Source of the DNA: Oerskovia merdavium
GTDB taxonomy: Bacteria > Actinomycetota > Actinomycetes > Actinomycetales > Cellulomonadaceae
DNA: 55,209 nt
Assembly (NCBI RefSeq): GCF_014836755.1
Contig: NZ_JACSQF010000020.1
Coordinates: 4,929 to 60,137 of the forward strand
Reading direction: 5' to 3'
Shown: positions 1-55,209 of the stretch, in pieces
Numbering within the stretch: position 1 is the stretch's first letter
Layout of the letters: the number at the start of each line of letters is the position of its first letter
Notes under the pieces: generated by a model
What the model was told of the DNA's origin: nothing
What the model saw: the letters and a program-made list of their open reading frames with translations, nothing else
Database searches by the model: none
Position numbers and translations under genes: made by a program

Positions 1-35
1 CCCCCCCCCCCCGGGCCGTCGGAGGAGAGCGCCGC

Positions 36-875
36 TCAGAGGCGACGCTCCCGACGGAACAGCGAGCGGGCCCACACGTAGCCGGCGACGCCGATCACGA
101 CGCACCACGCCACGGCCTGCACCGCGGTGGAGCCCTCGAGGCCCGCACCGCCCGCGAGCAGGCCGCGCACGGTGTCGATGATGGGCGTGAACGGCTGGTG
201 CTCGGCGAACCAGCGCACGGCGGTCGGCATGGTCTCGACGGGCACGAACCCGCTGCCGAGGAACGGCAGGAGCAGCAGGATCATGGGGGTGTTGCTCGCG
301 GTCTCGACGCTGCGCGCGTTGAGCCCCATGGCGACGCACAGCCAGTTGAGGGCGATCCCGAGCAGGACGAACAGGCCCAGCAGCGCGAGCCAGTCGAGCG
401 CGTCGGCCTCGGGGCGGTAGCCCATCGCGACCGCGGCACCCAGCACGAGCACGAGCGCGATCAGGGCCTGGACGACGAACCCGAGCACGTGGCCGGACAG
501 CACCGACCCGGGCGAGATCGCCATGGTCTTGAACCGGGCCATGATGCCGCTCGCAGCATCCATGGCGGCGCTCACGGCGACCGACGTCGCTCCTCCGACC
601 ACGGTGATGACGAGGAGCGTGGGCGTGATGTAGTCCAGGTAGGCGGCGCGTCCGTCGGCACCGGGCGTGACCCCGGGGGCGACGCCCGCGCCGAACGCCC
701 CGCCGAACACGTACACGAACAGCAGGAGCATGACCAGGGGGCCGGCGACGATGAACATCGTCAGTCCCGGGTAGCGCACCGCGCGCAGCAGGCTGCGGCG
801 CAGCATCGTCAGGACGTCGGCGAGCGGTCGAGGTCGCGCGACGGTGGTGGGGGCGGTGGTGGCGATGGCGGTCAT
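36..875 (-). CDS. ABC-2 type transporter permease (DrrB-like)
   Basis: Membrane half of an ABC exporter, expected to move a drug, lipid or peptide-like substrate across the plasma membrane together with the ATPase encoded just upstream. The 279-residue product has six hydrophobic segments: one near residue 45, two flanking the middle, an LLGLFVLLGIALNWL segment, an ILLLLPFLGSGFVP segment typical of ABC-2 permeases, and a C-terminal helix before a basic RRERRL tail. The ATG overlaps the stop of the ATPase gene (ATGA), so the two are translationally coupled. A longer reading frame runs upstream through the ATPase gene but is only a shadow. The substrate cannot be told from sequence. Confidence 0.93.
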   Translation of the reverse strand: MTAIATTAPTTVARPRPLADVLTMLRRSLLRAVRYPGLTMFIVAGPLVMLLLFVYVFGGAFGAGVAPGVTPGADGRAAYLDYITPTLLVITVVGGATSVAVSAAMDAASGIMARFKTMAISPGSVLSGHVLGFVVQALIALVLVLGAAVAMGYRPEADALDWLALLGLFVLLGIALNWLCVAMGLNARSVETASNTPMILLLLPFLGSGFVPVETMPTAVRWFAEHQPFTPIIDTVRGLLAGGAGLEGSTAVQAVAWCVVIGVAGYVWARSLFRRERRL

Positions 876-1672
876 CGGACGTTCTCCTTGTCCTGTGTCG
901 TTCCGGTCTCTTCGTCGGTGGTCGGTTCGGTCAGCGCCAGGAACACCTCGTCGAGCGAGCCGGCGTCGTGCACGGCCTTGAGCTCGGCGGGCGTGCCCTC
1001 GGCGACGACGCGCCCGTCGTGCAGGACGGCGACCGAGTCGGCGAGCCGGTCGGCCTCCTCGAGGTACTGCGTGGTCAGCAGGATCGTGGTGCCGCCTGCG
1101 ACGAGGGCCCGCACCTCGTCCCACAGGGTGATGCGGCTGCGCGGGTCGAGGCCCGTGGTCGGTTCGTCGAGGAACACGACCGACGGCGTCCCGACGAGCG
1201 TCATCGCGAGGTCGAGCTTGCGCTTCATGCCGCCCGAGTAGGTGGCCACGGGCTTGCCCGCGGCCTCGGCGAGTCCGAACTGCTCGAGCAGGTCGGCCGT
1301 CCGGCGGCGGCCGGCCGCCCGGCCCAGGTGGTTCAGGTCGGCCATGAGACGCAGGTTCTCGGTGCCGGTGAGGAGCTCGTCGACCGCGGTGATCTGACCG
1401 GTCACGCCGATCGAGGCGCGCACCGCGTCGGGCTCGCGAGCCACGTCGTGACCCGCGACCCGCACCGTGCCGGCATCCGCCGCCAGGAGGGTCGACAGGA
1501 CGCCGACCGTGGTGGTCTTGCCGGACCCGTTCGGGCCGAGGAGCGCGGTCACGGTCCCGGCAGGGACCACGAGGTCGACCCCGTCGAGCACGAGCTGCTT
1601 GCCGGACTTCGACGCGTAGGACTTGCGCAGGCCGGCGACCTCGATCGCGGGCCCGCGGGCTGTGGTGGTCAT
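872..1672 (-). CDS. ABC transporter ATP-binding protein (DrrA-like)
   Basis: Cytoplasmic ATPase of the exporter; it hydrolyses ATP to drive the permease encoded next. The 266 residues contain Walker A GPNGSGKT (about 46-53), the signature YSGGMKRKLDLA, Walker [14 protein letters not shown] and the H-loop region LTTQYLEEADRLAD. The C-terminal SLDEVFLALT stretch is typical of the DrrA daunorubicin-resistance family. The ATG at 1672 is preferred over an in-frame start 19 codons earlier because AAGGAGAAGCCC lies directly in front of it. It is the third gene of a minus-strand operon and overlaps the permease start by 4 bases. Confidence 0.95.
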   Translation of the reverse strand: MTTTARGPAIEVAGLRKSYASKSGKQLVLDGVDLVVPAGTVTALLGPNGSGKTTTVGVLSTLLAADAGTVRVAGHDVAREPDAVRASIGVTGQITAVDELLTGTENLRLMADLNHLGRAAGRRRTADLLEQFGLAEAAGKPVATYSGGMKRKLDLAMTLVGTPSVVFLDEPTTGLDPRSRITLWDEVRALVAGGTTILLTTQYLEEADRLADSVAVLHDGRVVAEGTPAELKAVHDAGSLDEVFLALTEPTTDEETGTTQDKENVR

Positions 1673-1753
1673 GGGCTTCTCCTTCGATGGTGGTGGACGT
1701 GCGGGTGGAGCGACGATCAGATGGGGCACGGAGTGCGGAAGGCTGGGAGACGT

Positions 1754-2602
1754 TCAGGCGTGCGGCCGGCGGACGACGACGTCGCCGTAGCTCGTGCCGG
1801 CACGGACCTCGACGGTCAGGTCGCTCTCGTCGGGCCCGGCCGCGTCCTGCAGGAGGTTGCGGACGGCGCCGTGCTGCGACGTCGCGTCGAGCCATGCGGC
1901 GGTCCCCTCGGGGACCCCGACCTCGATCGAGCCGTACGAGCTCTCGAGCTGGACGCGACCGCTCGCTGCCTGCTCGACACGGATGTTCCCGTGCGCGCAC
2001 CTCGCGACGGTGTCGCCGAGCGAGCGGTCGATCGCGATCTCCCCGTGGGCGCCGTTCACCTGCAGGCTCCCGGTGGTCTGCCCGATCTCGGTCGTGCCGT
2101 TCGGGACCTTGACGACCGCGTCGCCGTCGAGCGCGCGGGCGCGCAGTCCTCCCGCCGAGACCACGGCGTCGACGGCGCCGGAGACCCTGCCCACGGTGAG
2201 CGAGCCCGCCGAGACCTTGATGTCGAGGCGTTCGACGTCGTCGAGCCGGGCGTTGCCGCCGTTGAGGTTCAGGTCGACCACACCCAGCCTGCCCTCGGCG
2301 TACAGCGAGCCCGCCTTGCCGCGGAGGTTCGACCCGGCAGGGAGCTCGATGGTGACCTTGGCGCCGCCCGACGCGAACGGCAGGACGTACTGCTTCCACG
2401 AGCTGGGGTAGACGATCCTGATCGTGTCGCCGTCACGCTCGACGCGAGTCTCCTCGGCGGCTCGCACCGAACCGGACTTGGTCGGGTCGGCCGGCAGCAC
2501 GGTCACGACGACGTCGTCGCGCTCGCCGGCGACCACGTACAGGTTGCCGAACGGGACGTCGATGACGACCGGGACGGGGGTGGGGGCAGCGAAAGTGGGC
2601 AT
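1754..2602 (-). CDS. DUF4097 family beta-helix protein
   Basis: Protein of unknown function with the DUF4097 repeat pattern. Most of the 282 residues are short beta strands with repeated G-S/N-x-x-V turns (for example GNARLDDVERLDIKVSAGSL), which predicts a right-handed beta-solenoid. There is no signal peptide or membrane segment, so it is likely cytoplasmic or part of a complex. The ATG at 2602 has a good CTGGAGGATCC ribosome site. It sits between the ribbon-helix-helix regulator and the ABC exporter, an arrangement seen for DUF4097 genes in envelope-stress or drug-response operons. A role in sensing or tuning the exporter is inference. Confidence 0.85.
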   Translation of the reverse strand: MPTFAAPTPVPVVIDVPFGNLYVVAGERDDVVVTVLPADPTKSGSVRAAEETRVERDGDTIRIVYPSSWKQYVLPFASGGAKVTIELPAGSNLRGKAGSLYAEGRLGVVDLNLNGGNARLDDVERLDIKVSAGSLTVGRVSGAVDAVVSAGGLRARALDGDAVVKVPNGTTEIGQTTGSLQVNGAHGEIAIDRSLGDTVARCAHGNIRVEQAASGRVQLESSYGSIEVGVPEGTAAWLDATSQHGAVRNLLQDAAGPDESDLTVEVRAGTSYGDVVVRRPHA

Positions 2603-2676
2603 GACGGATCCTCCAGAGGGCTGTTCTTGTCCGCCCCGTGGTGGCGGGGCGCCGGGATGTGGTGTCGGGTGGTGTG

Positions 2677-3189
2677 TCAGCGCACCCAGCCGGTCACACG
2701 ACCGGAGGTGCTCGTGGCCCGGACGGGCGGGCGGGACGTGGCGGCAGGTGCGAGCGCCGAGGCGACCGCACGCACGAGCCACGTGTTGACGGACGTGCCC
2801 TCACGAGCGGCCGCTTCCTCGACCTGCGCCTTGAGCTGGTCGGGGAGTCGGAGGGTCGTGCGGGACGTGCTCACGTCGTCGGCGTCGAAGACCGCCGCGC
2901 GGGCGGGCTCCGCAGGTGGGGCGGCCGCTTCCTCGAAGCGCGCGCTCGGGGCCGGGGTCACGACGAACTCGGGGTCACGACCGCGCAGCCGCACGTCGAC
3001 CGCGCCCGGGGCGAGCTCGGCCGTGATCTCGTCGGCCGCGGTCGAGAGCGCCTCGAGCAGGACGAGACGGACGGCTGCGTCGAGCGGGGCCGTCAGACGA
3101 CCAGCCATCTCTCGTGCCTCGTCCCCGCCTGCGGCGGCCGCGGTGGCGAGCTGGTGCTGCAACTCGTCGACATATCTCGTCAGTTCCAT
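2677..3189 (-). CDS. Ribbon-helix-helix (HicB/Arc-like) transcriptional regulator
   Basis: Probable autoregulatory DNA-binding protein of 170 residues. The C-terminal part (about 111-146) has a ribbon-helix-helix pattern: the strand TTLRLPDQLK, a helix QVEEAAAREG, then SVNTWLVRAVASAL, as in HicB/Arc-type antitoxins. The N-terminal 70 residues are helical and of unknown role. No HicA-like toxin is adjacent, so it is better read as the regulator of the DUF4097-ABC exporter operon it begins. The promoter carries a perfect TGACACCA-TCAG-TGGTGTCA palindrome between a -35 and a -10 that ends 6 bases before the ATG, fitting autorepression and leaderless translation. Confidence 0.85.
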   Translation of the reverse strand: MELTRYVDELQHQLATAAAAGGDEAREMAGRLTAPLDAAVRLVLLEALSTAADEITAELAPGAVDVRLRGRDPEFVVTPAPSARFEEAAAPPAEPARAAVFDADDVSTSRTTLRLPDQLKAQVEEAAAREGTSVNTWLVRAVASALAPAATSRPPVRATSTSGRVTGWVR

Positions 3190-3195
3190 GACGTC

Positions 3196-3225
3196 ACTAT
3201 GACACCATCAGTGGTGTCACGGCAA
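3196..3225 (-). promoter_or_regulatory. Leaderless promoter of the regulator-exporter operon
   Basis: On the minus strand a TTGCCG -35 (3225-3220) and a CATAGT -10 (3201-3196) are separated by 18 bases. The -10 ends six bases before the ATG at 3189, so transcription should begin at or next to the start codon. The operator palindrome fills the space between the two boxes. Confidence 0.6.
3200..3219. promoter_or_regulatory. Perfect operator palindrome for the RHH regulator
   Basis: TGACACCA, a 4-base spacer TCAG, then TGGTGTCA form a perfect 8+8 inverted repeat. Further half-sites lie at 3254-3261 (TGGTGTCA) and 3300-3307 (TGACACCT), towards the UvrA-like gene. Ribbon-helix-helix dimers usually bind such arms in tandem. 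That the neighbouring regulator binds here is inference. Confidence 0.75.
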
Positions 3226-3502
3226 GAGATATGGCGTCACTTCTTTGACGGAGTGGTGTCATCGAGACGTCACGGTAACGTTTCTGCAGGTCAGGGCGCT
3301 GACACCTCCTACCCTGCCTGCCCAGCCCACCGAGCAGGAATCGAGAAGCCCGACGTGGGTGGCCCCGGCTAGCGTGTCTCACGGACCAGTCCGCGCGTCA
3401 CCTCAGACCCTGCGTGCGGAGCAGGTCCGGCCGTCCGACGATGGACGGACCACGTCCGGCGCCACCGGCAGGGATCGCGACCTGCCCACCAGGAGGAGAC
3501 AG

Positions 3503-5893
<2,391 letters not shown>

Positions 5894-5920
5894 CGGGAGC
5901 ACTGCCCGGTACGGGACGTG

Positions 5921-5975
5921 CCCGTGCCCGACGGCGCCGCTCACCCGCGCGGTGAGCGGCGCCGTCGGGCACGGG
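5921..5975 (+). terminator. Strong intrinsic terminator hairpin
   Basis: A perfect 24-bp stem (arms 5921-5944 and 5952-5975) with a 7-base loop starts 27 bases after the UvrA-like stop codon. There is no T-tract, as is common in actinobacteria. It can also stop transcripts from the convergent arylsulfatase gene. Confidence 0.9.
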
Positions 5976-6051
5976 CCGGCAGGGCAACGCGGCGCGCACC
6001 GCGGCACAGCGCCGCGGGCGACGCGGCCTCACCACTCCCCCGGTGCGCCCC

Positions 6052-8418
6052 TCACTGCCTTGCCATGGCGATGCGCAGGCGCTCGTCGGGGTCGATGAAG
6101 TGGTCGTGGTCGTCGGTCCCCAGGTCGATCTGCACCCAGTGGATCTTGCCCGTGAAGCGGCTCGACCGCGGCGAGTAGTCCGGGCTGACCGGTGTCCCCG
6201 ACTCGTACCCGACGTCCGTCGTCTCGTCGGCGGAGAAGACCATGGCCTGGGTCGCGCCGACCCGGCCGGTGCCCACGGGGGTGCCGTCGTGGAAGAGCGT
6301 CACGTCGCCTCCCTTGGCGAGCCCTCCGCCGTCGTACGCGAACTCCATGCGGACCTGGTGCGTGCCCTCCGGGACCGTGGCCTGCGCCTCGGTCGCGAAC
6401 TCCTGGATGCCCAGGACGTTGTAGACGAACTTCAGCCTGCCCTCCTTGGCGTACAGGCTCCAGCCGCCGAACCTCCCGCCCTGCGCGATGATCACACCGT
6501 CCGCACCGGAGGCCGGGACCTCGATCTCCGCGGTCACGGAGAACGACTTGTTCTTGATGTTCACGACACTGTTCTCCGAGAGCCGCCCCATCCCGGCGAA
6601 CAGCAGCTGGCTGTTCCCGTGGACGAGGGTCGGGCGCCCGGCGGTCTCGGGGTTCAACCGGTCCGCGGTCCGGTCGTCGAGCGGGAGCACGTCGTACTTG
6701 ACCGCCTCGATGAGCCACAGGCGCTGGAGGGAGTGCAGCCGTTCGGGCTGCTCGGCGGACAGGTCGTGCGCCTGGCTGTAGTCGGTGCTGCCGTCGTAGA
6801 GCTCCCAGACGTCGTCGTCGAACGCGACGGCTGACCCGCCGACCATGTCCCACGGCGTGCGGTGCTTGGTGACCGCGCTCCACCCCTTGTGGTAGATCCC
6901 CCGGTTGCCGAACATCTCGAAGTACTGGAGGTCGTGGCGCTCGGGCGCGTCTGCGTCGTCGAACGCGTAGAGCATGCTCGTGCCCTCCATGGGTGACTGG
7001 AGCACGCCGTTGACCTGGGTGGGCTCGGGCAGGCCCGCGGCCTCGAGGATCGTGGGGGCCACGTCGATGCAGTGCGTGAACTGCGAGCGCAGCCCGCCGG
7101 TGTCCGTGATGCGCCGGGGCCAGTGCACGACGGTCCCGTTGCGCGTCCCTCCCCAGTGCGAGGCGACCTGCTTGGTCCACTGGAAGGGGGTGTCCATGGC
7201 CCAGGCCCAACCCACGGCGTAGTGGTTGTACGACGACGGCGAGCCGAGCTCGGCCAGCTTGGACGCCATGAACTCGGGTGTCTCGAGCGCCGCCATGCCG
7301 TTGAAGTTGGCCATCTCGTTGAACGCGCCGTTGATCGTGCCCTCGGCCGAGGCGCCGTTGTCCCCGATCACGTAGTAGATGAGGGTGTCGTCGAGCACCC
7401 CCAGGTCCTCGATCGCGTCGACGACCCGGCCCACGTGGTGGTCGGCGTGCTCGAGGAAGCCCGCGTACACCTCCATCTCCCGCTCGAGCACGGGCCTGAG
7501 GTCGTCCGGCATGTCGTCCCACGCCGGGATCTCGGCGTGGCGCGGCGTGAGCTCGGCCTCGGGCGGGATCACACCGAGCTCCTTCTGACGCGCGAACGTG
7601 CGCTCGCGCTGGACGTCCCAGCCGTCCGCGAACCGGCCCGCGTACCGGTCGGCCCACTCCTGCGGGACGTGGTGCGGGGCGTGCGTCGCGCCCGGAGCGA
7701 AGTAGGCGAAGAAGGGCTTGTCCGGCATGAGCGCCTTCTGCGTCCGGATCCAGCTGATCGCCCGGTCGGCGAGGTCCTCGGTCAGGTGGTACCCCTCCTC
7801 GGCGGTCCTCGGGGGTTCGACGGGCGTCGTGCCCTCGTAGAGCGCCGGCTCCCACTGGTTGTTCTCGCCGCCGATGAAGCCGTAGAACGTCTCGAACCCT
7901 CCGCCGACGGACGGCCAGGCATCGAACGGCCCCATGGGCGAGGACTGCCAGACCGGGACCTCGTGGCACTTGCCGAACTGCGCCGTCGAGTAGCCGTTGA
8001 GCTTGAGCGTCATCGCGAGCGGCGCCTTGGTGTTGGGCTTGAGCGAGCTGTTCCCGGGCGCCGACGTCGCGGTCTCGGTGATGCTGCCCATGCCGACCGA
8101 GTGGTGGTTTCTCCCGCTGAGCATCGCGGCCCGGGTGGGGGCGCACAACGCCGTGGTGTGGAAGCGGTTGAACGTCAGCCCGCCGGCCGCCAGCCGCTCC
8201 GCGGTCGGAGTGTGGCACGGCCCCCCGAACGCGCTCGACGCACCGAAGCCCACGTCGTCGAGCAGGACGATCAGCACGTTCGGTGCGCCCTCGGGCGGGC
8301 GCAGCGGCTCGATCGGCGGGTAGGACGTGTCGGGGTCCTTGGCGTCGTACGTCGTCAGCCCGGGCCGAGGGCGGTCCGGGATGGGCAGCATGGTGCGGGC
8401 GTGCTGGTCGGGACGCAT
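6052..8418 (-). CDS. Type I arylsulfatase
   Basis: Hydrolyses sulfate esters using a formylglycine made from cysteine. The 788-residue product has the metal-binding DD pair at 54-55 (VLLDDVGFG) and the modification site C92-A-P-T-R inside LCAPTRAAMLSGRNHH. A GDNG motif provides further metal ligands. The last 200 residues form a beta-rich module with jelly-roll-like strands. No signal peptide is seen, so it may act in the cytoplasm. No formylglycine-generating enzyme is encoded in this window, so the modification must come from elsewhere. GGAGCT precedes the ATG. It is divergent from a MalT-like regulator and shares upstream sequence with the CMD-like gene, suggesting common control. Confidence 0.93.
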   Translation of the reverse strand: MRPDQHARTMLPIPDRPRPGLTTYDAKDPDTSYPPIEPLRPPEGAPNVLIVLLDDVGFGASSAFGGPCHTPTAERLAAGGLTFNRFHTTALCAPTRAAMLSGRNHHSVGMGSITETATSAPGNSSLKPNTKAPLAMTLKLNGYSTAQFGKCHEVPVWQSSPMGPFDAWPSVGGGFETFYGFIGGENNQWEPALYEGTTPVEPPRTAEEGYHLTEDLADRAISWIRTQKALMPDKPFFAYFAPGATHAPHHVPQEWADRYAGRFADGWDVQRERTFARQKELGVIPPEAELTPRHAEIPAWDDMPDDLRPVLEREMEVYAGFLEHADHHVGRVVDAIEDLGVLDDTLIYYVIGDNGASAEGTINGAFNEMANFNGMAALETPEFMASKLAELGSPSSYNHYAVGWAWAMDTPFQWTKQVASHWGGTRNGTVVHWPRRITDTGGLRSQFTHCIDVAPTILEAAGLPEPTQVNGVLQSPMEGTSMLYAFDDADAPERHDLQYFEMFGNRGIYHKGWSAVTKHRTPWDMVGGSAVAFDDDVWELYDGSTDYSQAHDLSAEQPERLHSLQRLWLIEAVKYDVLPLDDRTADRLNPETAGRPTLVHGNSQLLFAGMGRLSENSVVNIKNKSFSVTAEIEVPASGADGVIIAQGGRFGGWSLYAKEGRLKFVYNVLGIQEFATEAQATVPEGTHQVRMEFAYDGGGLAKGGDVTLFHDGTPVGTGRVGATQAMVFSADETTDVGYESGTPVSPDYSPRSSRFTGKIHWVQIDLGTDDHDHFIDPDERLRIAMARQ

Positions 8419-8481
8419 GAGAGCTCCGCTCGGTCGGGCACGAGGACATGGATACCTTTCACGGTAGGGACGGGTGCTCGT

Positions 8482-8529
8482 GCGCGCATCACCCAGTCCA
8501 CGTGATCACCGGCGCCACGGGTGCTGTCC
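8482..8529 (-). promoter_or_regulatory. Candidate regulatory segment upstream of the arylsulfatase
   Basis: This 48-base segment aligns without gaps to 11261-11308 (33 of 48 positions, including a 12-base identical start GCGCGCATCACC). Both lie upstream of minus-strand genes in the same orientation, on either side of the LAL regulator gene. It contains CACGTG followed by ATCACC. Binding by the regulator is inference. Confidence 0.5.
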
Positions 8530-8612
8530 GCCCGCGCCCACGGGTCGGTTCCGTCGGAGATCCAGTCCGGAGGACACGCAACGGAAGACCAGCGCGGCGC
8601 GGGCCTGCGCCC

Positions 8613-8618
8613 TATGGT
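8613..8618 (+). promoter_or_regulatory. -10 box of the LAL regulator (leaderless)
   Basis: TATGGT ends six bases before the GTG at 8625, so the transcript likely starts at the start codon. No ribosome binding site is visible. Confidence 0.55.
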
Positions 8619-8624
8619 GTGAAG

Positions 8625-10874
8625 GTGAACGGCGAGCCGGGGACGGCACGGGGGACCGAGCAGATCGACGGACTGCTCCTCGAGGCCAAGTTCGCCGTGC
8701 CGAAGCGGCACGCCCCGGTCGTGAGCCGGGCCCACCTGATCGACGCGACCCGTGCGAGCGGTCGGCGCGTCGTGGGGGTCACGGCGCCGCCCGGCTACGG
8801 GAAGTCGACCCTGCTGGTCGAGTGGGCCGAGCGTGACCCCCGTCCCGTCGCGTGGATCACGCTCGACCGGCTCGACGACGACCCGGCGAGGCTGCTCGTC
8901 GTGCTCGCCTCGGCCTTCGCACGCCTGGGCGAGGGGCGCCCCGACCTCGTGGCGGACATGGTCGGACCTGACACGTCGCTCCTCGGGCGGGCAGCGCCCC
9001 GGCTGGCGTCGGCCCTGCGCTCGAGCCCCGAGCCGTTCGTCCTCGCGCTCGACGACCTGCACGAGGTGCGGTCGACGGCCTGCCACGACGTGCTGGGCGT
9101 GGTGCTCGAGGGCATCCCCGAGGGATCCCAGCTGGTCGCGGCGAGCAGGGACGAGCAACCCCACCTCGCGCGCCTGCGCGCGGCGGGCGAGTCGGTCGAG
9201 ATCGTCGCGGAGGACCTCGCGCTCGACGTCTCGGGTACCGAGCAGGTCTTCGCCGCCTCGCAGGTCACGCTCACGCGGGACGTCGCGACGAGCGTGACCG
9301 AGCGGACCGAGGGCTGGCCCGTCGGCGTGTACCTCGCCTCGCTCGTGGCCGCGGACGACGGCTCGGGCCCCGAGACCGTGACCGGCACCGACCGTTACGT
9401 CGCGGACTACCTCCAGCGTGAGTCGTTCCGTCGGCTGTCCGCCGAGACCCGGCTGTTCCTGCGGCGCACCGCGGTGCTCGACGAGCTCGGCGCACCGTTG
9501 TGCGACGCACTGCTCGGGGTCCGCTCCTCGACCCGGATCCTGCGGGCGATCGAGACCTCGCACCTCTTCCTCGTCCCTGTCGACCGGCACCGGCAGTGGT
9601 TCCGCTACCACGCACTGTTCCGCGAGTTCCTCCTCGACGAGCTCCTCGTGACCGAGCCCGAGCTCGCCGACGCCCTTCGGACGCGGGCCGCCGACTGGTA
9701 CGAGGAGAACGGCTCGCCCGAACGCGCGATCGAGATGCTGCTCGCGACCCCCGACGTCGAGCGGACCTCCCGGCTCGTCGCGCGCGTCGTGATGCCCCAC
9801 GTCCAGGCAGGCCGGGTCACCACGATCGACCGCTGGCTGGCAGCGCTCGGGGACGAGGCCATCACGAAGTACCCGCCGCTCGCGGTGCTCGCGGGCCTGG
9901 TCGCGGTGCACGAGGGGCACGCGGCCACGGCCGAGCGGTGGGGAGCCGTGGTCGACGCGGCCTCGTTCGACGGCGAACCGGTCGACGGGACCGCCTCGTT
10001 CGCGTCGGCGCGCGCCATGTTCCGGGCGCTGCGCTGCCCCGACGGACCCCAGCAGATGCTCGACGACGTCGGCACCGCCCTGGACTGCGAGCCCGCGTGG
10101 AGCCCGTGGCGGGACACGGCGCTCGCCCTGAGCGGTGACGCCCTGCGTCTCGTCAGGGACGAGGACGCGGCGACCGACCAGCTCGAGCAGGCCGCTGCGG
10201 CGGCCGAGGAGCTCGACCACGCGAGCACGCTCGTGCTCGCCGAGGCCCAGCTCGCGCAGCTCGACATGGATCACGACCGGTGGGCGCGCGCGGGCGACCG
10301 GGTCCTCCGGCTCCTCGACGTGATCGATGCACGCCGGATGCACGACTACCCGACGAGCGCCCTCGGGTTCGCGCTGGCCGCGCGGTACCGCCACCATGCG
10401 GGCGACCTCGCGGGAACGCGCGCGCTGCTCACCCGGGCGATGCGTGCACGGACCTTCAGCACGTACGCGTTCCCGACGCTCGCGGTCCGCACCCGGCTCC
10501 AGCTCGCCCGGACGAGCTGGGCCACCGCTGACGCCTCGACCGTCAACCACCTCCTGCGGGAGATCGACGACGTGCTGCTACGTCGCCCGGCGCTCGGCGC
10601 GCTCGCGGACGAGGCGGTCGAGCTGCGCCGTGCGTTCGACGCAGCCTCGCGCGCAACGGCCCTGCCGACGTCGGGCACCCCCCTGACCCCCGCCGAGCTG
10701 CGCCTCCTGCCCTACCTGCAGACCCACCTGACGATCCGCGAGATCGGGGAGCGGCTCTTCGTGTCCCGGAACACGGCCAGCTCGGAGATCGGGTCCATCT
10801 ACCGCAAGCTCGGGGTCTCGAGCCGGAGCGACGCCGTGCGCACCGCGATCGACCGAGGGCTGCTGGGCGCCTGA
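8625..10874 (+). CDS. MalT/LAL-type LuxR family transcriptional regulator
   Basis: Large ATP-dependent transcriptional activator of 749 residues. The N-terminal STAND NTPase has Walker A PPGYGKST and the following LVEWAERDPRPVAWITLD typical of MalT. The middle is alpha-helical and repeat-like. The C-terminal LuxR helix-turn-helix spans the last 65 residues (LTPAELRLLPYLQTH to VSSRSDAVRTAI). The GTG at 8625 is chosen because a TATGGT -10 lies six bases upstream; a GTG at 8619 is possible and longer frames have no support. It lies between the divergent arylsulfatase and a convergent CMD-like gene, which share a related upstream segment and may be its targets. The inducer is unknown. Confidence 0.85.
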   Translation: MNGEPGTARGTEQIDGLLLEAKFAVPKRHAPVVSRAHLIDATRASGRRVVGVTAPPGYGKSTLLVEWAERDPRPVAWITLDRLDDDPARLLVVLASAFARLGEGRPDLVADMVGPDTSLLGRAAPRLASALRSSPEPFVLALDDLHEVRSTACHDVLGVVLEGIPEGSQLVAASRDEQPHLARLRAAGESVEIVAEDLALDVSGTEQVFAASQVTLTRDVATSVTERTEGWPVGVYLASLVAADDGSGPETVTGTDRYVADYLQRESFRRLSAETRLFLRRTAVLDELGAPLCDALLGVRSSTRILRAIETSHLFLVPVDRHRQWFRYHALFREFLLDELLVTEPELADALRTRAADWYEENGSPERAIEMLLATPDVERTSRLVARVVMPHVQAGRVTTIDRWLAALGDEAITKYPPLAVLAGLVAVHEGHAATAERWGAVVDAASFDGEPVDGTASFASARAMFRALRCPDGPQQMLDDVGTALDCEPAWSPWRDTALALSGDALRLVRDEDAATDQLEQAAAAAEELDHASTLVLAEAQLAQLDMDHDRWARAGDRVLRLLDVIDARRMHDYPTSALGFALAARYRHHAGDLAGTRALLTRAMRARTFSTYAFPTLAVRTRLQLARTSWATADASTVNHLLREIDDVLLRRPALGALADEAVELRRAFDAASRATALPTSGTPLTPAELRLLPYLQTHLTIREIGERLFVSRNTASSEIGSIYRKLGVSSRSDAVRTAIDRGLLGA

Positions 10875-10878
10875 GCGC

Positions 10879-11199
10879 TCACCCGGGCTCCCGGGCGTCA
10901 AAGGGGTCGAACCCGAGGGCGAGGGCGAGCTTGGGGGCTGCGGCGACGACGCTCGGCAGGCCGACGATCGGGATGGTCGCCGACAGGACGTCGACGATCT
11001 CGGCCGTGGTCGCCCCGGCGTTGACGGCGTCGTCGACCTCGCTGCCCCAGGTCGGCTCGGCCCCTCCGACCGCGACGAGCGCCGCCAGGCGGACGAGGGC
11101 GAGGGTCTTGGGATCGAGGACCACCTCTTCGACCTCCAGGTCCTCCTCGAGCCGTGCGTCGTTGGCGGCGAAGCGCCGTAGTCGGTCGGTGTAGTCCAC
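10879..11199 (-). CDS. Carboxymuconolactone decarboxylase-like protein without active-site cysteines
   Basis: Small helical protein (106 residues) with the CMD/AhpD core: VVLDPKTLALVRLAALVAVGG, then AVNAGATTAEIVDVLSATIPIVG. It contains no cysteine, so the AhpD-type CxxC peroxidase chemistry is impossible; it is closer to the CMD branch. The GTG at 11199 follows AAGGGGACGAC. It converges on the LAL regulator: the two stop codons are the arms of the 10-base palindrome TGAGCGCTCA at 10872-10881. Its upstream region resembles that of the arylsulfatase, pointing to co-regulation. The substrate is not known. Confidence 0.8.
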   Translation of the reverse strand: MDYTDRLRRFAANDARLEEDLEVEEVVLDPKTLALVRLAALVAVGGAEPTWGSEVDDAVNAGATTAEIVDVLSATIPIVGLPSVVAAAPKLALALGFDPFDAREPG

Positions 11200-11260
11200 G
11201 TCGTCCCCTTCGGTCCGGTCACCGGGTCCTGTCCACCCATTGCCGCACGCGGGCCGACGG

Positions 11261-11308
11261 GCGCGCATCACCACGATCACATGATTCGCGCCGGCACCGG
11301 GTGCGTCC
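11261..11308 (-). promoter_or_regulatory. Candidate regulatory segment upstream of the CMD-like gene
   Basis: Counterpart of 8482-8529; 33 of 48 positions match without gaps. The segment lies about 60 bases before the GTG at 11199. See that entry for the proposed shared control. Confidence 0.5.
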
Positions 11309-11321
11309 CACGACCCGAACT

Positions 11322-11338
11322 TCATGCGGTCTGCATGA
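11322..11338. promoter_or_regulatory. Inverted repeat upstream of the DUF6325 gene
   Basis: TCATGC and GCATGA are perfect 6-base arms separated by GGTCT. The site lies in the divergent spacer between the CMD-like gene and the five-gene membrane cluster. An operator function is possible but not shown. Confidence 0.35.
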
Positions 11339-11436
11339 CGACGCGCGCCCACCGTCGGCGCACTCTGGTCCCAGACAGGGCGAAGCGCGCGGCTGTGGGC
11401 CGGTGCCCGCCCCCCGGAGGAAAGGACGACCGACCC

Positions 11437-11886
11437 ATGACACAGGAGCCGACCGACCTGCAGGAGTCGGGACCCATCGACTACCTGATCGTCGAGTTCC
11501 CGTCGGAGGCAATGACGGGCGAGGCGTTCCCCCTGCTGGTCGACCTGGTCGACCGAGGGATCGTCAGGGTGCTCGACCTGCTCGTGCTCCGCAAGGAGGA
11601 CGACGGGACCGTGACAGGGCTCGAGCTCGACGAGCTCGCCGACGGCACGACCGGGCTCGAGATCTTCGCGGGGGCCGTGTCCGGCCTCCTGGGGCACGAG
11701 GACCTGGTCGAGGCGGCGCAGGCCGTCGAGCCGGGCAGGACGGCAGCGGTGCTCGTCTACGAGAACGTCTGGGCCGCCCCCTTCGCGACGGCCCTGCGCC
11801 GAGGCGGCGCACAGCTCGTCGCGGGAGGCCGCATCCCCGTGCAGGCCGTGCTCGCCGCGCTCGAGGCCGACGAGACCACCGACTGA
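11437..11886 (+). CDS. DUF6325 family protein
   Basis: Protein of unknown function, 149 residues, recognisable from the DUF6325/DUF1269-like layout: N-terminal GPIDYLIVEFPSEAMTGEAFPLL, a strand-helix VLDLLVLRKEDDG, and a C-terminal VLVYENVWAAPFATALRRGG. It is mostly soluble, with a ferredoxin-like alternation of strands and helices. GGAGGAAAGGA lies 10 bases before the ATG. It is the first gene of a tight five-gene plus-strand cluster; the next start is 26 bases after its stop. In actinobacteria this family is commonly found beside SHOCT-domain genes, as here. A role in membrane or stress physiology is inference. Confidence 0.85.
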   Translation: MTQEPTDLQESGPIDYLIVEFPSEAMTGEAFPLLVDLVDRGIVRVLDLLVLRKEDDGTVTGLELDELADGTTGLEIFAGAVSGLLGHEDLVEAAQAVEPGRTAAVLVYENVWAAPFATALRRGGAQLVAGGRIPVQAVLAALEADETTD

Positions 11887-11911
11887 CCCGGACCGACCGA
11901 GGAGGCTCACC

Positions 11912-12208
11912 ATGCCAGGACTCATCCGAGGAGTCGCACGCACCGCCGTCGTGGCCGGGACGGCGACCGCCGTATCCAACCGTGTCTCGCGGCGTCAGGC
12001 GGGACGCTGGGCCGCCCAGGAGGCCCCGCCACCGCAGCAGCAAGCGCCCCAACCGACGTACGCACCCGCGCCGCCGGCCCCCGCACCGGCACCGGTCGAC
12101 ATGGACGCCCGGATCGCCCGGCTCACCCAGCTCGCCGCGCTGCGCGACCAGGGCGTCCTGAGCCCCGCAGAGTTCGAGGCCCAGAAGTCTCAGATCCTTG
12201 CCGGTTGA
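11912..12208 (+). CDS. SHOCT domain protein
   Basis: A 98-residue protein with three parts: a basic N-terminus of about 35 residues (LIRGVARTAVVAGTATAV), a proline/alanine/glutamine-rich linker (about 36-63) and a C-terminal SHOCT domain (about 65-98). SHOCT domains are short oligomerisation modules with the pattern L..L...GvlspaEFe..K..iL. GAGGAGGCTCACC precedes the ATG. The next gene also ends in a SHOCT domain, so the two products may associate through these modules. The function is unknown. Confidence 0.85.
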   Translation: MPGLIRGVARTAVVAGTATAVSNRVSRRQAGRWAAQEAPPPQQQAPQPTYAPAPPAPAPAPVDMDARIARLTQLAALRDQGVLSPAEFEAQKSQILAG

Positions 12209-12235
12209 CCGGCACCCGTACGAGGAGGACGTCAG

Positions 12236-12619
12236 ATGGACAGCTTCATGGACTGGTTCTGGTTGATGATCTGGTGGTTCTTCTTCTTCATGTACCTCAT
12301 GATCCTGTTCCGGATCCTGGCAGACCTCTTCCGCGACCACGAGCTCAGCGGCTGGTGGAAGGCGTTGTGGATCATCGCGCTCGTGCTGGTCCCGTTCCTC
12401 ACCGCGCTGGTCTACGTGATCGCGAGGGGCCGTGGCATGGCCGAACGGCAGATGCAGGACGTCTCCCAGGCCAAGGCCCAGACCGACGCGTACATCCGCG
12501 ACGTCGCCGGTGCGGACGCCTCGGCGGCGTCCCAGATCAGCCAGGCCAAGACCCTGCTCGACTCGGGGGCGATCACCGAGGACGAGTTCGCCACGCTCAA
12601 GGCCAAGGCGCTCGCCTGA
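12236..12619 (+). CDS. Membrane protein with PLDc_N-like segment and SHOCT domain
   Basis: A 127-residue product with two membrane segments: a strikingly aromatic one (FWLMIWWFFFFMYLMILF, about 8-25) and WIIALVLVPFLTALVYVI. A basic loop GWWKALW between them resembles PLDc_N proteins. The cytoplasmic tail ends in a SHOCT domain (about 93-127: QISQAKTLLDSGAITEDEF). The ATG follows GAGGAGGACGTC. It is third in the cluster and shares the SHOCT type with its neighbour; it may recruit that soluble partner to the membrane (inference). Confidence 0.85.
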   Translation: MDSFMDWFWLMIWWFFFFMYLMILFRILADLFRDHELSGWWKALWIIALVLVPFLTALVYVIARGRGMAERQMQDVSQAKAQTDAYIRDVAGADASAASQISQAKTLLDSGAITEDEFATLKAKALA

Positions 12620-12643
12620 GGTCCCAGGGAACGCGGGACCGAC

Positions 12644-13417
12644 GTGGCCGACCACGGGAGCCCCGGGCCCCGTGGTCCGGCCGCGCCCGGGGCCGCGACT
12701 CCCCCGGCCGGGCCCGTGCCGGGAGCCTCTGGCATCCCGACCGCTCCGGGCGGCACCGTTGCTGCGGTCCACCGGCACCTCGAGCTGGTGGCCGCGATCC
12801 TGCTCGGGGTCGCCACCGTCATGACGGCCTGGTCGGCGTTCCAGAGCGCACGGTGGGGCGGTGAGATGGCCACGTCGTACAGCGCGGCGGGAGCTGCACG
12901 GACCGAGAGCAACCGTGCCTCGACGCTCGCCGGGCAGCAGACCATCATCGACGTCCAGCTGTTCACCGACTGGTTGAGCGCGCTCGACGCGGAGCAGGGA
13001 CGCGTCGGGCCGTCGTCGGGCTACGTCCCCGACCCGGCGACCTACTCGGGCTTCCTCTACGCGCGGTTCCGCGAGGAGTTCCGGCCCGCCGTGGACGCCT
13101 GGGTCGCCCAGGACCCCTCGGAGAACCCCGACGCCCCGCCCAGCCCGTTCGCGATGGACGAGTACGTCCTGGCCGCGACCCAGGAGTCGCAGCGGCTCGA
13201 GGAGAAGGCCGACGCGGCCGTCACCCTGGCTCACCGGGCCAACGCCGTCAAGGACGACTACGTGCTCGCCACGGTGCTGTGCGCGTCGGTGCTGTTCTTC
13301 GGGGGGATCGGCGCCAAGCTCTCCTCGCCGCGTCTGCGCCTCACGCTGGTCGGGATCGGCGGGGTCGTCCTGCTCGCGACCCTCGGCGTCCTGATCTCCT
13401 ACCCGGTCCAGGTGTAG
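12644..13417 (+). CDS. Conserved membrane protein, function unknown
   Basis: A 257-residue protein with a proline/glycine/alanine-rich N-terminus (about 1-38). A membrane helix starts near residue 44 (LELVAAILLGVATVMTAW) and leads into FQSARWGGEMATSYSAA. A soluble domain of about 110 residues follows, then two C-terminal helices (VLATVLCASVLFFGGIGA and [18 protein letters not shown]). This layout is seen in unnamed actinobacterial proteins beside DUF4239 proteins. The GTG start at 12644 has only a weak GGGA ribosome site, and an internal start cannot be excluded. The stop is 4 bases before the next ATG, indicating translational coupling. Confidence 0.75.
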   Translation: MADHGSPGPRGPAAPGAATPPAGPVPGASGIPTAPGGTVAAVHRHLELVAAILLGVATVMTAWSAFQSARWGGEMATSYSAAGAARTESNRASTLAGQQTIIDVQLFTDWLSALDAEQGRVGPSSGYVPDPATYSGFLYARFREEFRPAVDAWVAQDPSENPDAPPSPFAMDEYVLAATQESQRLEEKADAAVTLAHRANAVKDDYVLATVLCASVLFFGGIGAKLSSPRLRLTLVGIGGVVLLATLGVLISYPVQV

Positions 13418-13421
13418 CCCC

Positions 13422-14246
13422 ATGAACATCGTGCTCGCAGCACTCGTCACGATCGGGGCGACCGCGGTCACGATCACGGCCATGCTCCTCGTGCGCGCCC
13501 GGGCGCCCGAGGGCAGCCGCTTCCACGACGGAGACCGCGCGTCGGGCGTGTTCGGTGTCCTCGCGACGGGCTTCTCGGTGCTGCTGGGCTTCATCATCTT
13601 CCTCGCCTTCGAGTCCTACGACGAGGCGCGGAGCGGGGCCGAGGACGAGGCGCAGATCGTCGCCCAGCAGCTCCAGACCGCGCAGTTCCTGCCGCAGGAC
13701 GTGGCGTTCACGTTGTCCGGCCAGCTCGTCTGCTACGCCCGCTCGGTCTCGACGACCGAGTGGGAGGCCCTGGCCGACGGCCGGCTCGGCGAGGCCGTCA
13801 ACCCGTGGGGGGTCGAGATGTTCCGCACGATCAAGGGCGTGGAACCGGTGTCCGACACCGAGCAGTCGGCCTACGACCGGTGGATGGACCAGACGGCCGA
13901 CCGCGAGCAGGCGCGCCAGGCCCGGGTCCACGGCGCCGAGGGACTGATCCCCCTGCCGCTCTGGCTCGTGCTGTTCGTCATCTCGGCGACCATCTTCGTC
14001 TTCATGCTCTTCTTCGCCGACTCGGCCGAGGGCGCCGTCACGCAGTCGGTCCTCATGGGCAGCGTCACGCTCGTCATCTCGCTCATGCTCTGCCTGCTCG
14101 TCTTCTTCGACCATCCGCACGGGCACCAGGTCGGCAAGCTGCAACCGGTCGCGATGCAGCGCACGTTGGTCCTCATCGACACCCAGCTCGGTGCGGCGGG
14201 CCTCTCCGTGACACCACCGTGCGACGAGGACGGCCGCGCGACGTGA
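13422..14246 (+). CDS. DUF4239 (bestrophin-like) membrane protein
   Basis: A 274-residue protein of the DUF4239 family, with four membrane segments in two pairs: residues about 3-25 and 44-67 at the N-terminus and two in the last third (LWLVLFVISATIFVFMLFF and LMGSVTLVISLMLCLLVFF). The soluble part between them (about 68-180) is helical. The FFDHPHG motif after the last helix is typical. The family is named for resemblance to bestrophin channels, but channel activity is not established. It is the last gene of the cluster and is coupled to the previous gene. Confidence 0.85.
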   Translation: MNIVLAALVTIGATAVTITAMLLVRARAPEGSRFHDGDRASGVFGVLATGFSVLLGFIIFLAFESYDEARSGAEDEAQIVAQQLQTAQFLPQDVAFTLSGQLVCYARSVSTTEWEALADGRLGEAVNPWGVEMFRTIKGVEPVSDTEQSAYDRWMDQTADREQARQARVHGAEGLIPLPLWLVLFVISATIFVFMLFFADSAEGAVTQSVLMGSVTLVISLMLCLLVFFDHPHGHQVGKLQPVAMQRTLVLIDTQLGAAGLSVTPPCDEDGRAT

Positions 14247-14287
14247 CCCACCCCGGGACGCGCGGCGCCGCACGGTGCCCCGTGCTC

Positions 14288-14306
14288 GGGCCCGGACCGC
14301 GGGCCC
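14288..14306. terminator. Short hairpin between convergent genes
   Basis: GGGCCCG and CGGGCCC (7 bp) with a 5-base loop lie between the DUF4239 stop and the glnE stop. The hairpin could serve both strands. There is no T-tract. Confidence 0.5.
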
Positions 14307-14324
14307 CGGCGAGCGAGAGAGAGC

Positions 14325-17300
14325 TCAGTCCTCGCCGTAGAACACGCGCTCCATGACGGCGCGGGCGCGCCGGGCCGTGCGCAGGTACCGCTCCTCGAGC
14401 TCGGCCCCCGACTCCTCACCGATCACCCGGGCCAGTCCGGCGAGCGCACGGACCTCGTGCGGCAGGACGTCGGCCGTGGGTCCCCCGGTGCGCCCGGACC
14501 AGAGCACGAGCGCGCTGCGCAACCGCGACGCGAGGTGCCAGGCCTCGCCCAGGGTCGCTGCGTCGTCGGGCGTGACGATGCCCGCGTGCGAGGCCGCCTC
14601 GAGCGCGTCGATCGTGGACGTCGTCCGCAGGCCGACCACCTCGTGCGCGTGCTGGAGCTGGAGGAGCTGGACGGTCCACTCGACGTCGGAGACCCCGCCA
14701 CGTCCCAGCTTGAGGTGGCGTGAAGGGTCGACACCGCGGGGCAGCCGCTCGGCCTCGACGCGGGCCTTGATGCGCCGGACCTCGCGCTCGGTCGCGGGCT
14801 CGACCCCGCCCGCCGGGTAGCGCATCGGGTCGACGAGCGCGACGAAGCGCTCGCCGAGACCCGGGTCTCCTGCGACGGGCCGCGCGCGCAGCAGGGCCTG
14901 GCTCTCCCACGCGGACGACCACCGGTCGTAGTACTCGGCGTACGACTCGAACGAGCGCACGAGCGGGCCGTTGCGTCCCTCGGGCCGCAGGTCGGCGTCG
15001 ACCGGCAGGCCCGGCTCGGGGCCCATGTCCCCGAGCAGCGAACGCAGGCGCGTCGCGACCAGGAGCGCGAACGCCTGGGCGTCGCGGTCCGCCGCGCCTT
15101 CGACGGGCTCGTGGACGAAGAGCACGTCGGCGTCCGAGCCGTAGCCCATCTCCCGGCCACCGAGGCGCCCCATGGCGACGACCTGCAGCCGCGCCGGGTC
15201 GTCGGCCGGGCGCGCGATCCCGAGCTCCTGGCGCGCCACGAACTGCGCGACCCGCAGCCCGCCCACGAGCACCAGGTCCGCGGCGTCGGAGATCGCGCGC
15301 GCCGCGTCGACCGCGTCCACGACGCCCAGGATCTCCGCGGCCCCCGTCCGGGCGAGCTCGCGACGCCGCACCGCCCGCAGCGCCTTGGCCGCGGGCCCCG
15401 CGACGTCGGCTCGCGTGAGGATCGCGTCGGCCTCGACCGCGAGCCGAGCCGCTCCGCGCGGGGCCAGCTCGGCGTCGTCCGCGAGCCAGGCCACGGACTC
15501 GGGCGAGCGCGACAGCGCGTCGGCCATGTAGCGCGAGCTCGACAGGAGCGTCGCGAGCCGGTGCGCGGCCGAGCCCGAGTCGCGCAGCAGCTTGAGGTAC
15601 CAGTGGGTCGAGCCCAGCTCCTCGGACAGCGTGCGGAAGTTCAGGAGACCCGCGTCCGGGTCCGCGCCCTCGGCGAACCAGCCGAGCATCACGGGCAGGA
15701 GCTGGCGCTGGATCGCGGCACGCCGGCTCACGCCCTCGGTCAGCGCGACGACGTGGCGCATCGCGCCCGCGGGGTCGCGGTAGCCGATCGCCTGGAAGCG
15801 GGCCTTGGCCGCCTCCGGCGCGAGGCTCGCCTCCTCGGTCGAGAGCTGCGCGGTCGCCGGGAGCAGCGGCCGGTAGAACAGTTCCTCGTGCAGCGCGCGC
15901 ACCTCGCGGCGCGTCGCGCGCCACCGTTCCATGAGCCCCTCGGCGCCCTCGGAGCGCATGCCCACCGACCGTGCCAGACGGCGCAGGTCGTCCTCCCCGG
16001 TGGGGATGAGGTGGGTGCGGCGCAGGCGGAAAAGCTGGATGCGGTGCTCGAGCGATCGCAGGAACCGGTAGCAGGCGGCCAGGCGCGCGGCGTGCTCGCG
16101 ACCGACGTAGCCACCCGCTGCCAGCGCGGCGAGCGCCGTGAGGGTGCTGGGGCTGCGGATCGAGTCGTCGGCCCGGCCGTGCACAAGCTGCAGGAGCTGG
16201 ACCGTGAACTCGACGTCCCGCAGTCCCCCCTTGCCGAGCTTGAGCTGGCGGTCCGCCTCTGCGGCGGGCACGTGGTCCTCGACCCGGCGGCGCATGGCCT
16301 GGGAGTCCTCGACGAAGTTCTCCCGTGCCACGGCCGTCCACACGAACGGGTTGATCGCGTCGTGGTAGGCCGCCGCGAGCTCGGCGTCCCCCGCGACCAG
16401 CCGCGCCTTGAGCAGCGCCTGGAACTCCCACGTCTTGGCCCAGCGCTCGTAGTACGCGAGGTGGCTCGCGAGGCTCCGGACGAGCGGCCCGTTCTTGCCC
16501 TCGGGGCGCAGCGCGGCGTCGACGGGCCACAGCGGCGGTTCCGACGACGTGCCCGAACAGACCCGGGCGAGCCCCGTCGCGAGGCGCGCCCCGACGCTCG
16601 TGGCGTAGGACTCGTCGTACCCGTCGGCGGGCTCGGCGACGTAGATCACGTCGACGTCGGACACGTAGTTGAGCTCGCGCCCACCGCACTTGCCCATGCC
16701 CATCACAGCGAGCCGGACGCCCGCGCCGTGGTCGTCGAGCTCGGAGCGGGCGACCGCGAGCGCGGCCTCGAGCGCGGCGGCAGCCAGGTCCGCGAGCGCC
16801 GCGGCCACGGCCGGCATCGCGGCCAGAGGGTCCGGCGCCGTGAGGTCGGTCGCGGCGATCCGCAGGATGCGCGCCCGGTAGGCCCGGCGCATCGCGTCGG
16901 TGGCCACGGCCGCAGGGAGCGCCGCGACGGGCTGCCCTGCGTCGGGGTCCGCGTCCACGGCACGCAGCAGCTCGGCGCGCACGGTCTGCGCGGGAACCCC
17001 GGTCCCGGGGGCGGGGTCGGCCACGACGTGCAGCAGCTCGGGGTGGGAGACCAGGTCGTCGCCGAGCGCGACCGAGGCGCCGAGCACGGCCAGGAGCCGG
17101 TCACGACCGGTCGGGGCGGGGCCGTGCGACGCCGCGTCTTCCGCGGTGTCGTCCGAGCCTGGGCGTGAGTCGGTCGCCGCGGCGCCCGCACCCGCAGCCT
17201 TGCCGGCAGTGTCGGCTGTGTCGGCCGGCAGCTCGCCGGCGTCCCCTGCGTCAGCGACCGCCGCCACCCCCGAGAGCACGTCCCTGAACACGGCGCACGA

Positions 17301-17567
17301 CGCCTCGTCCCCGGCCACCGCGCTCGACAGTCGCGCGAGCTGGAGCAGAGCGAGGTCCGGGTCGGCCGTCGCCCCGACGGCGGCGAGCAGCTCCTCGGGC
17401 AACGGTCCGAGGACCCCCACGAGGTCCTTGTCGTCGAGCAGCGACACCGAACGGGTGACGTCGGCGAACCCGAGCCTGCGCAGCCGGGAGGTCGGGGTGG
17501 TCCGCCGCGACCCTCCGGGCGCGCCGAGGCTGCTGAGGTGAGCGCCGCCGTCGGGCCCCGGGGTCAT
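14325..17567 (-). CDS. glnE: Bifunctional glutamine synthetase adenylyltransferase/deadenylase GlnE
   Basis: Adds AMP to and removes it from glutamine synthetase in response to nitrogen status. The 1080 residues hold two nucleotidyltransferase domains. The N-terminal one has GMGKCGGRELNYVSDVDV near residue 290, and the C-terminal one has AMGRLGGREMGYGSDADV near 799. Each is followed by a helical domain containing LKLGKGGLRDVEFTVQLLQL or LKLGRGGVSDVEWTVQLLQL. A low-complexity Ala/Asp/Gly insert lies at about 108-150. The ATG at 17567 was preferred over a start 10 codons upstream; neither has a strong ribosome site. It lies 40 bases after glnA2 and is probably co-transcribed. The adjacent GlnA2 seems to lack the modified tyrosine, so the target is likely another GS encoded outside this window. 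Confidence 0.95.
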   Translation of the reverse strand: MTPGPDGGAHLSSLGAPGGSRRTTPTSRLRRLGFADVTRSVSLLDDKDLVGVLGPLPEELLAAVGATADPDLALLQLARLSSAVAGDEASCAVFRDVLSGVAAVADAGDAGELPADTADTAGKAAGAGAAATDSRPGSDDTAEDAASHGPAPTGRDRLLAVLGASVALGDDLVSHPELLHVVADPAPGTGVPAQTVRAELLRAVDADPDAGQPVAALPAAVATDAMRRAYRARILRIAATDLTAPDPLAAMPAVAAALADLAAAALEAALAVARSELDDHGAGVRLAVMGMGKCGGRELNYVSDVDVIYVAEPADGYDESYATSVGARLATGLARVCSGTSSEPPLWPVDAALRPEGKNGPLVRSLASHLAYYERWAKTWEFQALLKARLVAGDAELAAAYHDAINPFVWTAVARENFVEDSQAMRRRVEDHVPAAEADRQLKLGKGGLRDVEFTVQLLQLVHGRADDSIRSPSTLTALAALAAGGYVGREHAARLAACYRFLRSLEHRIQLFRLRRTHLIPTGEDDLRRLARSVGMRSEGAEGLMERWRATRREVRALHEELFYRPLLPATAQLSTEEASLAPEAAKARFQAIGYRDPAGAMRHVVALTEGVSRRAAIQRQLLPVMLGWFAEGADPDAGLLNFRTLSEELGSTHWYLKLLRDSGSAAHRLATLLSSSRYMADALSRSPESVAWLADDAELAPRGAARLAVEADAILTRADVAGPAAKALRAVRRRELARTGAAEILGVVDAVDAARAISDAADLVLVGGLRVAQFVARQELGIARPADDPARLQVVAMGRLGGREMGYGSDADVLFVHEPVEGAADRDAQAFALLVATRLRSLLGDMGPEPGLPVDADLRPEGRNGPLVRSFESYAEYYDRWSSAWESQALLRARPVAGDPGLGERFVALVDPMRYPAGGVEPATEREVRRIKARVEAERLPRGVDPSRHLKLGRGGVSDVEWTVQLLQLQHAHEVVGLRTTSTIDALEAASHAGIVTPDDAATLGEAWHLASRLRSALVLWSGRTGGPTADVLPHEVRALAGLARVIGEESGAELEERYLRTARRARAVMERVFYGED

Positions 17568-17607
17568 CGCGACCACCACGGCCCGACGGGCTCGCACGAG
17601 AACGGGC

Positions 17608-18945
17608 TCACAGGACCTGCAGGAACCGCTTCAGCTCGAACGGCGTGACCTGCGAGCGGTACGCGTCCCACTCCTGGCGCTTGTTGCGCAGCACGAAGTC
17701 GAACACGTGCTCGCCCAGGGTCTCGGCGACGAGCTCGGACGTCTCCATGATCTGGATCGCGGCGTCGAGCGACTGCGGCAGCGGCTTGATCCCGAGCGCA
17801 CGACGCTCGGAGTCGGTGAGCTCCCACACGTCGTCCTCGGTCTCCTCGGGGAGCTCGTAGCCCTCCTCGATGCCCTTGAGGCCCGCCGCGAGGATGACCG
17901 CGTACGCGAGGTACGGGTTGGTCGCGGAGTCCAGGGCGCGGTACTCGATGCGGCTCGAGTTGCCCTTGCCCGGCTTGTACATGGGCACGCGCACGAGAGC
18001 CGAGCGGTTGTTGTGACCCCAGCAGACGTAGCTCGGGGCCTCGGCCCCGCCCCACAGGCGCTTGTAGGAGTTCACGTACTGGTTCGTGATCGCGGTGATC
18101 TCCGCGGCGTGGACCAGCAGGCCCGCGATGAACGAGCGGGCCGTCTTGGACAGCTCGAACTGCGCACCGGGCTCGTGGAACGCGTTGCGGTCGCCCTCGA
18201 ACAGCGACAGGTGCGTGTGCATGCCCGAGCCCGGCTGGTCGGCCATGGGCTTGGGCATGAACGACGCGAAGACCCCCTGCTCGAGCGCGACCTCCTTGAC
18301 GACCGTGCGGAACGTCATGAGGTTGTCGGCCGTGGTCAGGGCGTCGGCGTAGCGCAGGTCGATCTCGTTCTGGCCGGGACCGGCCTCGTGGTGGGAGAAC
18401 TCCACCGAGATGCCCATCGACTCGAGCATCGTGATCGCCGCGCGACGGAAGTCGTGCGTCGATCCGCGGGCCAGGTGGTCGAAGTACCCGCCCTGGTCGA
18501 CCGGGACGAGCGGCGACGAGGCGTCCGCCGGGTGGTTGAAGAGGTAGAACTCGACCTCGGGGTGCGTGTAGAACGTGAAGCCCTTGTCGCTCGCCTTGGC
18601 CAGCGCGCGCTTGAGCACGTTGCGCGAGTCCGCGAGGGAGGGCTCGCCGTCGGGGGTGAGGATGTCGCAGAACATCCTGGCCGTCCCGTGACGGTCGCCG
18701 CGCCACGGCAGCACCTGGAACGTCGTCGGGTCGGGGCGCGCGATCATGTCCGCCTCGTACACGCGCGTGAGGCCCTCGATCGAGCTGCCGTCGAAGCCGA
18801 TGCCCTCCGAGAAGGCCGACTCGAGCTCCGCGGGCGCGATCGCGACCGACTTGAGCATCCCCAGCACGTCGGTGAACCAGAGACGGATGAAGCGGATGTC
18901 GCGCTCCTCGACCGTGCGGAGCACGAACTCCTGCTGCCTGTCCAT
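17608..18945 (-). CDS. glnA: Glutamine synthetase, GlnA2-type (GSI-alpha-like)
   Basis: Type I glutamine synthetase family protein, 445 residues (GSI-beta enzymes are about 470). It has the catalytic signature GIGFDGSSIEGL, the ATP/metal segment KPMADQPGSGMHTHLSLF and NRSALVRVP. The stretch GLKGIEEGYELPEETEDDVW lacks the 25-residue GSI-beta insertion, and W occupies the place where the adenylylated tyrosine (NLYDLP in GSI-beta) is expected. The order glnA2-glnE matches M. tuberculosis Rv2222c-Rv2221c. GlnA2-type proteins can use other amine substrates such as polyamines, so glutamine synthesis is not certain. The start is leaderless: CAGGAT lies six bases before the ATG. Confidence 0.93.
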   Translation of the reverse strand: MDRQQEFVLRTVEERDIRFIRLWFTDVLGMLKSVAIAPAELESAFSEGIGFDGSSIEGLTRVYEADMIARPDPTTFQVLPWRGDRHGTARMFCDILTPDGEPSLADSRNVLKRALAKASDKGFTFYTHPEVEFYLFNHPADASSPLVPVDQGGYFDHLARGSTHDFRRAAITMLESMGISVEFSHHEAGPGQNEIDLRYADALTTADNLMTFRTVVKEVALEQGVFASFMPKPMADQPGSGMHTHLSLFEGDRNAFHEPGAQFELSKTARSFIAGLLVHAAEITAITNQYVNSYKRLWGGAEAPSYVCWGHNNRSALVRVPMYKPGKGNSSRIEYRALDSATNPYLAYAVILAAGLKGIEEGYELPEETEDDVWELTDSERRALGIKPLPQSLDAAIQIMETSELVAETLGEHVFDFVLRNKRQEWDAYRSQVTPFELKRFLQVL

Positions 18946-18951
18946 GGCTAC

Positions 18952-18957
18952 ATCCTG
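18952..18957 (-). promoter_or_regulatory. -10 box of glnA2 (leaderless)
   Basis: CAGGAT on the minus strand is separated from the ATG at 18945 by six bases (GTAGCC). No ribosome site is present. Confidence 0.55.
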
Positions 18958-19070
18958 CCTGATGAGTGTGTCGAGCGGGTTACGGCGCGTCCGGACGGTG
19001 CGACGTGTCGCCAGCGTGCCACGGCCGCGCGCCGAACGGTACCGATGGGCACCTGACCGGCGGATTCGCA

Positions 19071-19076
19071 TAGGCT
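19071..19076 (+). promoter_or_regulatory. -10 box of nadE (leaderless)
   Basis: TAGGCT lies seven bases (GACGAGC) before the ATG at 19084. It is divergent from the glnA2 promoter in the same 138-base spacer. Confidence 0.55.
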
Positions 19077-19083
19077 GACGAGC

Positions 19084-20817
19084 ATGGCAGAACTGCGCAT
19101 CGCCCTCGCACAGATCGACACGTGCGTCGGCGCGATCGACCAGAACACGGCGAAGATCCTCGAGTGGACCCGGCGCGCGGCGGGTGAGGGCGCCCAGCTC
19201 GTCGCGTTCCCCGAGATGACGCTCACGGGCTACCCGATCGAGGACCTGGCGCTGCGGGCGTCCTTCCGTCGCGCCGCGTGGGCCGCAGCAGCCGACGTCG
19301 CCGCGCAGCTCGAGCGCGAGGGCCTGGGCCACGTCACGGTCGTCCTGGGCACCGTGGGGACCGCTGAGACGCCGGACTCGGCAGAGCGCGCGGCCTCCGG
19401 GGCTCCCGCCGACCTGCCGACCAACCGCGCGGTCGTCATCCAGCACGGCGAGGTCCTCGCCGCCTACGACAAGCACCACCTGCCGAACTACGGCGTGTTC
19501 GACGAGTTCCGCATCTTCGCGCCCGGCACCGAGCCGCTCGTCGTCGAGATCGAGGGCCGCGCGGTCGGCATCGTCATCTGCGAGGACATCTGGCAGGACG
19601 GCGGGCCGATCACCACGCTGGGCGGGCTGGACGAGGCCGGGCACGGGATCGACCTGCTGCTCGTGCTCAACGGCTCTCCCTACGAGGAGGGCAAGGGGCA
19701 CGTCCGCACCGACCTCGCCGCGCGCCGCGCAGCCGAGGTCGACGCCCCCGTCGCGTACGTCAACATGGTCGGCGGGCAGGACGACCTGGTGTTCGACGGC
19801 GGGTCGTTCGTCGTGGGCCCCGACGGCTCGGTCCTCACGTCCTCACCGCAGTTCGTCGAGGACCTGCTGGTCTGGGACCTGCCCGCGCGGACGTCCTCCG
19901 CCGACCTGACGGGCACCGCGCCGGCGACCGTCTACCCCACGGGCCGCATCGCTCCCCCGCTGCACCCCGACGAGGAGGTGTACCGGGCCTGCGTCACGGG
20001 CCTGGCCGGGTACGTCCGCAAGAACGGCTTCCGGTCGATCGTCCTGGGCCTGTCCGGCGGGATCGACTCGGCGCTCTCCGCGACCCTCGCGGCCGACGCG
20101 ATCGGCGGGCAGAACGTCGTGGGCGTCTCGATGCCCTCCTCGTACTCGTCCGAGCACAGCAAGGACGACGCCGCCGACCTCGCCAAGCGCCTCGGCGCCG
20201 ACTACCGGGTGCAGCCCATCGCGCCCATGGTCGAGGCGTTCCAGGGCGAGCTCGCGCTCGAGGGCGTCGCCGAGGAGAACCTCCAGGCGCGCGTGCGCGG
20301 CGTGGTCCTCATGGCGATCTCGAACCGCGAGGGCCACCTCGTCATCGCGCCGGGCAACAAGTCCGAGCTCGCGGTCGGGTACGCGACCATCTACGACGCG
20401 GGCAGCATCGGCGGCTACGCACCGCTCAAGGACGTCGACAAGTCGCGCGTGTGGGCGCTCGCCCGCTGGCGCAACGACGCCGCGCTCGACGCGGGCGAGA
20501 TCCCCCCGATCCCCGAGTCCTCGATCACCAAGCCGCCGTCGGCCGAGCTACGGCCCGGCCAGACCGACCAGGACTCCCTGCCGCCCTACGACCTGCTCGA
20601 CGAGGTCCTCGACGCGTACATCGAGCACGCCGAGGGACGCGCCGAGCTGCTCGCGCGCGGGTTCGACCCCGAGGTCGTGGACAAGGTCGTGACCCTCGTG
20701 GACCGCGCCGAGTGGAAGCGCCGCCAGTACCCGCTCGGCCCCAAGGTCACGTCGCTGGCCTTCGGCCGCGACCGCCGCCTGCCCGTCACGTCCCGCTGGC
20801 GCGAGCCCGTCGAGTAG
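19084..20817 (+). CDS. nadE: Glutamine-dependent NAD+ synthetase
   Basis: Last step of NAD synthesis: amidates nicotinic acid adenine dinucleotide with ATP, using ammonia channelled from glutamine. The 577 residues combine two domains. The N-terminal nitrilase-type glutaminase has the catalytic triad E44 ([10 protein letters not shown]), K130 ([10 protein letters not shown]) and C166 ([10 protein letters not shown]). The C-terminal synthetase has the PP-loop SGGIDS at 324-329 and [18 protein letters not shown] further on. This is the 570-residue bacterial form, shorter than the 680-residue mycobacterial enzyme. The gene starts without a leader and is followed 95 bases later by panB on the same strand; both serve cofactor synthesis. 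Confidence 0.96.
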
Positions 20818-20912
20818 CACGGCCGCCACACGAGCCCCAGCCGCCAGTCACCTATCCCGAACGACCGGCCCACCGACCACCGGCGGGCCGTACGACCTGG
20901 AGAGACGAGAGC

Positions 20913-21755
20913 ATGTCCGCACACACCCAGCCCGGCCAGACCCCGGCCACGCCCGCCAAGCGCTTCCGCGTCCACCACCTCGCGGAGGCCAAGGCACGGC
21001 ACGAGAAGCTCACGATGCTCACCGCGTACGACGCGGTGACGGCCCGCATCTTCGACGAGGCCGGCATCGACATGCTCCTCGTCGGCGACTCGATCGGGAA
21101 CACCATGCACGGGCACCGGACCACGCTGCCCGTCACGGTCGACGACATGATCCCCGCCGCACGTGGCGTCGCGCGCGCCGCGCAGCGCGCGCTCGTGATC
21201 GTCGACCTGCCGTTCGGCTCGTACGAGGCCGGGGCCGAGCAGGCCCTCGGGACCGGCGTGCGGATCATGAAGGAGACCGGGGCCCACGCGGTCAAGCTCG
21301 AGGGAGGGCGCCGCTCGGCGGCGCAGATCCGTGCGCTGACCGACGCGGGCATCCCCGTCGTCGCGCACCTTGGCTTCACGCCCCAGTCGGAGAACATCCT
21401 GGGCGGGCCGCGCGTGCAGGGACGCGGGGACGACGCCGCCGAGCGCCTGTGCGAGGACGCCGTCGCGGTGACCGACGCGGGCGCGGTCGCCGTGGTCCTC
21501 GAGATGGTCCCGGTCGAGGTCGCGGCGCGCGTCACGGAGATCGTGCGCATCCCGACCATCGGCATCGGCGCAGGACCCGAGTGCGACGGCCAGGTCCTCG
21601 TCTGGACGGACCTCGCCGGCATGACGGAGTGGTCGCCGCGCTTCGCCAAGCGGTTCGCGGAGATCGGCGCGGCCCTGGGCCGGGCCGCGCAGGACTACGC
21701 GGAAGAGGTCAAGGGCGGCACGTTCCCGGACGCGGCGCACAGCTTCGAGAAGTAG
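20913..21755 (+). CDS. panB: 3-methyl-2-oxobutanoate hydroxymethyltransferase PanB
   Basis: First committed step of pantothenate (CoA) synthesis: adds a hydroxymethyl group from methylene-tetrahydrofolate to alpha-ketoisovalerate to give ketopantoate. The 280 residues show the family's TIM-barrel motifs: [29 protein letters not shown] (metal and substrate site), [33 protein letters not shown] and a [15 protein letters not shown] block. The extension before KRFRVHHL is about 16 residues. The ATG has GGAGAGACGAGAGC before it; the longer open frame overlaps nadE and is not real. No panC or panD lies nearby. Confidence 0.96.
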
Positions 21756-21761
21756 GGCCCT

Positions 21762-21822
21762 GCCCGACGGCGTCGCTCCCCCGGGTGCAGCGGTGCACCC
21801 GGGGTGCGTGGCGTCGTCGGGC
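21762..21822 (+). terminator. panB terminator (nested hairpin)
   Basis: Inner 11-bp perfect stem 21779-21789/21794-21804 with a 4-base loop. It is enclosed by outer arms 21762-21772 and 21812-21822 with one mismatch. The 5' arm TGCCCGACGGCGTCGCTC nearly repeats the arm of the terminator at 5921-5975. Confidence 0.8.
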
Positions 21823-21843
21823 GTCGCTGTGCCTGAGAGCCGG

Positions 21844-22646
21844 CTACCCCGCCCAGGCGACCACGCCCACGGCGATCGCGTCCGCGTAGCGCTGGCGCCC
21901 CTCCTCGGAGGACATCAGCGCAGCCTCGTCGAGGTTGCGCATCTCGCCCAGCTCGAGAAGCACCGCGGGGCGCTCGGCGAAATTGACGCGTTCTCGGCGC
22001 GCAGCCCCTCGTCGATCTCGACGGCCGGCGGCGGGTCCGCCACGATGACGAAGAACCCCCGCGCGGCCTTGTCGTCGCTGCCGTTGGCGTGGACCGAGAC
22101 GAGCACGTCCGCGCCCGCGTCCTGGGCGGACCGCCCCCTGACGTCGACGCACGGTCCGACGCCCTGGTCGTCGGACCGGGTCAGCACGACCTGTGCGCCG
22201 AGCGCCTCGAGCGCGGCGCCCGCCCGGGACGCGACGTCCCAGGTGAACGCGTGCTCCGGGTAGCCCGCGTCGGTGGACGTGCCGACCGTGTTGCACGCCT
22301 TGGAGCCCCCGCGACCGTCCGGCACGGGGGCACCGACCTGGTCCGGGTGCTGGGCGTTCGCGCCGTTGTGGCCCGGGTCGAGCGCGACCGTCAGCCCGGT
22401 CAGCGGGAGCGACGCAGGGTCCGGTGGGGACGACCTGCCGGAGCCGGCGACGCCTGCGAGGCCGGGCACGTCGTCGGCGTCGGACGCACCCGAGGTGCGC
22501 TCCGTCGTCGGGCTCGGGGAGGGCGCCGGACGCCCGTCGTCGCCGCTGCCGAACGCGAGCCAGGACACCAGCCCCACCGCGAGGCCCGCGAGGAGCACGG
22601 CCAGTGCGACCGTCCACCGCCGCCCCGGACCGGACGGATCCGTCAC
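21844..22646 (-). pseudogene. N-acetylmuramoyl-L-alanine amidase, frameshifted with internal deletion
   Basis: Remnant of a zinc amidase (Amidase_3) that would cleave the peptide from peptidoglycan outside the membrane. From the GTG at 22646 the frame gives a membrane anchor ([19 protein letters not shown]), a Pro/Ser-rich linker, the zinc motif VALDPGHNG and VSVHANGSDD. It then goes out of frame after DEGLRAEN, near 21985-21992, and stops at 21915. The next frame continues as NFAERPAVLLELGEMRN, containing the catalytic glutamate, to a stop at 21844. About 30 residues expected between VSVHANG and NFAERP are missing, so this is a deletion of a length not divisible by three rather than a single-base error. 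The GTGA overlap with the upstream SPOR-like gene is intact. Confidence 0.8.
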
Positions 22647-22864
22647 TTCTCGCGCTCGCGCTCCCGTTCCTCCTCGTCCCAGGCCTCGGAGCGGGCCCGG
22701 GCCAGCTCGAGCGCCTGGGCCGCGGCCTCACGCGTCGGGTACGGGCCCATGCGCGAGGACCACGCCGACTGCGGGCCCTTCGAGACCTCCCCCGTGCGCG
22801 TGTCGAAGTAGTACTGGTCCTCGGAGACCGGGTCGCCGTCGTCGGAGAATCGTTCCTTCGTCAT
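22643..22864 (-). CDS. Small SPOR-like protein
   Basis: A 73-residue acidic and basic protein found next to map in many Micrococcales. The segment [20 protein letters not shown], then [20 protein letters not shown], resembles a reduced SPOR-type fold: a strand, a turn and a helix with the GPY motif. The C-terminus is a charged helix ([10 protein letters not shown]). There is no signal peptide. The stop overlaps the start of the amidase remnant, an appealing link because SPOR domains bind denuded glycan made by amidases; this is inference. It is leaderless: CAGGAT lies six bases before the ATG. Confidence 0.75.
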
Positions 22865-22870
22865 AGGACG

Positions 22871-22876
22871 ATCCTG
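22871..22876 (-). promoter_or_regulatory. -10 box of the SPOR-like gene (leaderless)
   Basis: CAGGAT is separated by six bases (CGTCCT) from the ATG at 22864. Confidence 0.5.
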
Positions 22877-22928
22877 CCTCACCCGCGCGCACGGCGTCGG
22901 CCGTACGCACCGGGCCACGGGCACTCCG

Positions 22929-22934
22929 TAGACT
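22929..22934 (+). promoter_or_regulatory. -10 box of map (leaderless)
   Basis: TAGACT is separated by six bases (GGCCGC) from the ATG at 22941. It faces away from the SPOR-like promoter. Confidence 0.55.
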
Positions 22935-22940
22935 GGCCGC

Positions 22941-23822
22941 ATGCCCGATTCCTCCGTCCTGACCGCCCCACGCGGACCGTTGGTCCCGGGGTCGGTCTCT
23001 CCCCTGCGCGTCGTGCCACGCTCGATCGCGCGGCCCGAGTACGTGGGGCAGCCCGGCCCGCAGCCCTTCACGGGCGACGACGTCGTGGCCCCCGAGACGC
23101 TCGACCGGATCCGGGTCGCGAGCCGCATCGCGGCCCAGGCGCTCGCCGAGGTCGGGATGCACGTCGCCCCCGGAGTGAGCACCGACGAGCTCGACCGGAT
23201 CGGGCACGAGTTCCTCCTGGATCACGGCGCCTACCCGTCGACGCTCGGCTACCGCGGCTTCCCCAAGTCGCTGTGCACGTCGCTCAACGAGGTCGTGTGC
23301 CACGGGATCCCCGACTCGACCGTCATGGTCGAGGGCGACATCGTCAACGTCGACATCACGGCGTTCATCGGCGGGGTCCACGGCGACAACAACGCCACGT
23401 TCGCGGTCGGGGAGATCAGCGAGGAGGCCGCGCTGCTCGTGCAGCGCACGCGCGAGTCGCTCGACCGGGCCATCAAGGCCGTGCGCCCCGGGCGCGAGGT
23501 CAACGTCCTGGGCCGCGTGATCGAGAAGTACGCGCACCGGTTCGGCTACGGCGTGGTGCGCGAGTACACGGGCCACGGCGTGGGCGAGTCGTTCCACTCG
23601 GGGCTCGTGATCCCCCACTACGACGCGGCCCCCGACCACGACACCGTGATGGAGCCGGGCATGGTCTTCACGATCGAGCCCATGCTGACGCTCGGCAGCC
23701 CCGAGTGGCGCACGTGGGACGACGGGTGGACCGTAGTCACCGCGGACAGGTCGCTGACCGCCCAGTTCGAGCACACCCTGGTCGTCACCGAAGACGGAGC
23801 GGAGATCCTGACCCTGCCATGA
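22941..23822 (+). CDS. map: Type I methionine aminopeptidase
   Basis: Removes the initiator methionine from new proteins in the cytoplasm. The 293 residues have the pita-bread fold with the five dinuclear metal ligands: D in VNVDITAF, D in [10 protein letters not shown] in [11 protein letters not shown] in [10 protein letters not shown] and E in QFEHTLVV. The N-terminal extension of about 45 residues ([12 protein letters not shown]) is the kind that carries an SH3-binding-like PxxP segment in actinobacterial MetAP1c enzymes. The gene is leaderless. Its stop overlaps the start of ppgK (ATGA), so the two are coupled. Confidence 0.96.
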
Positions 23823-24598
23823 GCAAGCACTCACACCACCACCACGGGCTGGCCTTCGGGATCGACGTCGGCGGCAGCGGCATCAAGGGCGCACCCGTCG
23901 ACCTCGCGACGGGCGAGTTCGCCCAGGAACGCCACCGCATCCCGACGCCGCAGCCCTCCACGCCCGAGGCCGTCGCCAAGGTCATCGCCGAGCTGGTCGA
24001 CGAGTACGACCTGCCGCACGACGTCCCGATCGGCGTGGCCTTCCCCGGCCCCATCCACCACGGCGTGATCGGGTTCATCGCGAACCTCGACAAGTCCTGG
24101 AAGGGCGTCGACCTGCCCGCTCTCCTCAAGAAGGAGACCGGGCGCCACGTCGTCGCGGTCAACGACGCCGACGCCGCGGGGATCGGCGAGGTCCGCTACG
24201 GCGCGGCCAAGGACACCAAGGGCGTGGTCCTGCTCGCGACGCTGGGCACGGGCATCGGCAGCGCCCTGGTCGTCGACGGGATCCTCGTGCCCAACACCGA
24301 GCTGGGCCACCTCGAGATCGACGGGTTCGACGCCGAGTCACGGGCCGCGGAGTCGGCACGCGGACGCGAGGACCTCTCGTGGGAGGAGTGGGCCGCTCGG
24401 CTCCAGCGCTACTTCGAGGTCGTCGAGATGCTGTTCTCGCCCGACCTGATCGTGGTCGGCGGCGGGATCTCCAAGCACCACGAGAACTTCCTGCCGCTGC
24501 TGCACCTCAAGGCGCCCATCATCCCGGCCGAGCTGCGCAACGCCGCGGGCATCGTGGGCGCTGCCGCACTGGCAGCCGAAGGAGCCGGGCTGGCCTGA
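23819..24598 (+). CDS. ppgK: Polyphosphate glucokinase PpgK
   Basis: Phosphorylates glucose to glucose-6-phosphate using polyphosphate (or ATP); a ROK-family enzyme typical of actinobacteria. The 259 residues start with a histidine-rich SKHSHHHHG, then the phosphate-binding loop [29 protein letters not shown] (catalytic Asp), [13 protein letters not shown] and [13 protein letters not shown] follow. The length and lack of a ROK zinc motif (CxCGxxGC) match PpgK. It is translationally coupled to map; the pairing looks positional rather than functional. A terminator follows. Confidence 0.94.
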
Positions 24599-24610
24599 CC
24601 GCCTGCGCGC

Positions 24611-24656
24611 CCTGACCTGGTCCTGCTGTGCCCTCGGCCGGAAGGATCAGGTCAGG
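24611..24656 (+). terminator. ppgK terminator hairpin
   Basis: CCTGACCTGGTCC (24611-24623) pairs with GGATCAGGTCAGG (24644-24656), 13 bp with one G-U pair and a 20-base loop. It starts 13 bases after the ppgK stop. Confidence 0.7.
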
Positions 24657-24691
24657 TGCTCGCCGGACGCCGCCCACCGCGCGTGGTCCGG

Positions 24692-24707
24692 CCCGCCGCG
24701 AGGCGGG
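24692..24707 (-). terminator. Terminator of the STAS gene
   Basis: CCCGCC-GCGA-GGCGGG forms a 6-bp stem with a GNRA-like loop directly after the stop codon of the minus-strand STAS gene. Confidence 0.55.
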
Positions 24708-25082
24708 TCAGACCGCGCTCTGGTGCTGTGGTTCGTCGTGCTCGACGTGGTGCGTCGGCAGCCCCGGGAAGATGTCGATCACGCCCAGCATCTCCAGGAC
24801 GTCCGTGACGACCGTCGGAGGGTTGCGCAGGCTGACCTGCAGGCCCTCCTCGCTGCCGATCGTGTAGAACTGCACGAGGAACGCGATGCCCGTGGAGTCC
24901 ATGAACGTCACCTTCGAGGTGTCGATCACGACAGGCACGTCCCGGTCCAGTGCGTTCGCCAGTGCGGCACTCGCCTCGCTGCGCAGCGCCACGTCGATCT
25001 CGCCCCACATGTCCACGACACTCGAATCCGGCTGCTCGAGGAGAGTGATACCGCCGGTGGTCGTCGTCTTGCTCGGAGTCAT
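24708..25082 (-). CDS. STAS-domain anti-sigma factor antagonist
   Basis: A 124-residue STAS protein of the SpoIIAA/RsbV type. When dephosphorylated, such proteins bind an anti-sigma kinase and free a stress sigma factor. The core holds VVDMWGEIDVALR, VVIDTSKVTFMDSTG and a final helix VLEMLGVIDIFPGLPTH. The regulatory serine is expected at S63 in DSTG (usually DSSG). The C-terminus is His/Glu/Gln-rich (HHVEHDEPQHQSAV). No kinase or sigma gene lies beside it, so the partner must be encoded elsewhere. The start at 25082 is the only reasonable ATG; the ribosome site is weak. Confidence 0.88.
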   Translation of the reverse strand: MTPSKTTTTGGITLLEQPDSSVVDMWGEIDVALRSEASAALANALDRDVPVVIDTSKVTFMDSTGIAFLVQFYTIGSEEGLQVSLRNPPTVVTDVLEMLGVIDIFPGLPTHHVEHDEPQHQSAV

Positions 25083-25354
25083 GAGTCCAGAGCCCCCGCT
25101 CGTCGTGTTCTCGGCACCCGACGTCTAGAGCGCCGTCAACAGAGCCAGGGTACCCCCAAGTGGCACCGGCATGACAGCATTCTGGGGAGCGCTTTACCTG
25201 GGATGCCCTCGGCGTGCGTTTTTGGGCGAATCCTCCTCCTGGCCGTCTTCGCCGCTCTTGACCTGCTCTGGCCCGGTGCCACGTGCCGAGCAAGTGCTGC
25301 GGGGTCGTCGTACGGTCGAGAGACCTGTTCATCGAGACCTCGAGAGGTGATCCT

Positions 25355-25624
25355 GTGCCCAGGCGAGACCCCGGTCCTTCGGTCAAGGACAAGGAGCTGT
25401 ACGAGACCCTGCGCGACGAGGGGAGCTCCAAGGAGAAGTCCGCGCGCATCGCCAACGCCGCGGCGGCGTCGTCCCGCAGCACGGTCGGGAAGAAGGGTGG
25501 GTCGTCCCCTGCCTACGAGGAGTGGACCGTGGCCGAGCTGCGCGCGAGGGCTCGCGAGATCGGGATCGAGGGCCGCTCGACCATGCGCAAGAGCGAGCTC
25601 GTGTCGGCTCTCCGGAACCACTGA
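25355..25624 (+). CDS. DUF7218-like protein with Rho N-terminal-type motif
   Basis: An 89-residue basic protein. The N-terminal half (KDKELYETLRDEGSSKEKSA, then RIANAAAASSRSTVGKKGG) is a conserved helical module of unknown role. The C-terminal half (EEWTVAELRARAREIGIEG, RSTMRKSELVSALRN) matches the SAP/Rho N-terminal helix-extended-loop-helix that binds nucleic acid. The GTG at 25355 is chosen over an upstream ATG because AGAGGTGAT lies just before it, and a TACGGT -10 is present at about 25312. It is followed within 12 bases by the DUF6328-like gene. Confidence 0.8.
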   Translation: MPRRDPGPSVKDKELYETLRDEGSSKEKSARIANAAAASSRSTVGKKGGSSPAYEEWTVAELRARAREIGIEGRSTMRKSELVSALRNH

Positions 25625-25635
25625 GCGGGGCCGGC

Positions 25636-26226
25636 GTGGACACGGGCGGTGGGGGTGGCCGGGAGCCCGTGGGCGATCGGGCTGGCGGCTCGGGGGCCGG
25701 CGGCTCGGGGCCCCGGCACTCGCGGTCTTCCGGGGACGACGAGGCGGGCAGCGCCGACTCGCGCCACGAGTCGGCCGAGGAGCGCGCCGACCGCAACTGG
25801 GCCGAGCTCCTGCAGGAGCTGCGCGTCACGCAGATGGGCGTGCAGATCCTCACGGGCTTCCTGCTGACCCTGCCGTTCCAGCAGCGGTTCGGCGAACTCG
25901 ACGACACCCAGCGCACCATCTACCTGTGCCTCGTGGTGCTCTCGGTGCTTGCGACGGGCCTGCTCGTGGCTCCCGTGTCGCTGCACCGCCTGCTGTTCCG
26001 CAAGCACCTCAAGGCCCGGCTCGTGACGTCGGCCGACCGGTTGGCGCGCGTGGGGCTCGTGGTGCTCGCTCTCGTCGTGGCGGGGACGGTGCTGCTCATC
26101 TTCGACGTGGTCGTCGGGCCGACGGCCGCGGTGATCGCGGCAGGCGGTGCGCTCGTGCTGTTCGCGCTGCTCTGGGTGGTGCTTCCGGTCGCGCTGATGC
26201 GGCGAGCGGGGGCCGCAGACCGGTGA
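25636..26226 (+). CDS. DUF6328-like membrane protein
   Basis: A 196-residue protein with a Gly/Ser/Asp-rich disordered N-terminus (about 1-45). The family core RNWAELLQELRVTQMGVQIL and TGFLLTLPFQQRF then lead into four membrane helices (the last two VGLVVLALVVAGTVLLIF and AAVIAAGGALVLFALLWVV). RLARVGLVVLAL follows a short basic loop. The GTG at 25636 is the best start (GGGG upstream); an ATG 38 codons earlier would overlap the previous gene. The function is unknown. Confidence 0.75.
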   Translation: MDTGGGGGREPVGDRAGGSGAGGSGPRHSRSSGDDEAGSADSRHESAEERADRNWAELLQELRVTQMGVQILTGFLLTLPFQQRFGELDDTQRTIYLCLVVLSVLATGLLVAPVSLHRLLFRKHLKARLVTSADRLARVGLVVLALVVAGTVLLIFDVVVGPTAAVIAAGGALVLFALLWVVLPVALMRRAGAADR

Positions 26227-26230
26227 CGGC

Positions 26231-26692
26231 TCAGACGCGGTGGTCGTAGACCGCTTCGACCGCCTCGTAGGGCGCCTCGCCGGGCACCAGGTTGAGCATG
26301 GTCATGCGCCCGCCACCGCCCTCGACCGGAGCGACGAAGATCTGCCAGGCCCAGTCCGGCCCTTCCGGTGCGGCATAGCTCCCGGTCAGCCGGACGACGC
26401 CGTCCTCACCGACCGTCCCGTCGAACAGCATCCAGGCGGGCGACGAGTGCCACGAGTCGAGCCAGACCGCGGAGACCCCCTCCGGTCCGGAGCCGCCGCT
26501 CAGGAGGAGCAGCCCCTCCTGGGGAGCGTCGCCGTCGGACCACGTGTAGGCGAGCGAGACGAACTCGCGGGCCGTGACCGTCACCGACGCCGTGGCGTCC
26601 GACGCCACGAACTCGTCCGTGGGCAGGAGCCGTTGACGGTGGACGCCCTGCCACTGCCCCAGCACCGGGGCCAAGCACTCGACGATCCTCAT
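26231..26692 (-). CDS. DUF1579-like protein
   Basis: A 153-residue soluble protein with a lipocalin-like beta pattern: LAPVLGQWQGVHRQRLLPTD, EFVSLAYTWSDGDAPQEGLL, then SAVWLDSWHSSPAWMLFDG and a closing strand MTMLNLVPG. The GxWxG start and the alternating strands match the DUF1579 group, which is related to lipocalin or FABP folds. No signal peptide is visible. It is convergent with the DUF6328-like gene, only 4 bases apart. It is leaderless: TAGGCT lies six bases before the ATG. Confidence 0.75.
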   Translation of the reverse strand: MRIVECLAPVLGQWQGVHRQRLLPTDEFVASDATASVTVTAREFVSLAYTWSDGDAPQEGLLLLSGGSGPEGVSAVWLDSWHSSPAWMLFDGTVGEDGVVRLTGSYAAPEGPDWAWQIFVAPVEGGGGRMTMLNLVPGEAPYEAVEAVYDHRV

Positions 26693-26698
26693 CCAGCC

Positions 26699-26704
26699 AG
26701 CCTA
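26699..26704 (-). promoter_or_regulatory. -10 box of the DUF1579-like gene (leaderless)
   Basis: TAGGCT on the minus strand, then six bases (GGCTGG), then the ATG at 26692. Confidence 0.5.
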
Positions 26705-26756
26705 CGCAGGGGGCGGTGCGGGCGACAGAGGAGGCGGGGTCGCCGGACGGGTGAGG

Positions 26757-27148
26757 GCGGATGAGTCGGTCGGTACGCCGGGTTCTGTCCCCGCGCGCGG
26801 TTGCCCCCGCACGGGTGACGGCCATCCATCTACGACGTACGTTGCCGCACGCCTCCAGCGGTCTACCCGGAAGCTCGGGCGAGCAGCCCTCGAACGCTTC
26901 CTGTCTGACCTTGCTCCAGGTGGGGTTTACCTAGCCGGACCAGTCACCTGGCCCGCTGGTGGTCTCTTACACCACCGTTTCACCCTTACCGCCCACGGCC
27001 GAGGCCGTGGGAGGCGGTCTGTTCTCTGTGGCACTGTCCCGCGGGTCACCCCGGGTGGGCGTTACCCACCACCTTGCCCTGTGGAGCCCGGACGTTCCTC
27101 GGCGGTGCCACGAGGGCACCGACGCGGCCGTCTGACCGACTCATCCGC
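26757..27148 (-). ncRNA. rnpB: RNase P RNA (type A)
   Basis: Catalytic RNA of RNase P, which trims the 5' leader of pre-tRNAs. On the minus strand the 392-base RNA has a perfect 15-bp P1 helix (27134-27148 with 26757-26771). The conserved 5' core GAGGAACGTCCGGGCTCC is followed by the CACAGGGCAAGGTG-like stretch, and the 3' side includes GAGGGCTGCTCGCCCGAG and the ACAGAACCCGGCGTACC segment. It begins 9 bases after the stop of the tautomerase-like gene. A TAGGCT -10 box uses that stop codon and points to transcription starting at P1. Confidence 0.96.
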
Positions 27149-27154
27149 TCCCGC

Positions 27155-27160
27155 AGCCTA
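27155..27160 (-). promoter_or_regulatory. -10 box of rnpB overlapping a stop codon
   Basis: TAGGCT lies six bases before the first base of P1 (27148). Its first three bases are the TAG stop of the tautomerase-like gene. The -35 would fall inside that gene; no clear TTGACA is seen. Confidence 0.55.
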
Positions 27161-27544
27161 CACGTCCACGCGGTAGCCCAGCGCGAGCTCGTCGCCGCTC
27201 CTGCCGCGGATCCCCCAGCTCTCGGGCGGGCTCTCGAGGATGACGACCTCGAGGTCGTCCGCCGCCAGCCCCAGGAAGGGCGCGACGTCGTCGAACATCG
27301 CGGCGATGAGCGCCCGCTTGGCCTCTCGCGAGCGGCCCGTGAAGCACACGACCTCGATGACGAGGTACGCGTCGCTGCGCTGCGGCGCGATCAGGTCGCC
27401 GTCCTCCATGAGCAGGAAGCGGTGGAACCGCTTCTCCTCGGGCAGCCCCCAGGCGCCGACGACCGCCCGGTGGATCGCGTCGGAGATGTCCTCGCGCTTC
27501 ATCTCCCAGACCGTGCGGGTGCCGTAGACCTTGACCTGAACCAT
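27158..27544 (-). CDS. Tautomerase-superfamily-like protein lacking Pro-1
   Basis: A 128-residue protein with the beta-alpha-beta pattern of tautomerase/MIF-like proteins: VQVKVYGTRTVWEMKREDIS, AIHRAVVGAWGLPEEKRFHR, FLLMEDGDLIAPQRS, VIEVVCFTGRSREAKRALIA and LEVVILESPPESWGIRG. Residue 2 is Val, so the catalytic N-terminal proline is absent with the ATG at 27544. A TTG three codons upstream would not restore it either. It may bind rather than tautomerise substrates. It is leaderless (TAGGTT, seven bases). Its stop codon is part of the rnpB promoter. Confidence 0.8.
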   Translation of the reverse strand: MVQVKVYGTRTVWEMKREDISDAIHRAVVGAWGLPEEKRFHRFLLMEDGDLIAPQRSDAYLVIEVVCFTGRSREAKRALIAAMFDDVAPFLGLAADDLEVVILESPPESWGIRGRSGDELALGYRVDV

Positions 27545-27551
27545 GCGGCAC

Positions 27552-27557
27552 AACCTA
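27552..27557 (-). promoter_or_regulatory. -10 box of the tautomerase-like gene (leaderless)
   Basis: TAGGTT, then seven bases (GTGCCGC), then the ATG at 27544. Confidence 0.5.
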
Positions 27558-27632
27558 GTGCCGGGGCTCGCGGTCCGCCACGGGTGACCATCGCCACGCC
27601 CCGCCGCGGTCCGTGGCCGTGCGCGACCGCCC

Positions 27633-27638
27633 TAGAGT
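27633..27638 (+). promoter_or_regulatory. -10 box of yaaA (leaderless)
   Basis: TAGAGT, then six bases (GGCGGT), then the GTG at 27645. Confidence 0.5.
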
Positions 27639-27644
27639 GGCGGT

Positions 27645-28418
27645 GTGCTTCTGCTCCTGCCGCCCTCCGAGGGAAAGTCCGTGCCCGACGACGGAGCTCC
27701 CGTCGATCTCTCGGCCCTCAGCTCGCCGTCGCTCACCCGGCACCGCAAGGCCGTGCTCCGCGCGCTCGTCGCCGCGAGCAGGCGGCGCGACGCGCTCGAC
27801 GTGCTGGGCGTGAGCAGCGGGTTGGCCGACGAGGTCGCGCGCAACGTGTCGCTGCCCACCGCGCCCGCGGCTCGGGCCGCACGGGTGTACAGCGGCGTCC
27901 TGTACGCCGCGGCCGGCCTGGCCGACCTGCCGCCCGCCGCGGCGGCGCGGGCCGAGGAGTCGGTACGGATCGTCTCGGCGCTGTGGGGTGTGGTCTCCCC
28001 CACCGACCGCATCCCCGCCTACCGGTTGTCGATGGGGACCTGGCTTCCCCCCCTCGGCGCGCTGGCCCCGTCGTGGCGCCCGCACCTCGCCGCGGCGCTC
28101 GACGCGCGGGCTGCGGGAGACGTCGTGATCGACTGCCGGTCGGCGCCGTACGCGGCTGCGTGGAAGGTGCCCGCGGACGCCGAGCACGTCGCCGTCCGGG
28201 TGCTGCGCGAGCTCGACGGCCGGCGCAGCGTCGTCTCGCACAACGCCAAGCACACGCGCGGCGTCCTCACGGGGCACCTGCTGACCCGTGCCGAGCCCGT
28301 GCACTCGGGCGAGGAGCTGCTCAAGGCCGCGTACGAGCTGGTCGGGACCGAGCTGCTCGACGCGACCCTGCTACCCGGGGCGCGCGGCGCCTCGACGCTG
28401 GAGCTCGTCGTCTCCTGA
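27645..28418 (+). CDS. yaaA: YaaA family peroxide stress protein
   Basis: Member of the UPF0246/YaaA family; in E. coli YaaA lowers free iron and protects DNA during peroxide stress. The 257 residues begin LLLPPSEGKS, the defining motif. ALRVYSG-like ARVYSGVLYAA, YRLSMGTWLPPLG, VIDCRSAPYAAAW and SVVSHNAKHTRGVLTGHLL follow in the expected order. The GTG start is fixed by the motif position and by a TAGAGT -10 six bases upstream. No partner gene is apparent. Confidence 0.93.
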   Translation: MLLLLPPSEGKSVPDDGAPVDLSALSSPSLTRHRKAVLRALVAASRRRDALDVLGVSSGLADEVARNVSLPTAPAARAARVYSGVLYAAAGLADLPPAAAARAEESVRIVSALWGVVSPTDRIPAYRLSMGTWLPPLGALAPSWRPHLAAALDARAAGDVVIDCRSAPYAAAWKVPADAEHVAVRVLRELDGRRSVVSHNAKHTRGVLTGHLLTRAEPVHSGEELLKAAYELVGTELLDATLLPGARGASTLELVVS

Positions 28419-28722
28419 TCCCCTCGGGGTGGCGTGCGGTGGGGGGCGTGGATCGGCGGGCGTGGCCTGAGCGTCAGGACCGTGCCCCTCTGCGGCTGCT
28501 CGGCCCCCCTGCGACTGCGCGATCTTCTGCCTGCGCGGACCTTCTGCTCCTGCTCGACCGATCCGGGCGCCTGGGCGTGAGGTCGGTCGCCGAGAACGAG
28601 GTTCCGTACGGTCGAGCACGAGGTTCCGTGCGGTCGAGCACGAGGTTGCGAACGCTGAGGACCTCAGAACGATCACAACCTCGTGCTCGGCACCGTACGG
28701 GGGCTGGCCGCTGCGGGCGGGC
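28419..28722. other. 304-base spacer with palindromic repeats
   Basis: No gene is supported between the convergent yaaA and the RNase H gene. The right half carries three tandem 22-base repeats and an inverted copy (see 28592-28698). The left half shows nothing recognisable. Confidence 0.7.
28592..28698. repeat. Tandem 22-base repeats and hairpin (repeat copy A)
   Basis: Three direct units start at 28592, 28614 and 28636, each GAG(A/C)ACGAGGTT(C/G)CG. The third is the left arm of a hairpin: 28636-28648 pairs with 28676-28688 (13 bp perfect) around an inner CTGAG-GAC-CTCAG stem. GGCACC follows the right arm. It is related to copies at 31981-32040 and 32083-32141. Confidence 0.75.
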
Positions 28723-29973
28723 CTACGGCTCGCTCGGGCATCCGACGACGGTCAGCTCGGTCGCGCCGTCGGCCCACAGCCGCAGGATGCTGACCGATCC
28801 CGGTGGCACCCGGAAGCCTGCCCACCGCGAGGGCGGCGCCTCGATCGCCCGACCGACCGCGGCACGCACCTGCACCGCGTGCCCCACCACGACCACGGTC
28901 CGGCCCATGCCACGGGCCAGCAGGTCCTGCAGCCCGGCCCAGACCCGGTCGCCGACGTCTGCCATGGACTCCCCGCCCGGCGCGACCTCGGTGCCCGACG
29001 CGAGCCACCTCTCCGGATGCCCGTCCCACCGCTCCGCGATCTGCGGGGCGGTCAGGCCCTCCCACTCGCCGAAGTGGACCTCGGCGAAGCGGTCGTCGGT
29101 CCCGACGTGCAGGCCCAGACGGCGGCCCACCGCCCGTGCTGTCTCCTGAGCACGCACCATGGGGGACGCGACGATCGCGGACGGGCGCGGCAGGTCGGTC
29201 CAGCGGTCGCGACCGATGCGGTAGACCAGGTCGGCGGCCTGCGCGGCCTGCACCCGACCTCGCGCGGTCAGCGACGGGCCCGGGACCGAGGAGCCCGAGT
29301 AGGCGCCGGCCACCGTGAGCGGGGTCTGACCGTGGCGGACCAGGACGACCGTGAACGGCTCGGCGCCGTCGAACCGCGCACGGGCCCCGGAAGGGCGTGA
29401 CGGCGTGTCGAACGCCGCGGCGTCGTCGGTGGCCGGACGGTCGAAGCTGTCGTCCGCACCCGAGGTCTCTTCGGCGCGTCCTCCCTGGTCCTCGCCCCTG
29501 GTCTGGACGTCCTGACCGTCGTGCGCTTCGCCGACAGCGGGGTCCGGGTAGTCGCGCGCAATCTGGCCGCCCGTGTCCATGGCCTCGTTGGCAAGCTTGT
29601 CGGCTGCGGAGTTGTCGGCGCGCGGAACCCACTCGTACGAGACCTGGGACGGCGGGAGGACGAGTGCGGCCTCGGCAGCGAGGCGTCGCATGTCGTCGTG
29701 CTTGATCTTCCAGCGACCCGACATCTGCTCGACGACGAGCTTGGAGTCCATGCGCACGAGCACGCGGGCCTCGGGGTCGATGCCCCGCGCTGCCTCGAGC
29801 CCCGCGACGAGTCCCGAGTACTCGGCGACGTTGTTCGAGACGACGCCGAGGTAGCGCGCACGCTCGGCCAGCACTGTTCCCGTCGTGGCGTCCCGGACGA
29901 GCGCGCCGTAGCCCGCCGGTCCGGGGTTCCCGCGCGACCCGCCGTCGGCCTCGACGATCAACGACCTACCCAT
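28723..29973 (-). CDS. Bifunctional RNase HI / histidine phosphatase
   Basis: Fusion protein of 416 residues like M. tuberculosis Rv2228c. The N-terminal RNase HI domain (about 1-138) begins LIVEADGGSRGNPGPAGYGA and includes NNVAEYSGLVAGLEAA, VLVRMDSKLVVEQMSG and WVPRADNSAADKLANEA. These carry the D, E, D, D acidic residues that cleave RNA in RNA-DNA hybrids. After an acidic linker (about 140-205), the phosphatase domain starts VVLVRHGQTPLT (catalytic His) and has VASPMVRAQETA, FGEWEGLTAPQI and VVVVGHAVQVRAAVG. Phosphatases of this group act in alpha-ribazole or acid phosphatase roles. GGAGGAACAGC precedes the ATG. Its usual upstream partners lie 2.4 kb away here. Confidence 0.94.
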   Translation of the reverse strand: MGRSLIVEADGGSRGNPGPAGYGALVRDATTGTVLAERARYLGVVSNNVAEYSGLVAGLEAARGIDPEARVLVRMDSKLVVEQMSGRWKIKHDDMRRLAAEAALVLPPSQVSYEWVPRADNSAADKLANEAMDTGGQIARDYPDPAVGEAHDGQDVQTRGEDQGGRAEETSGADDSFDRPATDDAAAFDTPSRPSGARARFDGAEPFTVVLVRHGQTPLTVAGAYSGSSVPGPSLTARGRVQAAQAADLVYRIGRDRWTDLPRPSAIVASPMVRAQETARAVGRRLGLHVGTDDRFAEVHFGEWEGLTAPQIAERWDGHPERWLASGTEVAPGGESMADVGDRVWAGLQDLLARGMGRTVVVVGHAVQVRAAVGRAIEAPPSRWAGFRVPPGSVSILRLWADGATELTVVGCPSEP

Positions 29974-30059
29974 GCTGTTCCTCCACGTCTCGCCTCGTCC
30001 ATCCGACCCCGGGTTGCTCGGCCGCCTCTGCGTGCTCGGGTGCCTCTGTCGGCGATGGC

Positions 30060-30078
30060 CCGGGCTTCACGCGCCCGG
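30060..30078 (-). terminator. Hairpin downstream of the PKD-like gene
   Basis: CCGGGC (30060-30065) pairs with GCCCGG (30073-30078) around a 7-base loop, about 110 bases after the minus-strand stop at 30190. The rest of the spacer between 29974 and 30189 shows nothing. Confidence 0.45.
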
Positions 30079-30189
30079 AGCCGTAGCCCGACCGTGTACC
30101 CATGCCAAGGTGCGCCGCCCGGCCACCTCAGTGTTCCTGGTGCTGGTCGTGGCGTCGAACAGGGGCGATGCGGGCGTGTCTCGTCGAGG

Positions 30190-31056
30190 TCAGTCGAGCG
30201 GGTCGGTGACCAGGCGCGAGCGTGCCTCGTAGATGGTCAGGGGTGGGGCCGTGGCGGTCGTGAGCGCGGTACCCGTGATGGGGGTCCAGCTCGAGGTACC
30301 GGTGATCTGGAAGCGTCCTTCCCAGGTGGTGCCGAGCGTGATGGTGGCGGTGCCCTCGTCCGAGTAGGTGTGGAAGACGCTCTGGTCGGGGTACGGGGCG
30401 CCGGGGTCGGTGGTCTGAGTCGGGGTGGTGCCGTCGTCGTAGTCCCAGGTGTACGTCGCGGGCGTGGCCTCGATCGTGACCGGGATGCCGAGCAGCGTCG
30501 TGGCGAACGTCTGCGGGGTGGGGCTGGTGTAGGTGATGGTCTCGATGTTGACCAGCGTCCAGCCGTCCGGAGGCTGGACCGTGACGGGCGACGGGGCGAT
30601 CGTCAGGCGTTGGAACTCGACCTCGGCCAACGGTGCGAGGTCGACCGCGGTCAGGCAGTCGCCGTCGTTGAGCAGGGTCCAGCCGGTCAGACCACTGATG
30701 GTTCCGTCCGGGTTGTTGGTCCAGGTCTGCACGAAGACGGGTTCCAGGGCGATCTCACCCTCGGGACACGAGACCTGGAACTCTCCCTCGACCTCACCGT
30801 CGGCACAGGTCCCGATCTGCCCCTTGGTCGTGGTGAAGTCCGCGTTGTGGCACAAAGCGGCGGGCATCCGCCGGTACTCGGAGGACGCGGGGGTTCCGTC
30901 GAAGTTCTTCGGACGATGGGCGGAGCCGTCTGCGGAGACGTCGGTGGCGACGATGTCAACCGAATCGTTCTTTGCCTTACCGTCGAAGTCGATCGATCCC
31001 GTTGACACCATCGCGGCCAGCGCCCCCAGCACAGCAGCGCTCGCTAGCACAGTCAC
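30190..31056 (-). CDS. PKD-domain-like secreted protein
   Basis: A 288-residue exported protein of a type common in Micrococcales. The N-terminus is hydrophobic (MTVLASAAVLGALAAMV) and could be a short signal segment lacking the usual basic residues. The middle has four cysteines (LCHNAD, TCADG, SCPEG, DCLTA) that may form disulphides. The C-terminal part (about 185-265) is PKD-like: TWDYDDGTTPTQT, then FHTYSDEGTATITLGTTWEG. PKD modules bind surfaces or partners. The GTG start overlaps the stop of the DUF6318 lipoprotein gene, so the two are coupled and likely act together at the cell surface. Confidence 0.8.
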   Translation of the reverse strand: MTVLASAAVLGALAAMVSTGSIDFDGKAKNDSVDIVATDVSADGSAHRPKNFDGTPASSEYRRMPAALCHNADFTTTKGQIGTCADGEVEGEFQVSCPEGEIALEPVFVQTWTNNPDGTISGLTGWTLLNDGDCLTAVDLAPLAEVEFQRLTIAPSPVTVQPPDGWTLVNIETITYTSPTPQTFATTLLGIPVTIEATPATYTWDYDDGTTPTQTTDPGAPYPDQSVFHTYSDEGTATITLGTTWEGRFQITGTSSWTPITGTALTTATAPPLTIYEARSRLVTDPLD

Positions 31057-31736
31057 GAGACCGGCATGTCTGAAGAGACCGTAAGAACACGCCAGAGCGT
31101 GCCGTCGTGAAGGACTTCGACGCGATATGGCTTGGACTGCGAAGCTTGACGATCCACCTCGAGGCCAGAACTGTTGATAAGCACCGCATCGCTGATGGCG
31201 ACATTGACGTCCAGCGGATAGCCACCGACAAGGTCGTCCAGCGGGTAGCCCTTGATAACTACGGCATCAATTTCTCCGCCTCGGTACGTATCACCATCAT
31301 TAGCGATCTCCTGAGCCTGATCTCGGACCGATGTGCAGAATCCACACAGTTCCGCGAACGTCATCGCGTCCCACTCCTCAAGGTCACCCGTCGCCATCAC
31401 GTACGGGTAGAGCTCCAGGAAGTAGGTCGCCGCAGCCGCCGCACCCACCTCGTCGGTCCGGTCCATGTCCGCCGGTCGCTCGGGCTTGACCGGACCCGTC
31501 GGAACAGGCGTGGGCGTGGGCGTGGGGCTCGGAGCCTCGCTCACGACCGACGGTGTCTTCTCCACCTCCGGCGCAGGCGTCGAGCAGCCGCCCAGGACCA
31601 CGCCGATCCCGACCACCAGCGCCACCGCGCCCAACGACCACGACCGCCCCCAGTCGCCGCGCTCGTGTCGACGCCCAGCGCCCGACACGCCTCTGCGCGC
31701 ATGCGCGGCAGCCCTGTGCAACCCCTGCGAACCCAT
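31053..31736 (-). CDS. DUF6318 family lipoprotein
   Basis: A 227-residue lipoprotein. A basic N-terminus (HARRGVSGAGRRHERGDWGR) precedes a hydrophobic stretch ending in the lipobox LGGC with lipidated C51. A Pro/Thr/Ser-rich linker (about 60-85) follows, then the DUF6318 core: AAAATYFLELYPYVMATGDL, FAELCGFCTSVRD and VVIKGYPLDDLVGGYPLDVN. The fold is of the NTF2/SnoaL kind by strand-helix order (inference). The ATG at 31736 has GAGGGGGCAGGG before it; a longer frame has no support. It is coupled to the PKD-like gene. Together they are the only genes in the segment splitting the RNase H/zinc-ribbon/Nif3 block. Confidence 0.82.
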   Translation of the reverse strand: MGSQGLHRAAAHARRGVSGAGRRHERGDWGRSWSLGAVALVVGIGVVLGGCSTPAPEVEKTPSVVSEAPSPTPTPTPVPTGPVKPERPADMDRTDEVGAAAAATYFLELYPYVMATGDLEEWDAMTFAELCGFCTSVRDQAQEIANDGDTYRGGEIDAVVIKGYPLDDLVGGYPLDVNVAISDAVLINSSGLEVDRQASQSKPYRVEVLHDGTLWRVLTVSSDMPVS

Positions 31737-31980
31737 CCCTGCCCCCTCGGTAGGTACCGGCACAGGGCCACACCGCCCCCTACCTCCCCAGGAACCTAAC
31801 GGGTCAAACCGCCGCACCACCACCCCCCGTCCCAGGCTGTGGACAACCAGGCTCCACGGGCCTCGGGCAGCACCGGAGCCGACGACCGCTGCCACCGCGG
31901 GCCGGCCGCCAATGTCCCAGGCCACCGCCCGCGCATCCCGCACGACACCCACCACCGCGACCATGCGGTTGACGTCCCAC

Positions 31981-32040
31981 GAGCATGCGGTTGCCGTCGC
32001 TCTCAGCCCGATTCACGACGCCAACCGCATGTTCGGCACC
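31981..32040. repeat. Palindromic repeat (copy C)
   Basis: Left arm GAGCATGCGGTTGCCGTCG (31981-31999) pairs with 32016-32034 over 19 positions, with one mismatch and one G-U pair; the loop is 16 bases. GGCACC follows the right arm, as in the other copies. A degenerate tandem piece (CATGCGGTTGACGTC) precedes it at about 31962. Confidence 0.75.
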
Positions 32041-32082
32041 ACGAGCGACGTCAACCCACCGAACACGACGTTGCGCGCATGC

Positions 32083-32141
32083 GAGCACGAGGTTGCGGTC
32101 GTGGAATCCGTCAGAACGACCGCAACCTCGTGCTCGGCACC
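32083..32141. repeat. Palindromic repeat (copy B)
   Basis: GAGCACGAGGTTGCGGTCGT (32083-32102) and its perfect complement (32116-32135) form a 20-bp stem with a 13-base loop. GGCACC follows. The arm shares 13 bases with copy A at 28636. Confidence 0.85.
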
Positions 32142-32160
32142 GGAACCCCCCGGACACAGC

Positions 32161-32190
32161 ACGACCCCGCCCCACGAGGGACGGGGTCGT
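32161..32190 (-). terminator. Hairpin downstream of the zinc-ribbon gene
   Basis: ACGACCCCG and CGGGGTCGT pair (9 bp). After one mismatch, CCC/GGG extends the stem to a 4-base loop. It lies about 145 bases after the minus-strand stop at 32335. Confidence 0.6.
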
Positions 32191-32231
32191 GTCGACCGTT
32201 CCGACCGCAAGACCGGCCAGCAGGTCCGGTC

Positions 32232-32293
32232 AGCAGAACCAGCAGAACCAGCAGGTCCCGTGAGCAGAACCAGCAGCACCGGCAGGTCCCGTC
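32232..32293. repeat. 31-base tandem duplication
   Basis: Units 32232-32262 and 32263-32293 match at 28 of 31 positions. They are built from AGCAGAACC submotifs and end GGTCCCGT. A partial third unit (CAGCAGGTCCGGTC) precedes them. There is no open frame. Confidence 0.75.
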
Positions 32294-32334
32294 AGCTCCA
32301 GCTAGCGGACAGTCCCAGCAGTATCAGCAGCCCC

Positions 32335-33069
32335 TCAGGCGTCGAGCCGCACCAGGATGCGCGAGCACTCCTCGCAGCGCGCGACCTGGTCGGGGCTCTT
32401 GGCCTTGATGATCTCGACGTCGGAGGGGTTGAGCTCGAGGCGGCACCCCCCGCAGCGGCGACCGCTGAGCACGGCAGCGCCCAGACCGCCGAGCTGTGCA
32501 CGGAGCCGGTCGTAGAGCGTCACGAGGCCCGCGTCGAGCCCTTCGACGGCCTTGGCGCGCGCGGCCGTCACGGTCGCGACCTCGGCGTCGAGCTGCGCGA
32601 GCTCGGCGTCACGCTCGGCCACGACGGCGGCCTTCGCGGCGAGCAGCTCGTCGTTCGCGGCGTCGAGCTTGGCGAGCGCGTCCTCGTGCGCCTCGAGGCG
32701 CTCCATGACGCCGAGCTCGACCTCCTCGAGGACCTCCTGGCGGCGGGCGAGCGACGCGAGCTCCCCCACGAGCGCCTGGGCGTCCTTGGCACCGACCTGG
32801 CCCGAGTCGAGGCGGGTCTGGTCGCGGGCAGCACGGGTGCGGACCTGCTCCACGTCCCCCTCGGCCTTGGTGAGCTCGCGCTTGAGGTCGCTCACGGCCG
32901 TGCGGGAGGCGACGAGCGAGGTGCTCAGGTCGGAGATCTGCGCGTCGAGCTCCGCGATGCGGGCGATCGAGGGCAGCGTGGTGCGCTTGTGCGCGAGCTG
33001 CTGCAGGCGGGTGTCGAGCGCCTGGACCTCCAGCAGTCGTCGCTGGTCCTCGGGGGGTGCAGTGGTCAC
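32335..33069 (-). CDS. C4-type zinc ribbon coiled-coil protein
   Basis: A 244-residue protein of the family seen in M. tuberculosis Rv2229c. Residues about 8-195 form a long antiparallel coiled coil (LLEVQALDTRLQQLAHKR to VEGLDAGLVTLYDRLRAQ). The C-terminus is a zinc ribbon with RRCGGC and ARCEEC, 24 residues between pairs. Related proteins are proposed to bind nucleic acid or RNA-processing partners, but the function is not established. The GTG follows AAAGGAACG. It lies 38 bases after the Nif3-like gene on the same strand; the third usual partner, the RNase H fusion, is separated by the inserted lipoprotein segment. Confidence 0.92.
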   Translation of the reverse strand: MTTAPPEDQRRLLEVQALDTRLQQLAHKRTTLPSIARIAELDAQISDLSTSLVASRTAVSDLKRELTKAEGDVEQVRTRAARDQTRLDSGQVGAKDAQALVGELASLARRQEVLEEVELGVMERLEAHEDALAKLDAANDELLAAKAAVVAERDAELAQLDAEVATVTAARAKAVEGLDAGLVTLYDRLRAQLGGLGAAVLSGRRCGGCRLELNPSDVEIIKAKSPDQVARCEECSRILVRLDA

Positions 33070-33107
33070 AGGGGGCGTTCCTTTCGATGCAGTTGTGGGG
33101 CGCCGTC

Positions 33108-33983
33108 TCAGGCGCGGGGCGCGGAGCCGATCCGGGCGGTCCAGGGGTCGGTCCGTCGGACGCTCACGCGGGTCTCCACCGTACCCGCATCTGCGAGCCG
33201 TTCCGTCAGGTCGGCGGCCGCGTAGCGCAGCCAGGGCCACTCGCTCGCGAAGTGCGCGACGTCCACGAGGAACGGACCGCCCGCCACGCCGCCCTCGAAC
33301 TCGGCCCGCTCGCGCAGCTCGGAGGCCGGGTGGTGGCGCAGGTCCGCGGTCACGTACACGTCGGCCCCGGCGCTGCGGACGGCGTCGAACAGCGAGTCGC
33401 CCGAGCCCCCGACGACGGCCACGGTGCTCACGGTCGCGTCCAGGTCGCCCGCGACGCGTACGCCCTGCTCGGTCGCGGGCAGCGCGGCGGCGACGCGCTG
33501 CGCGAAGGCGCGCAACGTCGTCGGCTCCCCGAGGCGTCCCACGCGACCGATGCCGGTCTCGACGGGGCGCGTGCCGTCGTCGGGCCCCGAGGGGACGAGC
33601 GGCGTCCGGTCCACCAGACCGATCGCGTCCGCGAGCGCGTCCGCGACCCCGCGCGGCGCGGCGTCGGCGTTGGTGTGGGCGACGTACAGCCCGACGCCGG
33701 CCCGCACCAGACGGTGCACGAGCGAGCCCTTGAACGTGGTCGCCGCGATCGAGTGCACGGGCCGCAGGAAGAGCGGGTGATGGGTCACGATCAGGTCGGC
33801 GCCCCACTCGATCGCCTCGTCGGCGACCGTCGCGACCGGGTCCACTGCGAAGAGGATCTTGCGGACCGGCTGGGCCGGGTCGCCCGTCACGAGCCCGACG
33901 GCGTCCCACCCCTCCGCTGTCGACGGCGGGTAGAGCGACTCGAGGGTCCGGACGACGTCGGCGAGCGTGGGGTGTGCGGTCAC
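33108..33983 (-). CDS. Nif3-like dinuclear metal centre protein (YbgI/DUF34)
   Basis: A 291-residue member of the Nif3/YbgI family of hexameric proteins with a two-metal site. The metal-binding motifs are visible: LIVTHHPLFLRPVHS, LYVAHTNADAAPRG and FLVDVAHFASEWPWL, plus TADLRHHPA. In other bacteria the family has been linked to GTP cyclohydrolase-like or metal-related roles, but the function remains open. The GTG at 33983 is supported by a TAGCCT -10 seven bases upstream (leaderless); the 14-codon-longer frame is less likely. It heads a short operon with the zinc-ribbon gene. Confidence 0.92.
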   Translation of the reverse strand: MTAHPTLADVVRTLESLYPPSTAEGWDAVGLVTGDPAQPVRKILFAVDPVATVADEAIEWGADLIVTHHPLFLRPVHSIAATTFKGSLVHRLVRAGVGLYVAHTNADAAPRGVADALADAIGLVDRTPLVPSGPDDGTRPVETGIGRVGRLGEPTTLRAFAQRVAAALPATEQGVRVAGDLDATVSTVAVVGGSGDSLFDAVRSAGADVYVTADLRHHPASELRERAEFEGGVAGGPFLVDVAHFASEWPWLRYAAADLTERLADAGTVETRVSVRRTDPWTARIGSAPRA

Positions 33984-33990
33984 GGGCACC

Positions 33991-33996
33991 AGGCTA
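33991..33996 (-). promoter_or_regulatory. -10 box of the Nif3-like gene (leaderless)
   Basis: TAGCCT, then seven bases (GGTGCCC), then the GTG at 33983. Confidence 0.5.
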
Positions 33997-34269
33997 TCCG
34001 CCGCGCGCGGTCCGGTGGATGTCACGAACGGTCCTGGGAGCGCTCCCTACGTGTGTCCGGCAGGGGAGCCGGACCTCGCGACGACGCCCAGGCGTCCACC
34101 GGCACGGTCAGGCCAGTGCCCACGGTGCGCAACGCACCGCACATCACCGCACTCCACTCACCGGCGAGCGCCGGGCGCACCGGGCCGTCCACGACGGACG
34201 GTCGTGCCCGCAGCGCGGCCCAGACCACGGGCGCCCGACGTCGACGTCCCGCGCCCGAGGAGAGAATCG

Positions 34270-35538
34270 ATGATCACGAAGACCAAGAGCATCAGACGGC
34301 CGCGCACCACGCGCGGCCCGCAGCGGACCGGCACGATCGGGATCGCGCTCGCCCTCGTCGGGGCTCTCGCGCTCGGCGCGGCTCCCGCCCAGGCGCACGA
34401 CGACAGGCACGGCGGAGGCGGAGGTGGCCTGCCGACCCCCGGTGCCCCCCAGACCCTCGCGACCGGGCTGCTCGGCCCGCTCTCGTCGGGGCTCGGCGAC
34501 GACGGCTCGCTGTACGTCTCCCAGAACTTCGGCGGGTTCGTCACCGAGGTGAACCGCCGCGGGCAGCAGAACGTCTACGCGGCTGCGGTCCCCGGCTCGG
34601 AGATCAGCGCGGTCTCGACCGACGGGCGACGCGTCCTGTTCACCGAGGGCACCCCCGACGGCGCGAGCGTGCTCCTCAAGGAGCGCGACAAGCGCGGGAA
34701 GATCCGCACGGTCGCCGACATCGGGGCCCACGAGCAGGCCACCAACCCCGACGGCGGCGTGATCTACGGCTTCCGCGACCTCACGCCGGACTGCGCGGCC
34801 CAGGTGCCGCCCGAGGTCGGCGGCGCGAGCCACCCGGGCGAGGTCTTCTCGCACCCGTACGCCTCCACGACGATCGACGGCACGACGTACGTCGCCGACG
34901 CCGGGGCGAACGCCATCTGGTCGGTCGACCGGCGCGGGAAGGTGCGCACGGTCGCCGTCCTGCCCGCCCAGCCGCTGGCCGTGACCGCCGAGGTCGCTGC
35001 GGCGACCGGGATGCCCGAGTGCACGATCGGTCACACGTACTACAACGAGCCCGTCCCGACCGACGTCGAGCGCGGCCCCGACGGGCGCCTGTTCGTCTCG
35101 CTCCTGCCCGGCGGGCCCGAGGACCCCTCGCTCGGAGCCCGCGGAGCGGTCTACACCGTGAGCCAGCGGGGCACGGTCTCCTTCTACGCGGGCGGCCTGC
35201 TCACGGCGACCAACCTCGCGGTCTCCCCGCGGGGGGACGTGTACGTCGCCGAGCTCTTCGCGAGCCGCATCTCGGTGATCCGCAAGGGCACCACGACGCC
35301 CGTACCGTTCGCCGAGGTCGTCATGCCCGGCGCGCTCGAGTGGACATCGTCCGCGCTGTACGTGACCTCCGACGTGCTCGCGGGGCTGCCGACCGGACCC
35401 GAGGAGCCGGGTGAACCGGGTGGGACGGCCCTGCTCTCGCCGACCGACTCCGCGAGGCACCACCCCACGCCCACGCCGACCCCCGAGCCGGTCCCGGGCG
35501 GGACGCTCGTCAAGATCCCGCTCAAGGGCGGGCGGTAG
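34270..35538 (+). CDS. Secreted ScyD/ScyE-like beta-propeller protein
   Basis: A 422-residue exported protein. A basic N-terminus (KSIRRPRTTRGPQR) and a hydrophobic core (IGIALALVGALALGAAPAQA) give a signal peptide cleaved after AQA. A His/Gly-rich segment follows. The rest shows repeated NHL/beta-propeller-like strands (GDDGSLYVSQNFGGFVTEVN, GPDGRLFVSLLPGG, SPRGDVYVAELFASRI) as in the ScyD/ScyE group. There is a Pro/Thr-rich stretch (TPTPTPEPVPGG) before a basic end. No sortase or lipid anchor is seen. The ATG follows GAGGAGAGAATCG. The cyanobacterial name does not imply scytonemin synthesis here; the role is unknown. Confidence 0.85.
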   Translation: MITKTKSIRRPRTTRGPQRTGTIGIALALVGALALGAAPAQAHDDRHGGGGGGLPTPGAPQTLATGLLGPLSSGLGDDGSLYVSQNFGGFVTEVNRRGQQNVYAAAVPGSEISAVSTDGRRVLFTEGTPDGASVLLKERDKRGKIRTVADIGAHEQATNPDGGVIYGFRDLTPDCAAQVPPEVGGASHPGEVFSHPYASTTIDGTTYVADAGANAIWSVDRRGKVRTVAVLPAQPLAVTAEVAAATGMPECTIGHTYYNEPVPTDVERGPDGRLFVSLLPGGPEDPSLGARGAVYTVSQRGTVSFYAGGLLTATNLAVSPRGDVYVAELFASRISVIRKGTTTPVPFAEVVMPGALEWTSSALYVTSDVLAGLPTGPEEPGEPGGTALLSPTDSARHHPTPTPTPEPVPGGTLVKIPLKGGR

Positions 35539-35670
35539 CACCAGAGCGACGCGACGGGCGTCGGGCGCAGGGATCCCCTGCGACCGGCGCCCCTCGCCAT
35601 GTCGCCTCCTCCCCGGGCCGGTCAGCCACCAGCCGGGGCACGGACCGCGGCGCCACCTTCCAGGACGTCC

Positions 35671-35676
35671 TACGGT
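35671..35676 (+). promoter_or_regulatory. -10 box of the AraC-type gene (leaderless)
   Basis: TACGGT, then six bases (GGAGGG), then the ATG at 35683. The GGAGGG is too close to the ATG to work as a normal ribosome site. Confidence 0.45.
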
Positions 35677-35682
35677 GGAGGG

Positions 35683-36537
35683 ATGAGCCAGCACTACGTG
35701 CGCTCCTCGCCGACCGGTCCCCTGGCGTCCGCGGTCGGTTCGATGCTGGGCTACGAGATCGCCGACGACGCCCCGTCGGTCCACCGCGGGCTGCCCTCCC
35801 CCTGGCTGACCGTCGTCATCAGCGTCGACGGGCCGGTCCCGACGGCGACCGGCCCCGGCGAGGACGCACCGCTGCACCGCTACGAGTCGCTCGTGGGCGG
35901 CCTGCACACCACCCCCGCCTACATCCATCAGCCCGCGCACCAGGCCGGCGTCCAGCTCGCGCTCGACCCGCTCGCCGCCCGCACGCTGCTCGGCGTGCCC
36001 GCCGGAGAGCTCGGCATCGTCTCGGACGCCGACGACGTGCTCGGGGATGCCTCGCGCGCGCTCCGGGAACGGCTCGGCGAGGCCGGCTCGTGGGCCGAGC
36101 GGCTGGTCCTCGTGGAGGACGCCCTGCGGCGCGCGGCGGACTCCCGGCGTCCCGCGCTCGGCCCGGTGCGGGCCGAGATCGCCGAGGCCTGGCAGCTCGT
36201 GGTGCGTCGGGGCGGGCGGGTCCGGGTGCCCGACGTCGCCGCGCACGTGTGGCTCAGCACCCGCCAGCTCTCGTCGCTCTTCACGGCCGAGCTCGGCCTG
36301 AGCCCGGGAGCCGCCTGCCGCCTGGTCCGCTTCGACGCGGCCCGGGACGCCGTCCGCGCGAGGTCCCTGGCGCAGTCGGGCCCGAACCTCACGGCGATCG
36401 CCGTGCGCACCGGTTACGCCGACCACTCCCACCTGGTGCGGGACTTCCACGCCTTCGCGGGCCTGAGCCCCACCGCCTGGCTGGTCGAGGAACGCGCAAA
36501 CATCCAAGCCGGGGGCGGTGCCCCGCGCGCAGGCTGA
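35683..36537 (+). CDS. AraC family transcriptional regulator
   Basis: A 284-residue regulator. The N-terminal 170 residues are a DUF6597-like ligand domain (SPWLTVVISVDGPVPTA, TTPAYIHQPAHQAGVQLALD). The C-terminal AraC domain holds two helix-turn-helix units: VRVPDVAAHVWLSTRQLSSL, LGLSPGAACRLVRFDAARDA, and LTAIAVRTGYADHSHLVRDF with HAFAGLSPTAW. It is followed after 4 bases by a VOC protein gene, a common pair in which the regulator controls the downstream gene. The ligand is unknown. Confidence 0.9.
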   Translation: MSQHYVRSSPTGPLASAVGSMLGYEIADDAPSVHRGLPSPWLTVVISVDGPVPTATGPGEDAPLHRYESLVGGLHTTPAYIHQPAHQAGVQLALDPLAARTLLGVPAGELGIVSDADDVLGDASRALRERLGEAGSWAERLVLVEDALRRAADSRRPALGPVRAEIAEAWQLVVRRGGRVRVPDVAAHVWLSTRQLSSLFTAELGLSPGAACRLVRFDAARDAVRARSLAQSGPNLTAIAVRTGYADHSHLVRDFHAFAGLSPTAWLVEERANIQAGGGAPRAG

Positions 36538-36541
36538 AGGC

Positions 36542-36973
36542 ATGGACACCGACAGAACACCTCAGGCACAGGTCTGGCCCACGCTCCAGGCCCATGACGC
36601 GCCCGCGCTGATCGACTTCCTCGTCGACGTCGTGGGCTTCCGGCGCAACACCGTCATGACCGAAGAGGACGGTCGGGTCGCGCACGCGCAGCTCGACTGG
36701 CCGCCCGGCGGGGGGATCATGCTGGGGTCTCACAAGCCCGATGGCGAGTGGTCCCGTCAGCCCGGCACGTTCGGGGGGTACGTGGTCGCCGGGGGCTCCG
36801 GGAGCGGCGTCGGGGTCGAGGAGATCGAGGACCGGGCGACGCGCGCCGGGGCCACGATCGTCGCCCCGCTGCGTGAGACCGACTACGGGAGCCGCGAGCT
36901 GGTCCTCGCCGACCCCGAGGGCAACCTCTGGTCCATCGGGACGTACCGCGGCGAACCGCGCGCCGATCTCTGA
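36542..36973 (+). CDS. VOC family (glyoxalase/bleomycin-resistance-like) protein
   Basis: A 143-residue protein with the paired beta-alpha-beta-beta-beta layout of the vicinal oxygen chelate fold: WPTLQAHDAPALIDFLVDVV, VAHAQLDWPPGGGIMLG, then a second module VEEIEDRATRAGATIVAPLR and RELVLADPEGNLWSIGTYRG. The typical metal-site H is replaced by Q/A in the first strand (QAHD is nearby), so metal use is uncertain. It may bind or detoxify a small molecule sensed by the AraC regulator upstream. A CAGGCT six bases before the ATG suggests that a second leaderless transcript could start here. Confidence 0.85.
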   Translation: MDTDRTPQAQVWPTLQAHDAPALIDFLVDVVGFRRNTVMTEEDGRVAHAQLDWPPGGGIMLGSHKPDGEWSRQPGTFGGYVVAGGSGSGVGVEEIEDRATRAGATIVAPLRETDYGSRELVLADPEGNLWSIGTYRGEPRADL

Positions 36974-37017
36974 CCAGTCGTCCGCCAGGTCCTGGGACGT
37001 CCGTGAGCGCCCGTCGC

Positions 37018-38778
37018 CTACTTGGCCCGCGAGTAGTCGTCGACGATCGCGACCGTGAGCGGGAAGTCGACCGGGAAGTCCCCGAAGAGCAGCTTCCCGG
37101 CCTCGGTGCCCGCGGCCCGGATCTCGTCCGCGACGTGCTCGGCGAGCTCGGCGGGGGCGTGCACGATGATCTCGTCGTGCAGGAAGAACACCATGTGCGG
37201 CTGCTCGGTGAAGGGCGCGGGAGCCCGGCCGGGGACCTGGGCCTGCGGCATCGCGGCGAGCCGTCCCCGCAGCGAGGCCATCCAGCACAGCGCCCACTCC
37301 GCGGCGGTTCCCTGCACGACGAAGTTCCGGGTGAAGCGGCCCCACGCGCGGGTCTGGCTGCGGGCGCGGGACTGGGCGTCGCTCGACGCGGACTCGTCGT
37401 ACGCGCTGCCCTGCGTCTCCTCCCAGCCCGACCCGGGCGGGGGTGAGCTCCGCCCCAGTCGCGTGGTCACGATCTCGCCGCGCTCGCCCGCGCGGGCGGC
37501 CTGCTCGACGAGCTCCAGGGCCCGGGGGAACGCCTTGGCCAGGCGCGGCAGCATGAGCCCGCTCTCGCCCGTGGTGCCGCCGTACATGGCGCCGAGCATC
37601 CCGATCTTGGCCTGGGCGCGCGTCTCGACCGCGCCCGCGTCGACGATGCCCTGGTACATGTCGCCGCCGCGGCCGGCCTCGGCCATGACGAGGTCTCCCG
37701 AGAGCCCCGCGAGGACGCGGGGCTCGAGCTGAGCCGCGTCGGCCACGACGAGCTTCCATCCCGGGTCCGCGACCACGGCCGACCTGACCTGGTGCGGGAG
37801 CTGGAGCGCTCCCCCGCCGTTGGCGGCCCAGCGCCCCGTGACGACTCCCCCGACGACGTACTCGGGCCGGAACCTCCCGCCGCGCACCCAGGTGTCGAGC
37901 CAGTTCCAGCCGTTGGCCGTCAGGAGGCGGCTGAGCTTCTTGTACTCGAGCAGGGGCGCGACGACCGGGTGGTCCACCCGTTCGAGGTCCCACTTGCGGG
38001 TCGACTTCACGCCGACCCCGGCGTACTCGAGGACCTTGAGCAGCTCGGGGGCCGAGTCGGGGTTGAGGGCGGGGGCGTCGAGCGCGGTCCGGACCTGCTC
38101 GGCCAGCGCCTCGAGGCGGGCCGGCCGCAGGCCGAGGGGTGGCCGGGGGCCCAGGACCCCGGAGAGCATCGCGTCGTGGAGGTCCTCGCGCCACGGCAGC
38201 CCGGCGTGGCTCATCTCGGCAGCCACCAGGGCGCCCGCGGACTCCGCGGCGAGCAGCAGGCGCAGCCGCCCCGGGCCCGACGACGTAGCGACGGCCTCGA
38301 GCTGCCTGCGCAGCTCCGCGCCCGGGTCGGGTGGGGAGACGGCACGCCGGTCGCCGAGGTCGAAGAGCGCGTCGGGGCGCTCGAGCCCCGGGACGGGTGC
38401 GGTCGGTACCGGGACCATCTCGTCCCACGCGTCGCGCGGTGCCTGCGCGAGGGCCGTGCCTGCGGTCAGCGTCGAGTGCCGCAGGATCGCGCGGGACAGC
38501 CGGAGGTCGTGGCCACGCTCGACGCGCCGACCTGCGGCGAGGGCCGCGGGGTACCAGAGGTTGGTGTCGTCCCAGACCCAGCGGGTCGTGGGTGCTGGCG
38601 GTCCGGGCGGGGCCGGAACGGGCCCGAGGACCGCGTCGGGCCAGCGGGTCCGTCGCGGGGTGGCGAGGGGCTCGCCGCGGGTGTCGAGGTCCTGGACGTC
38701 GACGAGGCCCGGGTCGGCGGGCGACGTGCGGAGCGGGACCGAGTACACGACGCAGAGTCTGCCCTGCGGGTCTGACAC
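37018..38778 (-). CDS. PolA-family DNA polymerase with 3'-5' exonuclease-like domain
   Basis: A 586-residue family A polymerase without a 5' nuclease, annotated in actinobacteria as bifunctional 3'-5' exonuclease/polymerase. Polymerase motif A reads VVADAAQLEPRVLAGLSGD. Motif B is TRAQAKIGMLGAMYGG, where the usual NFG is MLG. Motif C is MVFFLHDEIIVHAP. The N-terminal 200 residues show only weak exonuclease similarity and few of the expected acidic residues. The GTG at 38778 has GAGGA directly adjacent, so the start is uncertain. It lies 52 bases after the SWIM gene on the same strand with no obvious terminator between, so it may be transcribed with the MoxR/VWA operon. A repair or translesion role is inference. 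Confidence 0.85.
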   Translation of the reverse strand: MSDPQGRLCVVYSVPLRTSPADPGLVDVQDLDTRGEPLATPRRTRWPDAVLGPVPAPPGPPAPTTRWVWDDTNLWYPAALAAGRRVERGHDLRLSRAILRHSTLTAGTALAQAPRDAWDEMVPVPTAPVPGLERPDALFDLGDRRAVSPPDPGAELRRQLEAVATSSGPGRLRLLLAAESAGALVAAEMSHAGLPWREDLHDAMLSGVLGPRPPLGLRPARLEALAEQVRTALDAPALNPDSAPELLKVLEYAGVGVKSTRKWDLERVDHPVVAPLLEYKKLSRLLTANGWNWLDTWVRGGRFRPEYVVGGVVTGRWAANGGGALQLPHQVRSAVVADPGWKLVVADAAQLEPRVLAGLSGDLVMAEAGRGGDMYQGIVDAGAVETRAQAKIGMLGAMYGGTTGESGLMLPRLAKAFPRALELVEQAARAGERGEIVTTRLGRSSPPPGSGWEETQGSAYDESASSDAQSRARSQTRAWGRFTRNFVVQGTAAEWALCWMASLRGRLAAMPQAQVPGRAPAPFTEQPHMVFFLHDEIIVHAPAELAEHVADEIRAAGTEAGKLLFGDFPVDFPLTVAIVDDYSRAK

Positions 38779-38830
38779 TCCTCGGCCACCGCCCCGGCCC
38801 GCTGCCCGGGTGCCTTCCTCCTGCCCCGAC

Positions 38831-40993
38831 CTACCGTCCGGTGAGCGCGAGCGCCCGACCGAGCACGAACCTCGCCCGCAGCACGTTCTCCGTCGTGGGG
38901 TCGGAGAGCAGGTCCGCGACGGATCGTTCGACGGTCGCCATCCCGAGGTCCCCGGCGAGGCGCTGGCGCGTGGTGAGCGCCTCGTGCTGCCATCCCGTGA
39001 GGCGGCGGCGGCCCGTCGCCCCGAGGGAGTCGACGACCTCGAGCGCGGGCTCGCAGACCCGCACGACGGGCCCTCGGTCGACGGGCTCGGCGACGTGCGT
39101 GGTCGTCGACGCCTTGCGCAGCGCGGCGATCCGCGCCGTGAGGCGACGCATCGCGGTCCAGCCCGGCGCCGTGCGGTACACGGGCGACATCGAGGGCGAA
39201 TAGAGCTCGAGCCCTCCCGTGCCGTCGCGCAGGAAGATGCCCACGGGCTCGTCCGCTCCCCCGCCCGGCTCGCGCTCGACGAGGACCGCGACCACGGGTC
39301 GGCGCGACGCGACGACCGACAGCAGCGCCTCGACGCTCCGTTCCTGGTCGACCGCGACGCGCAGGACGTGCGTCGCGCCGTCGGCCGCGATGACGGGCCA
39401 GGTGACCTCACGCCGCACCTCCTCGACCCCGACGGCCCCCGTCTCGCGCACCATGACCAGACGCACCCGGCGGGCCGCTCGACCGAAGCCGACCACCCCG
39501 GTGGTCGCGGTGTCCTGGAGCCGCCCGGCGATGGTGCGCAGCTCCTCGACGTCGAATCTCTCACCCCCCACGCGACGCGTGCGCGCGGTGACGCTGAGGG
39601 ACCCGTCGGGGCGGATCTCAGGGGCCTCGAGCGTGAACGGTCCCGCACAGACGCTCGCGACCGAGGCCCCCCACAGCATCGGCAGGTCCACGTCGCGACG
39701 GAACGCCGGGTCGGCTCCCGACGGGCGCGCGGCCGTGGCCGTGCGCACCACGCCGTGCTCCTGGTCCCAGGCCGTGAGGGTCATGCCGCGCGCCCCGCTC
39801 GCGGCGCGCCACCACCGCACCCCGAGCGGCACGAGGCGTCCGGGACGTTCGTCCTCCACGTCGGCCGTGGTGCCGCGCCCTCGCCGGGCCGGAGCGCCGA
39901 CCAGGTCCGGCAGTGCCCCGGCAGGCGCGTCCCGGAGCGCGGCCGCGAGCGCCCACGCCTCGGCGAGCGCGCCCAGCGCGTCGGCCTCGGTCACGTCGTC
40001 GTCGCGCGACGCGAGCCCGTCGACGAGCCCTGCGGCGACGAGCAGGAGCCGGTGGAGCAGCAGGAGGCCCACGAGGCGGGCCCGTCCGGCGGCTCCTCGG
40101 AGCGTGTCGGCGGCGTCGGCACCGAGGTGGGACAGCCCGGCATCGACCACGTGCCCGACGACGGCGCTCGCCTCCTCGAGCCCAGCCCGCTGGGCGGTGG
40201 TCAGCTCGCCCGAGCGCTCGACCTCGATCTCGTGGGGCCACGACCACGCGCGGCCCTCGCGCGCGAAGACACGGACGACCGCTTCGAGGCGTGCGGCGGC
40301 CTGGTCGGCGGCGGTCGACCTCCCCGCGACGACCATGCCGCCGTACCCCGCGGGGGCGACGAATACGACGCTGGTCGACGGACCGCCGCTCGGCCACGAG
40401 ATCGTGAGCCGTGCGCCGTCGATCGCGAGCTCGCACGCGTCCGTGATGCCGTTACCCTCCTCCGTGACTCCCGCGAGGAGCACGCTCGGCAGACGCTCGA
40501 CGACCCGCCGCACGGCCACCTTGCCCGCGGCCCGGCACACTGCGGCCGGGGTCAGGTCGAGGAGCGCGGCGAGAGGGTCGGCAGCCTCGCCGGTCTCGGC
40601 AGGTCCGGGACCGGGGCCCGCGGGGGCGCCGCGTCCGCCGCCTCCGTCGACCGTTCCACCGTCCGCCGCCACAGCCCCACGGCTGCCGTCGTCCGCGACG
40701 GGTTCGGGCGACGAGCCGTCCGGGCGCTCGCGGGCCCAGAGGCACGCGGCCACGACGTGCTGGCACACGCCCGCCGTCGGGCACGAGCACGACGCGGCGA
40801 CCGGACCCTTCGGTCCGAGCCGGACCACCGCTGACCCGCAGGCGACCACGACCTCGTCCGGGGACTCCGACGCGAGCGACACCTCTCCCCCGGCGAGGTC
40901 CTTGCGGGCGCGCCGCAGCAGGCCCGCGTTGCCGAGCGCGACGAGCGCGGCGTCGTCGTACCCCGCGAACACGGCCAACCAGGCGGGCGTCAT
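38831..40993 (-). CDS. SWIM zinc-finger protein (YehQ-like)
   Basis: A 720-residue protein, last of the five overlapping genes. The SWIM zinc finger lies near the N-terminus: C69-x-C71, then C77-x-H79 in ASCSCPTAGVCQHVVAACLW. A glycine/alanine/proline-rich linker covers about 90-135. The rest has alternating helical and strand regions without a recognised enzyme motif. SWIM fingers bind DNA or proteins. The ATG overlaps the stop of the VWA gene by 4 bases (ATGA). In E. coli the SWIM gene yehQ also ends the equivalent locus. It probably gives the complex substrate recognition (inference). Confidence 0.88.
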   Translation of the reverse strand: MTPAWLAVFAGYDDAALVALGNAGLLRRARKDLAGGEVSLASESPDEVVVACGSAVVRLGPKGPVAASCSCPTAGVCQHVVAACLWARERPDGSSPEPVADDGSRGAVAADGGTVDGGGGRGAPAGPGPGPAETGEAADPLAALLDLTPAAVCRAAGKVAVRRVVERLPSVLLAGVTEEGNGITDACELAIDGARLTISWPSGGPSTSVVFVAPAGYGGMVVAGRSTAADQAAARLEAVVRVFAREGRAWSWPHEIEVERSGELTTAQRAGLEEASAVVGHVVDAGLSHLGADAADTLRGAAGRARLVGLLLLHRLLLVAAGLVDGLASRDDDVTEADALGALAEAWALAAALRDAPAGALPDLVGAPARRGRGTTADVEDERPGRLVPLGVRWWRAASGARGMTLTAWDQEHGVVRTATAARPSGADPAFRRDVDLPMLWGASVASVCAGPFTLEAPEIRPDGSLSVTARTRRVGGERFDVEELRTIAGRLQDTATTGVVGFGRAARRVRLVMVRETGAVGVEEVRREVTWPVIAADGATHVLRVAVDQERSVEALLSVVASRRPVVAVLVEREPGGGADEPVGIFLRDGTGGLELYSPSMSPVYRTAPGWTAMRRLTARIAALRKASTTTHVAEPVDRGPVVRVCEPALEVVDSLGATGRRRLTGWQHEALTTRQRLAGDLGMATVERSVADLLSDPTTENVLRARFVLGRALALTGR

Positions 40994-42222
40994 GCGAGCA
41001 CCTCCCCGAGCCACTCGGCGAACCGCTCGGGCGTGAGCGCGGCGACGTGCATGCCGCTCTCGGCCAGGCGACGCGCCGTGCCCTGGTCGTAGACGGGCTC
41101 GGCGGACTCGTCGAGCGCCGCGAGGCCGAGCAGCCGGACGCCCGACTCCGCGAGCCGCCGGACGGACGCGAGGAGCTGGGCCACCGACCCGCCCTCCTCG
41201 AAGTCGCTCACGAGCACCACGACCGTGCGGCTCGGGTTCGTCACCTGCTGCTCGGCGTAGCGCATGGCCTTGGCGATGTCGGTGCCTCCCCCGAGCTGGG
41301 CCGTGAGGAGGACCGCGACCGGGTCGTGCGCGAGGTGCGACAGGTCGACCACGTTGGTGTCGAACACCGCGAGCCGCACCGTGATCCCTGGCAGGGCCGA
41401 CATGATGCCCGCGCAGACCGCGCTGTACAGGAGCGAGGCCGCCATGGACCCCGACTGGTCGACGAGGAGCACGACCTCCCAGGTGAGCGTGCGACGCGCC
41501 CGGGACACGAACCGCACGTCCTGGACGATCAGCCGGCCCGACTCGGGGTCGTAGCGCGAGAGGTTGGCCTGGAGCGTGCGCTTGCCGTCGAAGTTCTGGC
41601 TGACCTTGTGCATCGAGCGCCGCGACCGGTCCTTGCGTCCGCTCAGTGCGGTCGCGAACTGCGGGCGCAGCCGCCGCACGATGTCCTCGACCACGCGCGC
41701 GATGACGGACCGCAGCCCGGCCGCGGCACGCTCGTCGAGCCGGCCGCGGACCTGCAGCAGCGCGGTCGCGAGCTCGCGGCTGGGCTCGAGGGCCTCGGCT
41801 GCGTCCGGGTCGGCGAGCAGCTCGGTGAGCCGGTAGCGGCTCACCGCGTCGACCTGCATGCGCTCGAAGGTCTCGCGCGGGAAGAGCGTGCGCGCCTGGC
41901 CGAGCCAGTCGAGCGCCTTGAGCGCCGAGGGATCGAGGCTCCCTCCGCCGCCCCGAGCGCCCGGCTGCTTGCCCAGACGGTGGCCGCGCTCGACGTACTC
42001 GCGGTCGTAGAGGTACTGCAGCGCTCGTTCGATCCCTGCGTCGCCCTGCCCCTGCTGGAGCTCCTGGGCCGCGTAGCGCCCCAGGACGAGCCGCCAGCGG
42101 CGAGCGGCCTCCTGGTCGGTCACCTGGCTGGTCGCAGGGCCGACCGCGAGGCCGGTCACGGGGACGGCGGCGCCACCACCGGGGCGGCGGGCGCTGTCGC
42201 GGTCGGTGTGCGGGGCGGTCAC
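40990..42222 (-). CDS. VWA domain protein (YehP-like)
   Basis: A 410-residue protein. The C-terminal von Willebrand A domain starts at about 248 and has a complete metal-ion adhesion site: D255-Q-S-G-S in VVLLVDQSGSM, T in QLGGGTDIAKAM, and D in VVVLVSDFEEGG. The N-terminal part (about 35-240) is helical with a basic patch around RKDRSRRSMHK. VWA proteins paired with MoxR ATPases act as adaptors that bind substrates through the metal site. GTG with AGGAGAACC upstream; it overlaps both neighbours (GTGA at the DUF5682 stop, ATGA at the SWIM start). Confidence 0.92.
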   Translation of the reverse strand: MTAPHTDRDSARRPGGGAAVPVTGLAVGPATSQVTDQEAARRWRLVLGRYAAQELQQGQGDAGIERALQYLYDREYVERGHRLGKQPGARGGGGSLDPSALKALDWLGQARTLFPRETFERMQVDAVSRYRLTELLADPDAAEALEPSRELATALLQVRGRLDERAAAGLRSVIARVVEDIVRRLRPQFATALSGRKDRSRRSMHKVSQNFDGKRTLQANLSRYDPESGRLIVQDVRFVSRARRTLTWEVVLLVDQSGSMAASLLYSAVCAGIMSALPGITVRLAVFDTNVVDLSHLAHDPVAVLLTAQLGGGTDIAKAMRYAEQQVTNPSRTVVVLVSDFEEGGSVAQLLASVRRLAESGVRLLGLAALDESAEPVYDQGTARRLAESGMHVAALTPERFAEWLGEVLA

Positions 42223-44891
42223 GAATGGTTCTCCTGGAGGTCGTGGTCGGCCTGGTCGTCGAGCGTCCGGTCGGCGGCCGGGCCCGTGGAGCCGGCGTGC
42301 GCGTGACGCGTCCCGCCGCCCCAGGCACCGAGGCCGTCGCGGTCGAGCATCGCAGCGAGCTCGCGCTCGAGCGCGAGGCCCGCCTCGAGGTCCTGCTCGG
42401 TCGCCGCCAGGTGCACGTCGATCCGCTCGGCGCGGGTCCCCGTGCGTTCGGCGACCTGCTGCGCGAGCCGGTGCGTCTCGGCGGGCTTGAGCCACGTGAA
42501 GGCGCGGCGCAGGTCCGGCAGGACGGCCAGGAACGCGGCCTCGTCGAGGTCTCGCAGCCCGGCGTGGACCGCGTCGAACAGCTCGGGGGTGTGCAGCAGG
42601 AGGTCGGGGGCCACCCGCAGCAGCCCCCCGAGGAAGCGGACCGCCGCGACCGGGTCCGCGCCGGGGCTGAGCTGGGCGCGCACCTCGGCGACCAGCACGT
42701 CGTCGTCGAGGGCGTCGTCGACCGCGGTAAGCCCCACGAGGGCTCCCCGGACTCCTGGGGCCGTGCCGCGGTCCTCGCGCAGACGGTCCAGCTCGCGGCG
42801 CACGGGCTCGACGCCTCGTGCGCTGCGGCCGGGTGCTCCGCCCGTACCGGGCGCGTCCGCGAGAGCCCGCGCGCCGTCGTCGGGCACGCGGGGACGATCG
42901 CCCGCGCGGTGCACCTCGCGCAGGAGGTCTCGCAGCGAGACGAGCGTCACCACGGCCGCGGGCTCCGCGTCCGCGTCGACCTTCCCCAGGCCGGGAACCA
43001 GGTAGGCGGCGGTCGCCAGGCCGTGGTCGACCAGGTCGAGCAGCTCGGTGGCGTGCTCGTCCAGGCCGAGCTCGACGCGCGCGTCCCACAGGTCGACCAG
43101 GCGGTGCAGCCCGCCCACGACCGACTCGAGCGACGGGTCGACGTCGAGCGTTGACCGCAGGAGAGCGACGAGCCGGTCGAGATGGTCGGTGAGCCCGAGG
43201 ACGACGGCCTGCGCGACGAGTCGCGCGACCCCGAGCGCCGAGCGGCCCGTCGTCGCGAGCTCGTGCTCGAGCCGGTGCAGGCGGTGCACCGCGACGGCCT
43301 CGAGCGTCGCCCCCTGGTGCGAGAGCTCGACCAGGGAGGCCTCGACGAGCGGCGTCCAGGCGTACTCCCACTCCTCGACCAGCAGCCCGAGACCGCGGCC
43401 CGACACGTGGTCAGGACCCGAGACCTGGTGCGCGAACCCGCTCCCCACGAAGTCCATGAGCGCGAGGAAGGCCCGGCGCTCCCGGTGCCGGGGCGTGCGC
43501 CGGGCGTCGAGGCGCGTGCGGCGCGGCGTCGAGTCGGTCACGACGAGCCGCAGCGCCTCGGCCTGTTCCCGGGCGCGCTGGACGAGCGGTGGCGACGCGA
43601 GCCCCGGCGGGACCTCACCCAGTGCCCGGCCTCCGAACACCTCGGCGACGGCCTGCCCGAGGGGACGTCCCAGGCCCAGGTCGAGCCCGCCGTCGTCCTT
43701 GACGAAGCACGAGGTGAGGGCGTCGAGCAGGTCGGTACGCCCCGGCCACGGCCGCTCGCGCAGGTCCGCGAGACGACGAGCCTGCTCGGCCGCCGACGCC
43801 ACCTCGGCAAAGCTCACCTGCGCGCCACGGGTCGTGGCGGCGGCCGCGACGTCGACGAGGAGCGCGGTGCTGAGCGCCGAGGGCCCGGCGGGGTCGTGGT
43901 GCGCGGCCCAGAGACGCTCGTAGTACCCGGGCGAGGGCATGCCCGCGCCGTATCCGCGCAGGCCGTCGAGCCGCTCGTGGTCGTAACGGATCAGCCAGGC
44001 GTCGGCGGCGGCCGGGTCGCCGTAGCCGCCTGCCGGACGGCGGCCCACGACCGCCTCACCCTCGGGCGCCCCGGTGAGCGCCTCGACGAGCGCGAGCGTG
44101 TGGAACGCGCCCGTCACGACGACCACGGGCCCCTCGACCCGAGCCCTGTGCTCGGCGACCCGGGCGGACATGAGGGCCTCCCGTGCGAGCGACCCGTCGG
44201 CGTCGAGCACCTCCTCCTCGTAGTCCAGGCGCGCGAGCGCCGCCCATGCGAAGACGTCGTCGAAGAGCTCGCGCCAGTCCGTGAGCTGCTCGCGCGTGCG
44301 TGCCTCGAACAGGTGGTCCCACACCTCGTCGTGGTCGCGGCACCCGAGACGCTCCGCGATGGCCGCGACGGTCCGCGAGTGCGCGAGGTTGCGCTCGGAC
44401 TGCAGGGTCCGGGCGAACGCGTCGTCCTCGTCCTCGCCCGGTGCGTCGGGTGCGTCGGGCGCGTCTGACGCACCCGGCGCGGCGGCCTCCTCCCGCGCAG
44501 CCCAGGACCGGTCGACGAACGCGACCTGCGCTCCCAGCCGGTCGGCCGCGCGCAGCGCGACCCACTCGGGCGAGAACTCGGCGAGGGGGTAGAACCCCGC
44601 CCCCTTGCCGTCGGTCCCGAGGCTCAGCACGGCGACGGGAGGGCGCGTGCGGGGGTCGAGCAGCGCGGGCAGGAGCCGGCCGTACTCCTCGGGCCCTTCG
44701 ATGAGCACGACGGCGGGACGGACCTCCTCGAGGAGCGCCTCGACAGCGAGCGCGCACGCCGGGCTGTGGTGCCGGACGGGGGCGAGGTAGACGCCCTCGT
44801 CCCGCAGCGCCTCGACGCCCGCGACTGCCCGCCGCATCCTCTCGGGAGCGAGCCCCCAGGCCGCCCGCACCGGCACGGGTGCTACTGCCAC
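42219..44891 (-). CDS. DUF5682 family protein (YehM-like)
   Basis: An 890-residue protein of unknown function, third in the operon. Three conserved patches stand out: residues 38-46 PVRHHSPAC, 62-70 VLIEGPEEY, and VVVVTGAFHTLALVEAL further on. Their order and spacing recall the H, E and GxxH motifs of the TIKI/TraB/EreA/ChaN hydrolase group (inference). An acidic Asp/Pro/Ala linker occurs near 150. The C-terminal half is helical, with several leucine-rich repeats, and ends in a His/Gly-rich tail. The GTG at 44891 is chosen for GGAG five bases upstream; it overlaps the MoxR stop by 10 bases. Confidence 0.88.
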   Translation of the reverse strand: MAVAPVPVRAAWGLAPERMRRAVAGVEALRDEGVYLAPVRHHSPACALAVEALLEEVRPAVVLIEGPEEYGRLLPALLDPRTRPPVAVLSLGTDGKGAGFYPLAEFSPEWVALRAADRLGAQVAFVDRSWAAREEAAAPGASDAPDAPDAPGEDEDDAFARTLQSERNLAHSRTVAAIAERLGCRDHDEVWDHLFEARTREQLTDWRELFDDVFAWAALARLDYEEEVLDADGSLAREALMSARVAEHRARVEGPVVVVTGAFHTLALVEALTGAPEGEAVVGRRPAGGYGDPAAADAWLIRYDHERLDGLRGYGAGMPSPGYYERLWAAHHDPAGPSALSTALLVDVAAAATTRGAQVSFAEVASAAEQARRLADLRERPWPGRTDLLDALTSCFVKDDGGLDLGLGRPLGQAVAEVFGGRALGEVPPGLASPPLVQRAREQAEALRLVVTDSTPRRTRLDARRTPRHRERRAFLALMDFVGSGFAHQVSGPDHVSGRGLGLLVEEWEYAWTPLVEASLVELSHQGATLEAVAVHRLHRLEHELATTGRSALGVARLVAQAVVLGLTDHLDRLVALLRSTLDVDPSLESVVGGLHRLVDLWDARVELGLDEHATELLDLVDHGLATAAYLVPGLGKVDADAEPAAVVTLVSLRDLLREVHRAGDRPRVPDDGARALADAPGTGGAPGRSARGVEPVRRELDRLREDRGTAPGVRGALVGLTAVDDALDDDVLVAEVRAQLSPGADPVAAVRFLGGLLRVAPDLLLHTPELFDAVHAGLRDLDEAAFLAVLPDLRRAFTWLKPAETHRLAQQVAERTGTRAERIDVHLAATEQDLEAGLALERELAAMLDRDGLGAWGGGTRHAHAGSTGPAADRTLDDQADHDLQENHS

Positions 44892-46033
44892 AGGGACTCC
44901 GCCGCCGAGAGGAAGGACTTCCAGCGCGGGTCGCGCCGTGCACGCTCGCGCACCACGTTGTCGACGTAGTGCCGGAGCCGACGGGCGTCCTCCTCGTCCC
45001 CCTTGGAGGCCACGCCCGCGAGCTGGCGCGCGACCTCGGCGGGGGTCACCGTCCCGTCGCCGAGGTAGCGCGCCTCGAGCGAGGCCGCGACCGCGACGTT
45101 GACGGCCTCGGCCGTCGACATCACGGTCTCGGGTCGCTTGACGGGCGCCCCGTTGCTCGTGGCCCCGGTCCGCAGGTCCTGGAACGCCGTGACGAGCACG
45201 TCCAGGACGTCGCGCGAGAGCGGGGGGCGGTCGGCGGGCGCACCGAGCTCGGCGGTCAGCTGCGCCTCGATGAGGTCGATCTCGAACTGGCGGTCCGTCA
45301 GCGGCTTGATGGTCTCGAAGTTGAACCGCCGCTTGAGCGCGGCCGACATCTCGTGCACGCCACGGTCCTTGAGGTTTGCGGTCGCGAGCACGTTGAACCC
45401 CGGCCGGGCCGAGACCCGCGCCTCGCTCCCGAGCTCGGGGATCATGAGCTGCTTCTCCGACAGGATCGAGACCAGGGTGTCCTGGATCTCGGGGGCGCAG
45501 CGCGTGATCTCCTCGAACCGCACGATCTTCCCGGCGCTCATGGCCTGCTGGACGGCCGACGGCACGAGCGAGCGCTCGCTGGGCCCCTCGGCGATGAGCA
45601 GCGCGTAGTTCCACGAGTACCGGATGTGGTCCTCGGTGGTGCCGGCCGTGCCCTGGACGGTGAGGTTCGACGTGCCGCTCACCGCGGCCGCGAGCAGCTC
45701 GGAGAGCCTCGACTTCGCGGTGCCGGGCTCGCCCACGAGCATGAGGCCCTGACGTCCCAGCAGGGAGACGACGGCACGGTCCACGAGCGGGTCGTCGCCG
45801 TAGAACTTCCGGCGCACCCCGAGCTCCGCGTCGCCCACGACGAAGGCACGGACGGCCCGCGGGCTGAGCCGCCAGCCGGGCGGGAGCTCTGCTCCCCTGG
45901 CCCGGTCGGCCGCCTCGAGAGCGGCGAGCTCGTGCGCGAACCGCACCTCGGCGGGCGGGCGGATCTCCTGCGCCGCCTCGCGGTCGAGGACCGGGGGCGT
46001 GCTGCTCGGTGCGGCGGTCGGTGTGGTCACCAT
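44882..46033 (-). CDS. MoxR-type AAA+ ATPase (YehL-like)
   Basis: A 383-residue AAA+ ATPase. Walker A is GEPGTAKSRL (101-110). Walker B is IVRFEEITRC, followed by sensor 1 FNVLATANL and the arginine-finger region ALKRRFNFETI. The C-terminal lid carries TAEAVNVAVAASLEARYLGD. MoxR ATPases remodel or activate partner proteins together with VWA proteins, and a VWA gene lies two genes downstream. The ATG at 46033 follows GAAGAAGAGCGC and overlaps the DUF4132 stop by 7 bases, giving translational coupling through the whole operon. Confidence 0.94.
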   Translation of the reverse strand: MVTTPTAAPSSTPPVLDREAAQEIRPPAEVRFAHELAALEAADRARGAELPPGWRLSPRAVRAFVVGDAELGVRRKFYGDDPLVDRAVVSLLGRQGLMLVGEPGTAKSRLSELLAAAVSGTSNLTVQGTAGTTEDHIRYSWNYALLIAEGPSERSLVPSAVQQAMSAGKIVRFEEITRCAPEIQDTLVSILSEKQLMIPELGSEARVSARPGFNVLATANLKDRGVHEMSAALKRRFNFETIKPLTDRQFEIDLIEAQLTAELGAPADRPPLSRDVLDVLVTAFQDLRTGATSNGAPVKRPETVMSTAEAVNVAVAASLEARYLGDGTVTPAEVARQLAGVASKGDEEDARRLRHYVDNVVRERARRDPRWKSFLSAAESLWQ

Positions 46034-49000
46034 GCGCTCTTCTTCTCCCACTCGGCGTCGAAGCTGCCACCGGCAGCGACGGTCAGGTAGTCGCGGTAGG
46101 ACTCCGCGACCAGGACGGGCGGCAGGTCCGCGAGGCGTGCCTCGGCGCTCTGCCCGTAGGCCCGCGTGGTGCGGCGGAAGACCAGCTGGGTGAGGGCCGC
46201 GGGGATGTTCTCCTCGGGCAGGAACGCGCCCGTGAACTCGATGATCGCGGTGATCCCCACGCTCGGGTACGCCTTCTCGTAGCCCGAGAACCACCCGCCG
46301 TCCTCCGCCTGGCTGCGCGAGTAGCCGAGCTTGGTCGCGCGGCCGCGCACCGTGAAGCTGTCGGTGAGCCAGCCCTGGCGGTCCGCGATCGACGTCGCCT
46401 TCTGGTCCGTGACGGGCACCGCGACCTCGAGCTGGTCGAACAGCGGCTTGATCTCGTAGTCGGCGAGGTGCTCGCGCCAGCGGTCGGTCTGGTCCGCGCC
46501 GAGCAGCACCCCGTGCGCGACCGCCACGGTCGCCCCGTCGGCGAGGGTCACGTCCTCGTCGTCGACGTCGATCAGCGCTCCCCCGTCGCCCGGGCGGAAC
46601 GCCCGCTGGTCCGGACCGGGGTTCTCGAGCCAGACGAGGCCGGCGGCGAGCCGCGACATGATCGGGTGGCCGGCCACGAACTCCTGCCAGTCGGCCGCGG
46701 GCCACTCGCGCCCGGTGCACATGGCCTCGTACAGGCGCTGCGTCTGCAGCGCGACGACGGCCTTGAGCTCCTTCCTGCTCGCCGAGAGCTGCGACTTGGC
46801 AGCCTTGACCTGCTCGGCGTCGTCGTCCACCCGGGCCGCGGGCAACGCCTTGACGACCTTGCCCGCCTCGTTGGTGAGCTCGAGCGTGAACGTGGGCGTG
46901 ATGCGCCCCGTGAACTCGCGTGCGCCGAGGTGCAGGTGCAGGATCCCGTCGTCCTCAAAGCCCGCGGTCTGCACCGTGCGGTCCGCGAGCTCCTCGGCGG
47001 ACCAGCCCCGGCGATCGGCCAGGTCCTGGGCGAGGGCCTGAGCGGTCGCCTGCACCGTGGCCTGCCGGTGGCGGCGCGCGACCGACAGCAGGAGCTGGAT
47101 GGCTGCCGGGTCGCCGTTGGCCGCGAGCGCCCGGACGAGTGCCTCGATCTGCGCGCGTCGGGTGATGTGCGTCTTGAGGTACTGCTGGGCGGCACGGGAC
47201 AGGTCCGTACCCGGCATGCCGACGGTCAGGGCGAGCAGCCCCTTGTCGTTGATGGCCGACCCGAGGTAGTTGGCCTGGTGCTCGCGGAAAGCGTCCTGGT
47301 GGTGCTGGTCGACCGTCCGGGAGGCCTCTGCCTCGTAGTACTGGGGGTGCTGCTTGTACCAGTGCTGGTAGCGGTCGTAGCGCTGCTGGGCCTCGCGGTC
47401 GGCATAGGCGCGGCTCTCCTCGGCGGAAGGGCCACGCGTGTCCTGACCGATCCACGCGTCGAGCACGAACCGGCCGAGCGCCGCGCGGCTCTGCTCGTCG
47501 AGCAGCGAGACGTAGCGGGCGACCAGGCCGAGCCCGCTGGGGTCCTTGAGCTTGACGGAGAGCACGACCCACCACCGCACGACCTCGGCCGGCACGGGCT
47601 TCCCGTCCGCGGCCCACCGGAGCTGGGGCAGCCCGTCGACGGGGAACCAGGCCATGCTCGCGGGGGCCTTGCCCTTGAGGCCCTTGGTCGCCTCGGCGAG
47701 CAGGGTCACGGGGGCGATCTCCGTGGAGATGTCGTCACCGAGCGCCTCGAGCGCTCCGAGGAGCGCCGCGCGGGCCACCTCGCGGCGTTCCTTGGTGAGC
47801 GCCGCACGCAGCGCCGGGATCGCGGCCGGGTCTCCCAGGCGCTGGAGCCAGACGGCGGCCGTGACCCGGATCTCGGTCTTGCCGTCGCGCAGCCCCTGCT
47901 CGGCCAGGTCGCGGGCACCGGCGTGCGACTCGAGCACCTTCTGCGCGGCGACGCGGTGCGTCTTGCCCTCCCCGAGCGCGAGCTCGGCCAGGCGCGGGAG
48001 GTAGCGGTTCGGGATCGTGGGGAAACCACCGAGGATCGTGAGCGCGACCTCGAGCCGCTCGGAGCGGCTGTAGCTGTCGACCTTGGTCGGGGGGCGTAGA
48101 CCGAGGTGGGTCTCGAGCGCGGCAGGGTGCTCGGCGTAGTAGGGCCACAGGTGCTCGGGCGCGAACGTCTCCCGGGCGAACCAGGAGTCGAACACGAGCT
48201 CCGCGACGGCCGACTCGGCGTCCTGGACGCCCGCGCGCTCGACGCCGTCGGCCAGGATCCGCACGTCCATCGCGAGGTCGGACGTGGCGTTGAGCTGGTA
48301 CCAGGGGTACCGCTGCCGGCCCCCGCCGTGCGAGCGCGCGAAGCGGATGTCGTGGAGCATGGTCAGGCCCTCGAGGCGATTGCGGATCGCGGGTGCCTGG
48401 AGCTCGACGAGCACCTTGTGCGGCGGCACCTTGGTGAGTGCGCCGGAGAGGTACTGGCCGACCTGACGGAGGTGGTCGTCGGTGATCGCCGAGAGGTCCT
48501 TGACCGTTCCCCGTGCGTGCGAGAGCCGCCAGCTCTGAGCCTCGGCCTTGGGCAGCGCCTCGAGGTCCTCGAGCTCCTTGCGGGCCGCGGCGAGGCGGCG
48601 GTCGACCGCGTCGCGCGCCGAGCGGACGAACGGCTCGCCGAGCTCGGCGTCGGGCAGCGGGGTGAAGGGCGGGAGGTCGAGAGGCTCGTCGACCACGACC
48701 GTCTCGACGTCGAGGGCGGTGGCGCGCTCGAGCGCGTTCGAGAGCAGCGTGCCGCGAGCACCGCGGCCGTCGGCGGCGTGCGCGCGTCGCAGCGCGTCGA
48801 GCCCGCCCTCGACACCCACGAGGTGGGTCACGAGCCCACCGAGACGGCTCGCGGGCATGGTGGCGAGCAGGGGTTCGAGAAGCTCGACCTGGCGCGCGGC
48901 GGGCAACGCCGCGAGGTTGCCCGCGGCCTGCTCGCGCACCGACTTGGCGCTGTCCGTCGCGAGCTGCGCCACGACCCCGACGAACGCGTCACGCGCCGCG

Positions 49001-49920
49001 GGCTGGGCGCGCAGGAACTGGAGCAGCTCGACCTTGCCGGTCGCGCGCAGCAGCGAGGCGACGGCCACGACCTCGTCGCGATGGGCGACCAGGTAGTCCT
49101 CGACGCCGGCCTGCGCCGCGAACACCGCGAGGGGGTCGCCGTAGTAGTCCGCCGTGACGGGACGGTCGAAGATCGCCGCCACGACGGCGGCCGGGATGCT
49201 CTCCTCGGCCACGCCGCCGTCGCGCAGGATCACGACCAGCAGCTCGGGCGTCCACCGGTCGCGGATGCCGGGCTTGTCACCCTTGCCCCGGGTGCGGCGG
49301 TCGCCGCACGTCTTCGCGACGTCCGTCAGCAGGGCCGCGAACCAGGCAGGAAGCCGGTCCGAGGCGCGCGAGACGTCGGGCGAGACGGCTGCGAAGAGCC
49401 GTCCGAGACGGACGAGCGCCTCGACCTCGACGGGTTCGGTGAGCGTGTAGAGGTTGCTGCGGGCCGTCGCGCTCTTGTCCACGTTCCAGCCGGGCACGCG
49501 CTCCTTGATGGCCTTGTCCTGGGCCTGGCTCGTGTAGGTCCACACGCCGAGCGTCGCGGGTCGGTTGAGCAGGCGGTCCGTCGAGTCGTCGCCGCGCTGC
49601 GAGAGCTCGGTCACGAGCTCGGGGCCCTCTCCGGTGTGGACGTAGGCGACCGCCCGCGCCGCGAGACCCGGGGTGTCCGCGTCCAGGATCTTCAGCCCGT
49701 CGACCAGCCTGCCGGACGGTGCGCCGCGCCGCGCCTTCTCGATCCCGAGCGGCGCCCCGCCGCCCTCGACCGCACCGTCGTCGCCTCCCTGGAGCCAACC
49801 CTTGATCTTCTCGAACACGTGCTTCCCGCCGTCTCGTCCGGGCCGTCGGACCGGGGTCCGAGGGCGACCGCGCTCCGTCGGCGCGGCGTCGGACGTCACA
49901 GTAGGAGAAGCCACCGACAC
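46027..49920 (-). CDS. DUF4132 protein with HEAT-like repeats (YehI/MolR-like)
   Basis: A giant 1297-residue protein and first gene of the operon. Residues about 250-420 and 640-800 contain HEAT-like helical pairs (SVREQAAGNLAALPAARQVE, GKTEIRVTAAVWLQRLGDPA). The C-terminal third carries the DUF4132 signature: WQEFVAGHPIMSRLAAGLVW, VAVAHGVLLG, WREHLADYEIKPLFDQL and FRRTTRAYGQS. In E. coli the homologue yehI (formerly molR) stands in front of the same AAA/VWA/SWIM genes. The GTG at 49920 is the longest start without a clear ribosome site. A GTG at 49818 (VFEKIKGWLQGG), close to GGGAAG, is an alternative that would give 1263 residues. Confidence 0.88.
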   Translation of the reverse strand: MSVASPTVTSDAAPTERGRPRTPVRRPGRDGGKHVFEKIKGWLQGGDDGAVEGGGAPLGIEKARRGAPSGRLVDGLKILDADTPGLAARAVAYVHTGEGPELVTELSQRGDDSTDRLLNRPATLGVWTYTSQAQDKAIKERVPGWNVDKSATARSNLYTLTEPVEVEALVRLGRLFAAVSPDVSRASDRLPAWFAALLTDVAKTCGDRRTRGKGDKPGIRDRWTPELLVVILRDGGVAEESIPAAVVAAIFDRPVTADYYGDPLAVFAAQAGVEDYLVAHRDEVVAVASLLRATGKVELLQFLRAQPAARDAFVGVVAQLATDSAKSVREQAAGNLAALPAARQVELLEPLLATMPASRLGGLVTHLVGVEGGLDALRRAHAADGRGARGTLLSNALERATALDVETVVVDEPLDLPPFTPLPDAELGEPFVRSARDAVDRRLAAARKELEDLEALPKAEAQSWRLSHARGTVKDLSAITDDHLRQVGQYLSGALTKVPPHKVLVELQAPAIRNRLEGLTMLHDIRFARSHGGGRQRYPWYQLNATSDLAMDVRILADGVERAGVQDAESAVAELVFDSWFARETFAPEHLWPYYAEHPAALETHLGLRPPTKVDSYSRSERLEVALTILGGFPTIPNRYLPRLAELALGEGKTHRVAAQKVLESHAGARDLAEQGLRDGKTEIRVTAAVWLQRLGDPAAIPALRAALTKERREVARAALLGALEALGDDISTEIAPVTLLAEATKGLKGKAPASMAWFPVDGLPQLRWAADGKPVPAEVVRWWVVLSVKLKDPSGLGLVARYVSLLDEQSRAALGRFVLDAWIGQDTRGPSAEESRAYADREAQQRYDRYQHWYKQHPQYYEAEASRTVDQHHQDAFREHQANYLGSAINDKGLLALTVGMPGTDLSRAAQQYLKTHITRRAQIEALVRALAANGDPAAIQLLLSVARRHRQATVQATAQALAQDLADRRGWSAEELADRTVQTAGFEDDGILHLHLGAREFTGRITPTFTLELTNEAGKVVKALPAARVDDDAEQVKAAKSQLSASRKELKAVVALQTQRLYEAMCTGREWPAADWQEFVAGHPIMSRLAAGLVWLENPGPDQRAFRPGDGGALIDVDDEDVTLADGATVAVAHGVLLGADQTDRWREHLADYEIKPLFDQLEVAVPVTDQKATSIADRQGWLTDSFTVRGRATKLGYSRSQAEDGGWFSGYEKAYPSVGITAIIEFTGAFLPEENIPAALTQLVFRRTTRAYGQSAEARLADLPPVLVAESYRDYLTVAAGGSFDAEWEKKSAW

Positions 49921-50060
49921 GCATCGTTGCTGTCAGTGGAGGACTGTCGCGGCAGCCCGTTCGTCCGCCGTCCAGCCCGGTGGGAGCCCGTCGACGCCGG
50001 GTGCACCGCCCGACCGCGGGGCCCCGACGACGCTGCGGCAGAGGGTGGAAGGCGCGACGG

Positions 50061-50609
50061 TCAGTCGGCCGACGGCTCGCGCACCAGCTCGGCCTGGATC
50101 TCGCGGATGGTCGTGGCGAGCACCCCCGACGCCAGCAACCCCGCCCCCAGGGGACCGGAGGAGTCCTCGCCGAGCAGCGGCAGGTGTGCGAGAGCGGTGC
50201 GGACGCCCGCGGACATGTGCGCGACCTGCCAGCGGACCTCCGCACGACGGCCGGCTTCCTGGTCGGTGCCGGCGAGCGCGGCGGCCTTCGCCGCGTAGGC
50301 GGCCGCTCCGAGGGCGTGCGCACCCATGTGCGCGACGCCTGAGGCCTGCCCGGCTGCCCGTGCGGCGGCGACGGCCGCGGGCGTCGTCGCCGACTGCGCT
50401 GCCCGGCCCGCGACGAACCGGCGGCGGATCTCCCCGGCGGTGTCGAGCTCACCGCGCCCGAACGACCGTGCGCGCTCGACCCCGTCGCGCGCGCGTCCGT
50501 CGTCCGGAGCCTCGGCCTCGAACAGGGGAAGGACCCGCTCCGCGCAGTCCGCGGCCCACAGTGCGACCAGGCGACGGTCGGCCTCGTCGAGGGTCTGCCG
50601 AGATGCCAT
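50061..50609 (-). CDS. Putative immunity protein (Imm-5-like)
   Basis: A 182-residue, alanine-rich helical protein resembling the family annotated as putative immunity protein. It has WAADCAERVLPLFEAEAPDD followed by ARDGVERARSFGRGEL, then three Ala-rich helices (AAVAAARAAGQASGVAHMG, AHALGAAAYAAKAAALAGTD, RRAEVRWQVAHM). No toxin gene is beside it, and the family is also found away from toxins, so the immunity role is uncertain. It is upstream of and co-directional with the DUF4132 operon, 140 bases away. It is leaderless: CAGAGT lies six bases before the ATG. Confidence 0.75.
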   Translation of the reverse strand: MASRQTLDEADRRLVALWAADCAERVLPLFEAEAPDDGRARDGVERARSFGRGELDTAGEIRRRFVAGRAAQSATTPAAVAAARAAGQASGVAHMGAHALGAAAYAAKAAALAGTDQEAGRRAEVRWQVAHMSAGVRTALAHLPLLGEDSSGPLGAGLLASGVLATTIREIQAELVREPSAD

Positions 50610-50615
50610 GCGCCC

Positions 50616-50621
50616 ACTCTG
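50616..50621 (-). promoter_or_regulatory. -10 box of the Imm-5-like gene (leaderless)
   Basis: CAGAGT, then six bases (GGGCGC), then the ATG at 50609. Confidence 0.5.
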
Positions 50622-50689
50622 GCACAGGCGAGGCGGGCCTCGTCGGCAGGACGTCGTCCCGGTGCCAGGAGCACTGCCGACGTCTGTGA

Positions 50690-50766
50690 TGGTGGGCCCG
50701 GAGGGACTCGAACCCCCGACATCCACGGTGTAAGCGTGGCGCTCTAACCAACTGAGCTACAGGCCC
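50690..50766 (-). tRNA. tRNA-Val (anticodon TAC)
   Basis: Reads GGGCCTGTAGCTCAGTTGG and folds as a complete cloverleaf. The 7-bp acceptor stem (GGGCCTG with CGGGCCC) has one U-G pair. The anticodon arm is CACGC-TTACACC-GTG-like with anticodon TAC, and the T arm contains GGTTCGAGTCC. The discriminator is A and CCA is encoded (50690-50692). Confidence 0.97.
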
Positions 50767-50892
50767 CAGAACAGCGGTGCACAGCCTACCGGGTCACCGG
50801 CCGTGCCTCGCACATCAGCCGCAGATCGGGCATCGCCCGCCCGACGACGCACGGACCGCACCGGCGGACCACGCCGGGGCGCCCGTCGAACG

Positions 50893-50909
50893 CCGGTCCG
50901 TGGGACCGG
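50893..50909 (-). terminator. Small hairpin downstream of ahpE
   Basis: CCGGTCC-GTG-GGACCGG, a 7-bp stem about 100 bases after the ahpE stop. The other bases between the tRNA and ahpE show nothing. Confidence 0.35.
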
Positions 50910-51007
50910 TCGTCGTTCGTCCCACGACCACGCGGTTCACCGGTCTATCGACGCACGAGCGGGCGCACCACGACTCAGAGCCGCGGCACGCCCGCCGAGG
51001 AGGTGCG

Positions 51008-51460
51008 TCAGAGCTCCGCGAGCGCCGCCTTGTACCCCGCGAGGTCCCGGCGCTGCCCGCGCGGGTTCACGACGGACCACCGGACGACGCCGTCCGCGTC
51101 GATCAGGAAGCTGCCGCGGATCGCGAGGCCGCGTTCGTCGTCGAACACCCCGTACTGGCGCGAGACCTCGCCGTGCGGCCAGAAGTCGGACAGGAGCTCG
51201 AACGTGTAGCCCTCCTGCGCGGCCCAGGCCTTGAGCGAGAACACGGGGTCGCACGAGATCGCGAAGAGCGTGACGCCCGCGGTCTCGAAGTCCTCGATGT
51301 TGTCGCGGAGCTCGCACAGCTCGCTCGTGCACGTCCCCGAGAAGGCGAACGGCACGAACACGAGCAGGACGGGGCCACCGCGCAGGTCCGAGAGCCGGAC
51401 CGGGGTGCCGTGCGTGTCGGTCAGCGTGAAGTCCGGGGCGACGTCGCCGGGCCGGACCAC
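51008..51460 (-). CDS. ahpE: AhpE-type peroxiredoxin
   Basis: Thiol peroxidase that reduces peroxides in the cytoplasm. The 150 residues hold GDVAPDFTLTDTHG, the peroxidatic site FVPFAFSGTCTSELC (C44, with C49 five residues on), ISCDPVFSLKAWA, FELLSDFWPHGEVSRQYGVF and RGSFLIDADGVVRW. The usual T of PxxxTxxC is S41. The GTG at 51460 gives the normal AhpE N-terminus; GTGs at 51484 and 51490 would add 8-10 residues and overlap the DUF3052 gene. It follows DUF3052 by 13 bases, the order known from M. tuberculosis Rv2239c-Rv2238c, so the two are co-transcribed. Confidence 0.9.
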   Translation of the reverse strand: MVRPGDVAPDFTLTDTHGTPVRLSDLRGGPVLLVFVPFAFSGTCTSELCELRDNIEDFETAGVTLFAISCDPVFSLKAWAAQEGYTFELLSDFWPHGEVSRQYGVFDDERGLAIRGSFLIDADGVVRWSVVNPRGQRRDLAGYKAALAEL

Positions 51461-51473
51461 GAGCTCGGGCGCC

Positions 51474-51887
51474 TCAGCGCCCACGGCCACGCGTCCCGAG
51501 CTTGGTCGCGGACCAGTCCGGCGCGATCGCGAACGTGCTGGTCGCGTGCAGGCCGGCCGTCGTCGCGGCCTCCTGGAGGTCGTTGTGGCCCACGTGGCCG
51601 TCGCGGCCCGCCTTGGGCGTGAAGATCCAGATGAGACCACCGTCGTCGAGCACGGTCTGGACGTCCACGAGCATGTCGGCCAGGTCGCCGTCGTCCTCGC
51701 GCCACCAGACGACGACGCCGTCGGTCACGTCGCCGTAGTCCTCGTCCACCAGCTCGGAGCCGACGAGCTCCTCGATCTCGGCGCGCAGGTCGTCGTCGAC
51801 GTCCTCGCCCCAACCGAACTCCTGCACCACATGGCCAGAGAGGAACCCCAGGCGTCCTGCACCCTGGGGGTCCGTCGTCGCTCCCAC
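51474..51887 (-). CDS. DUF3052 family protein
   Basis: A 137-residue acidic protein conserved in actinobacteria next to ahpE and aceE. The family pattern is complete: RLGFLSGHVVQEFGWGEDVD, LRAEIEELVGSELVDEDYGD, VVVWWREDDGDLADMLVDVQ, GGLIWIFTPKAGRDGHV and TSTFAIAPDWSATKLGTR. The function is unknown; the order of strands and helices recalls a methyltransferase-like half fold. The GTG at 51887 follows GAAGGGAAAGAG; an upstream in-frame ATG gives an unlikely N-terminus. It is divergent from aceE. Confidence 0.88.
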   Translation of the reverse strand: MGATTDPQGAGRLGFLSGHVVQEFGWGEDVDDDLRAEIEELVGSELVDEDYGDVTDGVVVWWREDDGDLADMLVDVQTVLDDGGLIWIFTPKAGRDGHVGHNDLQEAATTAGLHATSTFAIAPDWSATKLGTRGRGR

Positions 51888-52394
51888 TTGTGTCTCTTTC
51901 CCTTCTTCGTACTGCTTGATGATCAGTGCCCTGCTTGGCAAAGGTAGCCCACGGCACTCCCGCATGCCTCAGCAGGACGGGCGTTTCGTGCGGCGTTTCC
52001 ACCAGCGCAGAAGCCCAGTGTTGCGGGGAACCGCACTCGGCACAACGTCAGAGCCCGCGCGAAGGTGCCCCCACGGCCTGACGGGGGCTCCGTCGTCGGG
52101 CCTGCGGCGAGCCCGCACCCACCCTCGCCGGACCTCGCACGACCACCACCTTCACCCCCTGCTCACCCGACCCACACCCTCTTGTGTCATGAGGATCACG
52201 CTCCCTTGACCCCCTTGTGGTGTGACTTCCTGGCTGCGGGGTAACAGAATGGTTCGACCACCCGAGAGTGTGGAGGGCACAGTCGCCACCAGCGACTGCT
52301 CTCGCTGCGCAGGAGTGGCTGGAGGAGAGCGGGCACGGTGTACCGCGCCGTGATTCAATCCGAATACCGCTCCGAACGAGATATGAGGTTGCTG
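51888..52394. other. 507-base divergent spacer upstream of aceE
   Basis: No gene is supported. It must hold promoters for DUF3052 (minus) and aceE (plus). The last 200 bases are less GC-rich than the surroundings and contain TTGACC at about 52207 and CAGAAT near 52245, but no pair with good spacing. No riboswitch is recognised. The long leader suggests regulation of aceE. Confidence 0.5.
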
Positions 52395-55142
52395 GTGGCT
52401 TCGTTTGACGAGACAGGACCGCTGATCAACGGTCTGCTCAGCCAAGTACCGGACATCGACCCCGCTGAGACGAGCGAGTGGGTCGAGTCCCTGGACGGAC
52501 TGATCGACGACCGTGGCGGCCCTCGTGCGCGCTACGTCCTGCTCAACATGCTCAAGCGAGCACGCGAGCGCAACGTCGCGATCCCCACGTCCATCAACAC
52601 GCCCTACGTCAACACCATCGGTGTGCACGAGGAGCCGTACTTCCCCGGCGACGAGGCCATGGAGCGTCGTTACCGCAGCTGGAACCGCTGGAACGCCGCC
52701 GTCATGGTCACGCGCGCCCAGCGTCCCGGGATCGGGGTCGGTGGACACATCTCGTCCTACGCGTCGGTCGCGACGCTGTACGAGGTGGGCCTGAACCACT
52801 TCTTCCGCGGCAAGGACCACCCGGGCGGCGGTGACCAGGTCTACTTCCAGGGTCACGCGAGCCCCGGCGTCTACGCCCGCGCGTTCCTCGAGGGTCGCCT
52901 CTCGGCGGACCAGCTCGACGGGTTCCGCCAGGAGAAGTCGCACGCGGGCGGCGGCCTGCCGTCCTACCCGCACCCGCGCCTCATGCCGGACTTCTGGGAG
53001 TTCCCCACGGTCTCCATGGGCCTCGGCCCGGCCTCGGCCATCTACCAGGCGTGGACCAACCGCTACCTGCACAACCGCGGCATCAAGGACACGAGCCAGC
53101 AGAACGTCTGGGCCTTCCTCGGTGACGGCGAGATGGACGAGCCGGAGAGCCGCGGCATGCTGCAGCTCGCCGCGCAGCAGGGCCTGGACAACCTGAACTT
53201 CGTGGTCAACTGCAACCTGCAGCGCCTCGACGGCCCGGTCCGTGGCAACGGCAAGATCATCCAGGAGCTCGAGGCGCAGTTCCGCGGCGCGGGCTGGAAC
53301 GTCATCAAGGTCATCTGGGGCCGCGAGTGGGACACCCTGCTCAACGCCGACAAGGACCGTGCGCTCGTCAACCTGATGAACGTCACGCCCGACGGCGACT
53401 ACCAGACCTACCGGGCCGAGAGCGGCGCGTTCATCCGCGAGCACTTCTTCGGTCGCGACCCGCGCACCAAGCAGCTCGTCGAGAACATGTCGGACGACGA
53501 CATCTGGGCCCTCAAGCGCGGCGGCCACGACTACCGCAAGCTCTACGCGGCGTACGCGGCGGCCACGGCCCACACGGGCCAGCCCACGGTCATCCTGGCC
53601 CACACGGTCAAGGGCTACGGCCTGGGCTCGGGCTTCGCGGGGCGCAACTCGACGCACCAGATGAAGAAGGTCGGCCTGGCCGACCTCAAGACGCTGCGCG
53701 ACTCGCTGCGCATCCCGATCACGGACGAGGAGCTCGACGCCAACCCGTACGAGCCCCCGTACTACCACCCGGGTGCCGACGCGCCGGAGATCCAGTACAT
53801 GCAGGAGCGTCGCCGTCAGCTCGGCGGCTACGTGCCGGAGCGCCGCTCCGCACCGGCCCCCGTCACGCTGCCGGGCGACAAGACGTACGAGATCCTCAAG
53901 AAGGGCTCGGGCAACCAGGAGATCGCCTCCACCATGGCGTTCGTCCGGCTGCTCAAGGACCTCATCAAGGACAAGGAGATCGGCAAGCGCATCGTGCCGA
54001 TCATCCCGGACGAGGCCCGGACCTTCGGTCTGGACTCGATCTTCCCGTCCGCGAAGATCTTCAACACGCAGGGCCAGAACTACCTCGCCGTGGACCGCGA
54101 GCTCATGCTGAGCTACAAGGAGTCCGAGGCCGGGCAGATCATGCACACCGGCATCAACGAGGCCGGTTCCGCGGCCGCGTTCCAGTCGGTCGGCACCTCG
54201 TACGCCACGCAGGGCGAGGTGATGATCCCGTTCTACATCTTCTACTCGATGTTCGGGTTCCAGCGCACGGGCGACCAGTTCTGGGCCGCGGGCGACCAGC
54301 TGACCCGCGGGTTCATCATCGGCGCGACGGCCGGGCGCACGACGCTCACCGGTGAGGGCCTCCAGCACGCGGACGGCCACTCGCCGCTGCTGGCCGGCAC
54401 CAACTCGGCGATCGTCCAGTACGACCCGGTCTACGGCTACGAGATCCGCCACATCGTGCGCGACGGCATCGAGCGCATGTACGGCGACGGCTCGGACGGG
54501 CGCGACCAGAACGTCATGTACTACGTGACGGTCTACAACGAGCCCATGCAGCAGCCGGTCGAGCCGGAGGACGTCGACGTCGAGGGCATCCTGCGCGGCA
54601 TCCACCGCATCAAGGTCTCCGAGGCGTCGGGACCCAAGGCGCAGATCCTCGCCTCGGGCGTGGGCGTGCCGTGGGCTCTCGAGGCGCAGGAGCTCCTCGA
54701 GAAGGACTGGGGCGTCTCCGCGGACGTCTGGAGCGTCACGAGCTGGAACGAGCTGCGCCGCGACGGCCTGGCCGCCGAGCAGGACGCGTTCCTCAACCCG
54801 GCCGCGACGCCGCGCGTGCCGTACCTGACGGCCAAGCTCCAGGGCGCCGAGGGTCCGTTCGTCGCGACGAGCGACTACGACCACCTGGTCCCCGACCAGG
54901 TCCGCCAGTGGGTCCCGGGCGACTACGCGGTGCTCGGTGCGGACGGCTTCGGCTTCTCCGACACGCGTGCCGCGGCCCGTCGTCACTTCAAGATCGACGG
55001 TCCCTCGGTCGTGGTGCGCGTGCTCCAGCAGCTCGCGAAGCAGGGCAAGGTCCCGGCCGAGGCCTCGGCCCAGGCCATCGAGAAGTACCGTCTGATGGAC
55101 GTCACGGCCGGCACGTCCGGCAACGCGGGCGGCGACTCCTGA
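52395..55142 (+). CDS. aceE: Pyruvate dehydrogenase E1 component, homodimeric type
   Basis: Decarboxylates pyruvate with thiamine diphosphate and passes the acetyl group to the E2 lipoyl domain, feeding acetyl-CoA to the TCA cycle. The 915 residues match the AceE length. They show the N-terminal [15 protein letters not shown], the substrate-site GGHISSYAS and [20 protein letters not shown], the ThDP motif [10 protein letters not shown] ending in [13 protein letters not shown], and the transketolase-like [14 protein letters not shown] with a C-terminal domain. GTG at 52395 with GAGG six bases upstream is preferred; an ATG at 52383 or a GTG at 52338 is possible. Co-location with ahpE and DUF3052 is conserved in actinobacteria. 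E2 and E3 are not in the window. Confidence 0.96.
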
Positions 55143-55158
55143 TCGCTCCCGCCTCGCG

Positions 55159-55185
55159 CCTGGCGCCGGTCTGACCGGCGCCAGG
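55159..55185 (+). terminator. aceE terminator
   Basis: A 12-bp perfect stem (55159-55170 with 55174-55185) and a CTG loop, 16 bases after the stop. A further GTGCCCGACGG arm at 55192, like those at 5924 and 21761, is cut by the window end. Confidence 0.75.
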
Positions 55186-55209
55186 ACCGCAGTGCCCGAC
55201 GGGGCGCGC

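Follow-up and report, generated by a model that had tools for sequence, protein, structure and literature searches.

The MoxR AAA+ ATPases comprise seven named subfamilies, one of which is YehL (PMC3893208); the excerpted text of that paper ascribes no function to it. Pairs of MoxR and vWA proteins are described, in excerpts of PMC7159879, as remodelling a captured protein. The ternary systems presented there (VMAP, iSTAND, FtsH and beta-propeller) share the scheme of MoxR, vWA and a further component, and the main text of that paper is without the names Yeh, SWIM, DUF4132, DUF5682, EreA, TraB, Tiki, WGR and MolR. A search of the open-licence literature found neither function nor biochemistry for the yeh operon and, among 5.39 million papers, no mention of DUF5682 or DUF5691. 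The operon of E. coli K-12, yehI-yehL-yehM-yehP-yehQ (b2118-b2122), contains the same five families in identical order as the locus of Oerskovia merdavium described here, with an extra gene, yehK, between yehI and yehL. In the Oerskovia module the further component of the MoxR-vWA scheme is DUF5682.

Organization of the operon

The DNA analysed, referred to as the window, is a 55,209-nt stretch of O. merdavium contig NZ_JACSQF010000020.1 (GCF_014836755.1), and coordinates follow its own numbering. The five genes lie on the minus strand. Gene 1 (46027..49920, 1297 aa) encodes a YehI-like DUF4132 protein with HEAT-like repeats (Pfam DUF4132, E 2.8e-37; HEAT_2, E 1.7e-8) and overlaps gene 2 (44882..46033, 383 aa), which encodes a YehL-like MoxR-type AAA+ ATPase (AAA_5, E 4.2e-36). 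Gene 3 (42219..44891, 890 aa) codes for a YehM-like DUF5682 protein (E 2.1e-107), gene 4 (40990..42222, 410 aa) for a YehP-like VWA protein of CoxE type (VWA_CoxE, E 4.3e-50) and gene 5 (38831..40993, 720 aa) for a YehQ-like SWIM-finger protein. The frames and the overlaps measured between successive genes (7, 10, 4 and 4 bases from gene 1 to gene 5) agree with the initial annotation, which had described five minus-strand ORFs of these lengths overlapping by 4-10 bases. None of the five proteins reached an NCBIfam cut-off. An Rfam scan of the window returned tRNA and RNase P alone, and a sigma-70 scan of 36900-50900 found zero sites, an uninformative result since chance expectation was 0.1.

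The Walker A/B motifs of MoxR and the metal site of the VWA protein, reported as intact in the same annotation, proved near-invariant in related sequences. In MoxR this applies to the P-loop GEPGTAK, E174-E175, TAN and RRF (69 rows), and the MIDAS of the VWA protein is complete, with D255, S257, S259, T314 and D340 present in 70/70 rows. The CxC..CxH finger of the SWIM protein stood as far as its residues are concerned (C69, C71, C77 and H79 were retained in 67/70, 68/70, 67/70 and 68/70 rows), but its Pfam score was slightly under the cut-off (18.8 versus 19.6 bits).

Over 364 aligned columns the window MoxR and E. coli YehL share 48% identity. When YehL was compared with the window's genome, the window MoxR scored 309 bits and the runner-up gene 22 bits. 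By these alignments, in which YehL was the one MoxR group compared, the window MoxR is a further member of the YehL subfamily. It failed to reach the cut-off for the bpMoxR domain (25.8 versus 27 bits), which would mark a MoxR-vWA-beta-propeller system. The gene order shared with E. coli and the YehL-like MoxR uphold the earlier description of the operon as a yehI-L-M-P-Q-like system, although the identity between E. coli YehM and the window DUF5682 is just 27%.

Composition and spread of the module

All five families were found in 70 of 134 DUF5682-encoding loci (class A complete), so the association exceeds chance. In class B, complete in 31/134 loci, DUF5691 replaces DUF4132 alongside a homologous SWIM protein; one locus holds both classes. 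The similarity between DUF5691 and DUF4132 (17.5% over 81 columns) was non-significant. Judged by its gene content, the module consists of five slots and exists in two classes, with DUF4132 or DUF5691. These counts are biased towards window-like architectures, because every locus was located via DUF5682, some share a genome or genus, and the named loci are the best 80 of 569 ranked by similarity to the window protein. Of 57 named loci with flanks of 6.5 kb or more to either side, 55 had the MoxR and VWA genes next to DUF5682. DUF5682 was without a visible partner in 4/80 named loci, two of which (L119 and L154) had flanks long enough to judge. Among genomes of the order that encode DUF5682, 15/33 were without DUF4132.

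The five genes co-evolve: the distance matrices of their proteins correlated at 0.86-0.94 (60 loci) and 0/200 permutations were as high, permutation being the only control applied.

The five-family set is common to Pseudomonadota, Actinomycetota and several further phyla, which extends the conservation between proteobacteria and actinobacteria claimed earlier. In the DUF5682 tree the window falls in a 16-row group (SH-like 99), 9 rows of which are from Pseudomonadota and 6 from Actinomycetota, while E. coli YehM and Variovorax CF313 belong to an 11-row clade that also includes Lentzea-type actinobacteria. The module has likely been transferred between phyla.

The N-terminal domain of DUF5682

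According to excerpts of PMC6254334, enzymes of the Tiki fold cut peptides or esters. Residues about 30-335 of DUF5682 matched the ChaN (PF04187) profile over 177 columns with a probability of 90.6 and an E value of 1.3e-6 in a single hhalign comparison. Controls gave at most 3.4 with the reversed profile, 0.8 with five column shuffles and 0.2 with three unrelated profiles; the best of 20 null clusters reached 12.2. The TraB profile matched with a probability of 43.1 over 44 columns and Ere with 1.3. Within the superfamily the same test gave 25.8 for TraB-ChaN, 27.4 for ChaN-Ere and 0.8 for TraB-Ere. The superfamily profiles were built from 26 TraB, 9 Ere and 12 ChaN sequences, leaving out L223, L228, L293 and L297, which are cut by contig ends, as well as L290, L295, partial or weak matches and matches without a locus. 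One relative, L154, had sub-cut-off Pfam matches to TraB (22.8 bits against a cut-off of 26.8; E 9.8e-5) and to ChaN, 'Tiki superfamily' (E 0.037), both falling on the RE-x-x-M / GxxH stretch; the other nine of ten relatives scanned with Pfam matched neither TraB nor ChaN.

Alignment of 133 rows revealed ten conserved residues: H41, H42, E65, E109, D127, R237, E238, M241, G261 and H264. Six of them (H42, E65, R237, M241, G261 and H264) were all present in 131/133 rows; in the two exceptions the gene is cut by the contig end (L058) or split over two frames (L060). The key residues were also retained where DUF5682 stands alone (L119, L124, L154 and L155). DUF5682 thus shares with the Tiki/TraB/EreA/ChaN superfamily the motif order His - Glu - RE/RD-x-x-M - GxxH besides the profile match. 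It differs in its large C-terminal half and in R40 (127/133 R, 5 C, 1 gap), which takes the place of the Glu in the GExH motif of ChaN and Ere; the TraB profile likewise is without this Glu. A sequence search of solved structures with DUF5682 returned nothing below E 2, the matches being designed or repeat proteins.

The N-terminal ~300 residues of DUF5682 therefore look like a member of the Tiki/TraB/ChaN superfamily, a placement of the fold that rests on profiles and motifs. It refines the initial annotation, in which DUF5682 was a part of unassigned role. Because of the ChaN profile match and the retained key residues, DUF5682 is likely the enzyme of the module, a putative hydrolase.

Genomic neighbourhood

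In the window the operon sits between tRNA-Val(TAC) and an exonuclease/DNA polymerase gene (37018-38778) that lies 52 bases downstream of it. The operon was beside the same polymerase gene in 6/6 sampled genomes of the window's genus. The polymerase gene was matched in 80/81 genomes of the taxonomic family, in 73 at E 1e-45 or better and in the remaining 7 by weak PolI-type matches alone, and the module in 23/81. As a core gene of the family, which persists where the operon is absent, the polymerase was rejected as a sixth module gene. Ten loci around the polymerase gene from other genera were compared: two (L214 and L215) had the operon, six (L213, L217, L218, L219, L221 and L222) had 2.4-13.7 kb between tRNA-Val and polymerase with no operon gene, and two (L216 and L220) had neither the operon nor a tRNA-Val in the stretch fetched. 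The eight operon-less genomes had no DUF5682 elsewhere. Integration as an island at tRNA-Val is not supported, since a search of 30000-50650 showed no tRNA repeat longer than 9 bases.

Exact SOS-type palindromes (CTGT-N8-ACAG, GAAC-N4-GTTC) numbered 54 over 134 sequences, the part of the window covered being 30001-55209. Nine of the 54 fell near a system gene, in the interval from 450 bases before it to 60 bases into it; one of the nine was upstream of a DUF4132 gene (L162). Loose matches in the window were more frequent than in shuffled sequence (73 versus a mean of 25.8), but none was better than 2 mismatches; one match with 2 mismatches lies inside the DUF4132 gene (49846-49861). With no signal at any shared promoter, SOS boxes were rejected.

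Discussion

The reading to which we give an even chance is that of a MoxR-vWA machine of YehL type with a hydrolase of Tiki/TraB/ChaN fold at its core. In such a machine DUF5682 or its substrate would be bound and remodelled by the MoxR ring together with the MIDAS-bearing VWA protein, ATP hydrolysis would thereby gate a hydrolytic (peptide- or ester-cleaving) activity of DUF5682, and the SWIM and repeat proteins may recognise the target or signal.

The motifs cannot separate a hydrolase from a binding protein, because ChaN, a haem-binding family in Pfam's wording, carries the same ones. The module could thus be a chaperone for cofactor insertion or complex maturation, like CoxD-CoxE or RavA-ViaA, in which MoxR-VWA inserts or assembles and a ChaN-like DUF5682 binds metal or haem with no hydrolysis. 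ChaN being the top profile match, the CoxE type of the VWA protein and the regular adjacency of MoxR and DUF5682 are consistent with this, and CoxD and RavA are MoxR chaperones according to excerpts of PMC3893208. However, the flank proteins point to no client enzyme, each Pfam family matching at most 3 of the 136. For the CoxD-CoxE comparison, the 25 commonest of the 153 Pfam families in these proteins were inspected and included no CODH genes. We consider such a chaperone possible but rather improbable.

The initial annotation had also named defence as a candidate function. An anti-phage or conflict system, with MoxR-vWA setting a threshold, SWIM or DUF4132 sensing the nucleic acid or protein of an invader and DUF5682 as the hydrolase that kills, would fit other MoxR-vWA ternary systems, which are proposed conflict systems (PMC7159879, excerpted text). 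It would also fit the patchy presence in the family, the likely transfer between phyla, the tandem DUF4132 paralogues of several loci and the variability of the E. coli operon, which was found whole (one place, 80% coverage) in 3976 of 5426 complete genomes. By comparison, yehM alone was present in 5284/5426, with 5289/5291 places chromosomal, and this near-universal occurrence speaks against defence, as does the constant position beside the polymerase gene in the genus. No PADLOC-DB family matched the five proteins at E 0.01. With the window protein as query, a search that distant relatives can escape, matches occurred in 25/72,556 plasmid and 1/50,697 phage records. The flanks were sampled as 136 of 374 ORFs (46/49 loci), and the control as 121 of 269 ORFs (20 loci) around TraB or ChaN genes of 15 named-locus genomes, 12 of which also gave flanks (G526, G527 and G528 did not); both samples were drawn randomly from greedily picked ORFs, those over 1200 aa being left out. 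At E 1e-10 each PADLOC family matched at most 1/136 flank proteins, and in the control one family matched 2/121; single defence-type matches occurred in both sets. The suggested check for nearness to defence islands thus found no recurring defence family, and the defence candidate is weakened; we regard it as unlikely. The module more likely serves the quality control or maturation of proteins, or a response to stress, than phage defence.

Upstream of yehI in E. coli lies yehF, whose domain (PF05406) we take to be WGR. A role in DNA damage or genome maintenance, in which DUF4132, WGR relatives and SWIM would point to nucleic acid and DUF5682 would process protein bound there, is very doubtful given the SOS scans, even though excerpts of PMC8533742 report that the Deinococcus drA0165-drA0166 operon (DUF4132) is up on DdrO depletion and that DRA0166 is up after mitomycin C, IrrE-dependently.

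Returning to the MoxR-vWA machine with its Tiki-like hydrolase, we put forward tentatively, at somewhat less than even confidence, its fullest form: a new ATP-driven machine crossing phyla, in which MoxR and vWA would gate a Tiki-fold DUF5682, and SWIM together with an exchangeable DUF4132 or DUF5691 would choose the substrate. If true, bacteria would have a regulated protease or esterase complex that belongs to none of the Clp, Lon and FtsH families, and the gene for its enzyme is carried by almost all complete E. coli genomes. With DUF5682 as the probable enzyme, named residues and a five-slot module in two classes, an old E. coli unknown becomes testable.

The operon, its neighbours and its E. 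coli counterpart

The five overlapping minus-strand genes proposed in the initial annotation were confirmed as open frames: DUF4132 (46027-49920), MoxR (44882-46033), DUF5682 (42219-44891), VWA (40990-42222) and SWIM (38831-40993), with overlaps of 7, 10, 4 and 4 bases, in this order. The domain set was also as described. Four products matched Pfam above the cut-off; the SWIM product scored below it, but the cysteines and histidine of its finger are kept in 67 or 68 of 70 aligned rows. The MoxR and VWA motifs, described as intact, are near-invariant across the aligned relatives.

The gene 52 bases downstream of the operon (37018-38778, minus strand) encodes a bifunctional 3'-5' exonuclease/DNA polymerase A (NF011538, 737 bits). 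It was rejected as a module member because it is a core gene of the taxonomic family. In PADLOC the polymerase partially matches (E 6.7e-12) a model for PolA associated with reverse transcriptase. Between a tRNA-Val gene and the operon lies the gene of an Imm-5-like putative immunity protein (50061-50609, minus strand; PF21805, E 1.8e-34), at the place of which one relative (L209) has only about 215 bases. Elsewhere the window contains a class A RNase P RNA (26758-27143, minus strand; Rfam, 306 bits) and the gene of a pyruvate dehydrogenase E1-type protein (52338-55142, plus strand). A 944-codon open frame antisense to the latter (52152-54986) is probably a high-GC artefact, since it is less conserved than the E1-type gene.

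E. coli K-12 has counterparts of all five families, its gene order being yehI, yehK, yehL, yehM, yehP, yehQ, and the MoxR of the window shares 48% identity with YehL, which upholds the suggested likeness to yehI-L-M-P-Q. PMC3893208 names YehL as one of seven MoxR subfamilies. Used as a query against the window's genome, YehL gave 309 bits with the window MoxR and 22 bits with the next gene. In a FastTree phylogeny of 78 DUF5682 proteins the window protein grouped with Promicromonosporaceae relatives, in a group of 16 rows (nine from Pseudomonadota; SH-like 99), and YehM fell in another clade. Transfer between phyla is likely, although mixed-phylum tree counts are no proof of it.

Gene content and order of the module

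Families were assigned with custom iterated profiles in 134 sequences, all located by way of DUF5682: 52 loci, the E. coli locus, the best 80 of 569 loci, and the window. The expected co-occurrence was borne out by 70 of the 134 loci, which hold complete class A sets (DUF4132, MoxR, DUF5682, VWA and SWIM). Class B, with DUF5691 instead of DUF4132 and a second SWIM group, accounts for 31/134 loci. One locus contains both classes, and the remaining 32 have incomplete sets, some ended by contig boundaries. Pfam identifies DUF5691 or SWIM in representatives, and profile comparison (probability 97.4) showed that the homology between the two SWIM groups spans 283 columns outside the finger.

In 98 loci all genes of a full set lie on the same strand; in these, the order DUF4132-MoxR-DUF5682-VWA-SWIM was found in 50 (and in one more with an additional DUF4132), SWIM-DUF5691-MoxR-DUF5682-VWA in 28 (and in one more carrying a DUF4132), MoxR-DUF5682-VWA-SWIM-DUF4132 in 16 and VWA-SWIM-DUF4132-MoxR-DUF5682 in two. 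The genes change order by rotation, yet remain adjacent. Across 60 loci, the five proteins have closely correlated pairwise distances (0.86 to 0.94), shared descent accounting for part of this.

At least 6.5 kb was available on either side of DUF5682 in 57 of the best 80 of 569 loci. Class A profiles detected all five genes in 44 of these, MoxR-DUF5682-VWA alone in nine, four of the five in two (L167 and L169), and a solitary DUF5682 in two (L119 and L154). When class B profiles were added, eight of the nine MoxR-DUF5682-VWA loci, as well as L167, proved to carry complete class B sets; L177 lacks DUF5691. Four loci of Lentzea and Goodfellowiella (L156, L157, L162, L166) have two or three DUF4132 paralogues in tandem, followed by a single MoxR-DUF5682-VWA-SWIM set. 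A third arrangement, VWA-MoxR-DUF5682 (L082-L085, L098), has a divergent DUF5682 with Cys in place of R40 in all five; in L082 and L084 unassigned neighbouring frames of 683 and 503 residues have no Pfam match.

PF18934 (DUF5682) is present in 10/149 genomes sampled phylum-wide, 33/297 of the order (one below the family cut-off) and 23/81 of the taxonomic family, including all six sampled from the window's genus. Of the 297 order genomes, 22 have DUF4132, 18 of them together with DUF5682 (2.4 expected; Fisher p 2e-16) and four without it; DUF5682 alone is present in 15.

DUF5682 as a candidate enzyme

Residues 30-335 of DUF5682 matched the ChaN profile with probability 90.6 (E 1.3e-6 as a single comparison; 177 columns). 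In the same test the N-terminal domain scored 43.1 with TraB and 1.3 with Ere, pairs within the superfamily 25.8, 27.4 and 0.8, reversed, shuffled and unrelated profiles at most 3.4, and 20 null clusters at most 12.2. In the ChaN alignment the histidine of GExH corresponds to H42, the glutamate of EM to E65, RDxxM to R237-E238-x-x-M241 and GxxH to G261-x-x-H264. H42, E65, R237, M241, G261 and H264 are jointly retained in 131/133 rows; the other two rows come from cut or split frames. Only L154 has Asp in place of E238. This locus, one of ten relatives scanned, matches Pfam TraB and ChaN directly, both below cut-off. Three points count against a Tiki-fold enzyme: the GExH glutamate position is occupied by R40, ChaN itself is labelled haem-binding, and a sequence search of solved structures with DUF5682 gave no match below E 2. 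DUF5682 is a candidate enzyme with a ChaN-like N-terminal domain. In L119 and L154, as well as in L124 and L155, no MoxR, VWA or SWIM gene was seen near DUF5682, which retains the key residues; this suggests that it can act alone.

According to PMC7159879 (section 8), in MoxR-vWA pairs the vWA site captures a peptide and the bound protein is remodelled on ATP hydrolysis, and Tiki-fold enzymes include peptidases and esterases, as stated in PMC6254334. In the module, MoxR and VWA might gate DUF5682 or feed it, and the repeat protein and the SWIM protein would recognize the target.

Defence, stress or a retained chromosomal function

Taken together, the data from flanks, E. coli, plasmids, phages and the family give the picture of a function stably retained on the chromosome that has been gained and lost, rather than of an island. 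yehM matched in 5284/5426 E. coli genomes (at least 80% covered in 5166). The whole yehI-yehQ operon had some match in 5342/5426 and a single place with at least 80% coverage in 3976/5426; parts other than yehM therefore vary more. The window DUF5682 matched 25/72,556 plasmid records, some chromosome-sized, and 1/50,697 phage records. The operon is absent beside the same polymerase gene in 8/10 fetched relatives from other genera of the family. According to PMC9334617, a transposon has inserted into the DUF4132 region in one lineage of E. coli. The operon lies within a deletion of a genome-reduced E. coli strain, and is thus dispensable there (PMC10652928).

PMC8533742 links a Deinococcus operon with DUF4132 to DNA damage, but SOS-type boxes did not recur at a shared promoter among the scanned loci. 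The proposed role in defence was weakened by the prevalence of yehM, by the lack of any PADLOC match to the five operon proteins and by the flanks. In 136 of the 374 flanking ORFs of 46 five-gene loci, PADLOC families (E 1e-10) matched one protein at most and Pfam families three at most; among 121 of 269 control ORFs, two proteins shared one PADLOC family. The samples being small, weak enrichment could escape detection.

The open-licence literature searched has no mention of DUF5682, PF18934, DUF5691 or PF18944; DUF4132 is mentioned in three papers, and three contain two or more of six yeh and molR names. PMC10910872 deals with vWA systems located near CRISPR loci, vWA-MoxR-VMAP among them, and not with the present module. 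The finding is real, in a family already known and of unexplained function, to which the analysis adds a candidate enzyme, its key residues named, and a five-slot module in two classes.
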